Source: a virus. Taken from it: a stretch of 47,297 nucleotides of DNA. This document shows, piece by piece, positions 1 through 47,297 of this stretch. Every line of letters starts with the position of its first letter. Position 1 is the stretch's first letter. Location of the stretch: the IMG/VR virus record IMGVR_UViG_3300050821_005224, positions 1 through 47,297 of that record, one strand, 5' to 3'. Position numbers and translations under genes: made by a program. The notes under the pieces were generated by a model. The model saw nothing but the letters and a program-made list of their open reading frames with translations. It did no database searches and had not been told where the DNA came from.

Positions 1-187
1 AAATATTTATGTTTTGTTCTTTGTTCTTGGAACGTTACGAGAATAAATCACGTTCACGGGTACAAAAGGAGAACATTCTCTCCCTAGCTGGGGGGGGGAG
101 AAAACGAGAACAGCGCATGAAGTAAGGTTAACTTATGCGTCTAGGACATAACGGCAGAATTTGTACGATTTGTTTTCGTAGTTTCTT
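1..187. repeat. left copy of the direct terminal repeat
   Basis: These bases recur at 47110-47297 in the same orientation. The only difference I see is a G run of 9 here (just before position 100) and 10 in the right copy. This is either a genuine short terminal redundancy, as in T7-like phages, or an end overlap of a circular assembly. The repeat contains GGAACGTTA at 29-37 and AAAACGAGAACA at 101-112, motifs that also occur just left of the right copy. Confidence 0.9.
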
Positions 188-301
188 CCTATAAAAAGAT
201 ATTAAACAACTATAGACAACGAAACTATTACTATTGCTAAACTGGCGAGGCCGGGAAAAGTTAATAGAATAAATACCTACCCTGCCCTCTCGGGCATATT
301 G

Positions 302-330
302 TTGATTTTAGACAGAAATAGAGTTATATA
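302..330 (+). promoter_or_regulatory. candidate sigma70-like promoter
   Basis: TTGATT at 302-307 is followed after exactly 17 bases by TATATA at 325-330. It points rightwards into the first iteron array and lies about 630 bases before the first early gene. The motifs are only approximate, so this is a candidate. Confidence 0.3.
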
Positions 331-364
331 GCTAGAACTTGTTTCTGTTTCGTATTATCCCCTC

Positions 365-411
365 TACCATCAATTACCATCAATTACCATCCTCTACCAT
401 CGATTACCATC
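365..411. repeat. iteron array A: five TACCATC copies, 10-bp period
   Basis: TACCATC starts at 365, 375, 385, 395 and 405, exactly 10 bases apart, and a degenerate TATCCAT follows at 414. A mirror array of the complementary motif lies at 634-680. A 10-bp period places every copy on roughly the same face of the helix, as expected for cooperative protein binding in an origin or a silencer/operator. The function is inferred. Confidence 0.85.
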
Positions 412-633
412 CCTATCCATTTTCGCCCCCGCGGATTTTACCCCTTTTCCGACCCCCTGGGAATGTTGTTACTGTGTATTATAGAATAGTCGGATTGTTA
501 TATAGGGTATTTAAAGTTTTTTAACTTTTTTTTGTAGAAATAGACGCATAGATACTCTTAATATTCTTCTATATACAGCAGTAATAACGGTCTTTAGGGG
601 CCGGCAGAGGTGGAGATAGCGAAAAATGATAAC

Positions 634-680
634 GATGGTAATGGATGGTAATGCATGGTAAACGATGGTAATGGATGGTA
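634..680. repeat. iteron array B: GATGGTA copies, inverted to array A
   Basis: GATGGTA occurs at 634, 644, 664 and 674, with a CATGGTA variant at 654, again in exact 10-bp register. GATGGTA is the reverse complement of TACCATC, so this array faces array A across about 220 bases. Each array has five units. Confidence 0.85.
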
Positions 681-877
681 GGAGGGACCGCCGGAAATGA
701 ATTAAGTTATAAGTCTATAATTTATAAGGTTAAAAAGAGATTAAAAAGACTAAATGCGAACGGAGTGAGCGGGCGGCCCAAGAATCTTCAACTACTTTAT
801 ATAATTACTTTTAATACTCAATATCATAATTATATTAGTATAAATAAAACATAATAATAATAACATTCATTTTTCAC

Positions 878-906
878 TTGACACGCGAGAGAAATAGGAG
901 GAGACT
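878..906 (+). promoter_or_regulatory. candidate early promoter
   Basis: A perfect TTGACA (878-883) lies downstream of a very A+T-rich UP-like stretch and about 75 bases before the first early start codon. The matching -10 at 17-base spacing (GAGACT, 901-906) is poor, so an activator, another sigma factor or a different -10 may be involved. Confidence 0.35.
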
Positions 907-955
907 CATTCTTGTCGCGGCGCAGTGTGTTTTTATCTAAGAAGGAAATAAAGCT

Positions 956-1495
956 ATGAATACCAAAGTAACAGAAGTCCAAGTGAAAAAGATATTAGAA
1001 CTAATTAGTTACGGTTTAGTAAAAGGTTTAGGAATACAGAAACCAGGAATGATGTGTGTAGAGGCTGTAGTTAATGCAGCTCTAGGATTGAAACATGGAG
1101 ATAAACCTCCATGTGTTCATAATGTACTTAATGCGTTGAAAATTAGATTAAATGATAGCTGCTGGAGTTCGGATAAAATTCGAGCTAAGGGGTTAAAAAA
1201 ATTAGCTATTCTTCAACTAGATACAAAGAATAATTTTAATGAACAAGAATTTTGTAATAAAATAAAAGTAAAATTTCCTAATTATGCTGCTGATGCTTAT
1301 GCTGATGATTATGCTGATGCTGATGCTGATGCTGCTGCTTATACTGCTGCTGATGCTGCTGCTTATACTGCTGCTTATGATGCTGATGCTGCTTATGCTG
1401 ATAAAATACTTAATTCATTTGCAGAAGGAGTATGTGAAATTCTAATTGAAATGAATGTTCCTGGGTGTAAATGGCTATATCTTCTAGAAGAATAA
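956..1495 (+). CDS. early protein with Ala/Asp/Tyr repeat segment
   Basis: A protein of 179 residues with start at 956, preceded by AAGGAA. Residues about 30-85 contain PGMMCVEAVVNAALGLKHGD, then PPCVHNVLNALKIRLND and WSSD. This resembles a widespread uncharacterised phage family in which such a block is followed by an Ala-rich helical repeat. Residues 111-149 are 39 consecutive Ala, Asp, Tyr or Thr residues (1286-1402), every codon of the form NCT or NAT. Some databases label similar AAAY-repeat proteins putative immunity proteins, but I cannot verify that link. It is the first gene of the early block and so may act on the host immediately after injection. Its function is unknown. Confidence 0.8.
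   Translation: MNTKVTEVQVKKILELISYGLVKGLGIQKPGMMCVEAVVNAALGLKHGDKPPCVHNVLNALKIRLNDSCWSSDKIRAKGLKKLAILQLDTKNNFNEQEFCNKIKVKFPNYAADAYADDYADADADAAAYTAADAAAYTAAYDADAAYADKILNSFAEGVCEILIEMNVPGCKWLYLLEE
1286..1402 (+). repeat. imperfect in-frame codon repeat (GCT/GAT/TAT/ACT)
   Basis: Thirty-nine consecutive codons consist only of GCT, GAT, TAT and a few ACT, encoding an Ala/Asp/Tyr tract within the 179-aa protein. Units such as GCTGATGCT and GCTTAT recur irregularly. Such tracts can change length by slippage or recombination. Confidence 0.9.
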
Positions 1496-1518
1496 AAAAC
1501 ATAAAAACTTAGAGCAGA

Positions 1519-1569
1519 GAAAGAGAAGTAAAATGAAAGTCAAATGTGCGTACAGTGGTCTTCTCTTTC
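1519..1569 (+). promoter_or_regulatory. inverted repeat over the RBS and start of the 410-aa gene
   Basis: GAAAGAGAAG (1519-1528) and CTTCTCTTTC (1560-1569) are perfect 10-bp inverted arms with a 31-base loop containing the ATG at 1533. The left arm is the ribosome binding site itself; the right arm lies in codons 10-13. In RNA this would hide the ribosome binding site. Confidence 0.55.
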
Positions 1570-2765
1570 CTGTTCCAGGTTTTGCTGGAGTTAGAGTTGT
1601 AGGAGTAAGGGCGCCGAATTCTATAAATACTAAAGGCGGATTAATGGAAGAACTTCCTGGAGTAATGACAGGAGCACATCATCCAATCTTTGATATGGAT
1701 CAAATTAGTCTTTTAAGTTTATTGCCAAGTAAGAGAGGTTGGATTGATTGGATGATGTTGAAGAATAAAGGAGAGAAAAAGTTATTGTTCTTAGCTCTGT
1801 TAAAAGCGACTGGATTAGTTGAATTCCAATCTCCTGCATATCCGACAATGAGGACAATGAGTCAGAATATTGAGTTGTTAGTAAAAACAGTAAGATGGCA
1901 ATATATTGTTAATGATGTTGATTATAAGCTGCCAAAAATTGTTATTAACTACTCGAATAGGAAACTAGAAAATCTGTATCATTGGTTAGAAAGATGGAAT
2001 ATTTTAAAGATTGAATGGGCGAAAGACTATCGTTGGAAAGTGCAACAGGAGAAGTTAAAGTTAATTGAGGATAAGTTAGAGAAGAAGATTAAATCTCCAT
2101 ATACTGATATGGATAGAAAGACATATACAGATATGTTGGCTACTTGGGCATTAGATGCTAGTGGTGCGCCTAATAACATACGCGATTATTGGCGTTCAAT
2201 ATTTAATGTATCAATTAAAGGAACTGACATATACAATATTAAAGAAGTTGATATTATAGAATTGATAGAATTCATGGAAACTGAACTATTTAACCATACC
2301 GCTGAACATTTCGGATTTGGAACTATTCAAATGGTTTCTGTTCTTTCCCATCTTAGAAAGATACAGGAGATTAATAAAAAAGGTCTATTTGGCGCGATAG
2401 GAGGAATGACTTTCGAACTATTAGATAATGAAACTGAACAGCCATTGAATATTCATCCAGAAAAAGCCGCACTTGAGAAGATTTTGAATAATGCTCCAAA
2501 AGAAAAGCCAATTAAGGAACAATATCCAAATATTGTAGCATATCTTCGCGCGAAAAATGCGTGGGAGTTGAAAGAAAAACATATGAGTGATAGTGTAGTT
2601 AGAGAACAAATAAGGCAATTACAAGCTGAGCAAGATGAATTTAATTCCTTGCTAGCCGCAGAAGAGTTAGAAAATAATGCGTCAATACTTAGTGATGATG
2701 AGAGAGAGTTAGGAGTGAATTTGTCTTCAATTTCTTCAAAGGATAGGAGGATGGATAATGATTAA
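1533..2765 (+). CDS. early protein of unknown function, probably replication-associated
   Basis: A protein of 410 residues starting at 1533 after GAGAAG. I do not recognise a named domain. The N-terminus has CAYSGLLFPVPGF, the middle is rich in Trp and charged residues (around LYHWLERW and ATWALDASG), and the last 80 residues are highly charged and probably helical or disordered. It is the first large gene of a tightly packed cluster ending in the RecD-like helicase, and it overlaps the next gene by 8 bases. That position suggests a helicase loader, primosome or origin factor, but this is inference only. A 10-bp inverted repeat covers its ribosome binding site. Confidence 0.75.
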   Translation: MKVKCAYSGLLFPVPGFAGVRVVGVRAPNSINTKGGLMEELPGVMTGAHHPIFDMDQISLLSLLPSKRGWIDWMMLKNKGEKKLLFLALLKATGLVEFQSPAYPTMRTMSQNIELLVKTVRWQYIVNDVDYKLPKIVINYSNRKLENLYHWLERWNILKIEWAKDYRWKVQQEKLKLIEDKLEKKIKSPYTDMDRKTYTDMLATWALDASGAPNNIRDYWRSIFNVSIKGTDIYNIKEVDIIELIEFMETELFNHTAEHFGFGTIQMVSVLSHLRKIQEINKKGLFGAIGGMTFELLDNETEQPLNIHPEKAALEKILNNAPKEKPIKEQYPNIVAYLRAKNAWELKEKHMSDSVVREQIRQLQAEQDEFNSLLAAEELENNASILSDDERELGVNLSSISSKDRRMDND

Positions 2766-3000
2766 TCCAGAAAGGGACGAATTTATTAATAATGAATATG
2801 ATCGTCGAAGCTATAATAGGCTTCAACTTGCTCCGAATGTTTGTCATATTGAAAAAGAGAGTAATCCATATTCTATTGCAGAAAAGAATGCTACATTTGA
2901 GCAGAGTTTTGATGAAATGGTCAATATTTCTAAATTAATTCATACAAAACTCAACATCATTTGTGATACTCATCGTATGCGTTGGCAGAGGAGTAAGTAA
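2758..3000 (+). CDS. small hypothetical early protein
   Basis: An 80-residue protein that starts inside the end of the previous gene (8-base overlap), with GGAGG just upstream. It is polar and charged with no membrane segment and no recognised domain. Its last codons contain AGGAGTAA, which serves as the ribosome binding site of the next gene, so the two are translationally coupled. Function unknown. Confidence 0.65.
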   Translation: MINPERDEFINNEYDRRSYNRLQLAPNVCHIEKESNPYSIAEKNATFEQSFDEMVNISKLIHTKLNIICDTHRMRWQRSK

Positions 3001-3003
3001 ACT

Positions 3004-3192
3004 ATGATCAATCCAAAAGCTATGAAGCCAATTATTACAAAATATCTTGATATAATGATAATATCAGGAAATGATAAATCTGTATTTGCAGTGAGAATTT
3101 TACTCCCACTTCTTTTATTAAATCTATCAATGGCAATATTTTTCATAGGATATATTCCTCATTTTAATTTTGGCTACTGGAGGAGTAAATAA
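3004..3192 (+). CDS. small single-span membrane protein
   Basis: A 62-residue protein. Residues about 28-50 form one hydrophobic segment (VRILLPLLLLNLSMAIFFIG), so it is probably an inner-membrane peptide. It follows the preceding gene by 3 bases and ends with GGAGGAGTAAATAA, which supplies the ribosome binding site of the helicase gene. Membrane peptides of this size in early phage regions can be superinfection-exclusion or host-inhibitory factors. A lysis role is less likely in the early block. Function unproven. Confidence 0.55.
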   Translation: MINPKAMKPIITKYLDIMIISGNDKSVFAVRILLPLLLLNLSMAIFFIGYIPHFNFGYWRSK

Positions 3193-3196
3193 GAAA

Positions 3197-5338
3197 ATGG
3201 CTAATATTACTGCTGCGAAATTTCAAGAACTTCTCGCGCGAGCTAAAGCTATAGCAGCAGCGGCGAAAGAAGAAGATGAAGTAGCAAGTATTGCTACAAT
3301 TGAACAGTTAATGGAAAAGGAGAAACCAGATTATGTTGATAATACTTGCCATGAAGCAACCAACATTAATGGTCCAAGCACCATTTATGATGATGTTATT
3401 TCCAAATCCAAATCATTGGACACAGACTTGGAAGGATCTTCAGTTAAACTTCCAAGAATATACGGTGTTGCAAGAGACGATATTATACTCAATACCAAGC
3501 AACAACTAATTCAAGACACCATTCTAACTGGCGCAGATTGTGTATTAATTGGAGCAGCTGGAACAGGTAAAACTACTTCAATGCGCTCTGTTACTAGAAA
3601 ATTGATAGAAACAAATCAAGTGCCGAAATTACTTAATAACACTAAATGGCTACTCAGCGGTGTTCCAGGAATTCTTATCTGTTCCTACACACGAAAGGCA
3701 GTAAATAACATTCGCCACGCTGTAGTAGATGAACTTAAACAACATACCCTTACTCTTCATAAAGTTCTCGAATTTGCTCCTGTCTTCTACGAAATTCAAG
3801 ATCCGAAAGATCCAACTAAGTTCAAGAAAACAATGCGGTTTGAACCTCAACGTAATCGTTATAATCCACTTCCTAAAGAACTTCAGCTTATCATCTTTGA
3901 AGAAAGTTCAATGATTTCTGTTGAACTTTACCTAATGCTACAAGATGCTCTTCCTCATCCTCATCAAGAAGTATTTATTGGAGATATACAGCAATTGCCT
4001 CCGATTTTTGGTAAAGCTATTCTCGGTTTTAAGCTATCAATGTTACCCGTTATTGAACTAACAGAAGTTTACCGCCAAGCTCTTCAATCACCAATTATTG
4101 ATCTAGCTTGGAAAATTTTAAGTGGCGATCCTACTGGAAAGATTTTCTCTACTAAGACAGTAGAGAAGAAAGTATTCTCTCAAGTCTTGAAGAGAGAAGT
4201 TACTCGTATTGAAGTTCCATCTTTAATTACTTTGTCCCGTGAAACAGAATACGGCACTGTAATCTTCCAGCCCTGGCAGAAGAAACTTTCTGCTGATATG
4301 GCATTGAATACTTTCAATAAACAAGTTCAACAGTGGATAGAAGTTGATTACTTTAACCCAGATGAAGATATTATCCTCTGTCCATTTAATAAAGCATTCG
4401 GCACTATCGAGATCAATAAATCTATCGCTAATTATCTTGGCCGGAAACGCGGCGCAGTAGTTTATGAAGTAATCGCGGGGTATAATAAACATTATCTTGC
4501 TGAAGGAGATAGAGTACTCTTCGATAAAGAAGATGCTACTATTATCTCTATCAACCGTAACGGAGAATATCTAGGAAAATTATATCAAGCTCCTTCTATC
4601 CACCTCGACCGTCATGGTCATATGTCACAAAGTATATCCGAAGAAGAACGTCTTGCTCTACAGGCGGAAGATAATATAGACTTCAATGCCGAAGAAATTG
4701 ATAGAATGATGGAGTTGACAGTTGAAGCAATGAATAATGAGGAAAGAGTTCAAGCTGCTAGTCATATTGTAACGCTAAAATTAACATATAGTGATGACGA
4801 AGTTACTCTCTCTGACGCCGCAGAGATTAATAACTTACTCGGCGGCTATGCTCTTACAGTACACAAATTTCAAGGAAGTGAGAATGAGAAGATATTCTTT
4901 GTAATGCACGAAAGTCATAGAGTAATGAACCAAAGGGAACTACTTTATACTGCGGTTACAAGAGCAAAGAATTTCTTACACATAATCTGTGAAGTTGGTA
5001 CATTCTACAAAGGAGTTAAGTCTCAAAAAATCAAAGGAAATACGATCGCTGAAAAGTCACTTAAGTTTATTAACGAAAGTGCAAAGATGGAAGAAATTCA
5101 GGCGATTAGTAATCAATTGAAGAAAGAAGGAGATAAGCATAAGTTGGTTAGGAAAGTTGTAGAAACTGAGGATATTCATGAATATATAAATGGAATTGAA
5201 GAGATTAGTAATTACAAAGAGTTAGATAATCACACTATTTCTACTATAGTAGTTCCAGTAGAGACAGTAGCAGTAGTTAATCCTATTGAAGTTGCTCGTC
5301 AGAAGTTAGCTGAACTTCGCGCCAGGAAAGGAAGATAG
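3197..5338 (+). CDS. RecD/Dda-like superfamily 1B DNA helicase
   Basis: A 713-residue ATP-dependent 5'-3' helicase. The start at 3197 is chosen because GGAGGAG ends about 11 bases upstream; an ATG at 3170 precedes that site. Walker A GAAGTGKTT is at residues 119-127, Walker B/DEAD-like IIFEESS at 232-238, GDIQQLPP (motif III) at 262-269, HKFQGSE (motif V) near 556-562 and YTAVTRAK (motif VI) at 584-591. The C-terminal half matches the UvrD_C_2 domain of RecD2 and phage Dda. The first 100 residues are acidic and low-complexity. It probably unwinds forks or helps recombination with the nuclease and ATPase encoded downstream. Confidence 0.93.
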   Translation: MANITAAKFQELLARAKAIAAAAKEEDEVASIATIEQLMEKEKPDYVDNTCHEATNINGPSTIYDDVISKSKSLDTDLEGSSVKLPRIYGVARDDIILNTKQQLIQDTILTGADCVLIGAAGTGKTTSMRSVTRKLIETNQVPKLLNNTKWLLSGVPGILICSYTRKAVNNIRHAVVDELKQHTLTLHKVLEFAPVFYEIQDPKDPTKFKKTMRFEPQRNRYNPLPKELQLIIFEESSMISVELYLMLQDALPHPHQEVFIGDIQQLPPIFGKAILGFKLSMLPVIELTEVYRQALQSPIIDLAWKILSGDPTGKIFSTKTVEKKVFSQVLKREVTRIEVPSLITLSRETEYGTVIFQPWQKKLSADMALNTFNKQVQQWIEVDYFNPDEDIILCPFNKAFGTIEINKSIANYLGRKRGAVVYEVIAGYNKHYLAEGDRVLFDKEDATIISINRNGEYLGKLYQAPSIHLDRHGHMSQSISEEERLALQAEDNIDFNAEEIDRMMELTVEAMNNEERVQAASHIVTLKLTYSDDEVTLSDAAEINNLLGGYALTVHKFQGSENEKIFFVMHESHRVMNQRELLYTAVTRAKNFLHIICEVGTFYKGVKSQKIKGNTIAEKSLKFINESAKMEEIQAISNQLKKEGDKHKLVRKVVETEDIHEYINGIEEISNYKELDNHTISTIVVPVETVAVVNPIEVARQKLAELRARKGR

Positions 5339-5340
5339 CT

Positions 5341-5679
5341 ATGGCTGCTAGAGATGAACAAAATTTTGTATCCACAGATAGTTTGGAAGCGGCTCTTCAA
5401 CTCCTAAATTGGAATAACATTAGAGTTTCAAAAGAATTAGGTTATTCTTCTAGCGCAATATCGAATTGGCGTTTGGAAAAAAGAATGCCTAGAGTTGTTA
5501 GTTTAGCACTAGAGCGAATTTTAGACGGAAAAACTGTAGATGTTGAAGTTCCTGAAACTCTAATACTAATTAAAGCGAAGAATGGTAAATCTTCTGTTAT
5601 TTGGTCAGGTTATCCTCAAGGAAAAGTAGAATTAAATGGAAAAGTATTTCTTCTTGTACCTTATGAAGAAGGAAAGTAA
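5341..5679 (+). CDS. small helix-turn-helix (XRE/Cro-like) protein
   Basis: A 112-residue protein. Residues about 14-63 (LEAALQLLNW to SLALERILDG) look like a Cro/C1-type helix-turn-helix, with SSSAISNWRLEKRMP as the recognition helix and following turn. The C-terminal 45 residues may form a beta-rich domain. It starts 2 bases after the helicase stop and is probably a DNA-binding regulator of early genes; its target sites are unknown. Confidence 0.7.
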   Translation: MAARDEQNFVSTDSLEAALQLLNWNNIRVSKELGYSSSAISNWRLEKRMPRVVSLALERILDGKTVDVEVPETLILIKAKNGKSSVIWSGYPQGKVELNGKVFLLVPYEEGK

Positions 5680-5681
5680 CT

Positions 5682-5921
5682 ATGACTAAGAATATGAAAG
5701 AAGTTACTATTCAACTTTCTCCTATGGAAGTTGTTCTAATTCGGCGCACAAATTGGCTTAGGACTATTAATGAAAGTATTCAAATTATTGAACTTCTCAG
5801 ACCAAAATCTCCAATAGAAGGACGTAGTTCATTAGATGACACACTAGCAGATTTAGAGTCTATGAGGAATAAAATAGAGAAGATACGAATTAAACTTCTA
5901 GTGGGGTTAGATTTATTATGA
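5682..5921 (+). CDS. small hypothetical protein, helical
   Basis: A 79-residue protein, largely helical. The second half (LADLESMRNKIEKIRIKLL) has coiled-coil spacing. It starts after AAGGAA and overlaps the next gene by 4 bases (ATGA). A 7-bp inverted repeat (5675-5681 with 5702-5708) encloses the first codons but is short enough to be chance. No family recognised. Confidence 0.55.
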   Translation: MTKNMKEVTIQLSPMEVVLIRRTNWLRTINESIQIIELLRPKSPIEGRSSLDDTLADLESMRNKIEKIRIKLLVGLDLL

Positions 5922-6133
5922 CTCTCCCTTCTGGCGGACAATTCGATAAACTCTCCGATAATGGAGATCATTATTCTCAATTGAGAGAAGAATTAGGAAG
6001 GGAAATGACTAGAGATGAATGGTATAGATATCAATATATACAATTTTTATTCTTTGAATATTCTCGAAGAAATAGGGAAATTAGACAAGCGATTGCATTC
6101 TGGAAATCTCTAGCTAAAGGAGACAAGAAATGA
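5918..6133 (+). CDS. small hypothetical protein
   Basis: A 71-residue protein translationally coupled at both ends by 4-base ATGA overlaps. It contains LREELGREMTRDEWYRYQ and a basic, aromatic C-terminus (FFEYSRRNREIRQAIAFW). It is probably a soluble helical protein; I recognise no domain. Confidence 0.55.
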   Translation: MTLPSGGQFDKLSDNGDHYSQLREELGREMTRDEWYRYQYIQFLFFEYSRRNREIRQAIAFWKSLAKGDKK

Positions 6134-6933
6134 CCTCAATTGGTCGCTTTGAGCCCTGTTTTGAGCAGTCTATCATTTCTACTTTCAAGGAAAATGAGAC
6201 AGAATGTATGAAATTTATTGAAGAAAACACTAGTAAAGATGAGTCTGCTTTTGTAAAATCTCTAATTAGTGGATATCATAGATATAAAAACTTCAATGCG
6301 AAACAATATCCATATATTGTTGGATACTATCTCCTTCTAACTAAAGCAGTAAATGGAGAGTGTAACGAAGATTATGAACAAGAGCATAGAGTAAGTGCGC
6401 GAAAAGGCACCTTAACTTTCCAAGAAATTTCTGGCATTTCCATTCTCAATCTTCTTCGTACTGCTATAGCTAACGGTAAACAAGACCCATTTATCGACTA
6501 CACTCCAGAATATTCTCCAGAAGAAAGTTTTTGTAAAAAAGTTCGCTTTTGCCTTCCTAAATATGCCGATGAAAAAGGTGCATTTATCCTTAACTATACT
6601 CCAAACGCTAAAGCTGATGGAAAGCTATTCCTTGGCTCCATTCATCTTGATGGTTATGTAGATTGGACAAGTCTAGCTAAGAGTGAGCCAAAGTTAGTTT
6701 TAGAACTTCAGAAACTTTTTCAAAATCCAGTAGATTGTCTGGCTCGCGCTGGAAGGAGATTAATTTGTTGTTGTTTCTGTGGTAAACAATTAGACACATC
6801 TATTTCCCGATATCATGGTTATGGACCAGTTTGCGCCGGTAAATTTGGACTTCCTTGGGAAGGAGATCCTAATAAGATTACTGATAAAGATAAAAATAAT
6901 AAAGGTCCAGAAGATTTGTTAGCTTCATTGTGA
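6130..6933 (+). CDS. zinc-ribbon protein, DUF6011-like C-terminus
   Basis: A 267-residue protein. Near residues 213-240 it has CCCFCGKQL, then SRYHGYGPVCAGKFGLPW. This is the CxxCG...GYGPVCA pattern of the DUF6011-type zinc ribbon common in phage and actinobacterial proteins. The N-terminal 200 residues are unassigned. The last residues (EDLLASL) resemble the acidic-hydrophobic tail of several neighbouring early proteins. It is probably a nucleic-acid-associated early protein; the exact role is unknown. Confidence 0.7.
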   Translation: MTSIGRFEPCFEQSIISTFKENETECMKFIEENTSKDESAFVKSLISGYHRYKNFNAKQYPYIVGYYLLLTKAVNGECNEDYEQEHRVSARKGTLTFQEISGISILNLLRTAIANGKQDPFIDYTPEYSPEESFCKKVRFCLPKYADEKGAFILNYTPNAKADGKLFLGSIHLDGYVDWTSLAKSEPKLVLELQKLFQNPVDCLARAGRRLICCCFCGKQLDTSISRYHGYGPVCAGKFGLPWEGDPNKITDKDKNNKGPEDLLASL

Positions 6934-6950
6934 AGCAACGGAGAAAGAAG

Positions 6951-7208
6951 ATGACTTCCTGCGCTCACTCTAAAGACTCCCATTTTACTCGCTCCTTCTA
7001 TCCAATAAAGGAACAATATACTCCTATTCAAATTCCATCTCCTACTCGGAGAGATAAAGACTATCCTATTGAACCTCGTCTAGCTCAACTATCTATCCTC
7101 TATGAACGTATCTTCAATCCTAATCCTCGCTTTGTATTAGAAGCGATAGGAAGGGCTATAGTAAATAACAGAAAATCTCTACTTGACACTGAAGCCGCCC
7201 GCGAGTAA
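6951..7208 (+). CDS. small hypothetical early protein
   Basis: An 85-residue protein. I choose ATG at 6951 because GGAG at 6940-6943 is correctly spaced; a GTG at 6930 in the same frame is possible. The first half is rich in Pro, Tyr and basic residues (PIQIPSPTRRDKDYPIEPR). The second half looks helical (LSILYERIF...EAIGRAIVNN). No family recognised. Confidence 0.55.
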   Translation: MTSCAHSKDSHFTRSFYPIKEQYTPIQIPSPTRRDKDYPIEPRLAQLSILYERIFNPNPRFVLEAIGRAIVNNRKSLLDTEAARE

Positions 7209-7266
7209 GCTACAACTCCCATCAAAGAGCACTCCTGCTCACAACTATGGAAAGAGAGTAAATAAA

Positions 7267-8043
7267 ATGAGTGAAGTCCAGACTTCTGCTACTGTCGAAA
7301 CGGCAAAGAAGCCAGTTGTTGAACTCCAGCATCGTCATCATCATGATGAGTCTACTGGAAAAGATCATCCTCTCACTATGTCTCGCGAGATGAAGTTTTC
7401 TTTCCGCACTATTGTTGTAGACGGTCCTCAAGTTAAGGAGCCTGTTACTGGCGCTCCTGCAACGAAGGATGATAAGAAGTCGGCTGCGGCAAAGAAGGAT
7501 ATCTACGTTATCAAGCGTCCTAGTCTAGAGTTAGTTCTTCCTGTTCCAACTCCTTACGGTATTCATCGCGCACTTCAAGATGATAAGTGTCGCGATTGGC
7601 TTGTCAATGTTGTAGCAGATCAAATTCGTGATGCTGCAATTTGGCAGATTGCTCCTGATGAAGGTACTGCGGTCAACAGTCAGGAAGCACTCGACTATAA
7701 CAAGTTGACAATTGAGTATCTTGCCAATCTTCCTCCTTCGGAACGTGGAGTTGGTATTAGAAAGGAGAAGTGGGAGCTCTGGGAAGCAGATTACAAGGCT
7801 GTTATGCCTGCGGTTACTGGAAAGAATGAGAAGCAAATTCAGACTGCTCTTGACTTGTTCTTGAAGCGTCTTCAGCCTTGTCGTGGGAATAAGAAGGTTC
7901 TTGCGGCCCTCAAGGAACAGCTTTCTCTGTGGATTGCAAACAGCCAGAATGCTGAAGAATTCGGAGATATCGCACTCTATCTCGATGGAAAGCTCGATGC
8001 TTTCATGAGTGCAGATGAGGAGGCGTTGCTGGCGAACTTGTAG
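7267..8043 (+). CDS. abundant early protein of unknown function, possible ssDNA-binding role
   Basis: A 258-residue protein starting at ATG 7267 after GAGAG. It has a His-rich patch (QHRHHHDE) near residue 25, then KRPSLELVLPVPTPYGIHRAL. This beta-strand plus PTP-helix region resembles a family I recall from many environmental phages without assigned function. The C-terminal half is helical and ends in DEEALLANL. Codon choice is richer in C and G than in its neighbours, a pattern shared with the putative SSB gene and suggesting strong expression. It is followed by the only clear intrinsic terminator in the early block. A structural role in replication is plausible but unproven. Confidence 0.75.
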   Translation: MSEVQTSATVETAKKPVVELQHRHHHDESTGKDHPLTMSREMKFSFRTIVVDGPQVKEPVTGAPATKDDKKSAAAKKDIYVIKRPSLELVLPVPTPYGIHRALQDDKCRDWLVNVVADQIRDAAIWQIAPDEGTAVNSQEALDYNKLTIEYLANLPPSERGVGIRKEKWELWEADYKAVMPAVTGKNEKQIQTALDLFLKRLQPCRGNKKVLAALKEQLSLWIANSQNAEEFGDIALYLDGKLDAFMSADEEALLANL

Positions 8044-8067
8044 AAGCTAGTAGTCTAATTACTGAAG

Positions 8068-8102
8068 CGGCGGATTGGCAGAAATGTCTTTCCGCCGTTT
8101 TT
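8068..8102 (+). terminator. Rho-independent terminator after the 258-aa gene
   Basis: CGGCGGA (8068-8074) pairs perfectly with TCCGCCG (8091-8097), followed directly by five T residues (8098-8102). It lies 24 bases past the stop codon at 8043. As it sits inside the early block, it must either be partial or separate two transcription units. Confidence 0.8.
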
Positions 8103-8120
8103 GTAAGGAGATTACAGTAG

Positions 8121-8420
8121 ATGCCTAATGAAAAATACTGTATAAACTGTCATTGGAGTAAATTAATTGGAAATTTTAATACTGCTAGTAGTTTTATATG
8201 TTGTGAACCAAGATTTATGTACACTGAAAAATCTCCTGTAACAGGGAATTATGAACCTATAGTCACTATAACTTGTATAGAGGCACGAGCAACAGAAAGA
8301 TATTGTAGTAAAGAAGGTAAATGGTTTATGTCCATAGCAGAATGGTTAGCCAAATTGCAAAAAGAAGATCCTGCTAGTGCTACAAAGAGATTAAGTAAAA
8401 TTACGGTAGATGATCTTTAG
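8121..8420 (+). CDS. small cysteine-rich (zinc-ribbon-like) protein
   Basis: A 99-residue protein beginning YCINCHWSK, with further Cys at about 28-29, 52 and 63 and a YCSKEGKWF motif. This CxxC...C...C-(x)n-GKWF arrangement is common in small phage proteins of unknown function and probably binds zinc. The tail ends ITVDDL, like two neighbouring early proteins. AAGGAG at 8105-8110 is the ribosome binding site. A 7-bp inverted repeat (8113-8119 with 8136-8142) encloses the start codon. Confidence 0.65.
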   Translation: MPNEKYCINCHWSKLIGNFNTASSFICCEPRFMYTEKSPVTGNYEPIVTITCIEARATERYCSKEGKWFMSIAEWLAKLQKEDPASATKRLSKITVDDL

Positions 8421-8428
8421 ATAGTAAA

Positions 8429-8779
8429 ATGAGTAATATCATTTCTTTAGTAGATATCTTAAATGACGATAGTCTTGAAGATGAGGATCAAGAACAAGAA
8501 CAAGAACAACAAGTATCTGCTAGACAAATTTATGAACTTCTTTTCGCTGGTAAGAAACTTCAAATGCACTTTTCTACTATTGGAAAAGTTAGATCCTTCT
8601 CTACTCGAATTTACAAACTTAAGAAATCTCAAGAAGAACAACTTGTCGGTTGTGGATTTATGAAAGAAGAGGATAGGAATAGTTTTAAAATAGAATATGA
8701 TGAGGAGAAGAAGTTAGCTACTTTTTCTTTCGTAGTTAAAAAACCACTTAAAAGATATGTTGTTGAAATTGTCGAATAG
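8429..8779 (+). CDS. small acidic/basic hypothetical protein
   Basis: A 116-residue protein with an acidic Asp/Glu/Gln run at residues 11-28 and a basic alpha/beta region (RQIYELLFAGKKL to VVKKPLKRYVVEIVE). The start codon lies in a 6-bp hairpin (AAATGA with TCATTT). Its C-terminal half resembles the next protein in spacing of hydrophobic and basic residues, so the two may be distant tandem paralogues. Function unknown. Confidence 0.55.
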   Translation: MSNIISLVDILNDDSLEDEDQEQEQEQQVSARQIYELLFAGKKLQMHFSTIGKVRSFSTRIYKLKKSQEEQLVGCGFMKEEDRNSFKIEYDEEKKLATFSFVVKKPLKRYVVEIVE

Positions 8780-9029
8780 AATTAATGGCTTCAAAAGTCA
8801 ATATGATCCAGTTTGGTTTAATTTGAAAAGAGATAAAACAGTAAAGCTGCGCGTGCCACTTCAATTTGTTGATAGAGTTAAGAAAGCTATTATTAAACGA
8901 AAAGAGAAAGATAAAGTATTCAAGTTTGAAACTCAAGATAATCCACCGAGAATAGTAACAGTGTATAATCATAGTACAGAAGTATTAGTTTTCACATTGA
9001 AGTACGGAACGACAGAAGAGGATTTGTAG
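8757..9029 (+). CDS. small basic hypothetical protein with TTEEDL tail
   Basis: A 90-residue protein overlapping the previous gene by 23 bases. The ribosome binding site is weak and the start uncertain. Basic in the middle (VDRVKKAIIKRKEKDKVFKF), then a strand-rich end (RIVTVYNHSTEVLVFTLKYG) and the tail TTEEDL. It may be paralogous to its upstream neighbour. Function unknown. Confidence 0.5.
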   Translation: MLLKLSNRINGFKSQYDPVWFNLKRDKTVKLRVPLQFVDRVKKAIIKRKEKDKVFKFETQDNPPRIVTVYNHSTEVLVFTLKYGTTEEDL

Positions 9030-9030
9030 G

Positions 9031-9498
9031 ATGGCTACTAGAATAATTTGGAGTAAATGTAGACACAATCATACTGAATGTCAATGTGGTACTTTTCATC
9101 CTATCGAAATAGAGATAGAAGAAGTTATATCCGACAAAACTAATCCTAAAGACCTTCTTGGAGTTAAAAAAGTCCCATTTCGATTTGTTCCTCCAATTAT
9201 TATGATTTACGCTAGTAAAGTATTTGAACTTGGGGCGAAGAAATATGGTCAAATGAATTGGAGAGAAAAAGATGTTAGACTTTCTATCTACATTGAAGCT
9301 GCGCAAAGACATTTATTTGCAATGCAGGATGGAGAGTTTGTAGATAAAGAAAGTGATATGCCCCATGCAGCTCATGTAATTGCATGTATGGGGATTATAC
9401 TTGATGCAGATAGTTTGAACAAGTTAGTAAATGATCTTCCAATTTCTGGAAAAGCGGCAATTGTAATGGATTTGTTGGATAGAAGTAAGAAGGAGTAG
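9031..9498 (+). CDS. putative dATP/dGTP diphosphohydrolase-like protein
   Basis: A 155-residue protein. DLLGVKKVPFRFVPP followed by FELGAKKYGQMNWREKD, then AAQRHLFAMQDGEFVDKESDMPHAAHVIACM, matches the DUF5664 (dGTP diphosphohydrolase N-terminal) family of phages. Members have the metal-binding helices of all-alpha NTP pyrophosphohydrolases and are thought to trim dNTP pools. The extra N-terminus carries two Cys and several His (CRHNHTECQCGTFH), a possible metal site. Together with the MazG-like gene at 16804, the phage has two pool-modifying enzymes. Confidence 0.75.
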   Translation: MATRIIWSKCRHNHTECQCGTFHPIEIEIEEVISDKTNPKDLLGVKKVPFRFVPPIIMIYASKVFELGAKKYGQMNWREKDVRLSIYIEAAQRHLFAMQDGEFVDKESDMPHAAHVIACMGIILDADSLNKLVNDLPISGKAAIVMDLLDRSKKE

Positions 9499-9505
9499 AA
9501 GTAAA

Positions 9506-9805
9506 ATGACTGATATCCAATCTGCTCCTCTATCTAATATTGACCAATTAGCGGAAAAGTTACTAGAACTTCAGCGGCGACTTCAACAACAACAACCTAA
9601 CTATGAACAACTTCTTCAAATTATCCATCGAGAACTTCAGAAAGATGAAAATATGGTTCATCTTTTGAGCGATGAACAAGTTGGAACTATAGTAGCAGGA
9701 TTGAGTAAGAAGAAAGGAATAGTTATTGCAGAAATGGCGAAAACAGCAAGTGGGAAGGTTAAGGAAAATAAGAGATTGGCGGCCGTTACAGTGGAGGATT
9801 TGTGA
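9506..9805 (+). CDS. small helical protein with TVEDL tail
   Basis: A 99-residue protein, strongly helical with a Gln-rich stretch (LQRRLQQQQPNYEQLLQ) suggesting a coiled coil. It ends KRLAAVTVEDL, the same type of tail as the Cys-rich protein at 8121. The ribosome binding site is AAGGAG. It overlaps the next gene by one base (TGATG). Function unknown. Confidence 0.55.
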   Translation: MTDIQSAPLSNIDQLAEKLLELQRRLQQQQPNYEQLLQIIHRELQKDENMVHLLSDEQVGTIVAGLSKKKGIVIAEMAKTASGKVKENKRLAAVTVEDL

Positions 9806-10008
9806 TGTCTGATCCATTTGTTGTTTTCAAGAATAAAGATGGTACATATAATGGAGTAGAGATGTTAGCTCAATTAACAAGACTATCTCATAAAGAGATA
9901 TATTGGACGTTTATGAGATTGAAGCAATTAATCCATATTGAGCATAAATCTCTTGAAGAGGCAAAAAAGATAGTAAAGCAAGAAGTTAAATTGGAGCCTT
10001 GGAAGTGA
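9805..10008 (+). CDS. small hypothetical protein
   Basis: A 67-residue protein. I choose ATG 9805, in a TGATG overlap with the previous stop and with GGAGG at 9793-9797; a GTG at 9802 is also in frame. It contains GTYNGVEMLAQLTRLSHKEI, which could form a small winged or helix-turn-helix-like unit, but this is weak. It overlaps the nuclease gene by 4 bases. Confidence 0.5.
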   Translation: MSDPFVVFKNKDGTYNGVEMLAQLTRLSHKEIYWTFMRLKQLIHIEHKSLEEAKKIVKQEVKLEPWK

Positions 10009-10976
10009 CTATTATTCATCCCAACCTTAAACTTCTATCTGACTCCTCAGATAAACTTCTCCATTCTTGTCCTAGGAAATATGAACTATATAAACTTCTT
10101 CTTCAACCAGAGTTTGATAGTGAAGAAGCTACTGAACAAAGAGAAGATACACATTTATCATTTGGAACTCTTGTCGGTTATGGTGTTCAGCGTTATCTTA
10201 CTCATTTAGATCTTAATCGTGCTCAAGTAGAAATGTTAGCGAAGTGGCCGCGCGAACTTGATGCAGATTTGGAGAGTAAAAGTAAGAAGTCATTTTGGCA
10301 TGCATTGATAGCGTTAGATAACTTCCCATTCTTTTTTCAAGAAGAATATCCAGATTGCCAACTTTATCGTATGGATTTAAGTAAATTGGATCCTCAAAAT
10401 GAGCCAGCCACTGAACTAGGCTACATTGTCGATTGTGGAGAGGGTTTCTACGATCGGGGATTTATTGATGCTGTACTCATTAATACTAAACATAATATAT
10501 TAATCACTATTGATTGTAAAACAACTAGTGGAAGAAATCCTCATGAAGCAGCTTATCAAAATCTCTCTCAAGTTCTCGGTTATAGTTTAGTTCTAGATAC
10601 TATTACTTCTTCTCTTGATAATTTTAATTCTTCGTTTAATGCAGATTACATAGTTTGGTCATCTACAGGAATGGAATGGAAAAAGTTTTCTTTTCCAAAG
10701 AGCCGTCTTCAGAGAAGTTTGTGGATTAAGAATAAACTCCTAACTATGAAACATATAGCTGAGTATAGTGAAGAAAATTACTTTCCAATGTATGGAGAAA
10801 GTTGTTTCTCTTATTTTAAACTTTGTCAATATTTTGGTGTTTGTGAATTGAAAAATGAATATTGGTTTCCTAGAGGGGTAGAAAGTATTCCAGTTAAAGT
10901 TGATGATTTATCTCGGTATCAGTTTCATTTCAAGTTAGAAGATATCATTGAAGCACAGTTGGCGATGGAGGGTTAG
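10005..10976 (+). CDS. PD-(D/E)XK nuclease, Cas4/RecB-like
   Basis: A 323-residue protein. The GTG start at 10005 is chosen because GGAG at 9993-9996 fits it better than the TTG at 9999. The nuclease core is GFIDAVL (Asp155), then ITIDCKTT (Asp170-x-Lys172) and a QNLSQVLGYS helix, the RecB/Cas4 order. One Cys near the N-terminus (SCPRKYEL, Cys22) and three near the C-terminus (about 267, 274 and 280) could bind an iron-sulfur cluster as in Cas4/AddB. It sits directly upstream of the RecA/Sak4-like ATPase and polymerase, fitting a recombination exonuclease role. Confidence 0.85.
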   Translation: MTIIHPNLKLLSDSSDKLLHSCPRKYELYKLLLQPEFDSEEATEQREDTHLSFGTLVGYGVQRYLTHLDLNRAQVEMLAKWPRELDADLESKSKKSFWHALIALDNFPFFFQEEYPDCQLYRMDLSKLDPQNEPATELGYIVDCGEGFYDRGFIDAVLINTKHNILITIDCKTTSGRNPHEAAYQNLSQVLGYSLVLDTITSSLDNFNSSFNADYIVWSSTGMEWKKFSFPKSRLQRSLWIKNKLLTMKHIAEYSEENYFPMYGESCFSYFKLCQYFGVCELKNEYWFPRGVESIPVKVDDLSRYQFHFKLEDIIEAQLAMEG

Positions 10977-10978
10977 TT

Positions 10979-11323
10979 TTGGCTACTCCTATAACTTTAG
11001 AGCAAAAAAGACAGTTACTAAAAGAATTTGAGGAATTTCTTGATAAATTACTATTTTGGCCAATTAAACCAATTCCGGCTCAATTTCAAGGTATAGGATT
11101 AGTTAGGCAATCTTGCCAAGTGAAGGAGAAAGGAAATGCTATGCCTGTTACCGCTTGGGCTACTCTATTTGTCAATCTCATTGCTCATTCTGGCGCTACT
11201 GTTGCTGACGTCCAGGCAACAGTTGCAAAGGTCCAAAATGACCACGGTAATCTACCTCAAGAAGCGATTGATGCCGCGGCAGGTCTTGCTAAGACAATGG
11301 AAGACCTACTCGCTGGCATCTAA
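10979..11323 (+). CDS. small early protein with a likely internal start
   Basis: A 114-residue protein starting at TTG 10979, supported by GGAGG at 10967-10971. A second in-frame ATG at 11141, preceded by AAGGAGAAAGGAA, would give a 60-residue product. From that point the codons become C/G-richer. The short form (MPVTAWATLF to MEDLLAGI) is helical, and its tail resembles other early proteins. The N-terminal part may be a separate module or a fusion. Function unknown. Confidence 0.55.
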   Translation: MATPITLEQKRQLLKEFEEFLDKLLFWPIKPIPAQFQGIGLVRQSCQVKEKGNAMPVTAWATLFVNLIAHSGATVADVQATVAKVQNDHGNLPQEAIDAAAGLAKTMEDLLAGI

Positions 11324-11348
11324 CTGCATCTGAGAAGAATGAAATGAT

Positions 11349-11399
11349 TTGCCGAGCAGGAGTATTGAAATGAAAGCTTCTCAAGAAACTGCTCGGCAA
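11349..11399 (+). promoter_or_regulatory. inverted repeat enclosing the start of the ATPase gene
   Basis: TTGCCGAGCAG (11349-11359) and CTGCTCGGCAA (11389-11399) are perfect 11-bp arms. The 29-base loop contains most of the ribosome binding site and the ATG at 11370. The arms are G+C-rich relative to their surroundings, and the right arm codes for Ala-Arg-Gln. Likely RNA hairpin controlling translation. Confidence 0.6.
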
Positions 11400-12398
11400 G
11401 TTAATCATATTCTAATCCAAGGAGAACCTCTTACAGGAAAATCTACTCTTGCTTCTAAAATGGCAGAATTGGGATGGAATTTAATTTGGTTCTCAATGGA
11501 TGGAAATCATTCTATTCTATCTAAACTAAGCAAAGCCGCACAAGATAGAGTAACTTTAATCCGTCTTCCAGATACTAGAGAATTCCCTATCGCCGCGGAT
11601 GTTATTAGAAAAGTTAGTAAATATCCTCTTGAAGATTGTAATATCTGTGATAATCATGGAATGGTTAATTGCTCAGTTTGTCAGAAAGTTAATCTACCTT
11701 TTGAGTTAATAAATTTGGGGCGCTTGCCGCAGAATACTATAGTAGTATGGGATAATTTATCTCAACTATCTGATAGTTTTATTAATCTTATTACAAAAAA
11801 TAAGCCAGTAGATTATAAACTCCAATTAGACGATTGGGGAAGTCTTCGTTTCCATATGATGGATATCCTGAATAGAATTAAAGTTGCTCCTTATAACTTG
11901 ATCTGTATAAGTCATAGTATTGAAGCGTTAGATGAAGCAGGAAATAAGAAACTTATGCCAATGGTTGGAAGTGCGGAATTTAGTAGGAAAGTAGCAGGAT
12001 ATTTTGATGATGTTATTTTCCTTTCGCTCAGTAATAATAAACACAGACAAGGAAGTAGTACAACTTATACCCATCAAGCAGTTGTAGGGAGTAGAAGAGA
12101 TATTAAAATTGAGGACATGAAAGAGCCAAGTTTAGCACCATTCTTTAACTGGATTGAGCCTACTATAGTAGAAAACAAGGAAAAGGAGAAAGAAGATGTG
12201 GGATCGGGAAAATCTGACAACATTATTCCTATTCCTTCTAGGACTATTAATAGCGATAGTAGTTTGGAGTCTAGTAGACTATCTTCAGACACAATAGTTG
12301 CTCATAGGGGGGAAGAGGCAGTAAAAGTAGAGGAGAAAGAAGATCCAATTGCTAAAGCAAAAGCTATGCTGGCTAAGATGAGAGGAGGAAAGAGGTAA
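11370..12398 (+). CDS. RecA/Sak4-like ATPase (recombinase)
   Basis: A 342-residue protein starting at ATG 11370 after CAGGAG. Walker A GEPLTGKST is at residues 18-26 and a Walker B-like strand TIVVWDNLSQ at 123-132. This order and the following SLRFHMMDILNRIK helix fit the phage AAA_24/Sak4 recombinase group. A CxxC-x7-CxxC zinc-knuckle insertion (Cys 90, 93, 101, 104) lies between the two motifs. The C-terminal 80 residues are charged and end AKAMLAKMRGGKR. It probably anneals or exchanges strands with the nuclease and SSB candidates nearby. An 11-bp hairpin surrounds its start codon. Confidence 0.8.
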   Translation: MKASQETARQVNHILIQGEPLTGKSTLASKMAELGWNLIWFSMDGNHSILSKLSKAAQDRVTLIRLPDTREFPIAADVIRKVSKYPLEDCNICDNHGMVNCSVCQKVNLPFELINLGRLPQNTIVVWDNLSQLSDSFINLITKNKPVDYKLQLDDWGSLRFHMMDILNRIKVAPYNLICISHSIEALDEAGNKKLMPMVGSAEFSRKVAGYFDDVIFLSLSNNKHRQGSSTTYTHQAVVGSRRDIKIEDMKEPSLAPFFNWIEPTIVENKEKEKEDVGSGKSDNIIPIPSRTINSDSSLESSRLSSDTIVAHRGEEAVKVEEKEDPIAKAKAMLAKMRGGKR

Positions 12399-12400
12399 TT

Positions 12401-12694
12401 ATGTCTAATTCCACTAAATCCTCCTTCCAGCAACAAGCTGAATATAATAAAAGAACTATTCAAACTTCTATTGAACTATACATGGGAACTATATTTCAAA
12501 TTACCACAAGCGCTCTTGAACTTATGAAATACCAAGAAGATGAATTAGCTCTTCTGCGCGAATTAGAGTATAAAGTACGTCATCTAGAATTAGATCTAGA
12601 CTCCTGGCCGCCAATTAGAGATTCTTTAGATGCTTTACGTTCCCAGCATCAAACATCTACAACTCAGGTAATGGGAGTATCTAAAAATGACTGA
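12401..12694 (+). CDS. small coiled-coil hypothetical protein
   Basis: A 97-residue protein with a strong site AGGAGGA upstream. It is helical, with leucine spacing around LALLRELEYKVRHLELDLDSW. TCCTCCT inside codons 7-9 (12419-12425) is complementary to the AGGAGGA site (12383-12389). It overlaps the SSB candidate by 8 bases. It may be a partner of recombination proteins; no family recognised. Confidence 0.6.
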   Translation: MSNSTKSSFQQQAEYNKRTIQTSIELYMGTIFQITTSALELMKYQEDELALLRELEYKVRHLELDLDSWPPIRDSLDALRSQHQTSTTQVMGVSKND

Positions 12695-13133
12695 CCATCC
12701 GAAGTTTGATCTAGACAACTCTACTCTCGATGATATTGAAGATCTTCCATCTTTCCTCACTTTTCCCGACGGCGCCTATCTCTGTCTCCTTCATGAAGGT
12801 TTTGAAGAAAAGGAGATTAACGAGAAGCAGGCTGTTTCTATTCCCATGACATTGAAGCAGATTATGGAATGCTCTGCTCCAGATGAAGAGAAGCCAAAGG
12901 AAGGAGATATCTGTAATACAGCCTACATGTTGGACAATGAGACTGGACGCGGTTTCTTGAAGGAGAGACTGAAGGAGATTAGTAGTGGGCTTAATCTTCC
13001 AAAGTCAGCAACGACTAGGGAGATTATGAAGGCCGCGAAGGGAGTTACAGTTCTTGCGATTTTGAAAAGGACTACTGATAAGGTAGATAAGGATAAGCAT
13101 TATCAGAAGATTGTGAAATTGGCAGTTACCTAA
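12687..13133 (+). CDS. putative single-stranded DNA-binding protein
   Basis: A 148-residue protein. The order is: acidic N-terminus; LPSFLTFPDGAYLC and ISIPMTLKQIMEC-like strands; GDICNTAYMLDNETGRGFLKE; KAAKGVTVLAILKRTTDK; and YQKIVKLAV. It matches my recollection of an OB-fold-like family found next to Sak4 ATPases and polymerases in environmental phages. Codon use is C/G-richer than in neighbours, consistent with an abundant DNA-coating protein. The identification rests on context and a remembered pattern, so it is tentative. Confidence 0.5.
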   Translation: MTDHPKFDLDNSTLDDIEDLPSFLTFPDGAYLCLLHEGFEEKEINEKQAVSIPMTLKQIMECSAPDEEKPKEGDICNTAYMLDNETGRGFLKERLKEISSGLNLPKSATTREIMKAAKGVTVLAILKRTTDKVDKDKHYQKIVKLAVT

Positions 13134-13147
13134 CTTTTTCGCGCCAC

Positions 13148-13212
13148 GATAAGGATCATCTAAATGGGTATTGATGTTCTATTCCATCATACTTTTGAAG
13201 ATGATCCTTATC
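13148..13212 (+). promoter_or_regulatory. 14-bp inverted repeat over the polymerase RBS and start
   Basis: GATAAGGATCATCT (13148-13161) and AGATGATCCTTATC (13199-13212) are perfect 14-bp arms. The left arm contains the ribosome binding site AAGGAT; the 37-base loop contains the ATG at 13164; the right arm lies in codons 12-17. A small inner hairpin (TGATG with CATCA, 8-base loop, 13172-13189) fits inside the loop. T4 DNA polymerase is known to repress its own translation by binding a hairpin over its ribosome binding site, so autoregulation is a plausible role here. Confidence 0.65.
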
Positions 13213-15488
13213 TTGCTTATCTGAAGGAAGTGTTTAGAAAATTTGGAAGTAGTGTAGGAAGTGTTCATTTAACCAATCTGGTGCCAGAAGTTTCTGTTCT
13301 TGAAGTCGCATTAAAGGCAAAGGAAAAGAATTGTAAATATGTTATTACAACTTCAGAAAAATTACTCGGAATGTTGGTAGGAGATATTGGTAGAAAGAAG
13401 CCAAGTATAGATAACTATGCTGGTAGTTTATTTAAGAAATATGATCTTGAATGGTTAATAGTTCATCCCGTGAAACAGCTAGTAACTGTAGCGTATGGAG
13501 GATTTCTTTATGAGCGATACTTCAGTAAAATCTTCTCTAGCTCCAAATGGTTGTCAGTTCCTAACTTCTTATGGAATTTGTATTCTAGGGAGGCCGTCTT
13601 CCAGAGGAGTGTGTACGATCTGTTCAAAGTTTCCCAATTTATCAGTATCGACATCGAAACAATCGAAGATGATCCCGATAGATCTATTAGTTGTATTGGG
13701 TTCACAGGGGTTAGGTTCGATTTATTTCGAAAATCCTATTCAGCCTTTACAGTTGTTGTCCCACTTACAGACAGTGACGCCGTTAGCTTTGCACGAACCA
13801 TCTGCAGGTTGCCAGTTGCTAAGCTTTTTCAAAATGGAAAATATGACAACGCCTATCTTCTCCGCTATAGTATCGAAGTCATTAACTGGTCATACGATAC
13901 AGCGCATTTGTTCCACTCTTGGTATTCAGAACTGCCTAAAGATTTAGGAAGCATAACAGCATTTTGTGTTAGAGATTATGTATATCATAAGGATATGGCC
14001 AGGAATGCTACTTCTCTAGAAGAATATTATGAATATAACGCGCGAGATTGCTATTATACTGCGATGAGTTTTATAGCTCTAATAAATGAAATGCCGCAGT
14101 GGGCAATGGAGAATTATTATCAAGAATTTCCATTAGTTTTTCCCTGTCTCTTAGCAGAACTTACTGGGATTAGGCAAGATGAAGAAAGAAGATTGCAACT
14201 CGAGAATATATTGGATAAAAAGATTGATAAAGAAGAGTCTGCAATACGTATTATGGTTAATAACCCATTTTATAACTCTAATAGTTCTCAGCAAACTGTT
14301 CGCTTACTTGCAGTTTTGGGCTGTGGTGATATTACTTCATCTGATGTTATATCAATGGATAAAGCTAAAGCAAGACATCCTCTTAATAAAAAAATTCTAG
14401 GTCGTATTCAGAAATTCCGAGAAGATAGAAAACTAAACTCAACTTATATTGGTAAAGAAGCATCTTGGTGCGGCCGAATTTTTTACCAACTTAATCCTCA
14501 TGGAACAGATACAGGTAGGTTAGCTAGTAAACAAAGTAACTTTTGGTGCGGTTTGCAAATTCATAATATTCCAGTAGATGAAGGTGGCGCGAATAGTGAA
14601 GATAAATTGGCGATTAGTGTAAAGTCTACTTTAGTCGCTGATGAAGGTTTCTATATTGGAGAATGTGATTACTCTCAGGCAGAAACATTTGATACAGCTT
14701 ATCTTAGCGGAGATATTAAACTTTTGGAGGCAATAAATGATAGATCTAAAGATTTTCACGGGCGTAACGCTAGTGAGTTTTTCGGTATTCCTTATGATAG
14801 GATTGTGCATACTGTGGCCGACGAAAAAGGATTGTTTATCCACAAAACTTTGGACAAGCATATCCGTAATTTGTCTAAGCGTACAAATCATGGGGCTAAT
14901 TATAATATGGGTCCTAATGTTCTCTTAAATACTATGGGAATAGAAAATGTTATGCGCGCGAAAGTTCTACTTAAACTTCCCAAACATTATTCTCTCCTCC
15001 AGGTATGTCAATATCTTCTTAACCAATTTGACCGTACCTATCCTGTAGTTAGAGGAAGTTACCACGAATATATTAAAACTACAGTGGCAAGTGTCAGAAG
15101 ATTGGTTGGTCCTACTGGATGGACAAGATATTGTTTTCAAAATCCCCAGACAAACAAGCATGCACTCAACGCTTATGTTGCGCATCCCAGTCAATCACTC
15201 AATGCTATGTGTCTTAATCGTGCATGGCGAGATATCTTCAACACAATCTGGCGAAACAATACTATTACCTTCAAACTCTGTGCTCAAATACATGACTCCA
15301 TACTGTTTCAATACAGAAGAGGCCAGGAAGATTTGGCTTGGCAAGTTGCTAAAATAATGGAGCGATCAGCTAATATAGATGTAACTGATAGTTTTAATAT
15401 AACTCGTCGTATGAAAATTCCAACTGACTTAAAAGGTAATGCTGTCCGTTGGAGTGATATAGAAGAGTTACATGAAGTTGCCGCGTAA
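13164..15488 (+). CDS. family A DNA polymerase with 3'-5' exonuclease
   Basis: A 774-residue replicative polymerase. Exonuclease motifs: DIET (Asp163, Glu165), QNGKYDNA (Asp228) and YNARD (Asp295). Polymerase: TDTGRL near 448-453, motif A CDYSQAETFDTAYLSGD (Asp502), motif B KRTNHGANYNMGP (from Lys572) and motif C QIHDS (His710, Asp711). Motif A has AET where the usual form is IEL/IER-like, with Glu507 kept; motif B is the phage-type NYxMGP. The extra 150-residue N-terminus is unassigned. It is the central enzyme of the early block and is followed after 2 bases by a DUF3987 ATPase. A 14-bp inverted repeat covers its ribosome binding site. Confidence 0.95.
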   Translation: MGIDVLFHHTFEDDPYLAYLKEVFRKFGSSVGSVHLTNLVPEVSVLEVALKAKEKNCKYVITTSEKLLGMLVGDIGRKKPSIDNYAGSLFKKYDLEWLIVHPVKQLVTVAYGGFLYERYFSKIFSSSKWLSVPNFLWNLYSREAVFQRSVYDLFKVSQFISIDIETIEDDPDRSISCIGFTGVRFDLFRKSYSAFTVVVPLTDSDAVSFARTICRLPVAKLFQNGKYDNAYLLRYSIEVINWSYDTAHLFHSWYSELPKDLGSITAFCVRDYVYHKDMARNATSLEEYYEYNARDCYYTAMSFIALINEMPQWAMENYYQEFPLVFPCLLAELTGIRQDEERRLQLENILDKKIDKEESAIRIMVNNPFYNSNSSQQTVRLLAVLGCGDITSSDVISMDKAKARHPLNKKILGRIQKFREDRKLNSTYIGKEASWCGRIFYQLNPHGTDTGRLASKQSNFWCGLQIHNIPVDEGGANSEDKLAISVKSTLVADEGFYIGECDYSQAETFDTAYLSGDIKLLEAINDRSKDFHGRNASEFFGIPYDRIVHTVADEKGLFIHKTLDKHIRNLSKRTNHGANYNMGPNVLLNTMGIENVMRAKVLLKLPKHYSLLQVCQYLLNQFDRTYPVVRGSYHEYIKTTVASVRRLVGPTGWTRYCFQNPQTNKHALNAYVAHPSQSLNAMCLNRAWRDIFNTIWRNNTITFKLCAQIHDSILFQYRRGQEDLAWQVAKIMERSANIDVTDSFNITRRMKIPTDLKGNAVRWSDIEELHEVAA

Positions 15489-15490
15489 AA

Positions 15491-16816
15491 ATGGGAGATT
15501 TCATAGATGACTATATCAACTACACAAAGGAAAGTGAACCTCCAACAGTGTATCATAGATGGTGTGTACTATCTGCAATCGGAGCACTTTTGGGTAGGAA
15601 TAATTATATTAAATTCGGACCAGGAAAAATTTATCCAAATCTCTATACAATGCTTATCGGAGACCCGGGTGCGCGAAAATCTATTAGTATTAAATGGATT
15701 AAAAAATTACTTAAGGAGTCTGGATATTCCTCATTCGCTGCTAATAAATCTTCCAGGGAAAAATTCCTACTGGACTTAGCTGATATTGGAGAAGAGGCGA
15801 TAGAACTAAATGGAAGTAGCAAGCTGGATGAAGGAAGACGGAAGAAGACATATGATAGAATTATGGAGTCAAATCTCTGGGGTGAAAATTCATTTAGTGG
15901 TAAAGAACCAAAGGAAGTATATATTGCTGCGGATGAATTTAACATCTTCACTGGACCGAACAATGCTGCATTCTTTGACACTCTCGGCGATCTCTGGGAT
16001 TGGGACGATGAAACCGGACCCTACTCTGAAAGAGTTAAGAATAGTATTAGTGTATCAATATATCAACCAACTGTATCCTTACTTGGCGGAAATACACCAG
16101 AAGGTTTCGCTACAGCCTTTCCCCCAGAAATTATAGGTAAAGGTTTCTTTAGTAGGTTAATCCTAATCTATGGAGAGAGAAGTGATAGACGATACCACAT
16201 CATGCCTACCCCAGATCAACAATTTACAAATTATATTATCGAACAATTACGAAGGATTAGAGGAATTAGTTTTGGTGAAATTGAAATTAGTTCTACCGCG
16301 GCTGACATACTTAAGCCTGTCTATGAAAACTTTGAGGATATGGATGACATTCGATTTAAATCCTATAGTCAGCGAAGATATACACAGCTTCTTAAGCTTT
16401 GCATCATTCTCTCCGCGATTTCGGGAAACGGAAAAATTACTCCCGGCATTGTGCAGCGATCCAATACATTTCTTAGTGCAGCTGAGTATAATATGCCCAG
16501 AGCTCTTGGAGAATTTGGTAAAGGCAAGAATAGTGATGTTGTGCAGAAGGTATTAGAAATTGTTGAGCGCGCGAGGAAGCCACAAAATATTAAAGAAATT
16601 TGGACTCAAGTTTATAAAGACTTGGGAAAGTTACAAGAGTTAAGTGATATAATGAATTCTCTAATGGTGGCGAATAGAGTACAGTTTATAAATGCAGGAC
16701 CAAAGAGCGGATTTTTAAGTAATAGATTAGGTAAGAAAAATGATAAGTTTGTTAATTGGTCACTGTTGACCGGAGAAGAAAGAGAGTATATAGGAGAGAT
16801 GAAATGGGATATCTAA
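15491..16816 (+). CDS. DUF3987-like ATPase, probable replicative helicase/primase partner
   Basis: A 441-residue protein. YHRWCVLSAIGALLGR is followed by IGDPGARKS (P-loop, residues 57-64), AADEFNIF (Walker B-like, 146-153) and SVSIYQPTVSLLGGNTPEGF, the arrangement of phage DUF3987 proteins that replace DnaB-type helicases. The P-loop has Ala-Arg where Ser-Gly or Thr-Gly is common, a variant also seen in this family. Translation is coupled to the polymerase by a 2-base gap with no obvious ribosome binding site. The 3' end overlaps the MazG-like gene by 13 bases. Confidence 0.8.
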   Translation: MGDFIDDYINYTKESEPPTVYHRWCVLSAIGALLGRNNYIKFGPGKIYPNLYTMLIGDPGARKSISIKWIKKLLKESGYSSFAANKSSREKFLLDLADIGEEAIELNGSSKLDEGRRKKTYDRIMESNLWGENSFSGKEPKEVYIAADEFNIFTGPNNAAFFDTLGDLWDWDDETGPYSERVKNSISVSIYQPTVSLLGGNTPEGFATAFPPEIIGKGFFSRLILIYGERSDRRYHIMPTPDQQFTNYIIEQLRRIRGISFGEIEISSTAADILKPVYENFEDMDDIRFKSYSQRRYTQLLKLCIILSAISGNGKITPGIVQRSNTFLSAAEYNMPRALGEFGKGKNSDVVQKVLEIVERARKPQNIKEIWTQVYKDLGKLQELSDIMNSLMVANRVQFINAGPKSGFLSNRLGKKNDKFVNWSLLTGEEREYIGEMKWDI

Positions 16817-17172
16817 CTTTTAAAGACTTCTCTGAGATAAATAGAAAAAGAGAGGATCTGTTCAATACTACTACACATTCCTGTGCGCATTGGTCATTAG
16901 CAGATTGGTCTAATGCTACTTTCGGAGAAGTAGGAGAAGCGGCGAATATAATAAAGAAAATTAGAAGGGGAGACTTTTCTTTAGCAGAGAAGAGAGAAGA
17001 CCTTGCTATGGAATTAGCAGACATATTTATATATTTAGATATACTTGCAACTAAAGCTGGAATAAATTTAGGGGAAGCTATTAAAACAAAATTTAATATT
17101 ACTTCTAAAAAATGGAATGCTCTTGAAGATGAGTTTATAATTATAGCAGACACACGAAACGAGGAGATCTGA
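16804..17172 (+). CDS. MazG-like nucleotide pyrophosphohydrolase
   Basis: A 122-residue protein. I choose ATG 16804 because GGAGAG is correctly spaced; an upstream frame to 16756 is merely open. GEVGEAANIIKK (Glu42, Glu45) and ELADIFIYLDILATKAG (Glu70, Asp73) form the ExxE...ExxD metal site of all-alpha NTP pyrophosphohydrolases. It probably hydrolyses (d)NTPs or lowers an alarmone signal in the infected cell. It is the second pool enzyme after the DUF5664 gene. Confidence 0.88.
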   Translation: MGYLTFKDFSEINRKREDLFNTTTHSCAHWSLADWSNATFGEVGEAANIIKKIRRGDFSLAEKREDLAMELADIFIYLDILATKAGINLGEAIKTKFNITSKKWNALEDEFIIIADTRNEEI

Positions 17173-17173
17173 A

Positions 17174-17449
17174 ATGGCACAATCTCAAACTGGCTATAAA
17201 CTCCTCTGTGTTGGAGGACCTTTGGATAGAACTAGAGTACAAAGAGCTACTCTAGATCGCTATTTTACTTATACGGAAAGGGAAGAAGTATCAAATGAAG
17301 ATACAAATGAAATTTTTGTATCTATGAAAGAGCATACTTATACTCTTATACAACTATTCAATAATGGCGCCACAGTTATGTTTTACGCGTTGAGTACAGT
17401 AACTGACAGTCAAGCAATTAAAATGATGATGGAGGCTTATGCGAAATGA
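17174..17449 (+). CDS. small hypothetical protein
   Basis: A 91-residue soluble protein beginning with GYKLLCVGGPLDRTRVQ and containing YTLIQLFNNGATVMFYALS. It is strand-rich. Phage proteins opening with CVGGPLDG-like motifs are common and uncharacterised. Its ribosome binding site GAGGAG (17161-17166) is complementary to CTCCTC within the gene (17201-17206). It overlaps the next gene by 4 bases (ATGA). Confidence 0.6.
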   Translation: MAQSQTGYKLLCVGGPLDRTRVQRATLDRYFTYTEREEVSNEDTNEIFVSMKEHTYTLIQLFNNGATVMFYALSTVTDSQAIKMMMEAYAK

Positions 17450-18021
17450 GTAAGAAAAGAACTATTACTGGCCGTAACTCCAGACTACGGGAATATCGTC
17501 TCCCTAAGAAAGTAGATGTGGACAATGAAACCCATCACTTACTTACAATTATTACGCCGCCAGAAGGTGTTATACTTCTTCGGCAAGAACTTATACATCA
17601 TCCAGACATTCTGGAAAAAGCAAATAAAGCCAATATTTTTGAAGAGGCTCTTGGCACTATTGCGGCTGAGTTGTCAATTGCTCTTGACGGTGTATATGAT
17701 CCTAACGATCTCTGTACTATGCTTTATAATGCTCTTTGCAATAGGAAGTCTAATAATCTTTTTCCCGAAAAGCGTGCTAGAGGTCTTGTGGCCGCAGAAA
17801 TAGTAGAAACTAAAGGAGAAATAAAACTAGAAAGTGAAAATATGTTAGATAGAATACTCTCTACTCAGATGAAGTTAAATAGAGAAAATGATAGAAGGAA
17901 AACTGTACTTGATGATTTAACTGGAGAAGAGAAGTTACCTCCATACATCATTTGTAATGAATGCAGTAGTTGGTTTGAATGTTGTGAAAATAGAATTTGT
18001 AAGTTAGGTAAAAGGAGATAG
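17446..18021 (+). CDS. hypothetical protein with Cys-rich C-terminus
   Basis: A 191-residue protein. The basic N-terminus (KKRTITGRNSRLREYRLPKK) could bind nucleic acid. The middle is helical. The C-terminus has ICNECSSWFECCENRICKLG, with six Cys, a likely zinc-binding knuckle. Coupled to the preceding gene by ATGA. No family assigned. Confidence 0.6.
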   Translation: MSKKRTITGRNSRLREYRLPKKVDVDNETHHLLTIITPPEGVILLRQELIHHPDILEKANKANIFEEALGTIAAELSIALDGVYDPNDLCTMLYNALCNRKSNNLFPEKRARGLVAAEIVETKGEIKLESENMLDRILSTQMKLNRENDRRKTVLDDLTGEEKLPPYIICNECSSWFECCENRICKLGKRR

Positions 18022-18025
18022 TAAA

Positions 18026-18703
18026 ATGAACTTCCGCGACATGCAAAAGAGAAATGATATGATTGACCCTATTATCCATTTCAAGAATACAGTTTTTAGA
18101 AAAGTAAGATGGACTAAAGACGAGATTGCTATTCTCCAAACCCACTACAAAACAACTATTACAAAAGAGATGTGCTATCTTCTTCCTGGAAGAAGTGAAG
18201 ACAGTATAAGTATGATGGCAGGTAGATTAGGATTGACAGATAATAAAAAACAGAAGCATTTACTTAAAGTATGGATTAGTGAAGAAGATATTGAATTAGT
18301 TAGAAAATTCTATCCTAAAACTAATACTAAAAAATTAGTAAAAATTCTAGGAGGAAGATATACTCAAGAACAAATTTATATGAAAGCAGGTCATTTAGGA
18401 ATCCATAAGAGTTCAATATATATTGAAAGAAAAAATGTAAGTAGAGCTCATCTTATAGTTCAATTTTTATATAGATTAAGATTAATAAATGGATTGTCAA
18501 AGGAGAAGCTATCTGAGAAATTAGGTTATGGAACGAATGTTTTAGATAGATATGAAAGAGGACAAACTACTCCTAGACTCCATGTAGTTCAAGATTTTTT
18601 AGATGGGATCCTAGGTTATGGAAAAGCTGAATTAGTAGTAGTGTGGAAAGATAGTAGAAAAGAAATTACAATAGAAGAGTTGGAGGAGAAGGAAGATGAG
18701 TAA
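18026..18703 (+). CDS. double Myb/SANT plus XRE helix-turn-helix regulator
   Basis: A 225-residue protein with three DNA-binding modules. Two Myb/GcrA-like units lie at about 27-70 (VRWTKDEIAIL to GRLGLT) and 83-126 (WISEEDIELVRKFYP to AGHLGIH). A Cro/C1-type helix-turn-helix follows at about 143-195 (YRLRLINGLSKEKLSEKLGY to QTTPRLHVVQDFL). An acidic tail (ITIEELEEKEDE) completes it. The combination suggests a sequence-specific regulator, placed near the end of the early block and so possibly a switch to late transcription. The iteron arrays are one candidate target, but this is inference. Confidence 0.75.
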   Translation: MNFRDMQKRNDMIDPIIHFKNTVFRKVRWTKDEIAILQTHYKTTITKEMCYLLPGRSEDSISMMAGRLGLTDNKKQKHLLKVWISEEDIELVRKFYPKTNTKKLVKILGGRYTQEQIYMKAGHLGIHKSSIYIERKNVSRAHLIVQFLYRLRLINGLSKEKLSEKLGYGTNVLDRYERGQTTPRLHVVQDFLDGILGYGKAELVVVWKDSRKEITIEELEEKEDE

Positions 18704-18902
18704 TCAAGAAGTTACTCCTTGGGCTTGGAGATTAACGGATGATATAAGGGAAGAAAGTCAAAGGGAGTGTTATTTTGATGAAGAAAGTTATTCAGAAAGT
18801 ATTTGTTGGATAGAAGATAATTGTAAAGGAGAGAGGCCGTGTAAAATTGGATTTTGTCCATTTCGGACAACTATTCATCAGAGGACTGAGAAACTGGACT
18901 AG
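18696..18902 (+). CDS. small acidic Cys-containing protein, last early gene
   Basis: A 68-residue protein with Trp-rich ends and four Cys in its second half (ICWIEDNCKGERPCKIGFCP), a possible metal-binding knuckle. The start codon lies in a hairpin, GAGTAA (18698-18703) with TTACTC (18712-18717). Its last 32 bases overlap the end of the convergent 1721-aa late gene, so both strands are coding here. Confidence 0.55.
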   Translation: MSNQEVTPWAWRLTDDIREESQRECYFDEESYSESICWIEDNCKGERPCKIGFCPFRTTIHQRTEKLD

Positions 18903-21900
18903 TTCCTTGGGTACTCCCTTGGTTTCTAAAATCAGCTAAGGGAGTACCTCCCATTATCTCTTGCATATTCCTACTAATTCCACTGTTGCTTAATTGCCCG
19001 AAAAACTTATTAGCTGTTGACGCATTAGCTTCTTGTCCCCATTTCAACATTTGACTACTGAAGTGTCTAATATCTCCTCCAGCCGCCGCATATTGAGTAA
19101 TAAAGTTATCTGTCTCATCATCGCTAGGACTTCTATTTCCAATCATTGTACTTTTAACCGCTTCTCCTAATCCTTCCATCCGACTAACATCAACTGCTTT
19201 ATATAAGTTAGAGCGGTATTCTGCATTCATTGCTATAGCTTCATCTAAAGGCCGTGCGCCAAAAAGTCTAGAAAAATTTGCAATAGATAAAAGATCGCTA
19301 TAACCTTGAGTATTATCCCCACTAGGAGGATTAGTAGAAGTAGATTGAATAAGAGAGCCAGAAGCTGTAGTTGAATAACCTTGAACGAGTTGAGCCAATC
19401 CAGCAAGCGGTCGAGATAAGCCATTATGTTCTAATCCTACAAGTAGACTTGCTGGGATATCGCCGCCTTTAGCTATTTTCGCGGCCGCATCAAACATACT
19501 ACCTACAAATCTAATACCTCCACTAATAGCAGGAAAATCTAAAGGATTAACTGGAAGTAAAGTTAATTGTCTAGGATTAATATCTCCTCTAGTATATAGT
19601 CCAGTTTGAAGAACATTACTAGCTGCTCCGTAGAGAAGCCAATTTCCAAGAGTATGTCCAAAAGCTTGTGGTAGTTCACTGTAAGCATCATTATGTTGAG
19701 TATTACCTGGAGCATTACCAATTAAGTGGTTGTTAATCATAGAAAAGCCGGGAAGTCCTTGAAGACCGAAAACTGTAGAGTGTAACGCAGCCATCATTGC
19801 AATAGTCTTACCTTCTCCATTCTCTACATATCGGAGAAGTTGTTGCATTAGGTTAAATTGATAAGTTTGAAATAATCCTACTGCTTGTCCGAGAATTCCT
19901 TGGAATGCAACAGGTCGTTGAGTCGCAATATAATTGCCTTGGATTCTTGAGGCGAAAGTCTGAATGTTACTGAATAGTTGTTTCCCAGAATAACCCGCTC
20001 CTTCAAATAGTTGTCGTCCAGTATCTGCTGCCACAAAGTGGATGAAATTCCGGCTAAAGTTAGTTCCAGCATATTTCGCTCCTATATCTGTAGCTTGTTT
20101 AGTCCATTTAACTATATCATTTATTTTTCCCTTATTACCATAAGGAAGACGAAGAGTGTCAATCATATTCATGTGTTGAGTTAATTCGTCTCTATTAACT
20201 CCAGCTTTCTGATATATCTCCCCATACTGTGCTCTAACATCTTCATTCCAATAGTTCTGAATTGCTTTATAGATTACTTTACTAATAGCTGGAACTTGGC
20301 GACCACTCCCATCAGGTAGTTCAGTAGTTAGGAGATTTTTTACTATCTGACTACGAACAGAATTACTTTCCGCAGTTAGAAGTACAGGGGTTGCGAGAAT
20401 GTGTATAAGTTGTTGGAAGGTGTCCAATCGGATAACTGTAGATCCGAGTACTGTGTTTGCGACAGAGATGAATTTACGTAAAACCTGGGGATCTGGAAGT
20501 TTATTAACAAGACTGTAGTAATTCTTAAGTCTATCGGTGGCTGCTTCGTATGGGTTTCCCATACCAAACTTTTCAGCCATTTGACTAGCGTCTTCATAAC
20601 TTATTAATCCTTTTCGCGCAGCTCCAAAAGCATATCTCATACCATTAAATGCAGTATCGCCAAATTGTTCTAACTTTTCCTGACTGTATGCCCAAAGAGG
20701 ATAATTGCTATCTTTATTCCCCACTGCTAAAGCAGTTCGAATATAACTATCGTAAGGATTATCTGCTGTCTTTCTGACAAAAGGAGATAACCATCCAGCT
20801 TGAGAAGTTTCAGTTCCTACAAATCTTTTTCCCATAGCTTGGAGTTCAGCGAAGAGTTTAGCATTAGTTAACTCTACCATATTCCGAGTAAGAGAAAGAT
20901 TTTGTCTACCATTCCAATTTAGATAATCATCAATTAACTTCTCTGCGCGAGTTTCAGGATAAATATTATTGAGGATACCACGACGATGAAGATCAGTATT
21001 AACTTTATTCTGTGCCATATTCAAATCTTGTTGATAGTCTCCTTCAGCTTTATGAAATTCCGCACCTTGATCTTTTGTCCATGCAGTATATTCTCCTGTA
21101 AGTTGTCCAATCTTTTGCTGAAGTTCCTCCTTGCTAGAGGCAGTGATAATTGCAACATCCGAATTTCCCAACGCAGTTCCTGGACGAGAGCGTACATATG
21201 CAAAATATGGATATCTTGTTGTGTCAATTGGCGGCGCATAGAGAGTTCCTGTCTTTAGTCTTCCTTCTAAACCTTGCGCCATATAGAAATTATTCTTATG
21301 AGGAATACGATTATCATTAACTTGTTGCATGGCGCGTTCAAGATTAGCGACTTTAGGAGATAGAGTGTAGTAAGTATAATTTCCAGCGGGAGCTCCTTGT
21401 CCTTTTTGAAGTAGTTCTCCAGAGTAAAAGTTATCCCCTTCAGGTTTATAATCTTTATTCCAATCAGTTATATTTCCTTTTTTATCAATTTTAAGGGAGT
21501 CATTAAGGACAACTGTATTGCGCGGAAGTTGGTATTTATCTGCAAGAGTATCTGGAAGGAATGCAAAAGAAGCTGCTGTACGGCGGCGAACTGCTAGAAA
21601 CATTCCCCATTCTGCAGCAGCTTGTTCATCATTACGAATAGCATTAATTGGAGGAGTAAGTAAACCTGCATCTGCGGCGTTGAGGCGATTAGTAAATTGT
21701 GTAACCTGTCCTCCAATTCTTTCCATCTCTTGAGCAAGAGTGTCATAGTTAGCATTACTTTCTGCGATAAACTTACTGCCGCTTCCAAGGATATTAGCTT
21801 GTTCACTCCCGCGGGACGATTTAAATAGATCCGCATCATTACCAAACAATTTCGCGGCCGCACTATCTGCTGCATCTGTTGCAAGTTGTACTCTATAATG

Positions 21901-24036
21901 AGTATCAATTAATCCTCTAGCAATTTGCCCAGTTGGAGTTCTAGTTATTCCGTTCATATTATATTCTAACTGTACATGATTAACAGTTTGATGTTGACTT
22001 GGATCAATAGTAAACTCTCCATAATTGTTACTTCTCATTCCATCTTCAATATATTTAATTGGTACATTAGCTCTTAGAGCAATTTCATCCATTGGTATAT
22101 CTGGGTTTTTATCAATTAATTGATTAATAGTATCATTCTTAACTCCTTGAATATGATTACTAAGTTCGCGGAGAGAAGAAGGTAGATCTTCGCCGCTAGC
22201 TAATTCTCCTCCTTTCTGAATAAATTTAGATAAATAATCTCCGCTATCTTTGCTCTGACTTGCCTGTCTGTACAATTGCTCAAGAGCGGGGAGATCTTCA
22301 TCTCCAATTGTCTCTCCTTGTTTAATTCCCTTTTGTGCAAAATATACATACCTAGCGTTAACATCCAAGCTATTACCAGTAGTAAGATTAGTAGGAGTAG
22401 ATTGGTCAATCTTACTAAACTTATTTCCATACTGCAAACCTCCTTCTATAACTTTAGGTTTGCCAAAATCTCCCACTACAGCGGTAGGGTTAGAATTAGT
22501 AATATCTCCAGTTATAGTATTAACTGTAAGTGGTGCGCCGAAAAGCTTCTTAGCTTCTTCAGGTAACTGTCCACTACGGCGGAAGACTGTAGCTTCTGCA
22601 GGAGTAAGAATTCTACTAAATCCAGGAGCTGGAATTTGTTCAATATTTGGCGCCTTAGGATTTATATTAATCTGGAAATCTCCAGACTTTCCTTTAGACA
22701 TAAATAAATCTGCACCATCTTCCCAAGCATCTGCAGCAGAGGAATAACGAGGAACAAAACTCTTTCCATCAGGAGTTTGAAACATATCTTCAAAATGAGC
22801 AATCTTTGCTTCTGTAGCTCCAACTTTAAGCTGGTAAGCTTGGGAGAATAGAATATTAGGATTATCTGGCATAGGATTATCTGTTACTAAATCACTCCAA
22901 TTTCTCTCTGCTCCTTTAGCAAATCGGTTAATAAAGAAAGTTTCTCCATTAGGAGTAGATGGTTGATCTCCAATACGACTTAGTTTTCCTAGTCTTGTTA
23001 ACATTGTAGAGAGAGAAAGTTGACTAGGATCGGATAGATCATCTCTAACACTAAGTCCAGATTGTTTGGCGCGAATAGTTAAATTAGTCATAGCAGTACT
23101 TAGATCTTCATCTCCTTTATCAACCATATCAGAGAAAATTTTTCTAATACTATCTGTCGCTGCTTCATTAGTAAGTTGGACTTTCTTCGCTTGTAAAACT
23201 GTTGGCGGCCCCAAAGTTTGATTAATCTTCTCAACACTAGCAAGCAAACTAACTACACGATCTCCAGGATCAACTCCTAGTTTTCCAAGATACGCTGCAT
23301 TCTCTGCCCATTTAGAACTTTGATCACTAGCTAGCATTGCTTTTTGAAATAGACTACGAGTAAAAATTCCATCCAAACTTCCTCCAATAAGTCCTCCAGT
23401 AATTGCACCAAATCCAATATCACTAGCTACATCTCTCCAATTCTCATCATCTAGTAGAGGAGATGCTTTCATAGTAGCTGCGGTTGCAGCAGTATAAACT
23501 GCACCTTCTAGGGCATTATCAAGATAACCAAGACCAATAGCTTGAACTTGTTCGGCGCGAATAGAAGGAAAAAGTGCGGCATCTCCAAGTTTAATTTCAT
23601 TCATAGCTTCAGAAGTTATTCTTGCTGTTGTGTTAGAACGCAATAGTCCTGTAGCAGCAGAAAGTTCTGAAGTAAATTCTCCTGCTCTAGCAAATCTAAG
23701 TGCTTTTACAGCAGCTCCTCCTGGTATAGCAGAACCAGCGAAAAAACCCGCAGTATCAATGATGCCCTGATTTTGTTGATAGTAGTCATAAGCCTCAGGA
23801 TCAACTTCATTTTTCATATCCAATTTGTCTATATCTGCGCCAAGGAAGTTACCAGCTTCTATAGCTGTATTAGCAAAAGAATTAACTGCAGATAGAATAG
23901 TAGTAGGAATTCCTTTAGTAATTACATTACTCCAAGCTTCTTCAGTTGGAACATTACTAGTAGCTAAAGATGAAGAGTCAACTCCAAAAGCTGCATTAGA
24001 CATTACACCTGTAGTTGGATCAATGAAAGGGCACAT
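18871..24036 (-). CDS. very large internal virion (ejection) protein
   Basis: A 1721-residue protein, the largest in the window and the last of the late block. It starts in a TAATG overlap with the previous gene. Gly/Ala-rich segments near residues 95-110 and 205-225 (FFAGSAIPGGAAVKAL, IGFGAITGGLIGGSL) could insert into membranes. The C-terminal 500 residues are helical. Position and size fit the T7 gp16-type or P22-type proteins injected with the DNA. I see no transglycosylase or RNA polymerase motif. The 3' end overlaps the last early gene and carries a strong hairpin. Confidence 0.75.
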   Translation of the reverse strand: MCPFIDPTTGVMSNAAFGVDSSSLATSNVPTEEAWSNVITKGIPTTILSAVNSFANTAIEAGNFLGADIDKLDMKNEVDPEAYDYYQQNQGIIDTAGFFAGSAIPGGAAVKALRFARAGEFTSELSAATGLLRSNTTARITSEAMNEIKLGDAALFPSIRAEQVQAIGLGYLDNALEGAVYTAATAATMKASPLLDDENWRDVASDIGFGAITGGLIGGSLDGIFTRSLFQKAMLASDQSSKWAENAAYLGKLGVDPGDRVVSLLASVEKINQTLGPPTVLQAKKVQLTNEAATDSIRKIFSDMVDKGDEDLSTAMTNLTIRAKQSGLSVRDDLSDPSQLSLSTMLTRLGKLSRIGDQPSTPNGETFFINRFAKGAERNWSDLVTDNPMPDNPNILFSQAYQLKVGATEAKIAHFEDMFQTPDGKSFVPRYSSAADAWEDGADLFMSKGKSGDFQININPKAPNIEQIPAPGFSRILTPAEATVFRRSGQLPEEAKKLFGAPLTVNTITGDITNSNPTAVVGDFGKPKVIEGGLQYGNKFSKIDQSTPTNLTTGNSLDVNARYVYFAQKGIKQGETIGDEDLPALEQLYRQASQSKDSGDYLSKFIQKGGELASGEDLPSSLRELSNHIQGVKNDTINQLIDKNPDIPMDEIALRANVPIKYIEDGMRSNNYGEFTIDPSQHQTVNHVQLEYNMNGITRTPTGQIARGLIDTHYRVQLATDAADSAAAKLFGNDADLFKSSRGSEQANILGSGSKFIAESNANYDTLAQEMERIGGQVTQFTNRLNAADAGLLTPPINAIRNDEQAAAEWGMFLAVRRRTAASFAFLPDTLADKYQLPRNTVVLNDSLKIDKKGNITDWNKDYKPEGDNFYSGELLQKGQGAPAGNYTYYTLSPKVANLERAMQQVNDNRIPHKNNFYMAQGLEGRLKTGTLYAPPIDTTRYPYFAYVRSRPGTALGNSDVAIITASSKEELQQKIGQLTGEYTAWTKDQGAEFHKAEGDYQQDLNMAQNKVNTDLHRRGILNNIYPETRAEKLIDDYLNWNGRQNLSLTRNMVELTNAKLFAELQAMGKRFVGTETSQAGWLSPFVRKTADNPYDSYIRTALAVGNKDSNYPLWAYSQEKLEQFGDTAFNGMRYAFGAARKGLISYEDASQMAEKFGMGNPYEAATDRLKNYYSLVNKLPDPQVLRKFISVANTVLGSTVIRLDTFQQLIHILATPVLLTAESNSVRSQIVKNLLTTELPDGSGRQVPAISKVIYKAIQNYWNEDVRAQYGEIYQKAGVNRDELTQHMNMIDTLRLPYGNKGKINDIVKWTKQATDIGAKYAGTNFSRNFIHFVAADTGRQLFEGAGYSGKQLFSNIQTFASRIQGNYIATQRPVAFQGILGQAVGLFQTYQFNLMQQLLRYVENGEGKTIAMMAALHSTVFGLQGLPGFSMINNHLIGNAPGNTQHNDAYSELPQAFGHTLGNWLLYGAASNVLQTGLYTRGDINPRQLTLLPVNPLDFPAISGGIRFVGSMFDAAAKIAKGGDIPASLLVGLEHNGLSRPLAGLAQLVQGYSTTASGSLIQSTSTNPPSGDNTQGYSDLLSIANFSRLFGARPLDEAIAMNAEYRSNLYKAVDVSRMEGLGEAVKSTMIGNRSPSDDETDNFITQYAAAGGDIRHFSSQMLKWGQEANASTANKFFGQLSNSGISRNMQEIMGGTPLADFRNQGSTQGTSPVSQSSDE
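18910..18948. terminator. hairpin at the convergence of early and late blocks
   Basis: GGTACTCCCTT (18910-18920) and AAGGGAGTACC (18938-18948) are perfect 11-bp arms around a 17-base loop, which can extend by four more pairs including two G-T pairs. It begins 8 bases past the last early stop codon, but lies inside the coding end of the 1721-aa gene. There is no T tract, so it is not a classical intrinsic terminator. A role in stopping rightward transcription or protecting the 3' end is inferred. Confidence 0.45.
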
Positions 24037-25838
24037 TATGGATTATTACTCCCGGGTAGAGTTTGTTCTTTATTTAGTTCCATAAGGGGTAGACTTCCAA
24101 TACGTTTGAGTGGAATATCTCTCCCTTGAGCATCAATTCTCTCGCTAATACTTAATCTCCTAAGTGCATTTTCAACTGCGGCTCTATTAGTCATATCTGT
24201 TGGTTGAGATCCTCCAAGTAATCCAGTTCTAAGATTTCTAATATTAAAATTATATCCCCCTAATTCTTCCGGACTTCCAGGAAGTGCAAATTTTTGAAAC
24301 TGTCCAGTTTGAATTCTATCTGCAAGAACATGTTGATACATTCTACTAATCTCATCAGCCGCAGATCCAATAGTTTCTTCTCTCGCAGTAACAGACTGAA
24401 TAGCTGCGCGGAAAATAAGATTAGGATCAAGCGGCGTCATCTTATTACTATCTGCCATAGGGGCGAGATACTTACTAATTCCCATCTGTTGAATAGCTGG
24501 CATTTGAAGAGCAGAGTAAATTGTTCCTGGGGATAAAGGATGTCCAGTTAGAGGAATATTTTTTGCAGCATTTTGAAAACTTTCCTTAATTAATTCATCT
24601 TGCATTCCTAATTGCTCCCCAGGATCTCCTTTAGCTCCAAGGTACTTCACACCTAAAGGAGTCTTTAGATCGAAGAGCGGAGATATAATATTCTCTAGAT
24701 CCAACTTTGTCTTATTTGCTGCAGGTCCTAGATCAAATCCTAATTTATCAACTAAATTCATTGCCATTGCAGGAGAAGCTCCAAGAGCACCAGCTCTCTG
24801 AACAGCAGGATTTTGCATTAACTCTTCCCAAGCTGCTCTCTGTTGTGGTCCAAGAAGTTGTAACTCTTGATAAGTTGGAGGAACTTGACCAAGAGTATCT
24901 CCAGCAATTTTAAGTTTACTATTGATAGTGTCGATACCTTGTTGTTTTCCAACTCTAGCATCAATCATTGCTTGTTTCTGTTCTTCATACAGAGGCTCTC
25001 TTTCTTCTTCAATATGTTTCCCTATCTGCTCCAACATACTATTTCTAGTCTGAATTCCAATAAATGCTTGATCTGTTGCATTCTTCGCCGCAGCTTCAGT
25101 TGCTTGTACTCTAACACTTTCAGCACTAACTCCAATTCGCGCCGCTTCTTGCTGGAATTGTGCAGCTTTTTGGGCAGCTATTCCAAGTTGCTGTTGTCCA
25201 AAAGCTGCTAGTTTAGCTGCTCCAGCGGCAGTGTCACTAATAGCATTAACCTTTCCTTCTTCAGTAGTAAATGCCGCTGCATTATTAAGTAAATTTTGAT
25301 ACTGTTGGTTAGCTCCTCCAAGATCTTCTCTTTGAGCAATAAGTTTAGGATTATTAATATATTTATTCGTAAGAAATGCGATAGGATTATCAAAAAATCC
25401 AACTTGATCATTCTTAAATATTTGCTGATTAACTCCAACAAGTTTCTGCGCGTTTTCCATAATTTGTTTACTAAGTTGTACTACTGTAGAATTTACATTA
25501 CTGGAGTCAAGTCCTTGTAAAGCTCTAACATTGGCATTAGCAGCAGCTACTCTTTGTTCATATTGCTCCGTTGCTGCTTCAACTCCTGTAGCTCCTTTTG
25601 CCTCCTCCTGCGCTCCTTTACCAGCTTGTTGTGCTGCAGACATTCCCATACCAAATGCGCCACTAAGTGCATTCATACTAATACCTAATTGTTTACCTGC
25701 ATTCTCCATTACTCCGCCAAGTATCTTAGGAATATCAAGAGCATTACCCAGCTCATCAGTTTTATTGATTGGAGGAGTTAAAGAAGATGGAGGAATGATT
25801 GTAGCAGCTACAGAAGAAGCTGCAGGACTATCAGACAT
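24036..25838 (-). CDS. internal virion protein, Gln/Ala-rich coiled coil
   Basis: A 600-residue protein. I choose ATG 25838, with GGAG about 9 bases away and an 8-base overlap with the upstream gene; a TTG at 25844 is too close. The N-terminal half is rich in Ala, Gln and Asn (MGMSAAQQAGKGAQEE and onward) and mostly helical. The C-terminal part is less biased. Composition and placement beside the 1721- and 315-aa proteins fit one of the three ejection-core proteins of podoviruses. Confidence 0.7.
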   Translation of the reverse strand: MSDSPAASSVAATIIPPSSLTPPINKTDELGNALDIPKILGGVMENAGKQLGISMNALSGAFGMGMSAAQQAGKGAQEEAKGATGVEAATEQYEQRVAAANANVRALQGLDSSNVNSTVVQLSKQIMENAQKLVGVNQQIFKNDQVGFFDNPIAFLTNKYINNPKLIAQREDLGGANQQYQNLLNNAAAFTTEEGKVNAISDTAAGAAKLAAFGQQQLGIAAQKAAQFQQEAARIGVSAESVRVQATEAAAKNATDQAFIGIQTRNSMLEQIGKHIEEEREPLYEEQKQAMIDARVGKQQGIDTINSKLKIAGDTLGQVPPTYQELQLLGPQQRAAWEELMQNPAVQRAGALGASPAMAMNLVDKLGFDLGPAANKTKLDLENIISPLFDLKTPLGVKYLGAKGDPGEQLGMQDELIKESFQNAAKNIPLTGHPLSPGTIYSALQMPAIQQMGISKYLAPMADSNKMTPLDPNLIFRAAIQSVTAREETIGSAADEISRMYQHVLADRIQTGQFQKFALPGSPEELGGYNFNIRNLRTGLLGGSQPTDMTNRAAVENALRRLSISERIDAQGRDIPLKRIGSLPLMELNKEQTLPGSNNP

Positions 25839-26778
25839 CTTCAACTACTCCATTATTGATATTACTCGAGCTATTACTACTATTATCACTTCTACTAGAT
25901 AGATACATAGAAAGCTGGGCGAATGGAGTTAGAATTCCACTTAGAAGTATAATTAGTAATGTATAAAATAATCCCTCTGCTGTATATTTACTCCCTACTA
26001 CAAACTGAGTTCTCTTTTTGAAAATCCTTGCAATAAGCCAATAGCGAAGAGTTTTTCTATTTTCTCTTTTCACTAACCAACAAGTAACAGGAATAGCAAA
26101 TAGATAATAACCAGGAATTCCCCACTGCCATCCTTGACGGAATTTAACTACACTATCATACCAATCTTTTCTATCAATAATTCCATCTCTCATTAGAGCA
26201 GTACAGATTACACTTCCAAGAACTCCTCCAGCATTTCCTTGAGCTTGAGTTGTACTTGTTCCAGCGGCCTTAGTAGTAATATTTGGAGTAGTAACACTCG
26301 TACTTGTATAGGGGAGGAGAGATGTAATATCACTAGTAGCAAGTTGTTGTTCAGTAGTTTTATAACCTAAAACAGCTTGAGCTGCTTGACCAACTGCGGC
26401 CGCTTGAGCATTGGCGCCGAGATCGAATAAAGTAGATCCTCCATAGATACCACTGCTATTCGCTTGTTGAGAAACTGGAGCAAAAGCAATCTTAGCTTGA
26501 CGGAAAATATTCTGTACTAGATTATTAGTAACTGAATTGTCCTCAGCATTTCCAGTAGCTGTTTTAGAAAATGCAGTAAGTAGATTTTGAAGAAGAGGAT
26601 TAGCTGTTCCAGTTTGAGTATTAGTTCCAGTAACAGTTTGAGTTTGATTAGAATTAGTTGTACTATTTTGACTACTATTCGCGCCAAATAGATCAATAAG
26701 AAATGAACCAATACCTTGTAGAGAAGATCCAATTCCTTCGCCACTACTACTAGAAGTTCCGCCACCACTACCTGACAT
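25831..26778 (-). CDS. ejection protein with C-terminal membrane segments
   Basis: A 315-residue protein. The N-terminus is Ser/Gly/Thr/Asn-rich and low-complexity. The centre is Ala/Gln-rich helical (FDLGANAQAAAVGQAAQAVL). The C-terminus has two hydrophobic stretches (PGYYLFAIPVTCWLVK and FYTLLIILLSGILTPFAQL). CTALMRDGIIDRKDWYDSVV is a motif I associate with small phage ejection proteins. It is probably the smallest of the three internal proteins, forming part of the injection channel. Confidence 0.65.
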   Translation of the reverse strand: MSGSGGGTSSSSGEGIGSSLQGIGSFLIDLFGANSSQNSTTNSNQTQTVTGTNTQTGTANPLLQNLLTAFSKTATGNAEDNSVTNNLVQNIFRQAKIAFAPVSQQANSSGIYGGSTLFDLGANAQAAAVGQAAQAVLGYKTTEQQLATSDITSLLPYTSTSVTTPNITTKAAGTSTTQAQGNAGGVLGSVICTALMRDGIIDRKDWYDSVVKFRQGWQWGIPGYYLFAIPVTCWLVKRENRKTLRYWLIARIFKKRTQFVVGSKYTAEGLFYTLLIILLSGILTPFAQLSMYLSSRSDNSSNSSSNINNGVVEDV

Positions 26779-26800
26779 TTCTTATCTCCTTCCTCTTTTC

Positions 26801-27226
26801 CTACTTCACAACTGGAGGATTTTTACTTGGATCAATTACACTAAATGCTTGAGGAATAAGATTATGTTGAATGACATACCATAAACCCCAGATACAAGAA
26901 ATTGCAAAAGCTAATCCTCCAACGAAACGAATGAATGTGCCTGTTAGAGAAAATAGATTAAGAACAGTCTTTCCTGTATTAAATAACTGCAGTAGTTCTG
27001 AAGTAGCAGAGTCTATCCTTTGAGTAGTCTCTAAATATTTATCAAATTTATCCAACACGTCATTAAAATCTTTTTTCATCTCATCAACGACTTCATTAAG
27101 TCTATTGAAGTTGATAATAAGTTTATCAAGTTCAATTCTATGAGCATTGATCCTTTGCTCCAAATTCATATGATTTGAAGGAGATGCTTTGCCCGGTATT
27201 TTTGGTAATTCTTCGCGATCGTCCAT
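26801..27226 (-). CDS. coiled-coil membrane protein, holin candidate
   Basis: A 141-residue protein. Residues about 20-72 form a charged coiled coil (NLEQRINAHRIELDKLIINF to DVLDKFDKYLETTQ). Residues about 85-122 carry one long or two short membrane segments (VLNLFSLTGTFIRFVGGLAF, ISCIWGLWYVI), ending in a short polar tail. Position between tail and ejection genes, and topology, fit a class II/III-like holin or an anchoring virion protein. No endolysin lies next to it, so the holin call is tentative. Confidence 0.55.
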   Translation of the reverse strand: MDDREELPKIPGKASPSNHMNLEQRINAHRIELDKLIINFNRLNEVVDEMKKDFNDVLDKFDKYLETTQRIDSATSELLQLFNTGKTVLNLFSLTGTFIRFVGGLAFAISCIWGLWYVIQHNLIPQAFSVIDPSKNPPVVK

Positions 27227-27250
27227 TATAAGACTCTCCCACGTCCCAGG

Positions 27251-27835
27251 TCAATTTACAACAGGGGATCTTATAGTGAAAAACAAATTAGTATTATCAA
27301 TAGCAATTCCTAGAAATTGATTAATTTGTCCTGGAGCTACAGTTGGAGCTAGTGATACAACACCAGGACTAACAGAAAGATAATACCTGCTGCCAGAAAT
27401 AAGCCCACCGACCGAAACTGTTCCAGTATTGAGGATAACTTCTCCCACTTGTCCATTGCTTATTCCTCCAGTTGTAGTGCAGAAACCATCACATTGAGTA
27501 ACAGAGGAGAAAGCAGATGCGAGAGAAATAGTTGGAGGGGATCCTGGATTAATAGTAATTGCAGCGCCTAAAGGTATACTATTTCCTTTAGCCATAGCAT
27601 AGAAACGATTTAAATTACCCGAATTAAGTGTAGTATGAGATCCATTAAGTAAATTCCACTGATCTGTATTTCTTTGTCCCATGCCTCCTTGATTAGAAAG
27701 TAACTGAGCAATTTGTTGTAGAGTGTTGAAGATAGTTGAAATAACTGGCCGCATAACTTCAGGAACATCGGCAGGTATTTGAGTTGGAACTCTAAGAGAA
27801 GTTGGAAGATTATATCTATTACTAGAACTAGCCAT
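27251..27835 (-). CDS. tail-associated virion protein
   Basis: A 194-residue protein translated from an ATG that overlaps the previous stop by one base. N-terminal helix (VPEVMRPVISTIFNTLQQIA), then strand-rich repeats including SNGQVGEVILNTGTVSVGGL and FLGIAIDNTNLFFTIRSP. This wording recurs in small phage fibre or capsid-decoration proteins ending with a beta-sandwich. Probably part of the tail or fibre attachment, directly after the nozzle gene. Confidence 0.65.
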   Translation of the reverse strand: MASSSNRYNLPTSLRVPTQIPADVPEVMRPVISTIFNTLQQIAQLLSNQGGMGQRNTDQWNLLNGSHTTLNSGNLNRFYAMAKGNSIPLGAAITINPGSPPTISLASAFSSVTQCDGFCTTTGGISNGQVGEVILNTGTVSVGGLISGSRYYLSVSPGVVSLAPTVAPGQINQFLGIAIDNTNLFFTIRSPVVN

Positions 27836-29472
27836 TAACGGAAACCTTGTTGAGTAAATTCTAAAATAACCGCGCCCATAGAAAATCCTCCTTGGAAAAG
27901 TAAACTTAAATTCTGTCCTGCTACTCTTTTACCATATTTCCTACTATATTGACCTTCAGCGAGCAAAACTCCGGGAACTGGAGGAAGTAGAGTTTTTCCA
28001 TCAAGAGTAGGAATAATACTAAATTTAAAATTAGTAATACTCTCATTAATCGTTTCCATATCAGTAGTATTATGCACCATATATCTATTTCTCATAAGTT
28101 GAAATTTACCAAGTAACATAGTTCCATTAGCTGGGGCTTCAGATAGATCAAAATCTACAATCTGTACTGTTCCATCTTGTTGAAGAAATCCAAGAGTCTG
28201 TCTATCTGATGTATCTACTTCACTAGGAGTTACTATAAGTTCTCCATATGTTTTATTACTTAACTGTCCATAAGTTGTATTCTTCAAACTCCCATAAGTT
28301 ACAAAAGTATAAGGAGGAGGAGTATCCCACTGAAAGCAATGAACATGATTTATCTTCAACTTACCCCAACGATTGAGTCCAGTATCATACACTAAAGCAT
28401 ACGTAAAATTTAGTCCAATTAGACCATAGGAGATAACTACATATCGCTCGCCGATAAATGCAATTCTAACTTGAAGAGGTGTAGTTAGATATTGAACAGA
28501 GAATTGATTTGTAGTATCACTAAAATCTTCATAGATATTTGCAGATAGGAAATCAGCGGCCTCAGGAAATACAATTTGAGCAGCTGTTAAGTTTATTTGA
28601 AGTAATCCTGCATTAGTCCAAGCATAGTGAGTTCCATTATTATATTGCCAACCAACATCTTCAGGAGACTCAATACCACTACTTCCTGGAACTTCTGCAA
28701 ACATAAAAGGAAAATTATCATTAGCTTGATAACTTGCTGCAACAATATTTCTTTGACAATAAACTAAGAAACCATTACTAATTTCTGCAGCAAAAATTAC
28801 AGGACCTTTAATATTCTGAATTGGCCCTCCGCCAGCTCCTGTAGCTAAGTTAGGTACAAAATCCAACGGGTTAGTCTGGTTACTCCATGCAATTGCAGTT
28901 TGAGTGAAAGCAAGCATATAGCCATTAGACGCCGTAATACAAATAATATTACTAAGATCCAAACCAGTAATAGTTTGTGGCGCCAGAACTTTATTAACTT
29001 CATCATAAATAAAAATCCCGTAATTTGCATAACAAATATATGTCTGTCCATCAATGAAAGCTGTAGATACTACTGTAGAAGTAGTAACTCCACTACTAGC
29101 AGGAAATGGACAAGATATCCAAGTTCCAACTCCCGGGTCATAAATATAGTTCAATCCTCCAGCAGGAACTAAAAGAAAACGGTTAAGGTTAGAATTTTGA
29201 AGTTGAAATGCTTTATCAAAGTTAGTAACTGGCCCCGGCGCAAAAGGAGCTATTCTCTGCTTATAACCTATACTCTGAAATCCTTGAGGAATTGGCATGA
29301 TGTTATGTAAGTAGTAAATCTGCGGCTTTCCTTTATCCTTCTCACTAGCTAAAGGATTAGTTGTATCGTAAGTTTGATCATAGGTATTAACAATAATAGA
29401 TCGCCCCCATAAGGAGGCTAGAAAAGGAAAGAATGCTATTGATAGATTTACTCTTACCCTGTAGAAAGCCAA
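27835..29472 (-). CDS. tail nozzle / tail tubular protein B-like (beta-propeller)
   Basis: A 545-residue protein starting with TTG at 29472 (GAGGAAG upstream). Repeated strand blocks and the passages PIPQGFQSIGYKQRIAPF, YDPGVGTWIS, AIAWSNQTNPLDFVP and GIESPEDVGWQ are typical of the propeller-like tail nozzle proteins (P22 gp10 or T7 gp12 type). A short repeat TYG-x-L occurs three times near residues 390-412 (TYGSLKNTTYGQLSNKTYGEL in pieces). It closes the tail tube and carries the fibres. Confidence 0.75.
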   Translation of the reverse strand: MAFYRVRVNLSIAFFPFLASLWGRSIIVNTYDQTYDTTNPLASEKDKGKPQIYYLHNIMPIPQGFQSIGYKQRIAPFAPGPVTNFDKAFQLQNSNLNRFLLVPAGGLNYIYDPGVGTWISCPFPASSGVTTSTVVSTAFIDGQTYICYANYGIFIYDEVNKVLAPQTITGLDLSNIICITASNGYMLAFTQTAIAWSNQTNPLDFVPNLATGAGGGPIQNIKGPVIFAAEISNGFLVYCQRNIVAASYQANDNFPFMFAEVPGSSGIESPEDVGWQYNNGTHYAWTNAGLLQINLTAAQIVFPEAADFLSANIYEDFSDTTNQFSVQYLTTPLQVRIAFIGERYVVISYGLIGLNFTYALVYDTGLNRWGKLKINHVHCFQWDTPPPYTFVTYGSLKNTTYGQLSNKTYGELIVTPSEVDTSDRQTLGFLQQDGTVQIVDFDLSEAPANGTMLLGKFQLMRNRYMVHNTTDMETINESITNFKFSIIPTLDGKTLLPPVPGVLLAEGQYSRKYGKRVAGQNLSLLFQGGFSMGAVILEFTQQGFR

Positions 29473-29487
29473 ACTATCTTCCTCATA

Positions 29488-30594
29488 TTAGAAATCTGAA
29501 CTCGCTGTCCAATTAGTACTAAATGCACCAGCAGCTTGAGTACCATTACTAACTCTAGTTTCAGTAAAGAAAGAAGTGCTCCCAGTAGCAATCGTACCAA
29601 CTACTGCTGCGAAACCATTACTAATTCCACCGTCGGTTCCAACTATAGCTGGATTAGTAGTTCTTTTTGGCACTTTGAAAGAATTAAGTACAGTATAACT
29701 ATCAGTATTAGTAACACTTCCACTATACAATCCAGTACCAACTTCAAAGCGGCGAAGGCAAAAATTAACTGTGTCTGCTTCAGAATAAGGTTGAAAATTA
29801 GTAAATTGACTTCCAAGTTCTAATTGAGGATCAGCTATTTGAAAACTAGCTCCATTAGTCCCTAATACATTAATTTGATCAACATCACTATAAAACTCTC
29901 CTGCAGTCCAAATTCCATTTGGAGTAGTATAAGTTCCTTGGGCTGCTATAGTAAAAGTAATATTTAATCCTAATCCATTATTAAATACCCAATTTCCAGC
30001 GGACGGAAAAACTAGTACAGATATAGTAGCAAATTCCCAAGTTCCGGCGCCAACTTGAGTATACTTTCCTACATATGTCTGAGTTGAAGTTGAGTCACGA
30101 AAGGAGATGTAATAATTTCCTGGAATAGAATGTTTATGCCAGAAAGAAAGAGTTACTGGGTTAGGATAGAAAGCAGCAAAATCATATCCTTCAATGGCAT
30201 AGGTAATTCCATAATGGTTGTTAACTGGAACTGCAGGTGTAGTAACTGCAGCTTTTAGGGAGTTAAAAATAGTTCTTCCTGATTGAATAGAAGTTGGGGC
30301 ATCTAATGCTTGAGATATAGTAAGAATACCACTAGCAATATTACCAGTGGATAGCCAACAATCTGCAGTATAAAGAGATTGATGACTAGTTACACCAATA
30401 GAAGTTCCTCGTTGCCAAGGATTGGAATTAAACTGTCCTCCAATAATTAGATTTCTACGATAAGGATTAGTAAGAGTAGGTGCGACAATAGCTTTAATAT
30501 ATGCCTTCAACGCGCGAAATTCAGCTGCAGCTGTCTCAGCTATAATTGTATCATCTGGCTCATTTACATTAGTTGGATCAGGAACATATGCCAT
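29488..30594 (-). CDS. tail fibre-like protein with carbohydrate-binding-type domain
   Basis: A 368-residue protein. The N-terminus VPDPTNVNEPDDT and FRALKAYI is a common virion-attachment start. Then RNLIIGGQFNSNPWQRGTS, TADCWLS and LSFWHKH are hallmarks of phage fibre domains resembling carbohydrate-binding beta-sandwiches. Probably a receptor-binding or adhesive fibre. Confidence 0.75.
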   Translation of the reverse strand: MAYVPDPTNVNEPDDTIIAETAAAEFRALKAYIKAIVAPTLTNPYRRNLIIGGQFNSNPWQRGTSIGVTSHQSLYTADCWLSTGNIASGILTISQALDAPTSIQSGRTIFNSLKAAVTTPAVPVNNHYGITYAIEGYDFAAFYPNPVTLSFWHKHSIPGNYYISFRDSTSTQTYVGKYTQVGAGTWEFATISVLVFPSAGNWVFNNGLGLNITFTIAAQGTYTTPNGIWTAGEFYSDVDQINVLGTNGASFQIADPQLELGSQFTNFQPYSEADTVNFCLRRFEVGTGLYSGSVTNTDSYTVLNSFKVPKRTTNPAIVGTDGGISNGFAAVVGTIATGSTSFFTETRVSNGTQAAGAFSTNWTASSDF

Positions 30595-30602
30595 TTTATA
30601 CT

Positions 30603-31001
30603 CTACCAGTAAGAGCCAGTAAAATGTGCAGCTCCCGCACTTATAATACTAACTTGCGCTTGACTAATATCACTTCCATCTCCTGCAAAACTGTAAACTG
30701 TATATTCATCTCCAGCGTAAATTGGAAAACTACCTGGCTGTCCAATAGCTGCATTTCCTCCCATCTCATTTACCCAAATGTCAAAGTCAATAGCAAATAG
30801 TTTCCATCCGCGCCGCAGTTGAGCTACATTAGCATTTGTTTGAATATTGGATGCATTAATAACTCCAACGGCGGGAAGCCAAATAGCCGAGACATTAGGA
30901 GATAGAGGATTAGTGAAATTAGATGTAATAGGAACTGTATTAGGCACCCAGGTATTAACTGCAAATCCAGAACCTTGCCAAGCATCTGGTAGGATACTCA
31001 T
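30603..31001 (-). CDS. small virion-associated protein
   Basis: A 132-residue protein, strand-rich, without membrane segments. It opens with LPDAWQGSGFAVNTWVPNT and ends GAAHFTGSYW. It lies between the spike and fibre genes with gaps of 8-15 bases, so it is probably a tail or fibre accessory protein. The Ser/Gly-rich tail gives no clue to enzyme activity. Confidence 0.6.
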   Translation of the reverse strand: MSILPDAWQGSGFAVNTWVPNTVPITSNFTNPLSPNVSAIWLPAVGVINASNIQTNANVAQLRRGWKLFAIDFDIWVNEMGGNAAIGQPGSFPIYAGDEYTVYSFAGDGSDISQAQVSIISAGAAHFTGSYW

Positions 31002-31016
31002 AGTTTTTCTACCTTC

Positions 31017-33674
31017 TTAGAACTGGCTACATTTGACAAGAAGATTATCTCCTGCAGTCCAAGCATGAGTAGCACCGTCAGTTCCATAATTAGTTAGCGT
31101 AGCTGCCCCAACTCCATAAGCAGTTTCTTTAGTTTGAAATACTGTAGTGCTCTGCGTTGTTAAATCTGTAGCACTGCAATTCCATCCATTATTAGCTCCA
31201 GGTCCAAGAGCAAGAACTCCTGTACTGGCAGTTCCTCCAGTACCAATAACAAGAATAAAAGAACTAGGTCCTACATCTGAAGTAGCAGGAATAGTTGGAG
31301 ATGTACCAAATCCAGAAGTAACAGTTGGAGGAATATATGCTTGAGAGACTGAGTATCTTGATCCAAGAGTATTATTAAATCCCGCGGCCGTAACATTTAC
31401 CATTTGACTAAGACTTGAATTAATAATAGCATCTCCTGGAAAATTAGATATAGTAGCTGCGTTAGTCCCATTACTAGTAGGATGAAGATCCACATTATAT
31501 GCTGCGCTAAGATTTAATTGTATATTCCATCCAGCAAATAATCCTGGAAGGAAACAATAAGTATTACCACTTACTGCAGAAATGAAAAAAGTTAATCCAT
31601 CTTCATCTGCTTGAAAACAATGAGCTTGAGGATTATCTGTAATAGTTACAGCTGTATTAGTTGCAGTTGCAGGAGCATTTTGTGGGTTATCAAATAGAAT
31701 ATTTCCCCCGCTTTGATCAGGACGAAATGGCTTAAATCCTCTTAGATAACTTCCAGAAGGAATACCCGTACCAGAAATAGCATCTCCATTTACAAGACTT
31801 GGAAATGGTACATTAGTAATGAGATTAAACCCCACTGCGCCAGAAGTAACTGTAACTCCAGAATATACTTGACCACTTCCTAAAGTTATCGTGTCATTAG
31901 TATTAGTGCAAGAAGGAGTAGTATTCGGGCCAAGTTTAATTTGCCCTTGAGTCCAAACATAGAAACTAACAATACTTCCCCCAGGAAGACAGCCTCCATT
32001 ATCAGTAATACTAGTTCCAATTAGAGGAAATATACTAACTGAAGTAAGAGAGAAACTTCCATTAGTTACAGTTGCTGTAAAAGTAGAACTTCCCTGAGAA
32101 GGATGACTACTAAAAGAATATTGAGAGCTAGTAACACTTCTTTGATTTATAAAATTTATCTGGTCTAGAGATTGAATATTCCAAACATCTGAGTCGATAG
32201 TTCCAGTACTATCTTCCAAAGCAGCAAATGGTTTATACATCCAACTACCAATATCTGCCCCCACTTGATAAGAGTTAAGTTGAGTTGGATCAAAACTTAC
32301 ACGATTAGTAATAGTAACTCCGGCACAAGCAAATGTAGTACACCCCGTCATTAGAACAAGAGGAGCATCGAGCATTCCTGGACGATATAATTCTGTTAAA
32401 TTCCCAGTCAATTGAACATAAGGAATTGCACCAGAAGGAGAGTAAATATGTAACTCTCCAGCGTCAATAGTCATATCCGAAATTATTCCACCCCCTTGGT
32501 AAGTTAAAGCTACTGTAGGATAATATGGTCCACCTACTTGAGCACCCATACCATTATAGACATGAGTTCCATGAATATCAATATCATTGCAGTTAAATCC
32601 AGTAAACACTGCTTGTTGAGTAAAAGAGATATCTCCTCCTTCTATTGTGCTATCTGCAGTATTTCCATCAAACCAAATACCAAATCCTGTACGTGAGTTG
32701 ATATTAGAGTAAGTACCTTCTGTAATAATTGCTTTATTAATTTTAATCCCTGTCCCAATTCCTGCAACAAACACACCTACATGATTAAAGCCATAAATAT
32801 AGTCATTGTTAAGATAAAGTGGCGCATCAAAATTTGCACTATTCTCCTCATAATCTGTTACGGGAACACAATACGTTATACCATTACAATCTAGAATAGA
32901 ATTATCATCTTTCATCCCATAAGTTCCTGGACCAAAATCTAATATTCCAACTGGCATAGCTCCCCAAACTATTGCTCCACTTGCAGTATAGCCAGAGGAG
33001 TAAGTAGATCCTCGGAGTAAAATAGCTGAAGAATTTAGAACTTGAACATTATTCCATTCCTGAACTAAAGGAGTAGAGATAGATCCTACACCAAGTCCTC
33101 CAATTGCACTAACTAATACTGTTTGCCCCGAAGATACTGTAGTTAGTGGAGTAGCAAGATTAAGTTGGAATTGCCCGCCATTATTTGTAACTGAAGAAAC
33201 TACTGAATTTGGCCACTTACTACCAAGAGTAGTAGGACACCAAACATTAGGAATTACTTGATACGGACCAGAAGTATTATTAGGCATAATAACTGGTAGA
33301 TTACATCCTGCAGAAATACCCTCATCCCAATTAGCTCCTGGAATAGCATGAAGGTTAAGATTAGTATGTACTCCAGGACAATTTGTAATATGAATTGGTT
33401 TAGAAGTAGCTTCTGCAATACCTCCATCTGTTACTGTAACGCCGCCGTAAGGATAGGAATTAAGATTATAGGACTGTTGACAGGCGAAAGCAAATGCAGA
33501 AACAAGTGCACTATAGTTATCCGCCCCAGTTTTAGTCTGAGCATTCCAGTTTAACTTAGCTCCAGGAACATCTCTAACATTAACAGTAAGAGAAGGAGTA
33601 TAAGCTGCTTGAACAGCAATAGTTGGAAGGAGAAGGATAAAAGAAGAAACTGAAGATAGAAGGAGCTTTCTCAT
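31017..33674 (-). CDS. tailspike, pectate-lyase-like beta-helix, with signal peptide
   Basis: An 885-residue protein. The N-terminus MRKLLLSSVSS, FILLLPTIAVQA is a typical Sec signal peptide with cleavage predicted after VQA. The start at 33674 overlaps the previous stop (ATGA); an ATG at 33686 is in frame. Residues about 280-400 have strand repeats such as SNINSRTGFGIWFDGNTADS and NCNDIDIHGTHVYNG, the beta-helix pattern of tailspikes and polysaccharide lyases. A C-terminal beta-rich region follows. It is the likely receptor-binding or depolymerase protein; its export signal is unusual for a virion protein. Confidence 0.75.
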   Translation of the reverse strand: MRKLLLSSVSSFILLLPTIAVQAAYTPSLTVNVRDVPGAKLNWNAQTKTGADNYSALVSAFAFACQQSYNLNSYPYGGVTVTDGGIAEATSKPIHITNCPGVHTNLNLHAIPGANWDEGISAGCNLPVIMPNNTSGPYQVIPNVWCPTTLGSKWPNSVVSSVTNNGGQFQLNLATPLTTVSSGQTVLVSAIGGLGVGSISTPLVQEWNNVQVLNSSAILLRGSTYSSGYTASGAIVWGAMPVGILDFGPGTYGMKDDNSILDCNGITYCVPVTDYEENSANFDAPLYLNNDYIYGFNHVGVFVAGIGTGIKINKAIITEGTYSNINSRTGFGIWFDGNTADSTIEGGDISFTQQAVFTGFNCNDIDIHGTHVYNGMGAQVGGPYYPTVALTYQGGGIISDMTIDAGELHIYSPSGAIPYVQLTGNLTELYRPGMLDAPLVLMTGCTTFACAGVTITNRVSFDPTQLNSYQVGADIGSWMYKPFAALEDSTGTIDSDVWNIQSLDQINFINQRSVTSSQYSFSSHPSQGSSTFTATVTNGSFSLTSVSIFPLIGTSITDNGGCLPGGSIVSFYVWTQGQIKLGPNTTPSCTNTNDTITLGSGQVYSGVTVTSGAVGFNLITNVPFPSLVNGDAISGTGIPSGSYLRGFKPFRPDQSGGNILFDNPQNAPATATNTAVTITDNPQAHCFQADEDGLTFFISAVSGNTYCFLPGLFAGWNIQLNLSAAYNVDLHPTSNGTNAATISNFPGDAIINSSLSQMVNVTAAGFNNTLGSRYSVSQAYIPPTVTSGFGTSPTIPATSDVGPSSFILVIGTGGTASTGVLALGPGANNGWNCSATDLTTQSTTVFQTKETAYGVGAATLTNYGTDGATHAWTAGDNLLVKCSQF

Positions 33675-33985
33675 GTTTGAGTCCATCCTCCGGCATTATT
33701 ACTAACAAAAGTGGCACTTTGATATTGAATATTAAATGTAAATCCAGCGGCATTACCATTAACTGTACCATTCATTTGTACAGGATTATTCATAGAAACT
33801 GTTCCAAAATCATCTAGAACTACTATTCTCTGACTAGGTTTAGGAGATGGAGGAAAATTAAGTGCCATTCCTCCATTAGGAACTTGTAAACGAATAAAAT
33901 TATCGGAAGATAGAAGAGTAGTAGAAGCAGATACTGTTCTCGATGAGATAACTTGATTATTTGGCGCCGTAATAGTCTGTCCCAT
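33671..33985 (-). CDS. small virion protein preceding the spike
   Basis: A 104-residue protein, strand-rich, beginning MGQTITAPNNQVISSRTVSAS and containing PKPSQRIVVLDDFGT and an Asn/Gly-rich end. It resembles small fibre modules in phages. Overlaps the spike start by 4 bases. May be a head-spike adaptor or a tail fibre accessory. Confidence 0.6.
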   Translation of the reverse strand: MGQTITAPNNQVISSRTVSASTTLLSSDNFIRLQVPNGGMALNFPPSPKPSQRIVVLDDFGTVSMNNPVQMNGTVNGNAAGFTFNIQYQSATFVSNNAGGWTQT

Positions 33986-33986
33986 T

Positions 33987-34736
33987 CTACTGCCCTTCTA
34001 CTACAATATTATCTCTCTTCAACAATTCCAAATGTTGCACTGCTAATCCACCTCCTTCGCCTCTAGGGTTAGCAGGAGTATTAAATTGACTAGCCGCATC
34101 AAGAGCGCCAATTTTACTAAGAACACTAGCCGTCGCATCATAGACTATAGCAAATGGCATTTCTCGCGCAATCCAACTATTATATCCTAGAAAAGTAATA
34201 TCTGGGTAAGCGTAGTACCCAAATAATCCCCATGCTAATTGACTACTACTTCTAATCTGTATAAGGCTTCCCGCTTGATAAAGTACATCAACTTTTTGCG
34301 TCTCATATTCATCAAAGATTGCATCAGTAGAAATTACTTTAAGAAGTCTAGTTTTCCAGTGTCTTCCAGCATAATAAGAATACCCCCAACCAGTTAGTGG
34401 AGGTAACTCGCAGTCAGGATTACCAAAATTCGAAGTAGAAGGATGAGTATCTGCTTTACGAAAATAAGCAAGTTTTCTAAATCTTGGAATAGTCCTCGTA
34501 TCGAGAGTTTGATAGAAGGAAAGAGTGTTCTTAAAATGTATTTGCCCAGAAGTTAGATCTTTATAGAAAGTCTCACAAAGATGACATTTTAGAGTAGAAG
34601 CTAGAACAGCAGAAAGCGACTCAACATTCAAATCTGGTCGAGTAGTTTCTACTATTACTAGGTTTACAAGGGATTGTAGAAGGCTATTTACCTGGGGGTA
34701 AACTGCCGGAAATGATGGAGTTGGATTAATAACCAC
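33987..34736 (-). CDS. head-tail connector / tail tubular protein A-like
   Basis: A 249-residue protein starting at GTG. PSFPAVYPQVNSLLQSLVNLV is followed by Tyr/Phe-rich mixed strands (GYSYYAGRHWKTRLLKV, LAWGLFGYYAYPDI). Order in the operon (capsid, this gene, fibres, nozzle) matches the adaptor that attaches the tail tube to the portal. No close family recalled, so the assignment relies on context. Confidence 0.55.
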   Translation of the reverse strand: MVINPTPSFPAVYPQVNSLLQSLVNLVIVETTRPDLNVESLSAVLASTLKCHLCETFYKDLTSGQIHFKNTLSFYQTLDTRTIPRFRKLAYFRKADTHPSTSNFGNPDCELPPLTGWGYSYYAGRHWKTRLLKVISTDAIFDEYETQKVDVLYQAGSLIQIRSSSQLAWGLFGYYAYPDITFLGYNSWIAREMPFAIVYDATASVLSKIGALDAASQFNTPANPRGEGGGLAVQHLELLKRDNIVVEGQ

Positions 34737-34741
34737 AAGTA

Positions 34742-35374
34742 TTAAGTTCCGCTAGTAGCAGCGGCAGTTTTGATATCAGATGTACTCTGAATTCCCTGAA
34801 GTGTAGTTGCTGGAGGAGGTGCAGATGGGACGAAAGTAGCGTTTCCTACATCAACTCCACCTGGCTTCAGCTTGTAATCATTTGTAGTTTCTGCCAACTT
34901 ATCCTCATCTCTAATACCCGTTCGACCCCATGAAGAAGCAGTAGTATTCTCTCCTTCAATTCCAGTAGGCTGCTTAAGTTCCATTTCAGCGCGAATTTCA
35001 GCCTCAAGTTTCGCGCGAATTTCATCTTCAATTTGTGGCCGAATTTCCGCCTCAATAGTTCCTCTAGGATCAGTAAGCATTTTGTACTGTTGAATTTCTT
35101 CCTCAGTAGCAAGTCGAAGATGAGGATGACTTTCATCAATCTGATTATTCAAATAAGCGATATCATTCAAATCTATTGCTTGAAAGATATTCTGAATGAA
35201 AGAAATCTTCTTTCCATCCTCTCGATGCATACAAACATCTTTTAGAGCAAGACGATAAAAAACTGGTTGATCCGCTTTACGAAATTTGAAAGGCTGAGTA
35301 AAGCCACGAAGAGTAGCCTGTTGGTCACCCTGCATTGCACGCTGAGTCATCGGATCAAGAAGGGAATCAGACAT
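34742..35374 (-). CDS. virion protein downstream of capsid, adaptor candidate
   Basis: A 210-residue protein. FKFRKADQPVFYRLALKDVC, then LNDIAYLNNQIDESHPH resembles the repeated small phage domain that ends in LRNHP-type motifs. A charged coiled coil follows (IEAEIRPQIEDEIRAKLEAE). The C-terminus is Pro/Ser/Thr-rich and disordered. Probably a head-completion or decoration protein. Confidence 0.6.
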   Translation of the reverse strand: MSDSLLDPMTQRAMQGDQQATLRGFTQPFKFRKADQPVFYRLALKDVCMHREDGKKISFIQNIFQAIDLNDIAYLNNQIDESHPHLRLATEEEIQQYKMLTDPRGTIEAEIRPQIEDEIRAKLEAEIRAEMELKQPTGIEGENTTASSWGRTGIRDEDKLAETTNDYKLKPGGVDVGNATFVPSAPPPATTLQGIQSTSDIKTAAATSGT

Positions 35375-35400
35375 AGTAGTTTACTCCAACTTTCTAAGAG

Positions 35401-36627
35401 TTAGCCCTGTGCGCCGGCGGTGAAGTTCAATCCAATTGCATCTGCAGGAGGATTTTTAATCTCTGTAGTTAACTCTGTAGTAAGAGTTCCTCCGACAGCA
35501 TCAATACCATTATCTGCCGCATCCATATCTCCAGCGAGATTAAATTCCTTGTTCTGAGTCTTTCTATCTCCAAGATAGGCAAGATTGAAAGAGGATAGGT
35601 CGATAACAAATCCAGTAGAGTTCCAACTAGTGTTGGAGTTAAAGAGAGGATGTTCGATAAGACGGAAAGTACCACGAGCAATCTTAATTGTAGTAAACTG
35701 TAATCCCCAAGAAGTCTGTCCATCAACCATATAATAAGTACCATTGAGGCGGCCGATATTATTAATAACCTTCTTCGCCACTCCTCCAACGAACATAATC
35801 CTTTCATTAGCTACTTTCGGATCAGTTGCCTGATTAAAAGCAGGATCAAATGCAGCTTCAAACTGAGTATAGTTTGTAGTACTTCCAAAAGTAGTTACAT
35901 TAGTACTTGAATAAGTTGAAGGATAGTAAGCGAGATTGTTAACAATGGAATAAATTCCATCCATAGTACGGAATGGTTGTCCATTTCTTGTTCCACTATA
36001 CTTCTGTCCATAGAAGATAGCCTTTTCAATATCTGCCGCATGAAAAGCTGCACAATCCATTCTATTCTCAGCAATGTTCGTATCACCAGCAATCATCCTA
36101 GTGGCGCGAACAGAGTCAGAAATTGCCCAAGTATTACGGAAGATCTGAGTAAGATTAGTAACTCTCACAGGGTTAATTGCAAGAGCATTCGGCCGCAGCG
36201 ATGACTCTTCAAAAGCAGTACCAACTTGATAGAGATAAGTAGAACCAGTAATTGAACCAACTGCTGTACTACCAACTCCCCGCACAACTGCTACAAGAGT
36301 TGGAGATAGAACTGAATTAATGAGAACATTCTCACCAGTATTATCACAACGCATCAACATACCAGGAAGAACATTTGCTGTAGATAAAACTGTAAAAGTA
36401 GTATCTCCTGCAGCCTGTCCAGCAGCAGAAAGCTGCATCTGAGGAAATAGCATAGTTTTGGTGAAAAATCCATGCTCAGCTTGAAGAGCAGTCTCACTAG
36501 TCAACATACTAGTTAGACCAAAAAGCGGCGCAGTACCATTAGGCATCAGGTGAGTAATCATGCCCGCAAAAGACTTTGCAGCAAGATCCTGAGCGAAGAG
36601 ATTAGAATTGAAGATGCCAGTAGTCAT
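35401..36627 (-). CDS. major capsid protein (SU10/DUF5309-like, HK97 fold)
   Basis: A 408-residue protein with ribosome binding site AAAGGAAACAG. FAGMITHLMPNGTAPLFGLT at the start, then EHGFFTKTMLF, VTNLTQIFRNTWAISDSV and RTMDGIYSIVNN reproduce the order of the SU10 major capsid family. It lies after portal, scaffold and decoration genes, as usual. Late, abundant product. Confidence 0.87.
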   Translation of the reverse strand: MTTGIFNSNLFAQDLAAKSFAGMITHLMPNGTAPLFGLTSMLTSETALQAEHGFFTKTMLFPQMQLSAAGQAAGDTTFTVLSTANVLPGMLMRCDNTGENVLINSVLSPTLVAVVRGVGSTAVGSITGSTYLYQVGTAFEESSLRPNALAINPVRVTNLTQIFRNTWAISDSVRATRMIAGDTNIAENRMDCAAFHAADIEKAIFYGQKYSGTRNGQPFRTMDGIYSIVNNLAYYPSTYSSTNVTTFGSTTNYTQFEAAFDPAFNQATDPKVANERIMFVGGVAKKVINNIGRLNGTYYMVDGQTSWGLQFTTIKIARGTFRLIEHPLFNSNTSWNSTGFVIDLSSFNLAYLGDRKTQNKEFNLAGDMDAADNGIDAVGGTLTTELTTEIKNPPADAIGLNFTAGAQG

Positions 36628-36651
36628 TTTCTGTTTCCTTCTTTCTCAGGA

Positions 36652-37368
36652 TTAGAGTGTGCCAGAGCCGAGAGAAGCATACTGTAGAGTTGGACCAAAA
36701 GTTACCGCAGTTCCATTTAGAGAAGAAACAGAAGCATTCGCTGAAAGAACTACTCCTGTAATTCCTCCTTGGCCCATAGTTAGAGAAGCTACAGTCTGTC
36801 CTCCAACTAAGCCAGTGCCTGTAACACTGGCCCCAACTTGAATATTATTCTGTGGAGTATTTGGTCCAATAGATAAAGATACTCTACCAGAAGGTAGAAC
36901 AAATGTAACAACTTTACTCCCACTAGTAACAATAGCTTGAAGAGCAGTTACTGGTTGAGAGCATAGAACAGTGAAAAGATAATCTCTCCAAAGTGAAGCT
37001 GCTACAGAGTCAGAAGCTCCAGGGTCAGGTGTAGCTTGAAGCCAACCGGCTCCCCAGGCCATAGTTTCAGCTTGGGCTACAGAATTCCAATATCTCCAAC
37101 GCCAAGAAGTTCCAGGAACAACATCTGCGGCAGGAGAATTACCTGCAAGAGCTGCTAGAACATTAGCAGCAGTATCCATTGTATCAGTATAACCACCAAC
37201 TGGACCAGTACGATAAAGTCCTGCTTGAACAATAGCAGAAGCAGGAATTGCACCCGCTCCTACAGTTGTCAAAGTAGCAATAGTTTCTCCAAGAAGAAGT
37301 AGATCTCCTGGATAGAGAACGTCAGAAACTACCCCATTCTTTTCACCAAGAGGACGAAGACCAGGCAT
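36652..37368 (-). CDS. capsid-associated (decoration) protein candidate
   Basis: A 238-residue protein, hydrophobic/Gly-rich with alternating strands and two segments that suggest Ig-like or beta-tandem folds (VVTFVLPSGRVSLSIGPNTP, GASVTGTGLVGGQTVASL). It starts with MPGLRPLGEKNGVVSDVLYP. Lying between scaffold and major capsid, it is probably a head decoration or minor capsid protein. Confidence 0.6.
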   Translation of the reverse strand: MPGLRPLGEKNGVVSDVLYPGDLLLLGETIATLTTVGAGAIPASAIVQAGLYRTGPVGGYTDTMDTAANVLAALAGNSPAADVVPGTSWRWRYWNSVAQAETMAWGAGWLQATPDPGASDSVAASLWRDYLFTVLCSQPVTALQAIVTSGSKVVTFVLPSGRVSLSIGPNTPQNNIQVGASVTGTGLVGGQTVASLTMGQGGITGVVLSANASVSSLNGTAVTFGPTLQYASLGSGTL

Positions 37369-37396
37369 TTTGTGCTACTCCTGCTTCTCTAACCAG

Positions 37397-38221
37397 TTAA
37401 CGAATATTAGACTGTTGCTGTGCTGTACCAAACCACTCATCCCAGTTTGTCTCTTTTGCTCTACCATTCTTTTGTTCTTTAGGAACTTCTCTAATTTCCA
37501 TTCCTAGAGTCTTTGCACTTTCTGCGGCGAAACCATGAATAAATTCTCTTGCTTTCAATTCAATTTCTCCTGGAGAAGCTGTTGGATTTTGCGCAATTAA
37601 TCTATCTCTTGCCATATCCAACATTGGTTTAACTGCAGGATTACTAAATAGAGGATTGGTACTATCAAGATGGGAGTTAATTCTTTCTCTCTGTAGAATT
37701 TGTGGAGTAAGTCTCTCGAAAGATTGAGCTTGCTGAGTTAGGGCATCTTTAACAACTTGGCCCATAACTTCTGTAGACATAGACATAGTACGTCTTGCTA
37801 CAGAATTCAAAGCTTCAGTTAGAGCACTTGCATCTCCAGCTAAAGCTTTAGTCAGCATTTCTTGGGGGAGTTGGCTTGCGAAGTCTAGCTTCGATACTGC
37901 TTCAGTTAGTTTCGCCGGATCAACATTGAAAGTTGGTAGAAGAGAAGGTTGATCGGCATTATTCTTTTTACTTGGATCATCTTTCCATAGATCCTTAAAA
38001 CCGTCAAGTGGGGATTTGTCTCCTTCACCAACTTTAGGTACTGCACGAATTGATCCATCACTTTGAGGTGTAGTTTGTGAAGGTACAGTAGGATTAGAAT
38101 TTGGCGCAGTTTGTGGAGTAATAGATGGATTAGGATTATTTGGATCAGAGCCAGCTACAGGAGTATTATTCGGCTCTCCAGTAGATTTGCGACCAAAGAG
38201 TTCAAAGATTGATGGAGGCAT
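37397..38221 (-). CDS. scaffolding protein
   Basis: A 274-residue protein. The first 75 residues are Pro/Asn/Thr-rich and disordered. The rest is helical and highly charged (KLTEAVSKLDFASQLPQEML, LTPQILQRERINSHLD), ending NWDEWFGTAQQQ. This composition, just upstream of the capsid genes, is typical of phage scaffolds that are removed during maturation. No protease motif seen. Confidence 0.7.
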   Translation of the reverse strand: MPPSIFELFGRKSTGEPNNTPVAGSDPNNPNPSITPQTAPNSNPTVPSQTTPQSDGSIRAVPKVGEGDKSPLDGFKDLWKDDPSKKNNADQPSLLPTFNVDPAKLTEAVSKLDFASQLPQEMLTKALAGDASALTEALNSVARRTMSMSTEVMGQVVKDALTQQAQSFERLTPQILQRERINSHLDSTNPLFSNPAVKPMLDMARDRLIAQNPTASPGEIELKAREFIHGFAAESAKTLGMEIREVPKEQKNGRAKETNWDEWFGTAQQQSNIR

Positions 38222-38239
38222 TTCTAGTTACTCCTTATA

Positions 38240-38539
38240 TTACTCTTGCTGTTGACTTTGCTTCTTATCTCGAATGAGATTAACTAAATCTTGTTGAGTA
38301 TCTTCATGAGTTGCAATAAGTGCAGCTAATGCATCCATACGTCCACGAATGTGCTCTAGTTCCATAATATATTGTTTTTCATTTTGAGGATTATAGGGGA
38401 GATTAATTCTCTCAGTAGCTGCTGCGGAAAGTTCAGTACGTAAATGGGCTAATTGGAGTTCAGAGAAACAATAAGCTAGAGGAGCTTCATCAGCGGTGAA
38501 TTGGTAAGCGACAAATTGAGTTTTAATTTCAGTTGGCAT
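38240..38539 (-). CDS. small head protein next to portal
   Basis: A 99-residue helical protein. FTADEAPLAYCFSELQLAHL, NLPYNPQNEKQYIMELEHIR, RGRMDALAALIATHE corresponds to a family I recall immediately after podovirus portal genes (a conserved two-helix protein of unknown role). Possibly a head-assembly factor. Confidence 0.65.
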   Translation of the reverse strand: MPTEIKTQFVAYQFTADEAPLAYCFSELQLAHLRTELSAAATERINLPYNPQNEKQYIMELEHIRGRMDALAALIATHEDTQQDLVNLIRDKKQSQQQE

Positions 38540-38541
38540 AA

Positions 38542-40710
38542 TTAAGTATTTCCGCTTCCATAAACACCATTACTATTTCCTCCTCCTCCGTTACCTTTTC
38601 TTAAAGTTCCCTTTGGTTGAGGAATAGGAACATTTGCAGGAACATAATTTCCATTTCCTGCACCTTGTCCTTGTTGCTGTTGTGAAGTATCGCTTCCATC
38701 CCCTATTGTACTTTCTAGCGCAGCTCCAACTCCATTATCTGGAAGTTGTCCTCCTTGTTGCCGCTGTTGCATTTCTTGCTGTAATTGTTGAGAAGGTTGA
38801 GGTTGTGGAGAGGAGAATGGAGATCCAGCTTTTGCCGCCATTGCAGCAGCTTGTTGCCATGCAGATAGTGCTTGTTCATATTGTTGCTGAGCAGGAGATT
38901 TCTGGAATGGAGTAAGATCCAATCCTCTCGTTTTCATCATATAACTAAATGCATCAGCTACATTATAACCTGCTGCCACTTGTTGACTACTACCCCAAAC
39001 CTGAAGTACAGTTTGAAATTCATCGCCATTTATTAATTTATCATCTGGAGTTAGACCGTCACTAACTTTGAAATGTGCGGCCGCTTTACGTAGATCAACT
39101 GGCTTCACATTAACTTGTTGTGCTTTATCTCGATTAAATAAAACTGCTTCTGGCTGATACTGTAAAATGTTTAACTTTATAATCTCCTTAATTGGAGTAA
39201 ATACTTGTTCTTCAGTACTAATAGCCATCATTTGATTTCTATCATTTCCATGCCCCATAACATCTTCATATTCATGCTGTGTTTTATTCCCTTTAACAAA
39301 TTGTCCTTGAGTAGCTGGATTTTGACCATTAATTATATATGCAAAGTTATTAACTCTTGTCGCGCCATCAAGTAGTGTTTGAGTAGCTTCATCATGATAG
39401 GGGAAAGCAAATACAGCTTCTCCTACACCTTTACCATAAGCACTTGGTCTAACTGGAATTTTCGCGGCTGGATTAGTACTTTCAATATCGACTTTCCTAA
39501 TCCTCATTGGATCATAAATAACTCTATCTCCTACCAACCGTCTCTTACTAGCAATATATCCTTTCCACATGGTAGTTGCAACATCTTGCATATCTTGGAC
39601 ATTACTAGCAAATGATTTCGTCTGATAATCAAGACCATCTTCCATTGGTTGACCGAAGATAATTGGGATGTAGTTATGAATATTTGTCTGTCTTTCCGCA
39701 ATAAGTACAACTGCTCCATTAACGATGACGAATTTCCAAACTTGAGGTGTATTAGCTTCAGGAACATCAAGGCCGAAATCTTGAGGGATTAGACGACAGT
39801 ACAACTTCATTATTTGATAAACATTTCCATATCTCATTCCAATTTTAGTGGTTGGTACATTACTAGCCCAAGCTAGCCAATCAAATGACTGCAAATTCTG
39901 CCTATCCATTAGAGGATAGGGGTTAATAATTGGCTGGTAGTAGCCAAAAGGAGCAGTTGAATTAGTAATAACAGATTGACTAGGAGTGCTTTGTAATGCT
40001 TCAATTATCTTCTGAGGACTAACTTTTCCATAGAGATCATTAGTGAATTTCTTCATCCTAATCCGAGAATAAAGTTCGATATAACCTACATACTCTCCTT
40101 CACTATGTATTTCTGCAGGATGAACACGAGGGTCGAAAAATGTATTATACATATCCATACGTTTAAGACAATTACCTTGCCATAAATTCTTCCTAGGTTT
40201 CGCACCATTAGGATAACGAGGATCAGTCTCAATATCCCAAATATTTCTAGTATCCCAATTAACCTCTAATCCATGCATATTATATTTCAAACCATCTCTG
40301 AAGAACATAAGAAGTTGTCGTTTCCAGCCCGCAGTTATACTATTTTCCGCCACTATAGTTTCAAGTTGGAGAGCTTCATTCTCTGTATTTGGATCAGCTA
40401 CAACGCCAAAAATTGGATAACCAGTCAGAAAGACATTAGTCATATATGCTGCAGCAGTTTCAACTTGTGGCATAACAATTGGAACTGTAATATCTTGCAT
40501 CTTATCTTTATCGCCACCTTTATTAGCCATTCTCGCGCGAACTTCAGCTATATTGTAATCATCTTCTCTCATATAATAACGATCAATTTCTTCTAAATGA
40601 GCACGAAGAGAGAACTGATTACGTAGAAGTTCTTGACATTTTGTTGCGTATAGGATAATAGATCTTTGCTGATCCTCATTAATTAATACTTGAGTTGAAG
40701 GTACAGCCAC
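38542..40710 (-). CDS. portal protein
   Basis: A 722-residue protein starting with GTG 40710 (GGAG upstream). The order is NEDQQRSIILYATKCQELLR, YMREDDYNIAEVRARMANKG, VPIVMPQVETAAAYMTNVF, then large mixed domains and a C-terminal Gln/Gly/Pro-rich tail (QQEMQQRQQGGQ). This fits the larger podovirus portals, with a long unstructured C-terminus. It directly follows the large terminase gene. Portal dodecamers form the DNA entry channel. Confidence 0.83.
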   Translation of the reverse strand: MAVPSTQVLINEDQQRSIILYATKCQELLRNQFSLRAHLEEIDRYYMREDDYNIAEVRARMANKGGDKDKMQDITVPIVMPQVETAAAYMTNVFLTGYPIFGVVADPNTENEALQLETIVAENSITAGWKRQLLMFFRDGLKYNMHGLEVNWDTRNIWDIETDPRYPNGAKPRKNLWQGNCLKRMDMYNTFFDPRVHPAEIHSEGEYVGYIELYSRIRMKKFTNDLYGKVSPQKIIEALQSTPSQSVITNSTAPFGYYQPIINPYPLMDRQNLQSFDWLAWASNVPTTKIGMRYGNVYQIMKLYCRLIPQDFGLDVPEANTPQVWKFVIVNGAVVLIAERQTNIHNYIPIIFGQPMEDGLDYQTKSFASNVQDMQDVATTMWKGYIASKRRLVGDRVIYDPMRIRKVDIESTNPAAKIPVRPSAYGKGVGEAVFAFPYHDEATQTLLDGATRVNNFAYIINGQNPATQGQFVKGNKTQHEYEDVMGHGNDRNQMMAISTEEQVFTPIKEIIKLNILQYQPEAVLFNRDKAQQVNVKPVDLRKAAAHFKVSDGLTPDDKLINGDEFQTVLQVWGSSQQVAAGYNVADAFSYMMKTRGLDLTPFQKSPAQQQYEQALSAWQQAAAMAAKAGSPFSSPQPQPSQQLQQEMQQRQQGGQLPDNGVGAALESTIGDGSDTSQQQQGQGAGNGNYVPANVPIPQPKGTLRKGNGGGGNSNGVYGSGNT

Positions 40711-40731
40711 TACTTTTCTCCAATACTAGAA

Positions 40732-42303
40732 CTAAAACATATGTACATCTTCACTTACTCCTTGTCCCATAGCTATTTCTTTTTCCAAATCAAATTCTGA
40801 ACTAATATACGCTTCATATAATTCAATCGTTTTATGACAATAGGTAAATAAATCCAAAATCCCATCATCATTATCTCTCTTTAGAGGATTAAAATTAGCA
40901 ATTTTATTACTAACTAAAGAAACTAAACTTGGATGAATTACTGTCTCTCCAGACTCTAACTGTTTAAGAGCAATAGCTATTCTATTATTCTTACTATTAT
41001 TTCCACTAAATAACTCAACAAAATAAAATCCCTCTAATCCAATTTGTTTACTAATCTCTCCAAACCAGTAGAGAAGAGTACTCTGATAACTTGTACTTTC
41101 TACAGCTATACAGCGAATGTTATATTTTAGAGAAAGTAGAATAGCTTTTCTAATTGTATTCCCGGGAGATAAAGTTTCTTCTATAACTTCTCTAAGAACT
41201 GGAACTCCATCATATACTTCAAAGTAACCAATAGCTGTTGGGTCACTCTTATTCTTCCCATTGTACAATACTTTATTTCCACTAGGATCAATAATTATAA
41301 ATTTCCCCTGCGGCTTTTCTCCATGAACCCATTTCCAACGATGGAGTTTGCTAAAATCAACACTAGTATTAACTCCAGCTTCAGTGTCATTCATTACTTC
41401 TGAAAGAAATATTTCTGGATGTCCAGCCGCTATATCAGTATCAAATTCATGAATTAACGACTCAAGAGAACGTAACTCCTCCCACATACTTGTTCCATCA
41501 GCAAGGATGGCGCCGTTAATAAATTTAATCCAAGTGGCATTACTCTTCATCTTCTTAAGTAGACTATTAGGTCCTGGATACATATTAGCTAGGAAAATAA
41601 ACATACAGCCCCGAGGACTCTTAGCTTTCATCGCAGTTCCATATAGCCATCTTTCAATAGCTTGAGAAACTGCAAAACTCTCACTTTCCTCTTTACTTTG
41701 AATGTCATCAAAAATCATCAAATCTGGACGCTCATTTTTAACATTCAAACCTCGAATACTGCCTCCTTGACCCATTCCAGCTATAATAATAACGCGGCCT
41801 CTAAAGCCAAATTTCTTAAGAGTAGTAGTATCTTTTTCCATTCCTAGTCTGTAGTCGCCGAAAATATTAATAATATTCTTTTCCCTCAACATATCAAAAA
41901 TATCAGCAATAATATTCTCTGCATGTCTCTCTGTATTTCCAACAATCAAAATAAACTTAATATTAGTAAATAACATACAATATAGAACAAATAATTTAAC
42001 TAAAGTTGTCTTCGCAAAACCTCGCGGAACACCAATAGCAACCTGTGGGTTTTTAGTGATATTAACCAATTGTTTAAGTAGAAGAGTCCACATAGCATGA
42101 TATATAAGAGGAAACATATACTGAAACACAGTAGGTGATGCAATTGCTGCAAGTCCATTAAGGTCGTTTTTACAGAACTCTTCGGCTTGCGATCTACTAT
42201 AATTACCTTCGTGTTGAAATTGGAAGTCTTGTTCCTGTTTCGGTGTAGGAACATTAAGTCCTAATTCCTCTTCCCAATTTTTAGGCTTAGCATATGCACT
42301 CAT
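40732..42303 (-). CDS. terL: terminase large subunit
   Basis: A 523-residue packaging motor. Walker A GVPRGFAKTT is at residues 91-100, Walker B LMIFDDIQSKEE at 195-206, and the nuclease domain starts at FIIIDPSGNK (Asp339) with further acidic residues downstream. I choose ATG 42303, in an ATGA overlap with the Tad2-like gene. The start codon is inside a 6-bp hairpin, ACTCAT with ATGAGT (42298-42312). Packages DNA through the portal; the terminal repeat is compatible with its cutting at defined sites. Confidence 0.92.
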   Translation of the reverse strand: MSAYAKPKNWEEELGLNVPTPKQEQDFQFQHEGNYSRSQAEEFCKNDLNGLAAIASPTVFQYMFPLIYHAMWTLLLKQLVNITKNPQVAIGVPRGFAKTTLVKLFVLYCMLFTNIKFILIVGNTERHAENIIADIFDMLREKNIINIFGDYRLGMEKDTTTLKKFGFRGRVIIIAGMGQGGSIRGLNVKNERPDLMIFDDIQSKEESESFAVSQAIERWLYGTAMKAKSPRGCMFIFLANMYPGPNSLLKKMKSNATWIKFINGAILADGTSMWEELRSLESLIHEFDTDIAAGHPEIFLSEVMNDTEAGVNTSVDFSKLHRWKWVHGEKPQGKFIIIDPSGNKVLYNGKNKSDPTAIGYFEVYDGVPVLREVIEETLSPGNTIRKAILLSLKYNIRCIAVESTSYQSTLLYWFGEISKQIGLEGFYFVELFSGNNSKNNRIAIALKQLESGETVIHPSLVSLVSNKIANFNPLKRDNDDGILDLFTYCHKTIELYEAYISSEFDLEKEIAMGQGVSEDVHMF

Positions 42304-42530
42304 ACAATGAGTTCCCAATCATGAGCAAGAATATCTTCTTGATTTGGATCCCATCTTTTATCCTTATTATCCTTTGTATGAAGAAGAATTTGATTTCTTG
42401 GCTCATGAATAAAGTGAAGATATGTATCGTAGTTAGCCCATGCACGACGAGTAATTTTACACCCAGTCTTTAATGAAAGAAGTGCGCGCCCGAAGTCCAA
42501 ATCAATATCCAGATGGCGGATTGTTGACAA
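42300..42530 (-). CDS. DUF2829/Tad2-like protein, possible Thoeris inhibitor
   Basis: A 76-residue protein. The pattern DFGRALLSLKTGCKITRRAW near the start, and RWDPNQEDILAHDWELI at the end, is that of DUF2829. Characterised members (Tad2) bind cyclic ADP-ribose-type signals and block the Thoeris defence. I choose TTG 42530, which has AAAGGAG 8 bases upstream and gives the usual family length; a longer frame to 42593 lacks this support. It overlaps the terminase gene by 4 bases, so it would be made late with packaging proteins. Whether it inhibits a defence here is inferred. Confidence 0.8.
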   Translation of the reverse strand: MSTIRHLDIDLDFGRALLSLKTGCKITRRAWANYDTYLHFIHEPRNQILLHTKDNKDKRWDPNQEDILAHDWELIV

Positions 42531-42720
42531 TTTGCTGTCTCCTTTCTCTAACTTCCTTAAGCATCTTTCTGAGTATCTGCTTTGCTCGCGCATTATTATC
42601 TAAAGGCTCTCTATCCTTTATTTCCTTAAACTCTATAGCATCTTTTTCCCAGTCAAGAATTCTATCCTCCAGTTCTTGCAACTGGAAGGTACTTTTGCAC
42701 GCTATTATAGTTAACACCAC
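42502..42720 (-). CDS. small coiled-coil protein overlapping the small terminase
   Basis: A 72-residue frame starting with GTG 42720, preceded by AAGGAAGG. Sequence is helical and charged (LQELEDRILDWEKDAIEFKE, KQILRKMLKEVRERRQQI). It overlaps the preceding gene by 59 bases, which is long for this compact genome, but the good ribosome binding site and coiled-coil composition support it. May be a terminase accessory. Confidence 0.5.
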   Translation of the reverse strand: MVLTIIACKSTFQLQELEDRILDWEKDAIEFKEIKDREPLDNNARAKQILRKMLKEVRERRQQIVNNPPSGY

Positions 42721-43219
42721 TATCCTTCCTTTCTTTACTCAACTTTTCAAGTAGTTGATTAGATGACATAGTAACCAGAGTCTGCCCGTCAACTTCAACT
42801 ACTTCTCCTTGGGTAGAAATAGTAAAGTTACTAACTGCAACACGAGAAAGGTTAAGTTGAACAATATTCTGAGTAACTGCTGGAGTCATATTTCCTGAAG
42901 AAACTCCACGCCGAACTGCTCTATTAGAGAAAGTAGCAATACGAAGAAGATCAGGAACTTTCATATGAAAGCCCTGTTCCATATAGTCTACTAATTTTTG
43001 AATAGCAGTATCTTCAATTTTATCCCATTTCCTATCTCTATCACTAGCAGCAGTTAGATTTTGAATGCGAAGAACAACGATTTCTTTGGCAAAATTTTCA
43101 TCGGATAGAAGTTGAGAGATATAGGATTGATCACAGCCGACTGCAGCTGCTACTTGATCATTTGGTAGACCAAAGCCAAGTAGTTCTTTAACTTGGTCTA
43201 GACTGACTTTAGCGGACAT
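42662..43219 (-). CDS. terminase small subunit candidate
   Basis: A 185-residue protein. N-terminal helix-turn-helix (LDQVKELLGFGLPNDQVAAA, VGCDQSYISQLLS) for DNA recognition, then a helical domain (WDKIEDTAIQKLVDYMEQ) and a C-terminus rich in Ser/Val. I choose ATG 43219, which overlaps the previous stop (TAATG); a TTG at 43240 is also possible. Position just ahead of terL and the fold fit TerS, which binds the packaging site. Confidence 0.65.
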   Translation of the reverse strand: MSAKVSLDQVKELLGFGLPNDQVAAAVGCDQSYISQLLSDENFAKEIVVLRIQNLTAASDRDRKWDKIEDTAIQKLVDYMEQGFHMKVPDLLRIATFSNRAVRRGVSSGNMTPAVTQNIVQLNLSRVAVSNFTISTQGEVVEVDGQTLVTMSSNQLLEKLSKERKDSGVNYNSVQKYLPVARTGG

Positions 43220-44703
43220 TAGAAAGGACTCGCTATCCAACGAAGAACATCCCCAGAAACTGTAGTTCCAGAGATTGTTACAGTAGTAGCATTTGAAGCT
43301 GTTTCTATAACATTATCAGTAAGAGTAGTTTCATCTTTAACTAATACATTCCATCCTGTAGGAGCTGTCCAACCAGTCGCTCCGTTAAGTGTAATAACTA
43401 TAGTACAGGTACCTGTAGTACCAGATTTAATAGTTCCACTAGTCGCTCCTCCAGTAGGAGTAGAATTAGAACAACCAGAATAAGTTGCTTGAGTTTTAAG
43501 TTGTTTAATATTCCCTGAACTATCACTATAAACTGGGAGTCCTGCAGTTAGAAGATTAAATAATGCCTGGCCATATACTTTTAGACTCCCTTCAACTCCT
43601 AGACCTCCTAATCCTTGTGCTCCAAAAAATGAAGTAGACCCAATAGCAACTGATCCATCAGTATAAAATACAACATTACACGGAGGAGTTCCTGAAGTTG
43701 CATTTATAAAATAAATATCTCCAGAGGTATCAACTCCAATACCCCCATAGGATGAGGAACTATTATTAAATAATGGAATTGCTAATGCAGTTTCTGCAGG
43801 AGAAGTACAAGATCCTGTGGCTCCTCCACCATAATTAGCGGCAAACAATCTTCCTGAAGTATCAAAATAACTTTCTGGGGCGCCTCCCCCAGTAGTAGTT
43901 ATAGCAAAAGGATAATAAGCGCCTCCAAAAGTTTGTATTTGCAGTCCTCCAATTCCTTGTTGTAAAGAATTTTGAGCTACTGTAAGTTGATAAGTTCCAA
44001 AATTTGGAATGATTGCGCCCTGTACAGCCTCTCCTATAGCAAGAGTAGGAAGATTTTGACCGCTAGTTACAGTGAAACTAGCTGCTCCATTACCCCCACA
44101 ATTATTACTTGCTTCAGTTATAGTTCCACCACCTAAAGTTGCGGGTCCTCTACCATATCCTCCAAGAGAATAAACTTCTGCTGTAAGCACCCCACTTCCA
44201 GATAATGTATCTACTTTAAGAACTGGATGTACATACCAACCAACAGAAGTAAGAGTAATAAGACAACCAACAGTATAACTAGATCCTGGAGTTACTATAG
44301 AAGCTACCGTAAGAACACCAAATTGATTATTACTATCATATATTTGGTCTGTCACACTAGAGCAGTCATTTAATGCAGAATTCCCATAACATTTATCTGC
44401 TAATACAAAATCAGAAAGAGTCTGGGATGCTCCAATATCAATAGCAGTTTGCCAAGCACCTCTAGTACCATTCCAATTTATAACAGGAAAAGTACCTCCA
44501 ATATTATATATAGAAGAACTAATAGAAGTAGCAGGAGTTCCAGCTCCTATAGATCCAGGAGATGCAAAAGTAAATCCATTTAGGGTAACTGCATTAAATG
44601 CACCCGGACCACTAGTTGCTATTCCTTCTGCATATATTGGAGAAGTAGAAAGTCCATAAACTAGACAGGAAAGAAGGATTTTCTTCAGAGAAGAACTAAT
44701 CAT
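43219..44703 (-). CDS. large secreted or virion beta-rich protein with signal peptide
   Basis: A 494-residue protein starting at ATG 44703, four bases after the previous stop. MISSSLKKILLSCLVYGL, STSPIYA is a Sec signal peptide. The mature part is Gly/Ser/Thr-rich and strand-dominated with repeated GG turns, including a trimeric fibre-like stretch (SLKVYGQALFNLLTAGLPVY) and a Cys-containing C-terminal domain. It resembles tail fibres, but the signal peptide and position next to two exported small proteins suggest export or surface assembly. Confidence 0.7.
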   Translation of the reverse strand: MISSSLKKILLSCLVYGLSTSPIYAEGIATSGPGAFNAVTLNGFTFASPGSIGAGTPATSISSSIYNIGGTFPVINWNGTRGAWQTAIDIGASQTLSDFVLADKCYGNSALNDCSSVTDQIYDSNNQFGVLTVASIVTPGSSYTVGCLITLTSVGWYVHPVLKVDTLSGSGVLTAEVYSLGGYGRGPATLGGGTITEASNNCGGNGAASFTVTSGQNLPTLAIGEAVQGAIIPNFGTYQLTVAQNSLQQGIGGLQIQTFGGAYYPFAITTTGGGAPESYFDTSGRLFAANYGGGATGSCTSPAETALAIPLFNNSSSSYGGIGVDTSGDIYFINATSGTPPCNVVFYTDGSVAIGSTSFFGAQGLGGLGVEGSLKVYGQALFNLLTAGLPVYSDSSGNIKQLKTQATYSGCSNSTPTGGATSGTIKSGTTGTCTIVITLNGATGWTAPTGWNVLVKDETTLTDNVIETASNATTVTISGTTVSGDVLRWIASPF

Positions 44704-44707
44704 AATC

Positions 44708-45151
44708 TTACTGTGCCTCCACAAAGAAGAAATCCTGCGCTGAGTCTGCTGTGTAACTCCAACAAGCAGTTCCAACACTCATTACTACAGTAAAGGAGTT
44801 AGGAAATGAAACTGGAGTATTGCCTGGTAGAATTAGTCCTATAGTGCTATTAGCGGTTACTGCATAGCATAGATGAGGAGAAACAGTACCTGGAGATGGA
44901 ATAGTTTGTCCGTCGAAGATTAAAATAAATCCAGCCGCCGCCCCTGTAGTTACTGAGCCGCCATAAAATTGAGTTGGACCTAGATGTTTTGGCCCGGAAG
45001 GAGATGGAAGTACTGGAGTAATAAAGTTAGATGGAGTGAGAGAATAGAAACCAGGAATAGGAGTATTAGTTATACTCTGACAATTAGCAGTAGTAGAAAA
45101 GTGAAATAAGGCAAAAAGTGAAAAAATAAAAATTAGTAAATTTTTCTTCAT
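44708..45151 (-). CDS. small exported protein (paralogue of the next gene)
   Basis: A 147-residue protein. KKNLLIFIFSLFALFHFSTT at the N-terminus is a Sec signal. The body has FYGGSVTTGAAAGFILIFDG, CYAVTANSTIGLILPGNTPV and ends CWSYTADSAQDFFFVEAQ. This matches the neighbour at 45163 almost motif by motif, so they are duplicates. Similar small strand-rich proteins in phages accompany tail genes. Ribosome binding site AGGAG-ctAGGAAAA. Function unknown. Confidence 0.7.
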   Translation of the reverse strand: MKKNLLIFIFSLFALFHFSTTANCQSITNTPIPGFYSLTPSNFITPVLPSPSGPKHLGPTQFYGGSVTTGAAAGFILIFDGQTIPSPGTVSPHLCYAVTANSTIGLILPGNTPVSFPNSFTVVMSVGTACWSYTADSAQDFFFVEAQ

Positions 45152-45162
45152 TTTCCTAGCTC

Positions 45163-45579
45163 CTACTGTGCCTCAATAAAATAAAAGTCTTGCGCCGAGT
45201 CAGCTGTATAGATAGAACAATTCGCCCCTACACTATACGCTATAGATATTCTATTTTTAAAATTAATTGGTACATTTCCTGGAAGAATAACTCCTACTGT
45301 ACTATTAGCTGTAGCTGCATAGCACATCTTTGGAGTCATTCCTGTACCTGGAGATGGAACTGCCGCGAGATCCCAAACAAGGATGAAGCCATTTGCAGAG
45401 CCAGAAGTTACAGTTGCTCCCCAAAAAGTACTTGCACTTATAGAATAACTAACAACATTTGGCGCGCTACTGAAGCCATTAACCGCTGCAACTGATGCTT
45501 GGCCTTTAACTTGAGTAGTTGATAAGGAAAAAGTAAGAAGTAGAAAAGTGAAGAATAGTATTACTCTCTTCGCGGCCAT
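45163..45579 (-). CDS. small exported protein, first gene of the late block
   Basis: A 138-residue protein. AAKRVILFFTFLLLTFSLST forms a Sec signal. Conserved with its paralogue at 44708: GATVTSGSANGFILVWDLAA, MCYAATANSTVGVILPGNVP and CSIYTADSAQDFYFIEAQ. AGGAG precedes the ATG, with an imperfect inverted repeat (7 and 5 pairs) spanning this site. It leads the late transcript, so it is likely abundant; possibly a decoration or surface protein. Confidence 0.7.
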   Translation of the reverse strand: MAAKRVILFFTFLLLTFSLSTTQVKGQASVAAVNGFSSAPNVVSYSISASTFWGATVTSGSANGFILVWDLAAVPSPGTGMTPKMCYAATANSTVGVILPGNVPINFKNRISIAYSVGANCSIYTADSAQDFYFIEAQ

Positions 45580-46039
45580 TACTTTCTCCTATCTACTTAT
45601 AAGTACTAACTAAGTAGTACCTATATAATATTCTTGCCAATTTTTACTATATCACTTATAAAAAACTCTGTAAAGTGGGGATTTTCGCGCCTCTACTAAC
45701 TTATTACTTCTTCCCAGACTAACTAATAACTAAAAAAGGCAAAAATGATGATAAAAAATTAGAAAATTTTGATGAGTGTTTGAGGATGAACTCAAATCAC
45801 AAACCAAAAAAGGTCTTCTACCCCCTACTTCATTTCTTTTCTACTGGATGGTCTAAGTAGTGGACAATAATGCTAATGTAGTATGCGCGAGACTACTAGC
45901 TATCCTCAACTATACGCCGCGATGGATGTAATAATGTTGTAGGTACATTACGGGCTGACAGTTGGTAGTAGCTAGCGATCACGATCTAACAACTTACTAG
46001 TCATTAGTTATGATCGCTAGCTACTTAGTCAGGCCAGTA
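45580..46039. other. intergenic region at the head of the late block
   Basis: About 460 bases without a credible gene. Near the late start are two palindromic motifs, ACTTATAAGT (45596-45605) and GTACT...AGTAC (45604-45621), possible operators. A 6-bp hairpin, TTTGAG with CTCAAA, lies near 45779-45796. A 15-bp inverted repeat sits at 45967-46025. I found no convincing -35/-10 pair for the late promoter, although the A+T-rich stretch 45620-45660 is the best location. Confidence 0.6.
45967..46025. repeat. 15-bp perfect inverted repeat with 29-base loop
   Basis: AGTAGCTAGCGATCA (45967-45981) and TGATCGCTAGCTACT (46011-46025) are perfect inverted arms; TAAC and GTTA within the loop can add pairs. 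It lies 14 bases after the stop codon of the 246-aa gene and has no T tract. It could be a terminator-like structure, a protein-binding site, a recombination site or a packaging signal. Confidence 0.75.
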
Positions 46040-46780
46040 TTACAGGCCCATTTCGATGGTGATTTCCTTCGGAGCGAGGAAGGAATTCAGCTTGTCGATG
46101 AGCTTCTGAGTAGTGTTGTCTGGAGCGGCCAGTTTCACGGCTTTTAGAAGCTGAGAAGATATACGCTCGTTGAACGCTGTTCTTGGACTGGCCAACTGTG
46201 ACAGTAATTCACAGTGTTGATTGACTGCCTTTGTCAGGAGTTCGAGTTGTTCGTTGCTTGGCTCATCCGGGTAGTTCATGCTGTTGGACAGTGCGAGAGT
46301 GAAGTTGTCTTCCAGGTTCAATTTGAACCAATTGATAACCCCTTGCTTGGATAGATGGCCGGAAGTGGAGTTTTCCGACTGGTAGTTTGCAATGCCGGAA
46401 GGGGAGATGTCTGTTGATTTGATGTGCATGTCCTTCAAGGACAGCTTCTGTACGTCCCTCTGAGTTTCGATCAGGGAGCGAATGACGATGTCTTGTAGAT
46501 CCATGTAGCAGGCTTCCAGAGCCTTCTGTAGGCACTCAGGCTTGATAGTGAGGATTGTTGGCTTGGGGATTGATACGGCCATTGCAGGAGGAGCCTTCTT
46601 CCCTACCTTGGTCATTTTGTCTGTCTGTTTGTAGGAGACGATAGACAGACGGTGATCGCTGTTGTCGGGCTTGGAAGTGTCTGTGTAGTAGAAGACTTGG
46701 TAGGAGGTGACTGGAAATCCGAGGGTGGAAATTGGAGTGTTGTTGTCGGGAGTGGAAGACTGAGAGAGATTGACGGACAT
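46040..46780 (-). CDS. isolated leftward gene of unknown function, foreign composition
   Basis: A 246-residue protein. I recognise no family. N-terminal strand segment (LGFPVTSYQVFYYTDTSKPD), a basic linker (KMTKVGKKAPP), then PKPTILTIKPECLQKALEAC and an all-helical C-terminal half ending KLNSFLAPKEITIEMGL. Gene order and the helical tail loosely resemble the 258-aa early protein, but this is weak. Base composition is clearly richer in G+C than the rest of the window. It has its own promoter (46933-46961) and a structured leader that hides its ribosome binding site (AGGAG, just upstream of 46780). Confidence 0.75.
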   Translation of the reverse strand: MSVNLSQSSTPDNNTPISTLGFPVTSYQVFYYTDTSKPDNSDHRLSIVSYKQTDKMTKVGKKAPPAMAVSIPKPTILTIKPECLQKALEACYMDLQDIVIRSLIETQRDVQKLSLKDMHIKSTDISPSGIANYQSENSTSGHLSKQGVINWFKLNLEDNFTLALSNSMNYPDEPSNEQLELLTKAVNQHCELLSQLASPRTAFNERISSQLLKAVKLAAPDNTTQKLIDKLNSFLAPKEITIEMGL

Positions 46781-46782
46781 TG

Positions 46783-46926
46783 AAGTTACTCCTAAGTATT
46801 CGACGGGAGTAACTTAGTCCGATGAGGGAGAATAGTTCTCCCGTCTTCGATCGAGGTACGACAGGATTGTCGCATTGCTCGCGTTCGATCCGGGCCTTCC
46901 ACCGGAATGGCGTGTCTTACTTAACT
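46783..46926 (-). promoter_or_regulatory. structured 5' leader with competing hairpins
   Basis: Leader of the 246-aa gene, about 145 bases. Hairpin C: AAGTTACTCC (46783-46792) with GGAGTAACTT (46806-46815), perfect 10 bp; on the leftward transcript the strand next to the start codon is the ribosome binding site GGAGTAACTT. Hairpin A: GACGGGAG (46802-46809) with CTCCCGTC (46838-46845), 8 bp. Hairpin B: GGGAGAA (46826-46832) with TTCTCCC (46836-46842), 7 bp. A overlaps both B and C, so they exclude each other. Farther upstream CGACA/TGTCG and GATCGA/TCGATC add a nested stem. This is the architecture of a riboswitch or translational attenuator. Confidence 0.6.
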
Positions 46927-46932
46927 GTCATT

Positions 46933-46961
46933 AATGTAGTCAGTAGAAGAGAGTAGGTCAA
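46933..46961 (-). promoter_or_regulatory. sigma70-like promoter of the 246-aa gene
   Basis: On the minus strand TTGACC (46961-46956) is followed after exactly 17 bases by TACATT (46938-46933). Predicted start is near 46926, giving the structured leader above. Similarity to the consensus is good at -35 and moderate at -10. Confidence 0.55.
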
Positions 46962-47109
46962 TAGATTTTTGTATTAGATTGTTGCATTTTTTAGGGGAGA
47001 TTTTGAAAGAATGTTGCGCTGTTCACCTTTTAGACCACGAAAGGAGGAACGTTCCTATAACGTTCCAGGAACAAAAGTGTTATAAGGGACAAAACGAGAA
47101 CAAATCGTG
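46962..47109. other. non-coding region with AACGTT motifs next to the terminal repeat
   Basis: No gene seen. GGAACGTTCC (47046-47055), TAACGTTCC (47058-47066) and GTTCCAGGAAC (47063-47073) cluster here, and the inverted form GGAACGTTA follows in the terminal repeat (29-37). AAAACGAGAACA (47091-47102) recurs at 101-112 and at 47211-47222. If the genome is circular or concatemeric these lie within about 170 bases, suggesting binding sites for a packaging or regulatory protein. Confidence 0.5.
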
Positions 47110-47297
47110 AAATATTTATGTTTTGTTCTTTGTTCTTGGAACGTTACGAGAATAAATCACGTTCACGGGTACAAAAGGAGAACATTCTCTCCCTAGCTGG
47201 GGGGGGGGAGAAAACGAGAACAGCGCATGAAGTAAGGTTAACTTATGCGTCTAGGACATAACGGCAGAATTTGTACGATTTGTTTTCGTAGTTTCTT
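47110..47297. repeat. right copy of the direct terminal repeat
   Basis: Matches positions 1-187 in order, with 10 instead of 9 G residues in the G run. See the left copy for interpretation. Confidence 0.9.

Follow-up and report, generated by a model that had tools for sequence, protein, structure and literature searches.

In phage T4, helices that form over the SD sequence or the AUG of the genes e, soc, 49, and I-TevI reduce binding of the 30S subunit (PMC3014915). In these genes, as in mobE of the Aeromonas phage Aeh1, the helix is a cis-acting leader structure that takes up the SD, the AUG, or both within a long polycistronic transcript, and a late promoter lies within its 5′ arm (PMC3014915, PMC2988022). 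Sequestering start hairpins of phages have so far come chiefly from T4 late genes and homing-endonuclease genes. Another phage RNA hairpin, the gp43 operator of T4 and RB69, sits where translation of the DNA polymerase begins; it is a small upstream hairpin whose partly conserved loop is bound by gp43 itself (PMC3014915). In Bacillus subtilis, a hairpin of more than 20 bp has been proposed to block translation of read-through RNA of sigG, a gene with a mapped promoter whose own transcript cannot form the hairpin (PMC5942855). Here, we compare with these systems three hairpins that enclose the starts of early genes in a virus record of 47.3 kb, which was analyzed as a whole (the window).

Results

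Because the ends of the record repeat directly over 188 bases (positions 1 to 187 versus 47110 to 47297, with a single length difference in a G run), the window probably represents an entire phage genome. Early genes, so labeled on the basis of gene content and position, run rightward up to about 18.9 kb, and most others run leftward. The order of the former, in which a Sak4-like ATPase gene is followed by small genes, a family A DNA polymerase gene, and a DUF3987/primase gene, is shared with the Fredfastierviridae (Pseudomonas phages PaP2 and PaMx41), and the polymerases are homologous. However, identity to the PaP2 polymerase is only ca. 27%, and the polymerase and Sak4-like genes of PaP2 start without a hairpin; start hairpins were also absent from the cultured relatives Aeromonas P5, Tiera, and EBPR podovirus 3. 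No phage record matched the window at the DNA level. The closest related polymerases in environmental viral contigs share about 50% identity with that of the window, and some 100 related polymerases from such contigs served as our comparison set. Searching the viral contigs with Sak4, the 410-aa gene, or the polymerases of two relatives, L091 and L092, revealed no closer relatives, bacterial genome contigs yielded mostly distant polymerases (22 to 25% identity), and an Rfam search gave no match. Elsewhere in the early region, the product of a 155-aa gene (9031 to 9498) matches phrog_2252, "endolysin; inhibits RNA polymerase" (E = 3e-36), and also a pyrophosphohydrolase family. A terminator-like stem (CGGCGGA/TCCGCCG, 16-nt loop, then TTTTT) at 8068 to 8102 sits in the 77-nt gap ahead of the gene at 8121.

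An initial annotation of this DNA had pointed to perfect inverted repeats of 10, 11, and 14 bp around three early starts, and these are present exactly where it placed them (Table 1). The layout that it described holds for all three: the left arm, whose perfect part begins 14 (410-aa gene), 21 (Sak4), or 16 (polymerase) nt upstream of the ATG, lies at or beside the SD, the ATG is in the loop, and the right arm falls within early codons. The arms of the three genes do differ in sequence, as it had claimed. Its designation of the three as replication genes is apt for the polymerase and, loosely, for Sak4, but not for the 410-aa gene, which has no recognizable function. Weak relatives of the 410-aa protein (23 to 40% identity, five loci) were too distant or cut off for a comparison of the start region, and structure prediction gave no usable model (pLDDT, 50).

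Table 1. Positions of the three genes and of the hairpins around their starts (z, folding z score)
Feature	Coordinates	Strand	Remarks
410-aa gene, no assigned function	1533-2765	+	No Pfam or PHROG match
410-aa hairpin, left arm	1504-1528	+	Holds weak SD; 23 bp with one-base bulges; z, -2.82
410-aa hairpin, right arm	1560-1583	+	About codons 10 to 17
410-aa perfect repeat, 10 bp	1519-1528 / 1560-1569		GAAAGAGAAG / CTTCTCTTTC; loop, 31 nt
Sak4-like AAA ATPase / ssDNA annealing gene, 342 aa	11370-12398	+	phrog_124, E = 2e-18; PF13479, E = 2e-10
Sak4 hairpin, left arm	11345-11359	+	15 bp with G-U; SD GGAG at 3′ edge; z, -4.08
Sak4 hairpin, right arm	11389-11403	+	About codons 7 to 12; includes rare CGG codon
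Sak4 perfect repeat, 11 bp	11349-11359 / 11389-11399		TTGCCGAGCAG / CTGCTCGGCAA; loop, 29 nt
Family A DNA polymerase gene, 774 aa	13164-15488	+	PF00476, E = 2e-26; phrog_17, E = 7e-63
Polymerase hairpin, left arm	13148-13161	+	Holds SD AAGGAT; SD unpaired probability, 0.00; z, -4.67
Polymerase hairpin, right arm	13199-13212	+	Codons E-D-D-P-Y-L
Polymerase perfect repeat, 14 bp	13148-13161 / 13199-13212		GATAAGGATCATCT / AGATGATCCTTATC; loop, 37 nt

With G-U pairs and small bulges allowed, the stems of the 410-aa gene and Sak4 grow as listed in Table 1, while that of the polymerase stays at 14 bp. By folding energy, the three starts take the first three places in stability among 52 folded start regions, and their local stability is predicted at -26 to -28 kcal/mol. 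The predicted unpaired probability of the SD region is 0.10 for the 410-aa gene and 0.38 for Sak4. An SD or AUG that is held in, or enclosed by, a stable leader helix is thus predicted for the polymerase and the 410-aa gene and in part for Sak4, whose SD sits at the stem edge. Across relatives, folding energy without a G+C control was uninformative because G+C-rich loci dominate; within-genome percentiles, swaps, and z scores were used instead.

Four of the 53 starts in the window are enclosed by repeats of at least 10 bp, compared with 0.30% of internal positions (expected number, 0.16; binomial P = 2e-5), and the excess persisted at other sizes of the scanning window. The expected number bears out the rough initial estimate of well under one by chance. 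In our leader-swap null, each leader was paired with the codons of another gene, so that composition, SD sequences, and codon bias were preserved; at least 10 bp was reached in 0.53% of swapped pairs inside the window (permutation P = 0.00035; P = 0.00045 for summed repeat lengths). Leaders thus match the first codons of their own gene better than those of others. Equally long repeats at internal positions, named at the outset as one observation that would count against the set, proved rare. The remaining start of the four belongs to a minus-strand gene (33671 to 33985), and its repeat encloses a long loop. Once the four are left out, the excess in the window vanishes (P = 0.22), and the signal hence comes from a few outliers and is no general property of starts. 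The three main inverted repeats are not chance products.

Random synonymous recoding of the first 25 codons retained the observed match length in 0.7% (Sak4), 2.5% (410-aa gene), and 12% (polymerase) of trials. The early polymerase codons TCCTTA resemble an anti-SD, so complementarity is partly built in there, a feature for which the leader-swap test controls. The motif D-x-P-Y-L of the protein largely fixes the polymerase codons, and it is the leader that supplies the match. For Sak4, none of 4,154 internal positions pairs as well, and the CGG in the right arm is the rarest arginine codon of the genome (27 of 607).

Other repeats in the window that had been proposed alongside these were rejected as members of the set. 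The weaker cases at 12383 to 12425 and 17161 to 17206 have 6- to 7-bp arms, which by length are at chance level, given that no excess is left without the four longer repeats; the start within the former, at 12401, ranks fourth by folding energy. The 10-bp repeat said to cover the start of the 246-aa gene, which is on the minus strand, in fact lies entirely upstream of the ATG (repeat, 46783 to 46815; ATG, 46780) and has the SD in its right arm, a layout unlike that of the other three. About 150 nt upstream of this gene is a promoter-like TTGACC-17-TACATT (46933 to 46961). Just downstream of the gene, on the minus strand and within 460 nt that hold no clear gene, is the longest perfect inverted repeat of the window (45967 to 46025; 15 bp with a 29-nt loop).

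The three hairpins occupy three of the five early junctions, out of 28, at which the gap exceeds 25 nt (P = 0.003); their own gaps measure 30 to 46 nt. From the upstream stop codon to the left arm there are 14 nt (polymerase), 21 nt (Sak4), or 8 to 23 nt (410-aa gene). We infer from these distances that ribosomes terminating on the preceding gene stay short of the arm core and that upstream translation would leave the hairpin closed.

Among about 100 related polymerases, a strong start-enclosing hairpin was found in two relatives beyond the window, L091 and L092. Of 103 polymerases, with that of the window counted, 2 have start-enclosing repeats of 12 bp or more, compared with 0.04% of leader swaps (binomial P = 0.0007), and 3 have repeats of 10 bp or more, compared with 0.38% (binomial P = 0.007). 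The 14-bp repeat is confined to the window among the 103 and arose in none of 10,506 leader swaps. The L091 hairpin is a 12-bp repeat that uses the same codons as the window and carries one compensatory change: a T in the left arm is G, and an A in the right arm is C, so that the pair is preserved (T:A to G:C) while the codon changes from GAT (Asp) to GCT (Ala), giving D-A-P-Y in place of D-D-P-Y. The two leaders are identical at 13 of 14 nt over the left arm, a level reached by 3 of 5,211 leader pairs, and have little similarity further upstream. The L092 hairpin (10 bp perfect, ca. 23 bp when a bulge and G-U pairs are allowed) uses different codons; because its pairs lie about 10 nt further on, its helix is a different set of pairs from that of the window and L091. 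Folding z scores of the polymerase starts were -4.1 (L091) and -4.0 (L092), and in a second test with a fixed region, L091 (-5.4), the window (-4.8), and L092 (-4.0) were the three lowest among 15 clade polymerases. Outside the clade, two start regions were equally low in that test, those of the L037 primase and the L182 polymerase.

L091 and L092 are sisters (support, 100/99) within a 12-member clade that includes the window phage. A hairpin occurs in 2 of the 11 other members, with compensation in one, and most close relatives lack it, among them L003, the sister of L091 plus L092. Mapped on the polymerase tree, it needs two changes, which may reflect one gain followed by losses or two gains. 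Hairpins of 7 to 8 bp in L008, L013, and L016, considered as further cases, fell within the swap background. Three genomes and one compensatory pair are suggestive of conservation of the polymerase hairpin. Covariation across relatives, which had been put forward as a test, is thus suggested for the polymerase, where L091 has the compensatory pair and L092 a hairpin in a new register, but not for Sak4, whose hairpin is absent from the other 92 Sak4 starts.

Across the starts of Sak4 (93), exonuclease (77), primase (100), and the 148-aa gene (91), the Sak4 gene of the window is the sole case of at least 10 bp. When all starts of related phages were taken together, such repeats occurred at 3 of 1,310, versus 0.39% of internal positions, and the difference between own and swapped repeat lengths was -0.16; starts in these phages generally avoid start-enclosing repeats. 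Two of the three exceptions are the polymerase gene (L010/L091 and L084/L092). In another branch, primase starts fold strongly (z of -4.75 in L037 and -3.57 in L177), and in both the ATG adjoins a GCCGGAGG/CCTCCGGC helix.

Discussion

On balance, we think it fairly probable that cis-acting mRNA hairpins limit the translation of three early genes at uncoupled junctions. In the long early transcript, the left arm, with or beside the SD, would pair with the first 7 to 17 codons, leaving the AUG in a loop of 29 to 37 nt, and loading of the 30S subunit on finished RNA is predicted to be hindered. The modeled stability of these hairpins would nearly stop loading on folded RNA, and it seems excessive for a polymerase that the phage cannot do without, unless there is a kinetic window or a helper. 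Since the loops are 29 to 37 nt long, the SD and ATG emerge from RNA polymerase clearly ahead of the right arm, and the simplest way through would therefore be for ribosomes to load on nascent RNA before the right arm is transcribed. Each elongating ribosome presumably would melt the stem, and output would track new transcription and drop on old mRNA. A bolder possibility is a "nascent-only" control shared by several genes, in which the polymerase, the recombinase, and the third early protein are made only from RNA still in transcription, the early codons of each gene later closing its own ribosome site, and in which the complementary arm arises anew, in other registers, while the coding sequence drifts. 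We consider this extended version rather unlikely.

The main alternative to such nascent loading is a promoter within the arm itself. In that case, the hairpin would silence transcripts initiated upstream, as with T4 e and I-TevI, while a promoter in or just after the left arm would give a leader that cannot fold and is translated on time. The anatomy is that of e, I-TevI, and mobE, genes whose native start site comes after the 5′ strand of the helix, and it also matches the sigG read-through hairpin; the noncoupled gaps, moreover, could hold a promoter. However, our scan found no sigma-70-like promoter ending in or near the three left arms (a phage-specific promoter would escape it), no motif common to the three leaders was seen by eye, and the known T4 cases are late genes whereas those of the window are early by position. 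We regard this explanation as unlikely. It is also quite unlikely, in our estimate, that the hairpins merely reflect built-in complementarity, with purine-rich SD leaders pairing with pyrimidine-rich early codons and a few long cases surviving neutrally. The lack of any excess once the four long cases are removed, the restriction of the Sak4 hairpin to a single genome, and the anti-SD-like polymerase codons would all fit such an origin. Against it stand the leader-swap permutation, which keeps composition, SD, and codons, the frequency of repeats of at least 12 bp among the 103 polymerases, the compensatory change in L091, and the avoidance of repeats at the starts of relatives.

Autogenous repression of translation, with the polymerase or Sak4 protein bound to the hairpin at its own start as for T4 gp43, has some appeal, given that two of the three products are nucleic acid binding by family and that gp43 of both T4 and RB69 binds a hairpin upstream of its own start. 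Such an operator would be expected to keep its loop bases, as in T4 and RB69; instead, the hairpins described here enclose the AUG, and arm and loop sequences differ both among the three genes and among the window, L091, and L092. In addition, gp43 belongs to a different polymerase family, and we find autogenous control very unlikely. Lastly, the repeats might be RNase III sites or act at the DNA level (as a protein-binding palindrome or a recombination or replication signal), with their position over starts incidental. A stem of about 23 bp is long enough for RNase III, and those of the 410-aa gene and L092 reach this length. That the three arms are unrelated in sequence speaks against a DNA-binding site, loops of 29 to 37 nt are unusual for a palindromic operator, and the ATG lies in the loop each time; this origin seems to us extremely improbable.

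If translational control by the hairpins is borne out, phages would be able to limit their replication proteins with no repressor involved. A polA hairpin recurs across viruses whose polymerases share only about 48% identity, and comparing own with swapped leaders would then offer a simple comparative test for such controls in uncultured phages.

Sequestering start helices are already well described in T4 and have been proposed for sigG, and the window hairpins most likely resemble them. As in T4 and Aeh1, a cis leader helix is predicted to take the SD and/or AUG in a long polycistronic transcript; unlike the late and homing-endonuclease genes of those phages, with their late promoter in the 5′ arm, the polymerase, Sak4, and 410-aa genes are early by position, show no sigma-70-like promoter near the left arms in our scan, and have the right arm in about codons 7 to 17. 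The window shares with the gp43 operator an RNA hairpin at the start of a phage DNA polymerase, but the helix here is long, varies in sequence, and encloses the AUG of a family A polymerase. It shares with sigG a long hairpin that may block translation, although sigG is a bacterial gene with a mapped promoter. What sets the window apart is the occurrence of such helices on early replication genes, a partner arm drawn from the coding sequence, and a polA helix that recurs in partly new registers.

Follow-up and report, generated by a model that had tools for sequence, protein, structure and literature searches.

In the RNA phage MS2, the maturation gene is under kinetic control and is translated only until its leader has folded. 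The DNA polymerase of phage T4, gp43, is a family B enzyme. According to PMC3014915, the gp43 operator of T4 and RB69 forms a hairpin that lies 5' of the start, shows a -UAAC- loop and acts through polymerase binding. Inhibitory RNA helices at the start site are described in PMC3014915 and PMC2988022 for e, soc, 49 and I-TevI of T4, as well as for mobE of Aeh1; in e and I-TevI, a late promoter situated within the 5' arm or close to it gives a short unstructured mRNA. The kind of device analyzed here is already known from other phage genes, and no report of such a device on the gene studied here was found in the open-access literature searched.

The DNA analyzed (the window) is a viral IMG/VR record of 47,297 bases. 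The start of its family A DNA polymerase gene, polA, is enclosed by a perfect inverted repeat with 14 of 14 positions paired (Table 1), exactly as claimed in the initial annotation, and the coordinates also bear out the location that it gave for the Shine-Dalgarno sequence, the ATG and the right arm. The AAGGA motif lies 8 nt upstream of the ATG at 13164. In a comparison with shuffled sequences, which it had proposed, the 85-nt segment 13138-13222 folds with -30.4 kcal/mol, in relation to -13.5 (sd 2.7) in the shuffles (z -6.2), and 0 of 200 shuffles equalled it. Watson-Crick stems with a score of at least 33 and a loop of 3-80 nt were found twice in the window, in comparison with a mean of 0.0 in 40 first-order Markov versions. 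Rfam matched nothing within the window.

Table 1. Features of the window around the polA start and the upstream ATPase gene start.
Feature	Position	Strand	Sequence	Remarks
Left (5') arm of the polA hairpin	13148-13161	+	GATAAGGATCATCT	Contains Shine-Dalgarno AAGGA, 13151-13155
Loop, 37 nt, with the ATG	13162-13198	+		TGATG and CATCA pair in a small inner stem; its 8-nt loop is TTCTATTC
Right (3') arm of the polA hairpin	13199-13212	+	AGATGATCCTTATC	polA codons 12-17, E-D-D-P-Y-L
Family A DNA polymerase gene polA, 774 aa	13164-15488	+		PF00476 (DNA_pol_A), E 2.3e-26; PHROG 17 DNA polymerase
Upstream gene, 148 aa	12687-13133	+		Conserved among relatives; unmatched in Pfam and PHROG
Sak4-like ssDNA annealing protein / AAA_24 ATPase gene	11370-12398	+		ATG 11370; PF13479 (read from 11349), PHROG 124
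Second start-enclosing hairpin, left arm	11345-11359	+		At the Sak4-like ATPase gene
Second start-enclosing hairpin, right arm	11389-11403	+		15 pairs, 13 of them Watson-Crick

Strong stems at the polA start were also found in two related loci, L009 and L092. The L009 polymerase shows 47% protein identity to that of the window, and its homologous stem (TAAGGAGCATCT/AGATGCTCCTTA), placed on the window structure, keeps 11 pairs unchanged; in two pairs both partners differ (G-C in place of T-A, and A-T in place of the outermost G-C), and one pair is lost. Controls with slid partners gave zero double changes; nevertheless, shuffles attain this covariation count in 135 of 500 trials because only two sequences are compared. 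The L092 polymerase shows 48% identity to the window, and the locus is the sister of L009 on the tree (100/99). Its stem (GTTTGGGGAAACTTAG/CTAAGTTTCCTCAAGC) has another sequence, pairs with codons about 10 bases further on, contains two G-U pairs and is longer than that of the window; it is extended by an 8-bp stem beneath a bulge. In the three loci, the probability of being paired is ~1.0 over the Shine-Dalgarno sequence. The 5-bp inner stem with an 8-base loop, also described in the initial annotation, is present in the window, but in L009 and L092 neither the position nor the sequence of its pairs is conserved. The inner stems of the window and L009, both with 8-nt loops, are about two positions apart and differ in sequence, and a conserved inner stem similar to the T4 operator found no support.

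Three distant members share an unusually stable stem at this start, which differs in sequence among them. In a set of 114 polA starts (from 183 loci, which gave 180 rows that had a start, window included, and 114 once near-copies were removed), the three lowest z-scores are those of the window, L009 and L092 (-4.2 to -5.0; mean -0.39, sd 1.32), with the start codons of the relatives assigned heuristically and a few of them probably wrong, which adds noise. The cost of opening the 30S site (positions -18 to +13) is 23.1 kcal/mol in the window, 20.4 in L009 and 19.3 in L092, the top three of the 114 (mean 8.3, sd 4.1).

The position of the polA start codon is consistent with its relatives in the alignment. 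The protein motif encoded by the right arm is conserved in them as E-D-x-P-Y-L, often encoded with CCTTAT, which complements Shine-Dalgarno sequences such as ATAAGG; therefore, some complementarity comes free. Leaders and coding regions were swapped among 100 starts, which remained after near-copy removal from 116 loci (112 of them had a start, and the window brought the rows to 113). The own leader/coding pairing reaches -24.7 kcal/mol in the window, -25.6 in L009 and -32.4 in L092, whereas swapped pairs show a mean of -10.4 (sd 3.7, n=9,900) and a minimum of -27.2, and only 0.12% of them reach -24. Furthermore, in each of the three, none of the 99 foreign partners surpasses the own pair, whichever half is exchanged. 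Plain Shine-Dalgarno/coding complementarity, which accounts for five to six of the pairs, is rejected by these swaps as the full cause. In each of the three loci, 0 of 3,000 leader shuffles reached the observed stem, and synonymous recodings did so in 11.6% (window), 16.8% (L009) and 0.33% (L092) of trials. As 12-17% of the synonymous versions pair equally well, the signal of the window and L009 sits in the leader and not in codon choice.

Taking p < 0.05 in relation to 983 other gene starts, five of the 15 polA starts at 46% identity or more (window included) pass, and four of the 99 below. The latter are one of 30 at 43-46% identity and three of 69 below 43%, which is the chance level; these pass rates indicate that the trait is lineage-restricted and patchy. 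On the tree, it requires three changes, and 20 of 500 label shuffles were equally low. The initial annotation had taken unconserved pairing in phages with the same gene as evidence against its proposal, and this is partly the case, since most relatives lack it: p < 0.05 is missed by 10 of the 15 starts in the upper identity group and by 95 of the 99 in the lower one. In L012 and L008, which are likewise sisters, the stems are weaker and consist of 12 pairs, three of them G-U (score 23, p 0.018), and no comparable polA-start stem was found in L002, a near neighbor of L009 and L092 in the tree. L002 retains a sequence similar to the right arm, GATGATGCTCCTTATCTT, and its leader has no match to it, which shows that the right arm is retained on account of the protein. 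In Aeromonas phage P5, the polA start shows a stem of 12 pairs, three of them G-U (score 24, second of 48 starts, z -2.0), suggestive only as a comparable hairpin; in the other three named phages (L171-L173), no comparable stem was found at the polA start. DNA pattern searches for further homologous hairpins (9 and 39 stretches) recovered only L009 at the polA start, the remaining stretches being other genes or chance, and protein scans with L009 or L092 as query recovered only themselves. The genome scan gave 45 loci, four of which (L124-L127) were used in the counts, and the collections searched contained no relatives of the window with more than 80% identity. The hairpin is lineage-restricted and probably selected.

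The gene located directly 5' of polA encodes the 148-aa protein in the window, a PHROG 4658 protein in L009 and another protein, of 189 aa, in L092. Since the next upstream gene differs among the three, the hairpin belongs with polA. The stop codon of the upstream gene is 14 nt 5' of the left arm in the window and about 6 nt from the stem in L092. A terminating ribosome has a footprint of 10-11 nt, which would melt the foot of the L092 stem and not that of the window; coupling through a terminating ribosome was not relied on.

Judging from the sequence, we consider it fairly probable that the polA hairpin is a cis-acting RNA which sequesters the ribosome-binding site and throttles translation. 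Against this reading count the many relatives without the stem, the lack of enrichment at starts for Watson-Crick-only stems, a covariation based on two sequences, and a right arm that is itself coding sequence. Work on the MS2 coat gene hairpin indicates that a stem of ~20 kcal/mol should block initiation at equilibrium, and the polA stem would act without any protein. In the growing transcript, the Shine-Dalgarno sequence is accessible, at least in part, as long as the 3' end has not gone beyond about +40 in the window and L009, or about +50 in L092, and it is fully paired and unavailable once the transcript extends to about +45 to +55; L009 has it open to no more than 20-30% already in short transcripts. 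Ribosomes would load mainly in the short interval preceding transcription of the right arm, or elongating ribosomes would hold the right arm open, and each mRNA would yield a limited burst of polymerase. Alternatively, something might open the stem; early loading appears most likely, with the stem as a throttle on polymerase dose. If this is true, translation of a family A polymerase is restrained by its own first codons, RNA folding would set the polymerase dose, and phages other than the T4 group would have evolved translational control of their polymerases as well.

The polA start stem is the best of 20 starts in L092, 29 in L009, 24 in L012 and 22 in L008, in regions of 20 kb; in the 20-kb region of L002, polA is outside the best six of 27 start stems. 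In the window it ranks second of 54, the first being that of the Sak4-like ATPase gene. These two starts also show the highest opening costs among 53 window starts (24.3 for the ATPase gene and 21.0 kcal/mol for polA; mean 10.7, sd 4.2), closely followed by a small minus-strand gene at 45163-45579 (20.4). In addition, the homologous ATPase gene of L050 shows a start stem of 14 pairs at 540-606 (CTAAAGGGCGGGAC/GTCCTGCTCTTTGG, score 32). Across 111 loci, six of the 129 sense-strand stems with a score of at least 29, G-U allowed, enclose a start (1.53 expected by rotation, P 0.005), and three of the six are at polA and two at the ATPase gene; this set includes the window hairpin, which was given beforehand, and without it five remain (P ~0.02). 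Watson-Crick-only stems with a score of at least 25 show no enrichment at starts (3 of 67 enclosing, 1.66 expected, P 0.23). Both counts omit L171-L173, and their thresholds were picked after the data were seen. That polA and the Sak4-like recombinase gene are, in this phage lineage with a family A polymerase, together under start-enclosing hairpins, fast-evolving in sequence and register, as an independent translational and possibly autogenous control paralleling T4 gp43/gp32, seems to us quite improbable.

Other structures were observed in the window. The leader of the minus-strand gene 46040-46780, at 46760-46930, shows several hairpins in series with no Rfam match; among its positions, 46783-46815 form a 10-bp stem with a 13-nt loop, in which the Shine-Dalgarno sequence of this gene is in the arm beside the ATG. 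The start region of a 600-aa minus-strand frame, 24036-25838, folds strongly (z -3.9) with another shape. A perfect 15-bp inverted repeat with a 29-nt loop (45967-46025) encloses no predicted start, a perfect 13-bp one with a 57-nt loop (1676-1758) lies within the open frame 1533-2765, and an 18-nt inverted repeat with 94% complementarity (47058-47146) is close to the record end.

A mutational relic, e.g., from templated quasi-palindrome correction that copied the right arm onto the leader, is a serious rival; taken together with chance in a large set, it would leave the polA hairpin with no regulatory function, which we hold to be unlikely. The sporadic distribution among relatives fits such an origin, as do two long stems of the window that lie apart from starts (45967-46025 and 1676-1758), the Watson-Crick stems not enriched at starts, and the match across five to six bases that conserved CCTTAT codons and Shine-Dalgarno sequences already have; however, a single gene shows such stems at three of its 114 starts, and two of the three belong to sisters that differ in register. 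In addition, L009 shows compensatory changes, and RNA-type pairing is overrepresented at gene starts, and also at two replication genes. The perfect repeat of the window might also be read as a DNA-level element, e.g., a replication or protein-binding site, but the sequence is not conserved, the arms follow the start codon, and L092 deviates from Watson-Crick pairing through G-U pairs on the mRNA strand, and we give this reading almost no credence.

The polymerase might bind its own hairpin and repress its translation, like T4 gp43, with which it shares the gene function, and the hairpin goes with polA despite the differing upstream genes. Against such an autogenous operator, a stem this stable would repress without protein, the window, L009 and L092 show no common loop or sequence and no conserved inner stem, and the stem of the ATPase gene is unrelated to that of polA; moreover, the loop is UUCUAUUC, in comparison with the -UAAC- that PMC3014915 gives for T4 and RB69. 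We regard an autogenous operator as very improbable, and gp43-type autoregulation was supported by none of the tests. What is supported of the translational device proposed for a family A polymerase in the initial annotation is the control hairpin, given the PF00476 assignment, a structure without sequence conservation in three loci and the highest opening cost of the 114 starts. An early/late switch of the T4 e/I-TevI type, in which long transcripts fold while a promoter within the left arm, or just past it, yields a short mRNA that is translated well, would use the same kind of Shine-Dalgarno sequestration (PMC3014915). It appears quite improbable, as no promoter resembling the sigma-70 consensus was found on the + strand near 13100-13163 (phage-specific promoters may differ) and a DNA polymerase is expected as an early product.

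The throttle preferred here is similar to the MS2 maturation leader in that translation would be limited to the period prior to folding; the MS2 case differs as an RNA phage with long-distance leader folding and no direct stem between the Shine-Dalgarno sequence and codons. The gp43 operator and the polA hairpin are both RNA hairpins at the beginning of a gene for a replicative phage DNA polymerase, but the operator, as described in PMC3014915, lies upstream and has a conserved -UAAC- loop, whereas here the stem encloses the start, the Shine-Dalgarno sequence pairs with codons 12-17, and the loop is not conserved. In addition, the window polymerase belongs to PF00476 and not to family B; the comparison with the gp43 autoregulatory operator is weak. 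In T4 e, soc, 49 and I-TevI and in Aeh1 mobE, as described in PMC3014915 and PMC2988022, the Shine-Dalgarno sequence is likewise in a stable helix, which should lower 30S binding with no protein required. The start sites studied here agree with this (opening costs of 19-23 kcal/mol). They differ from the described e and I-TevI helices in that the start codon is within a large loop, the gene encodes a DNA polymerase, and no sigma-70-like promoter was found in place of their late promoter. By these analogies, the window hairpin appears closer to the T4 e, soc, 49 and I-TevI helices than to the gp43 operator.
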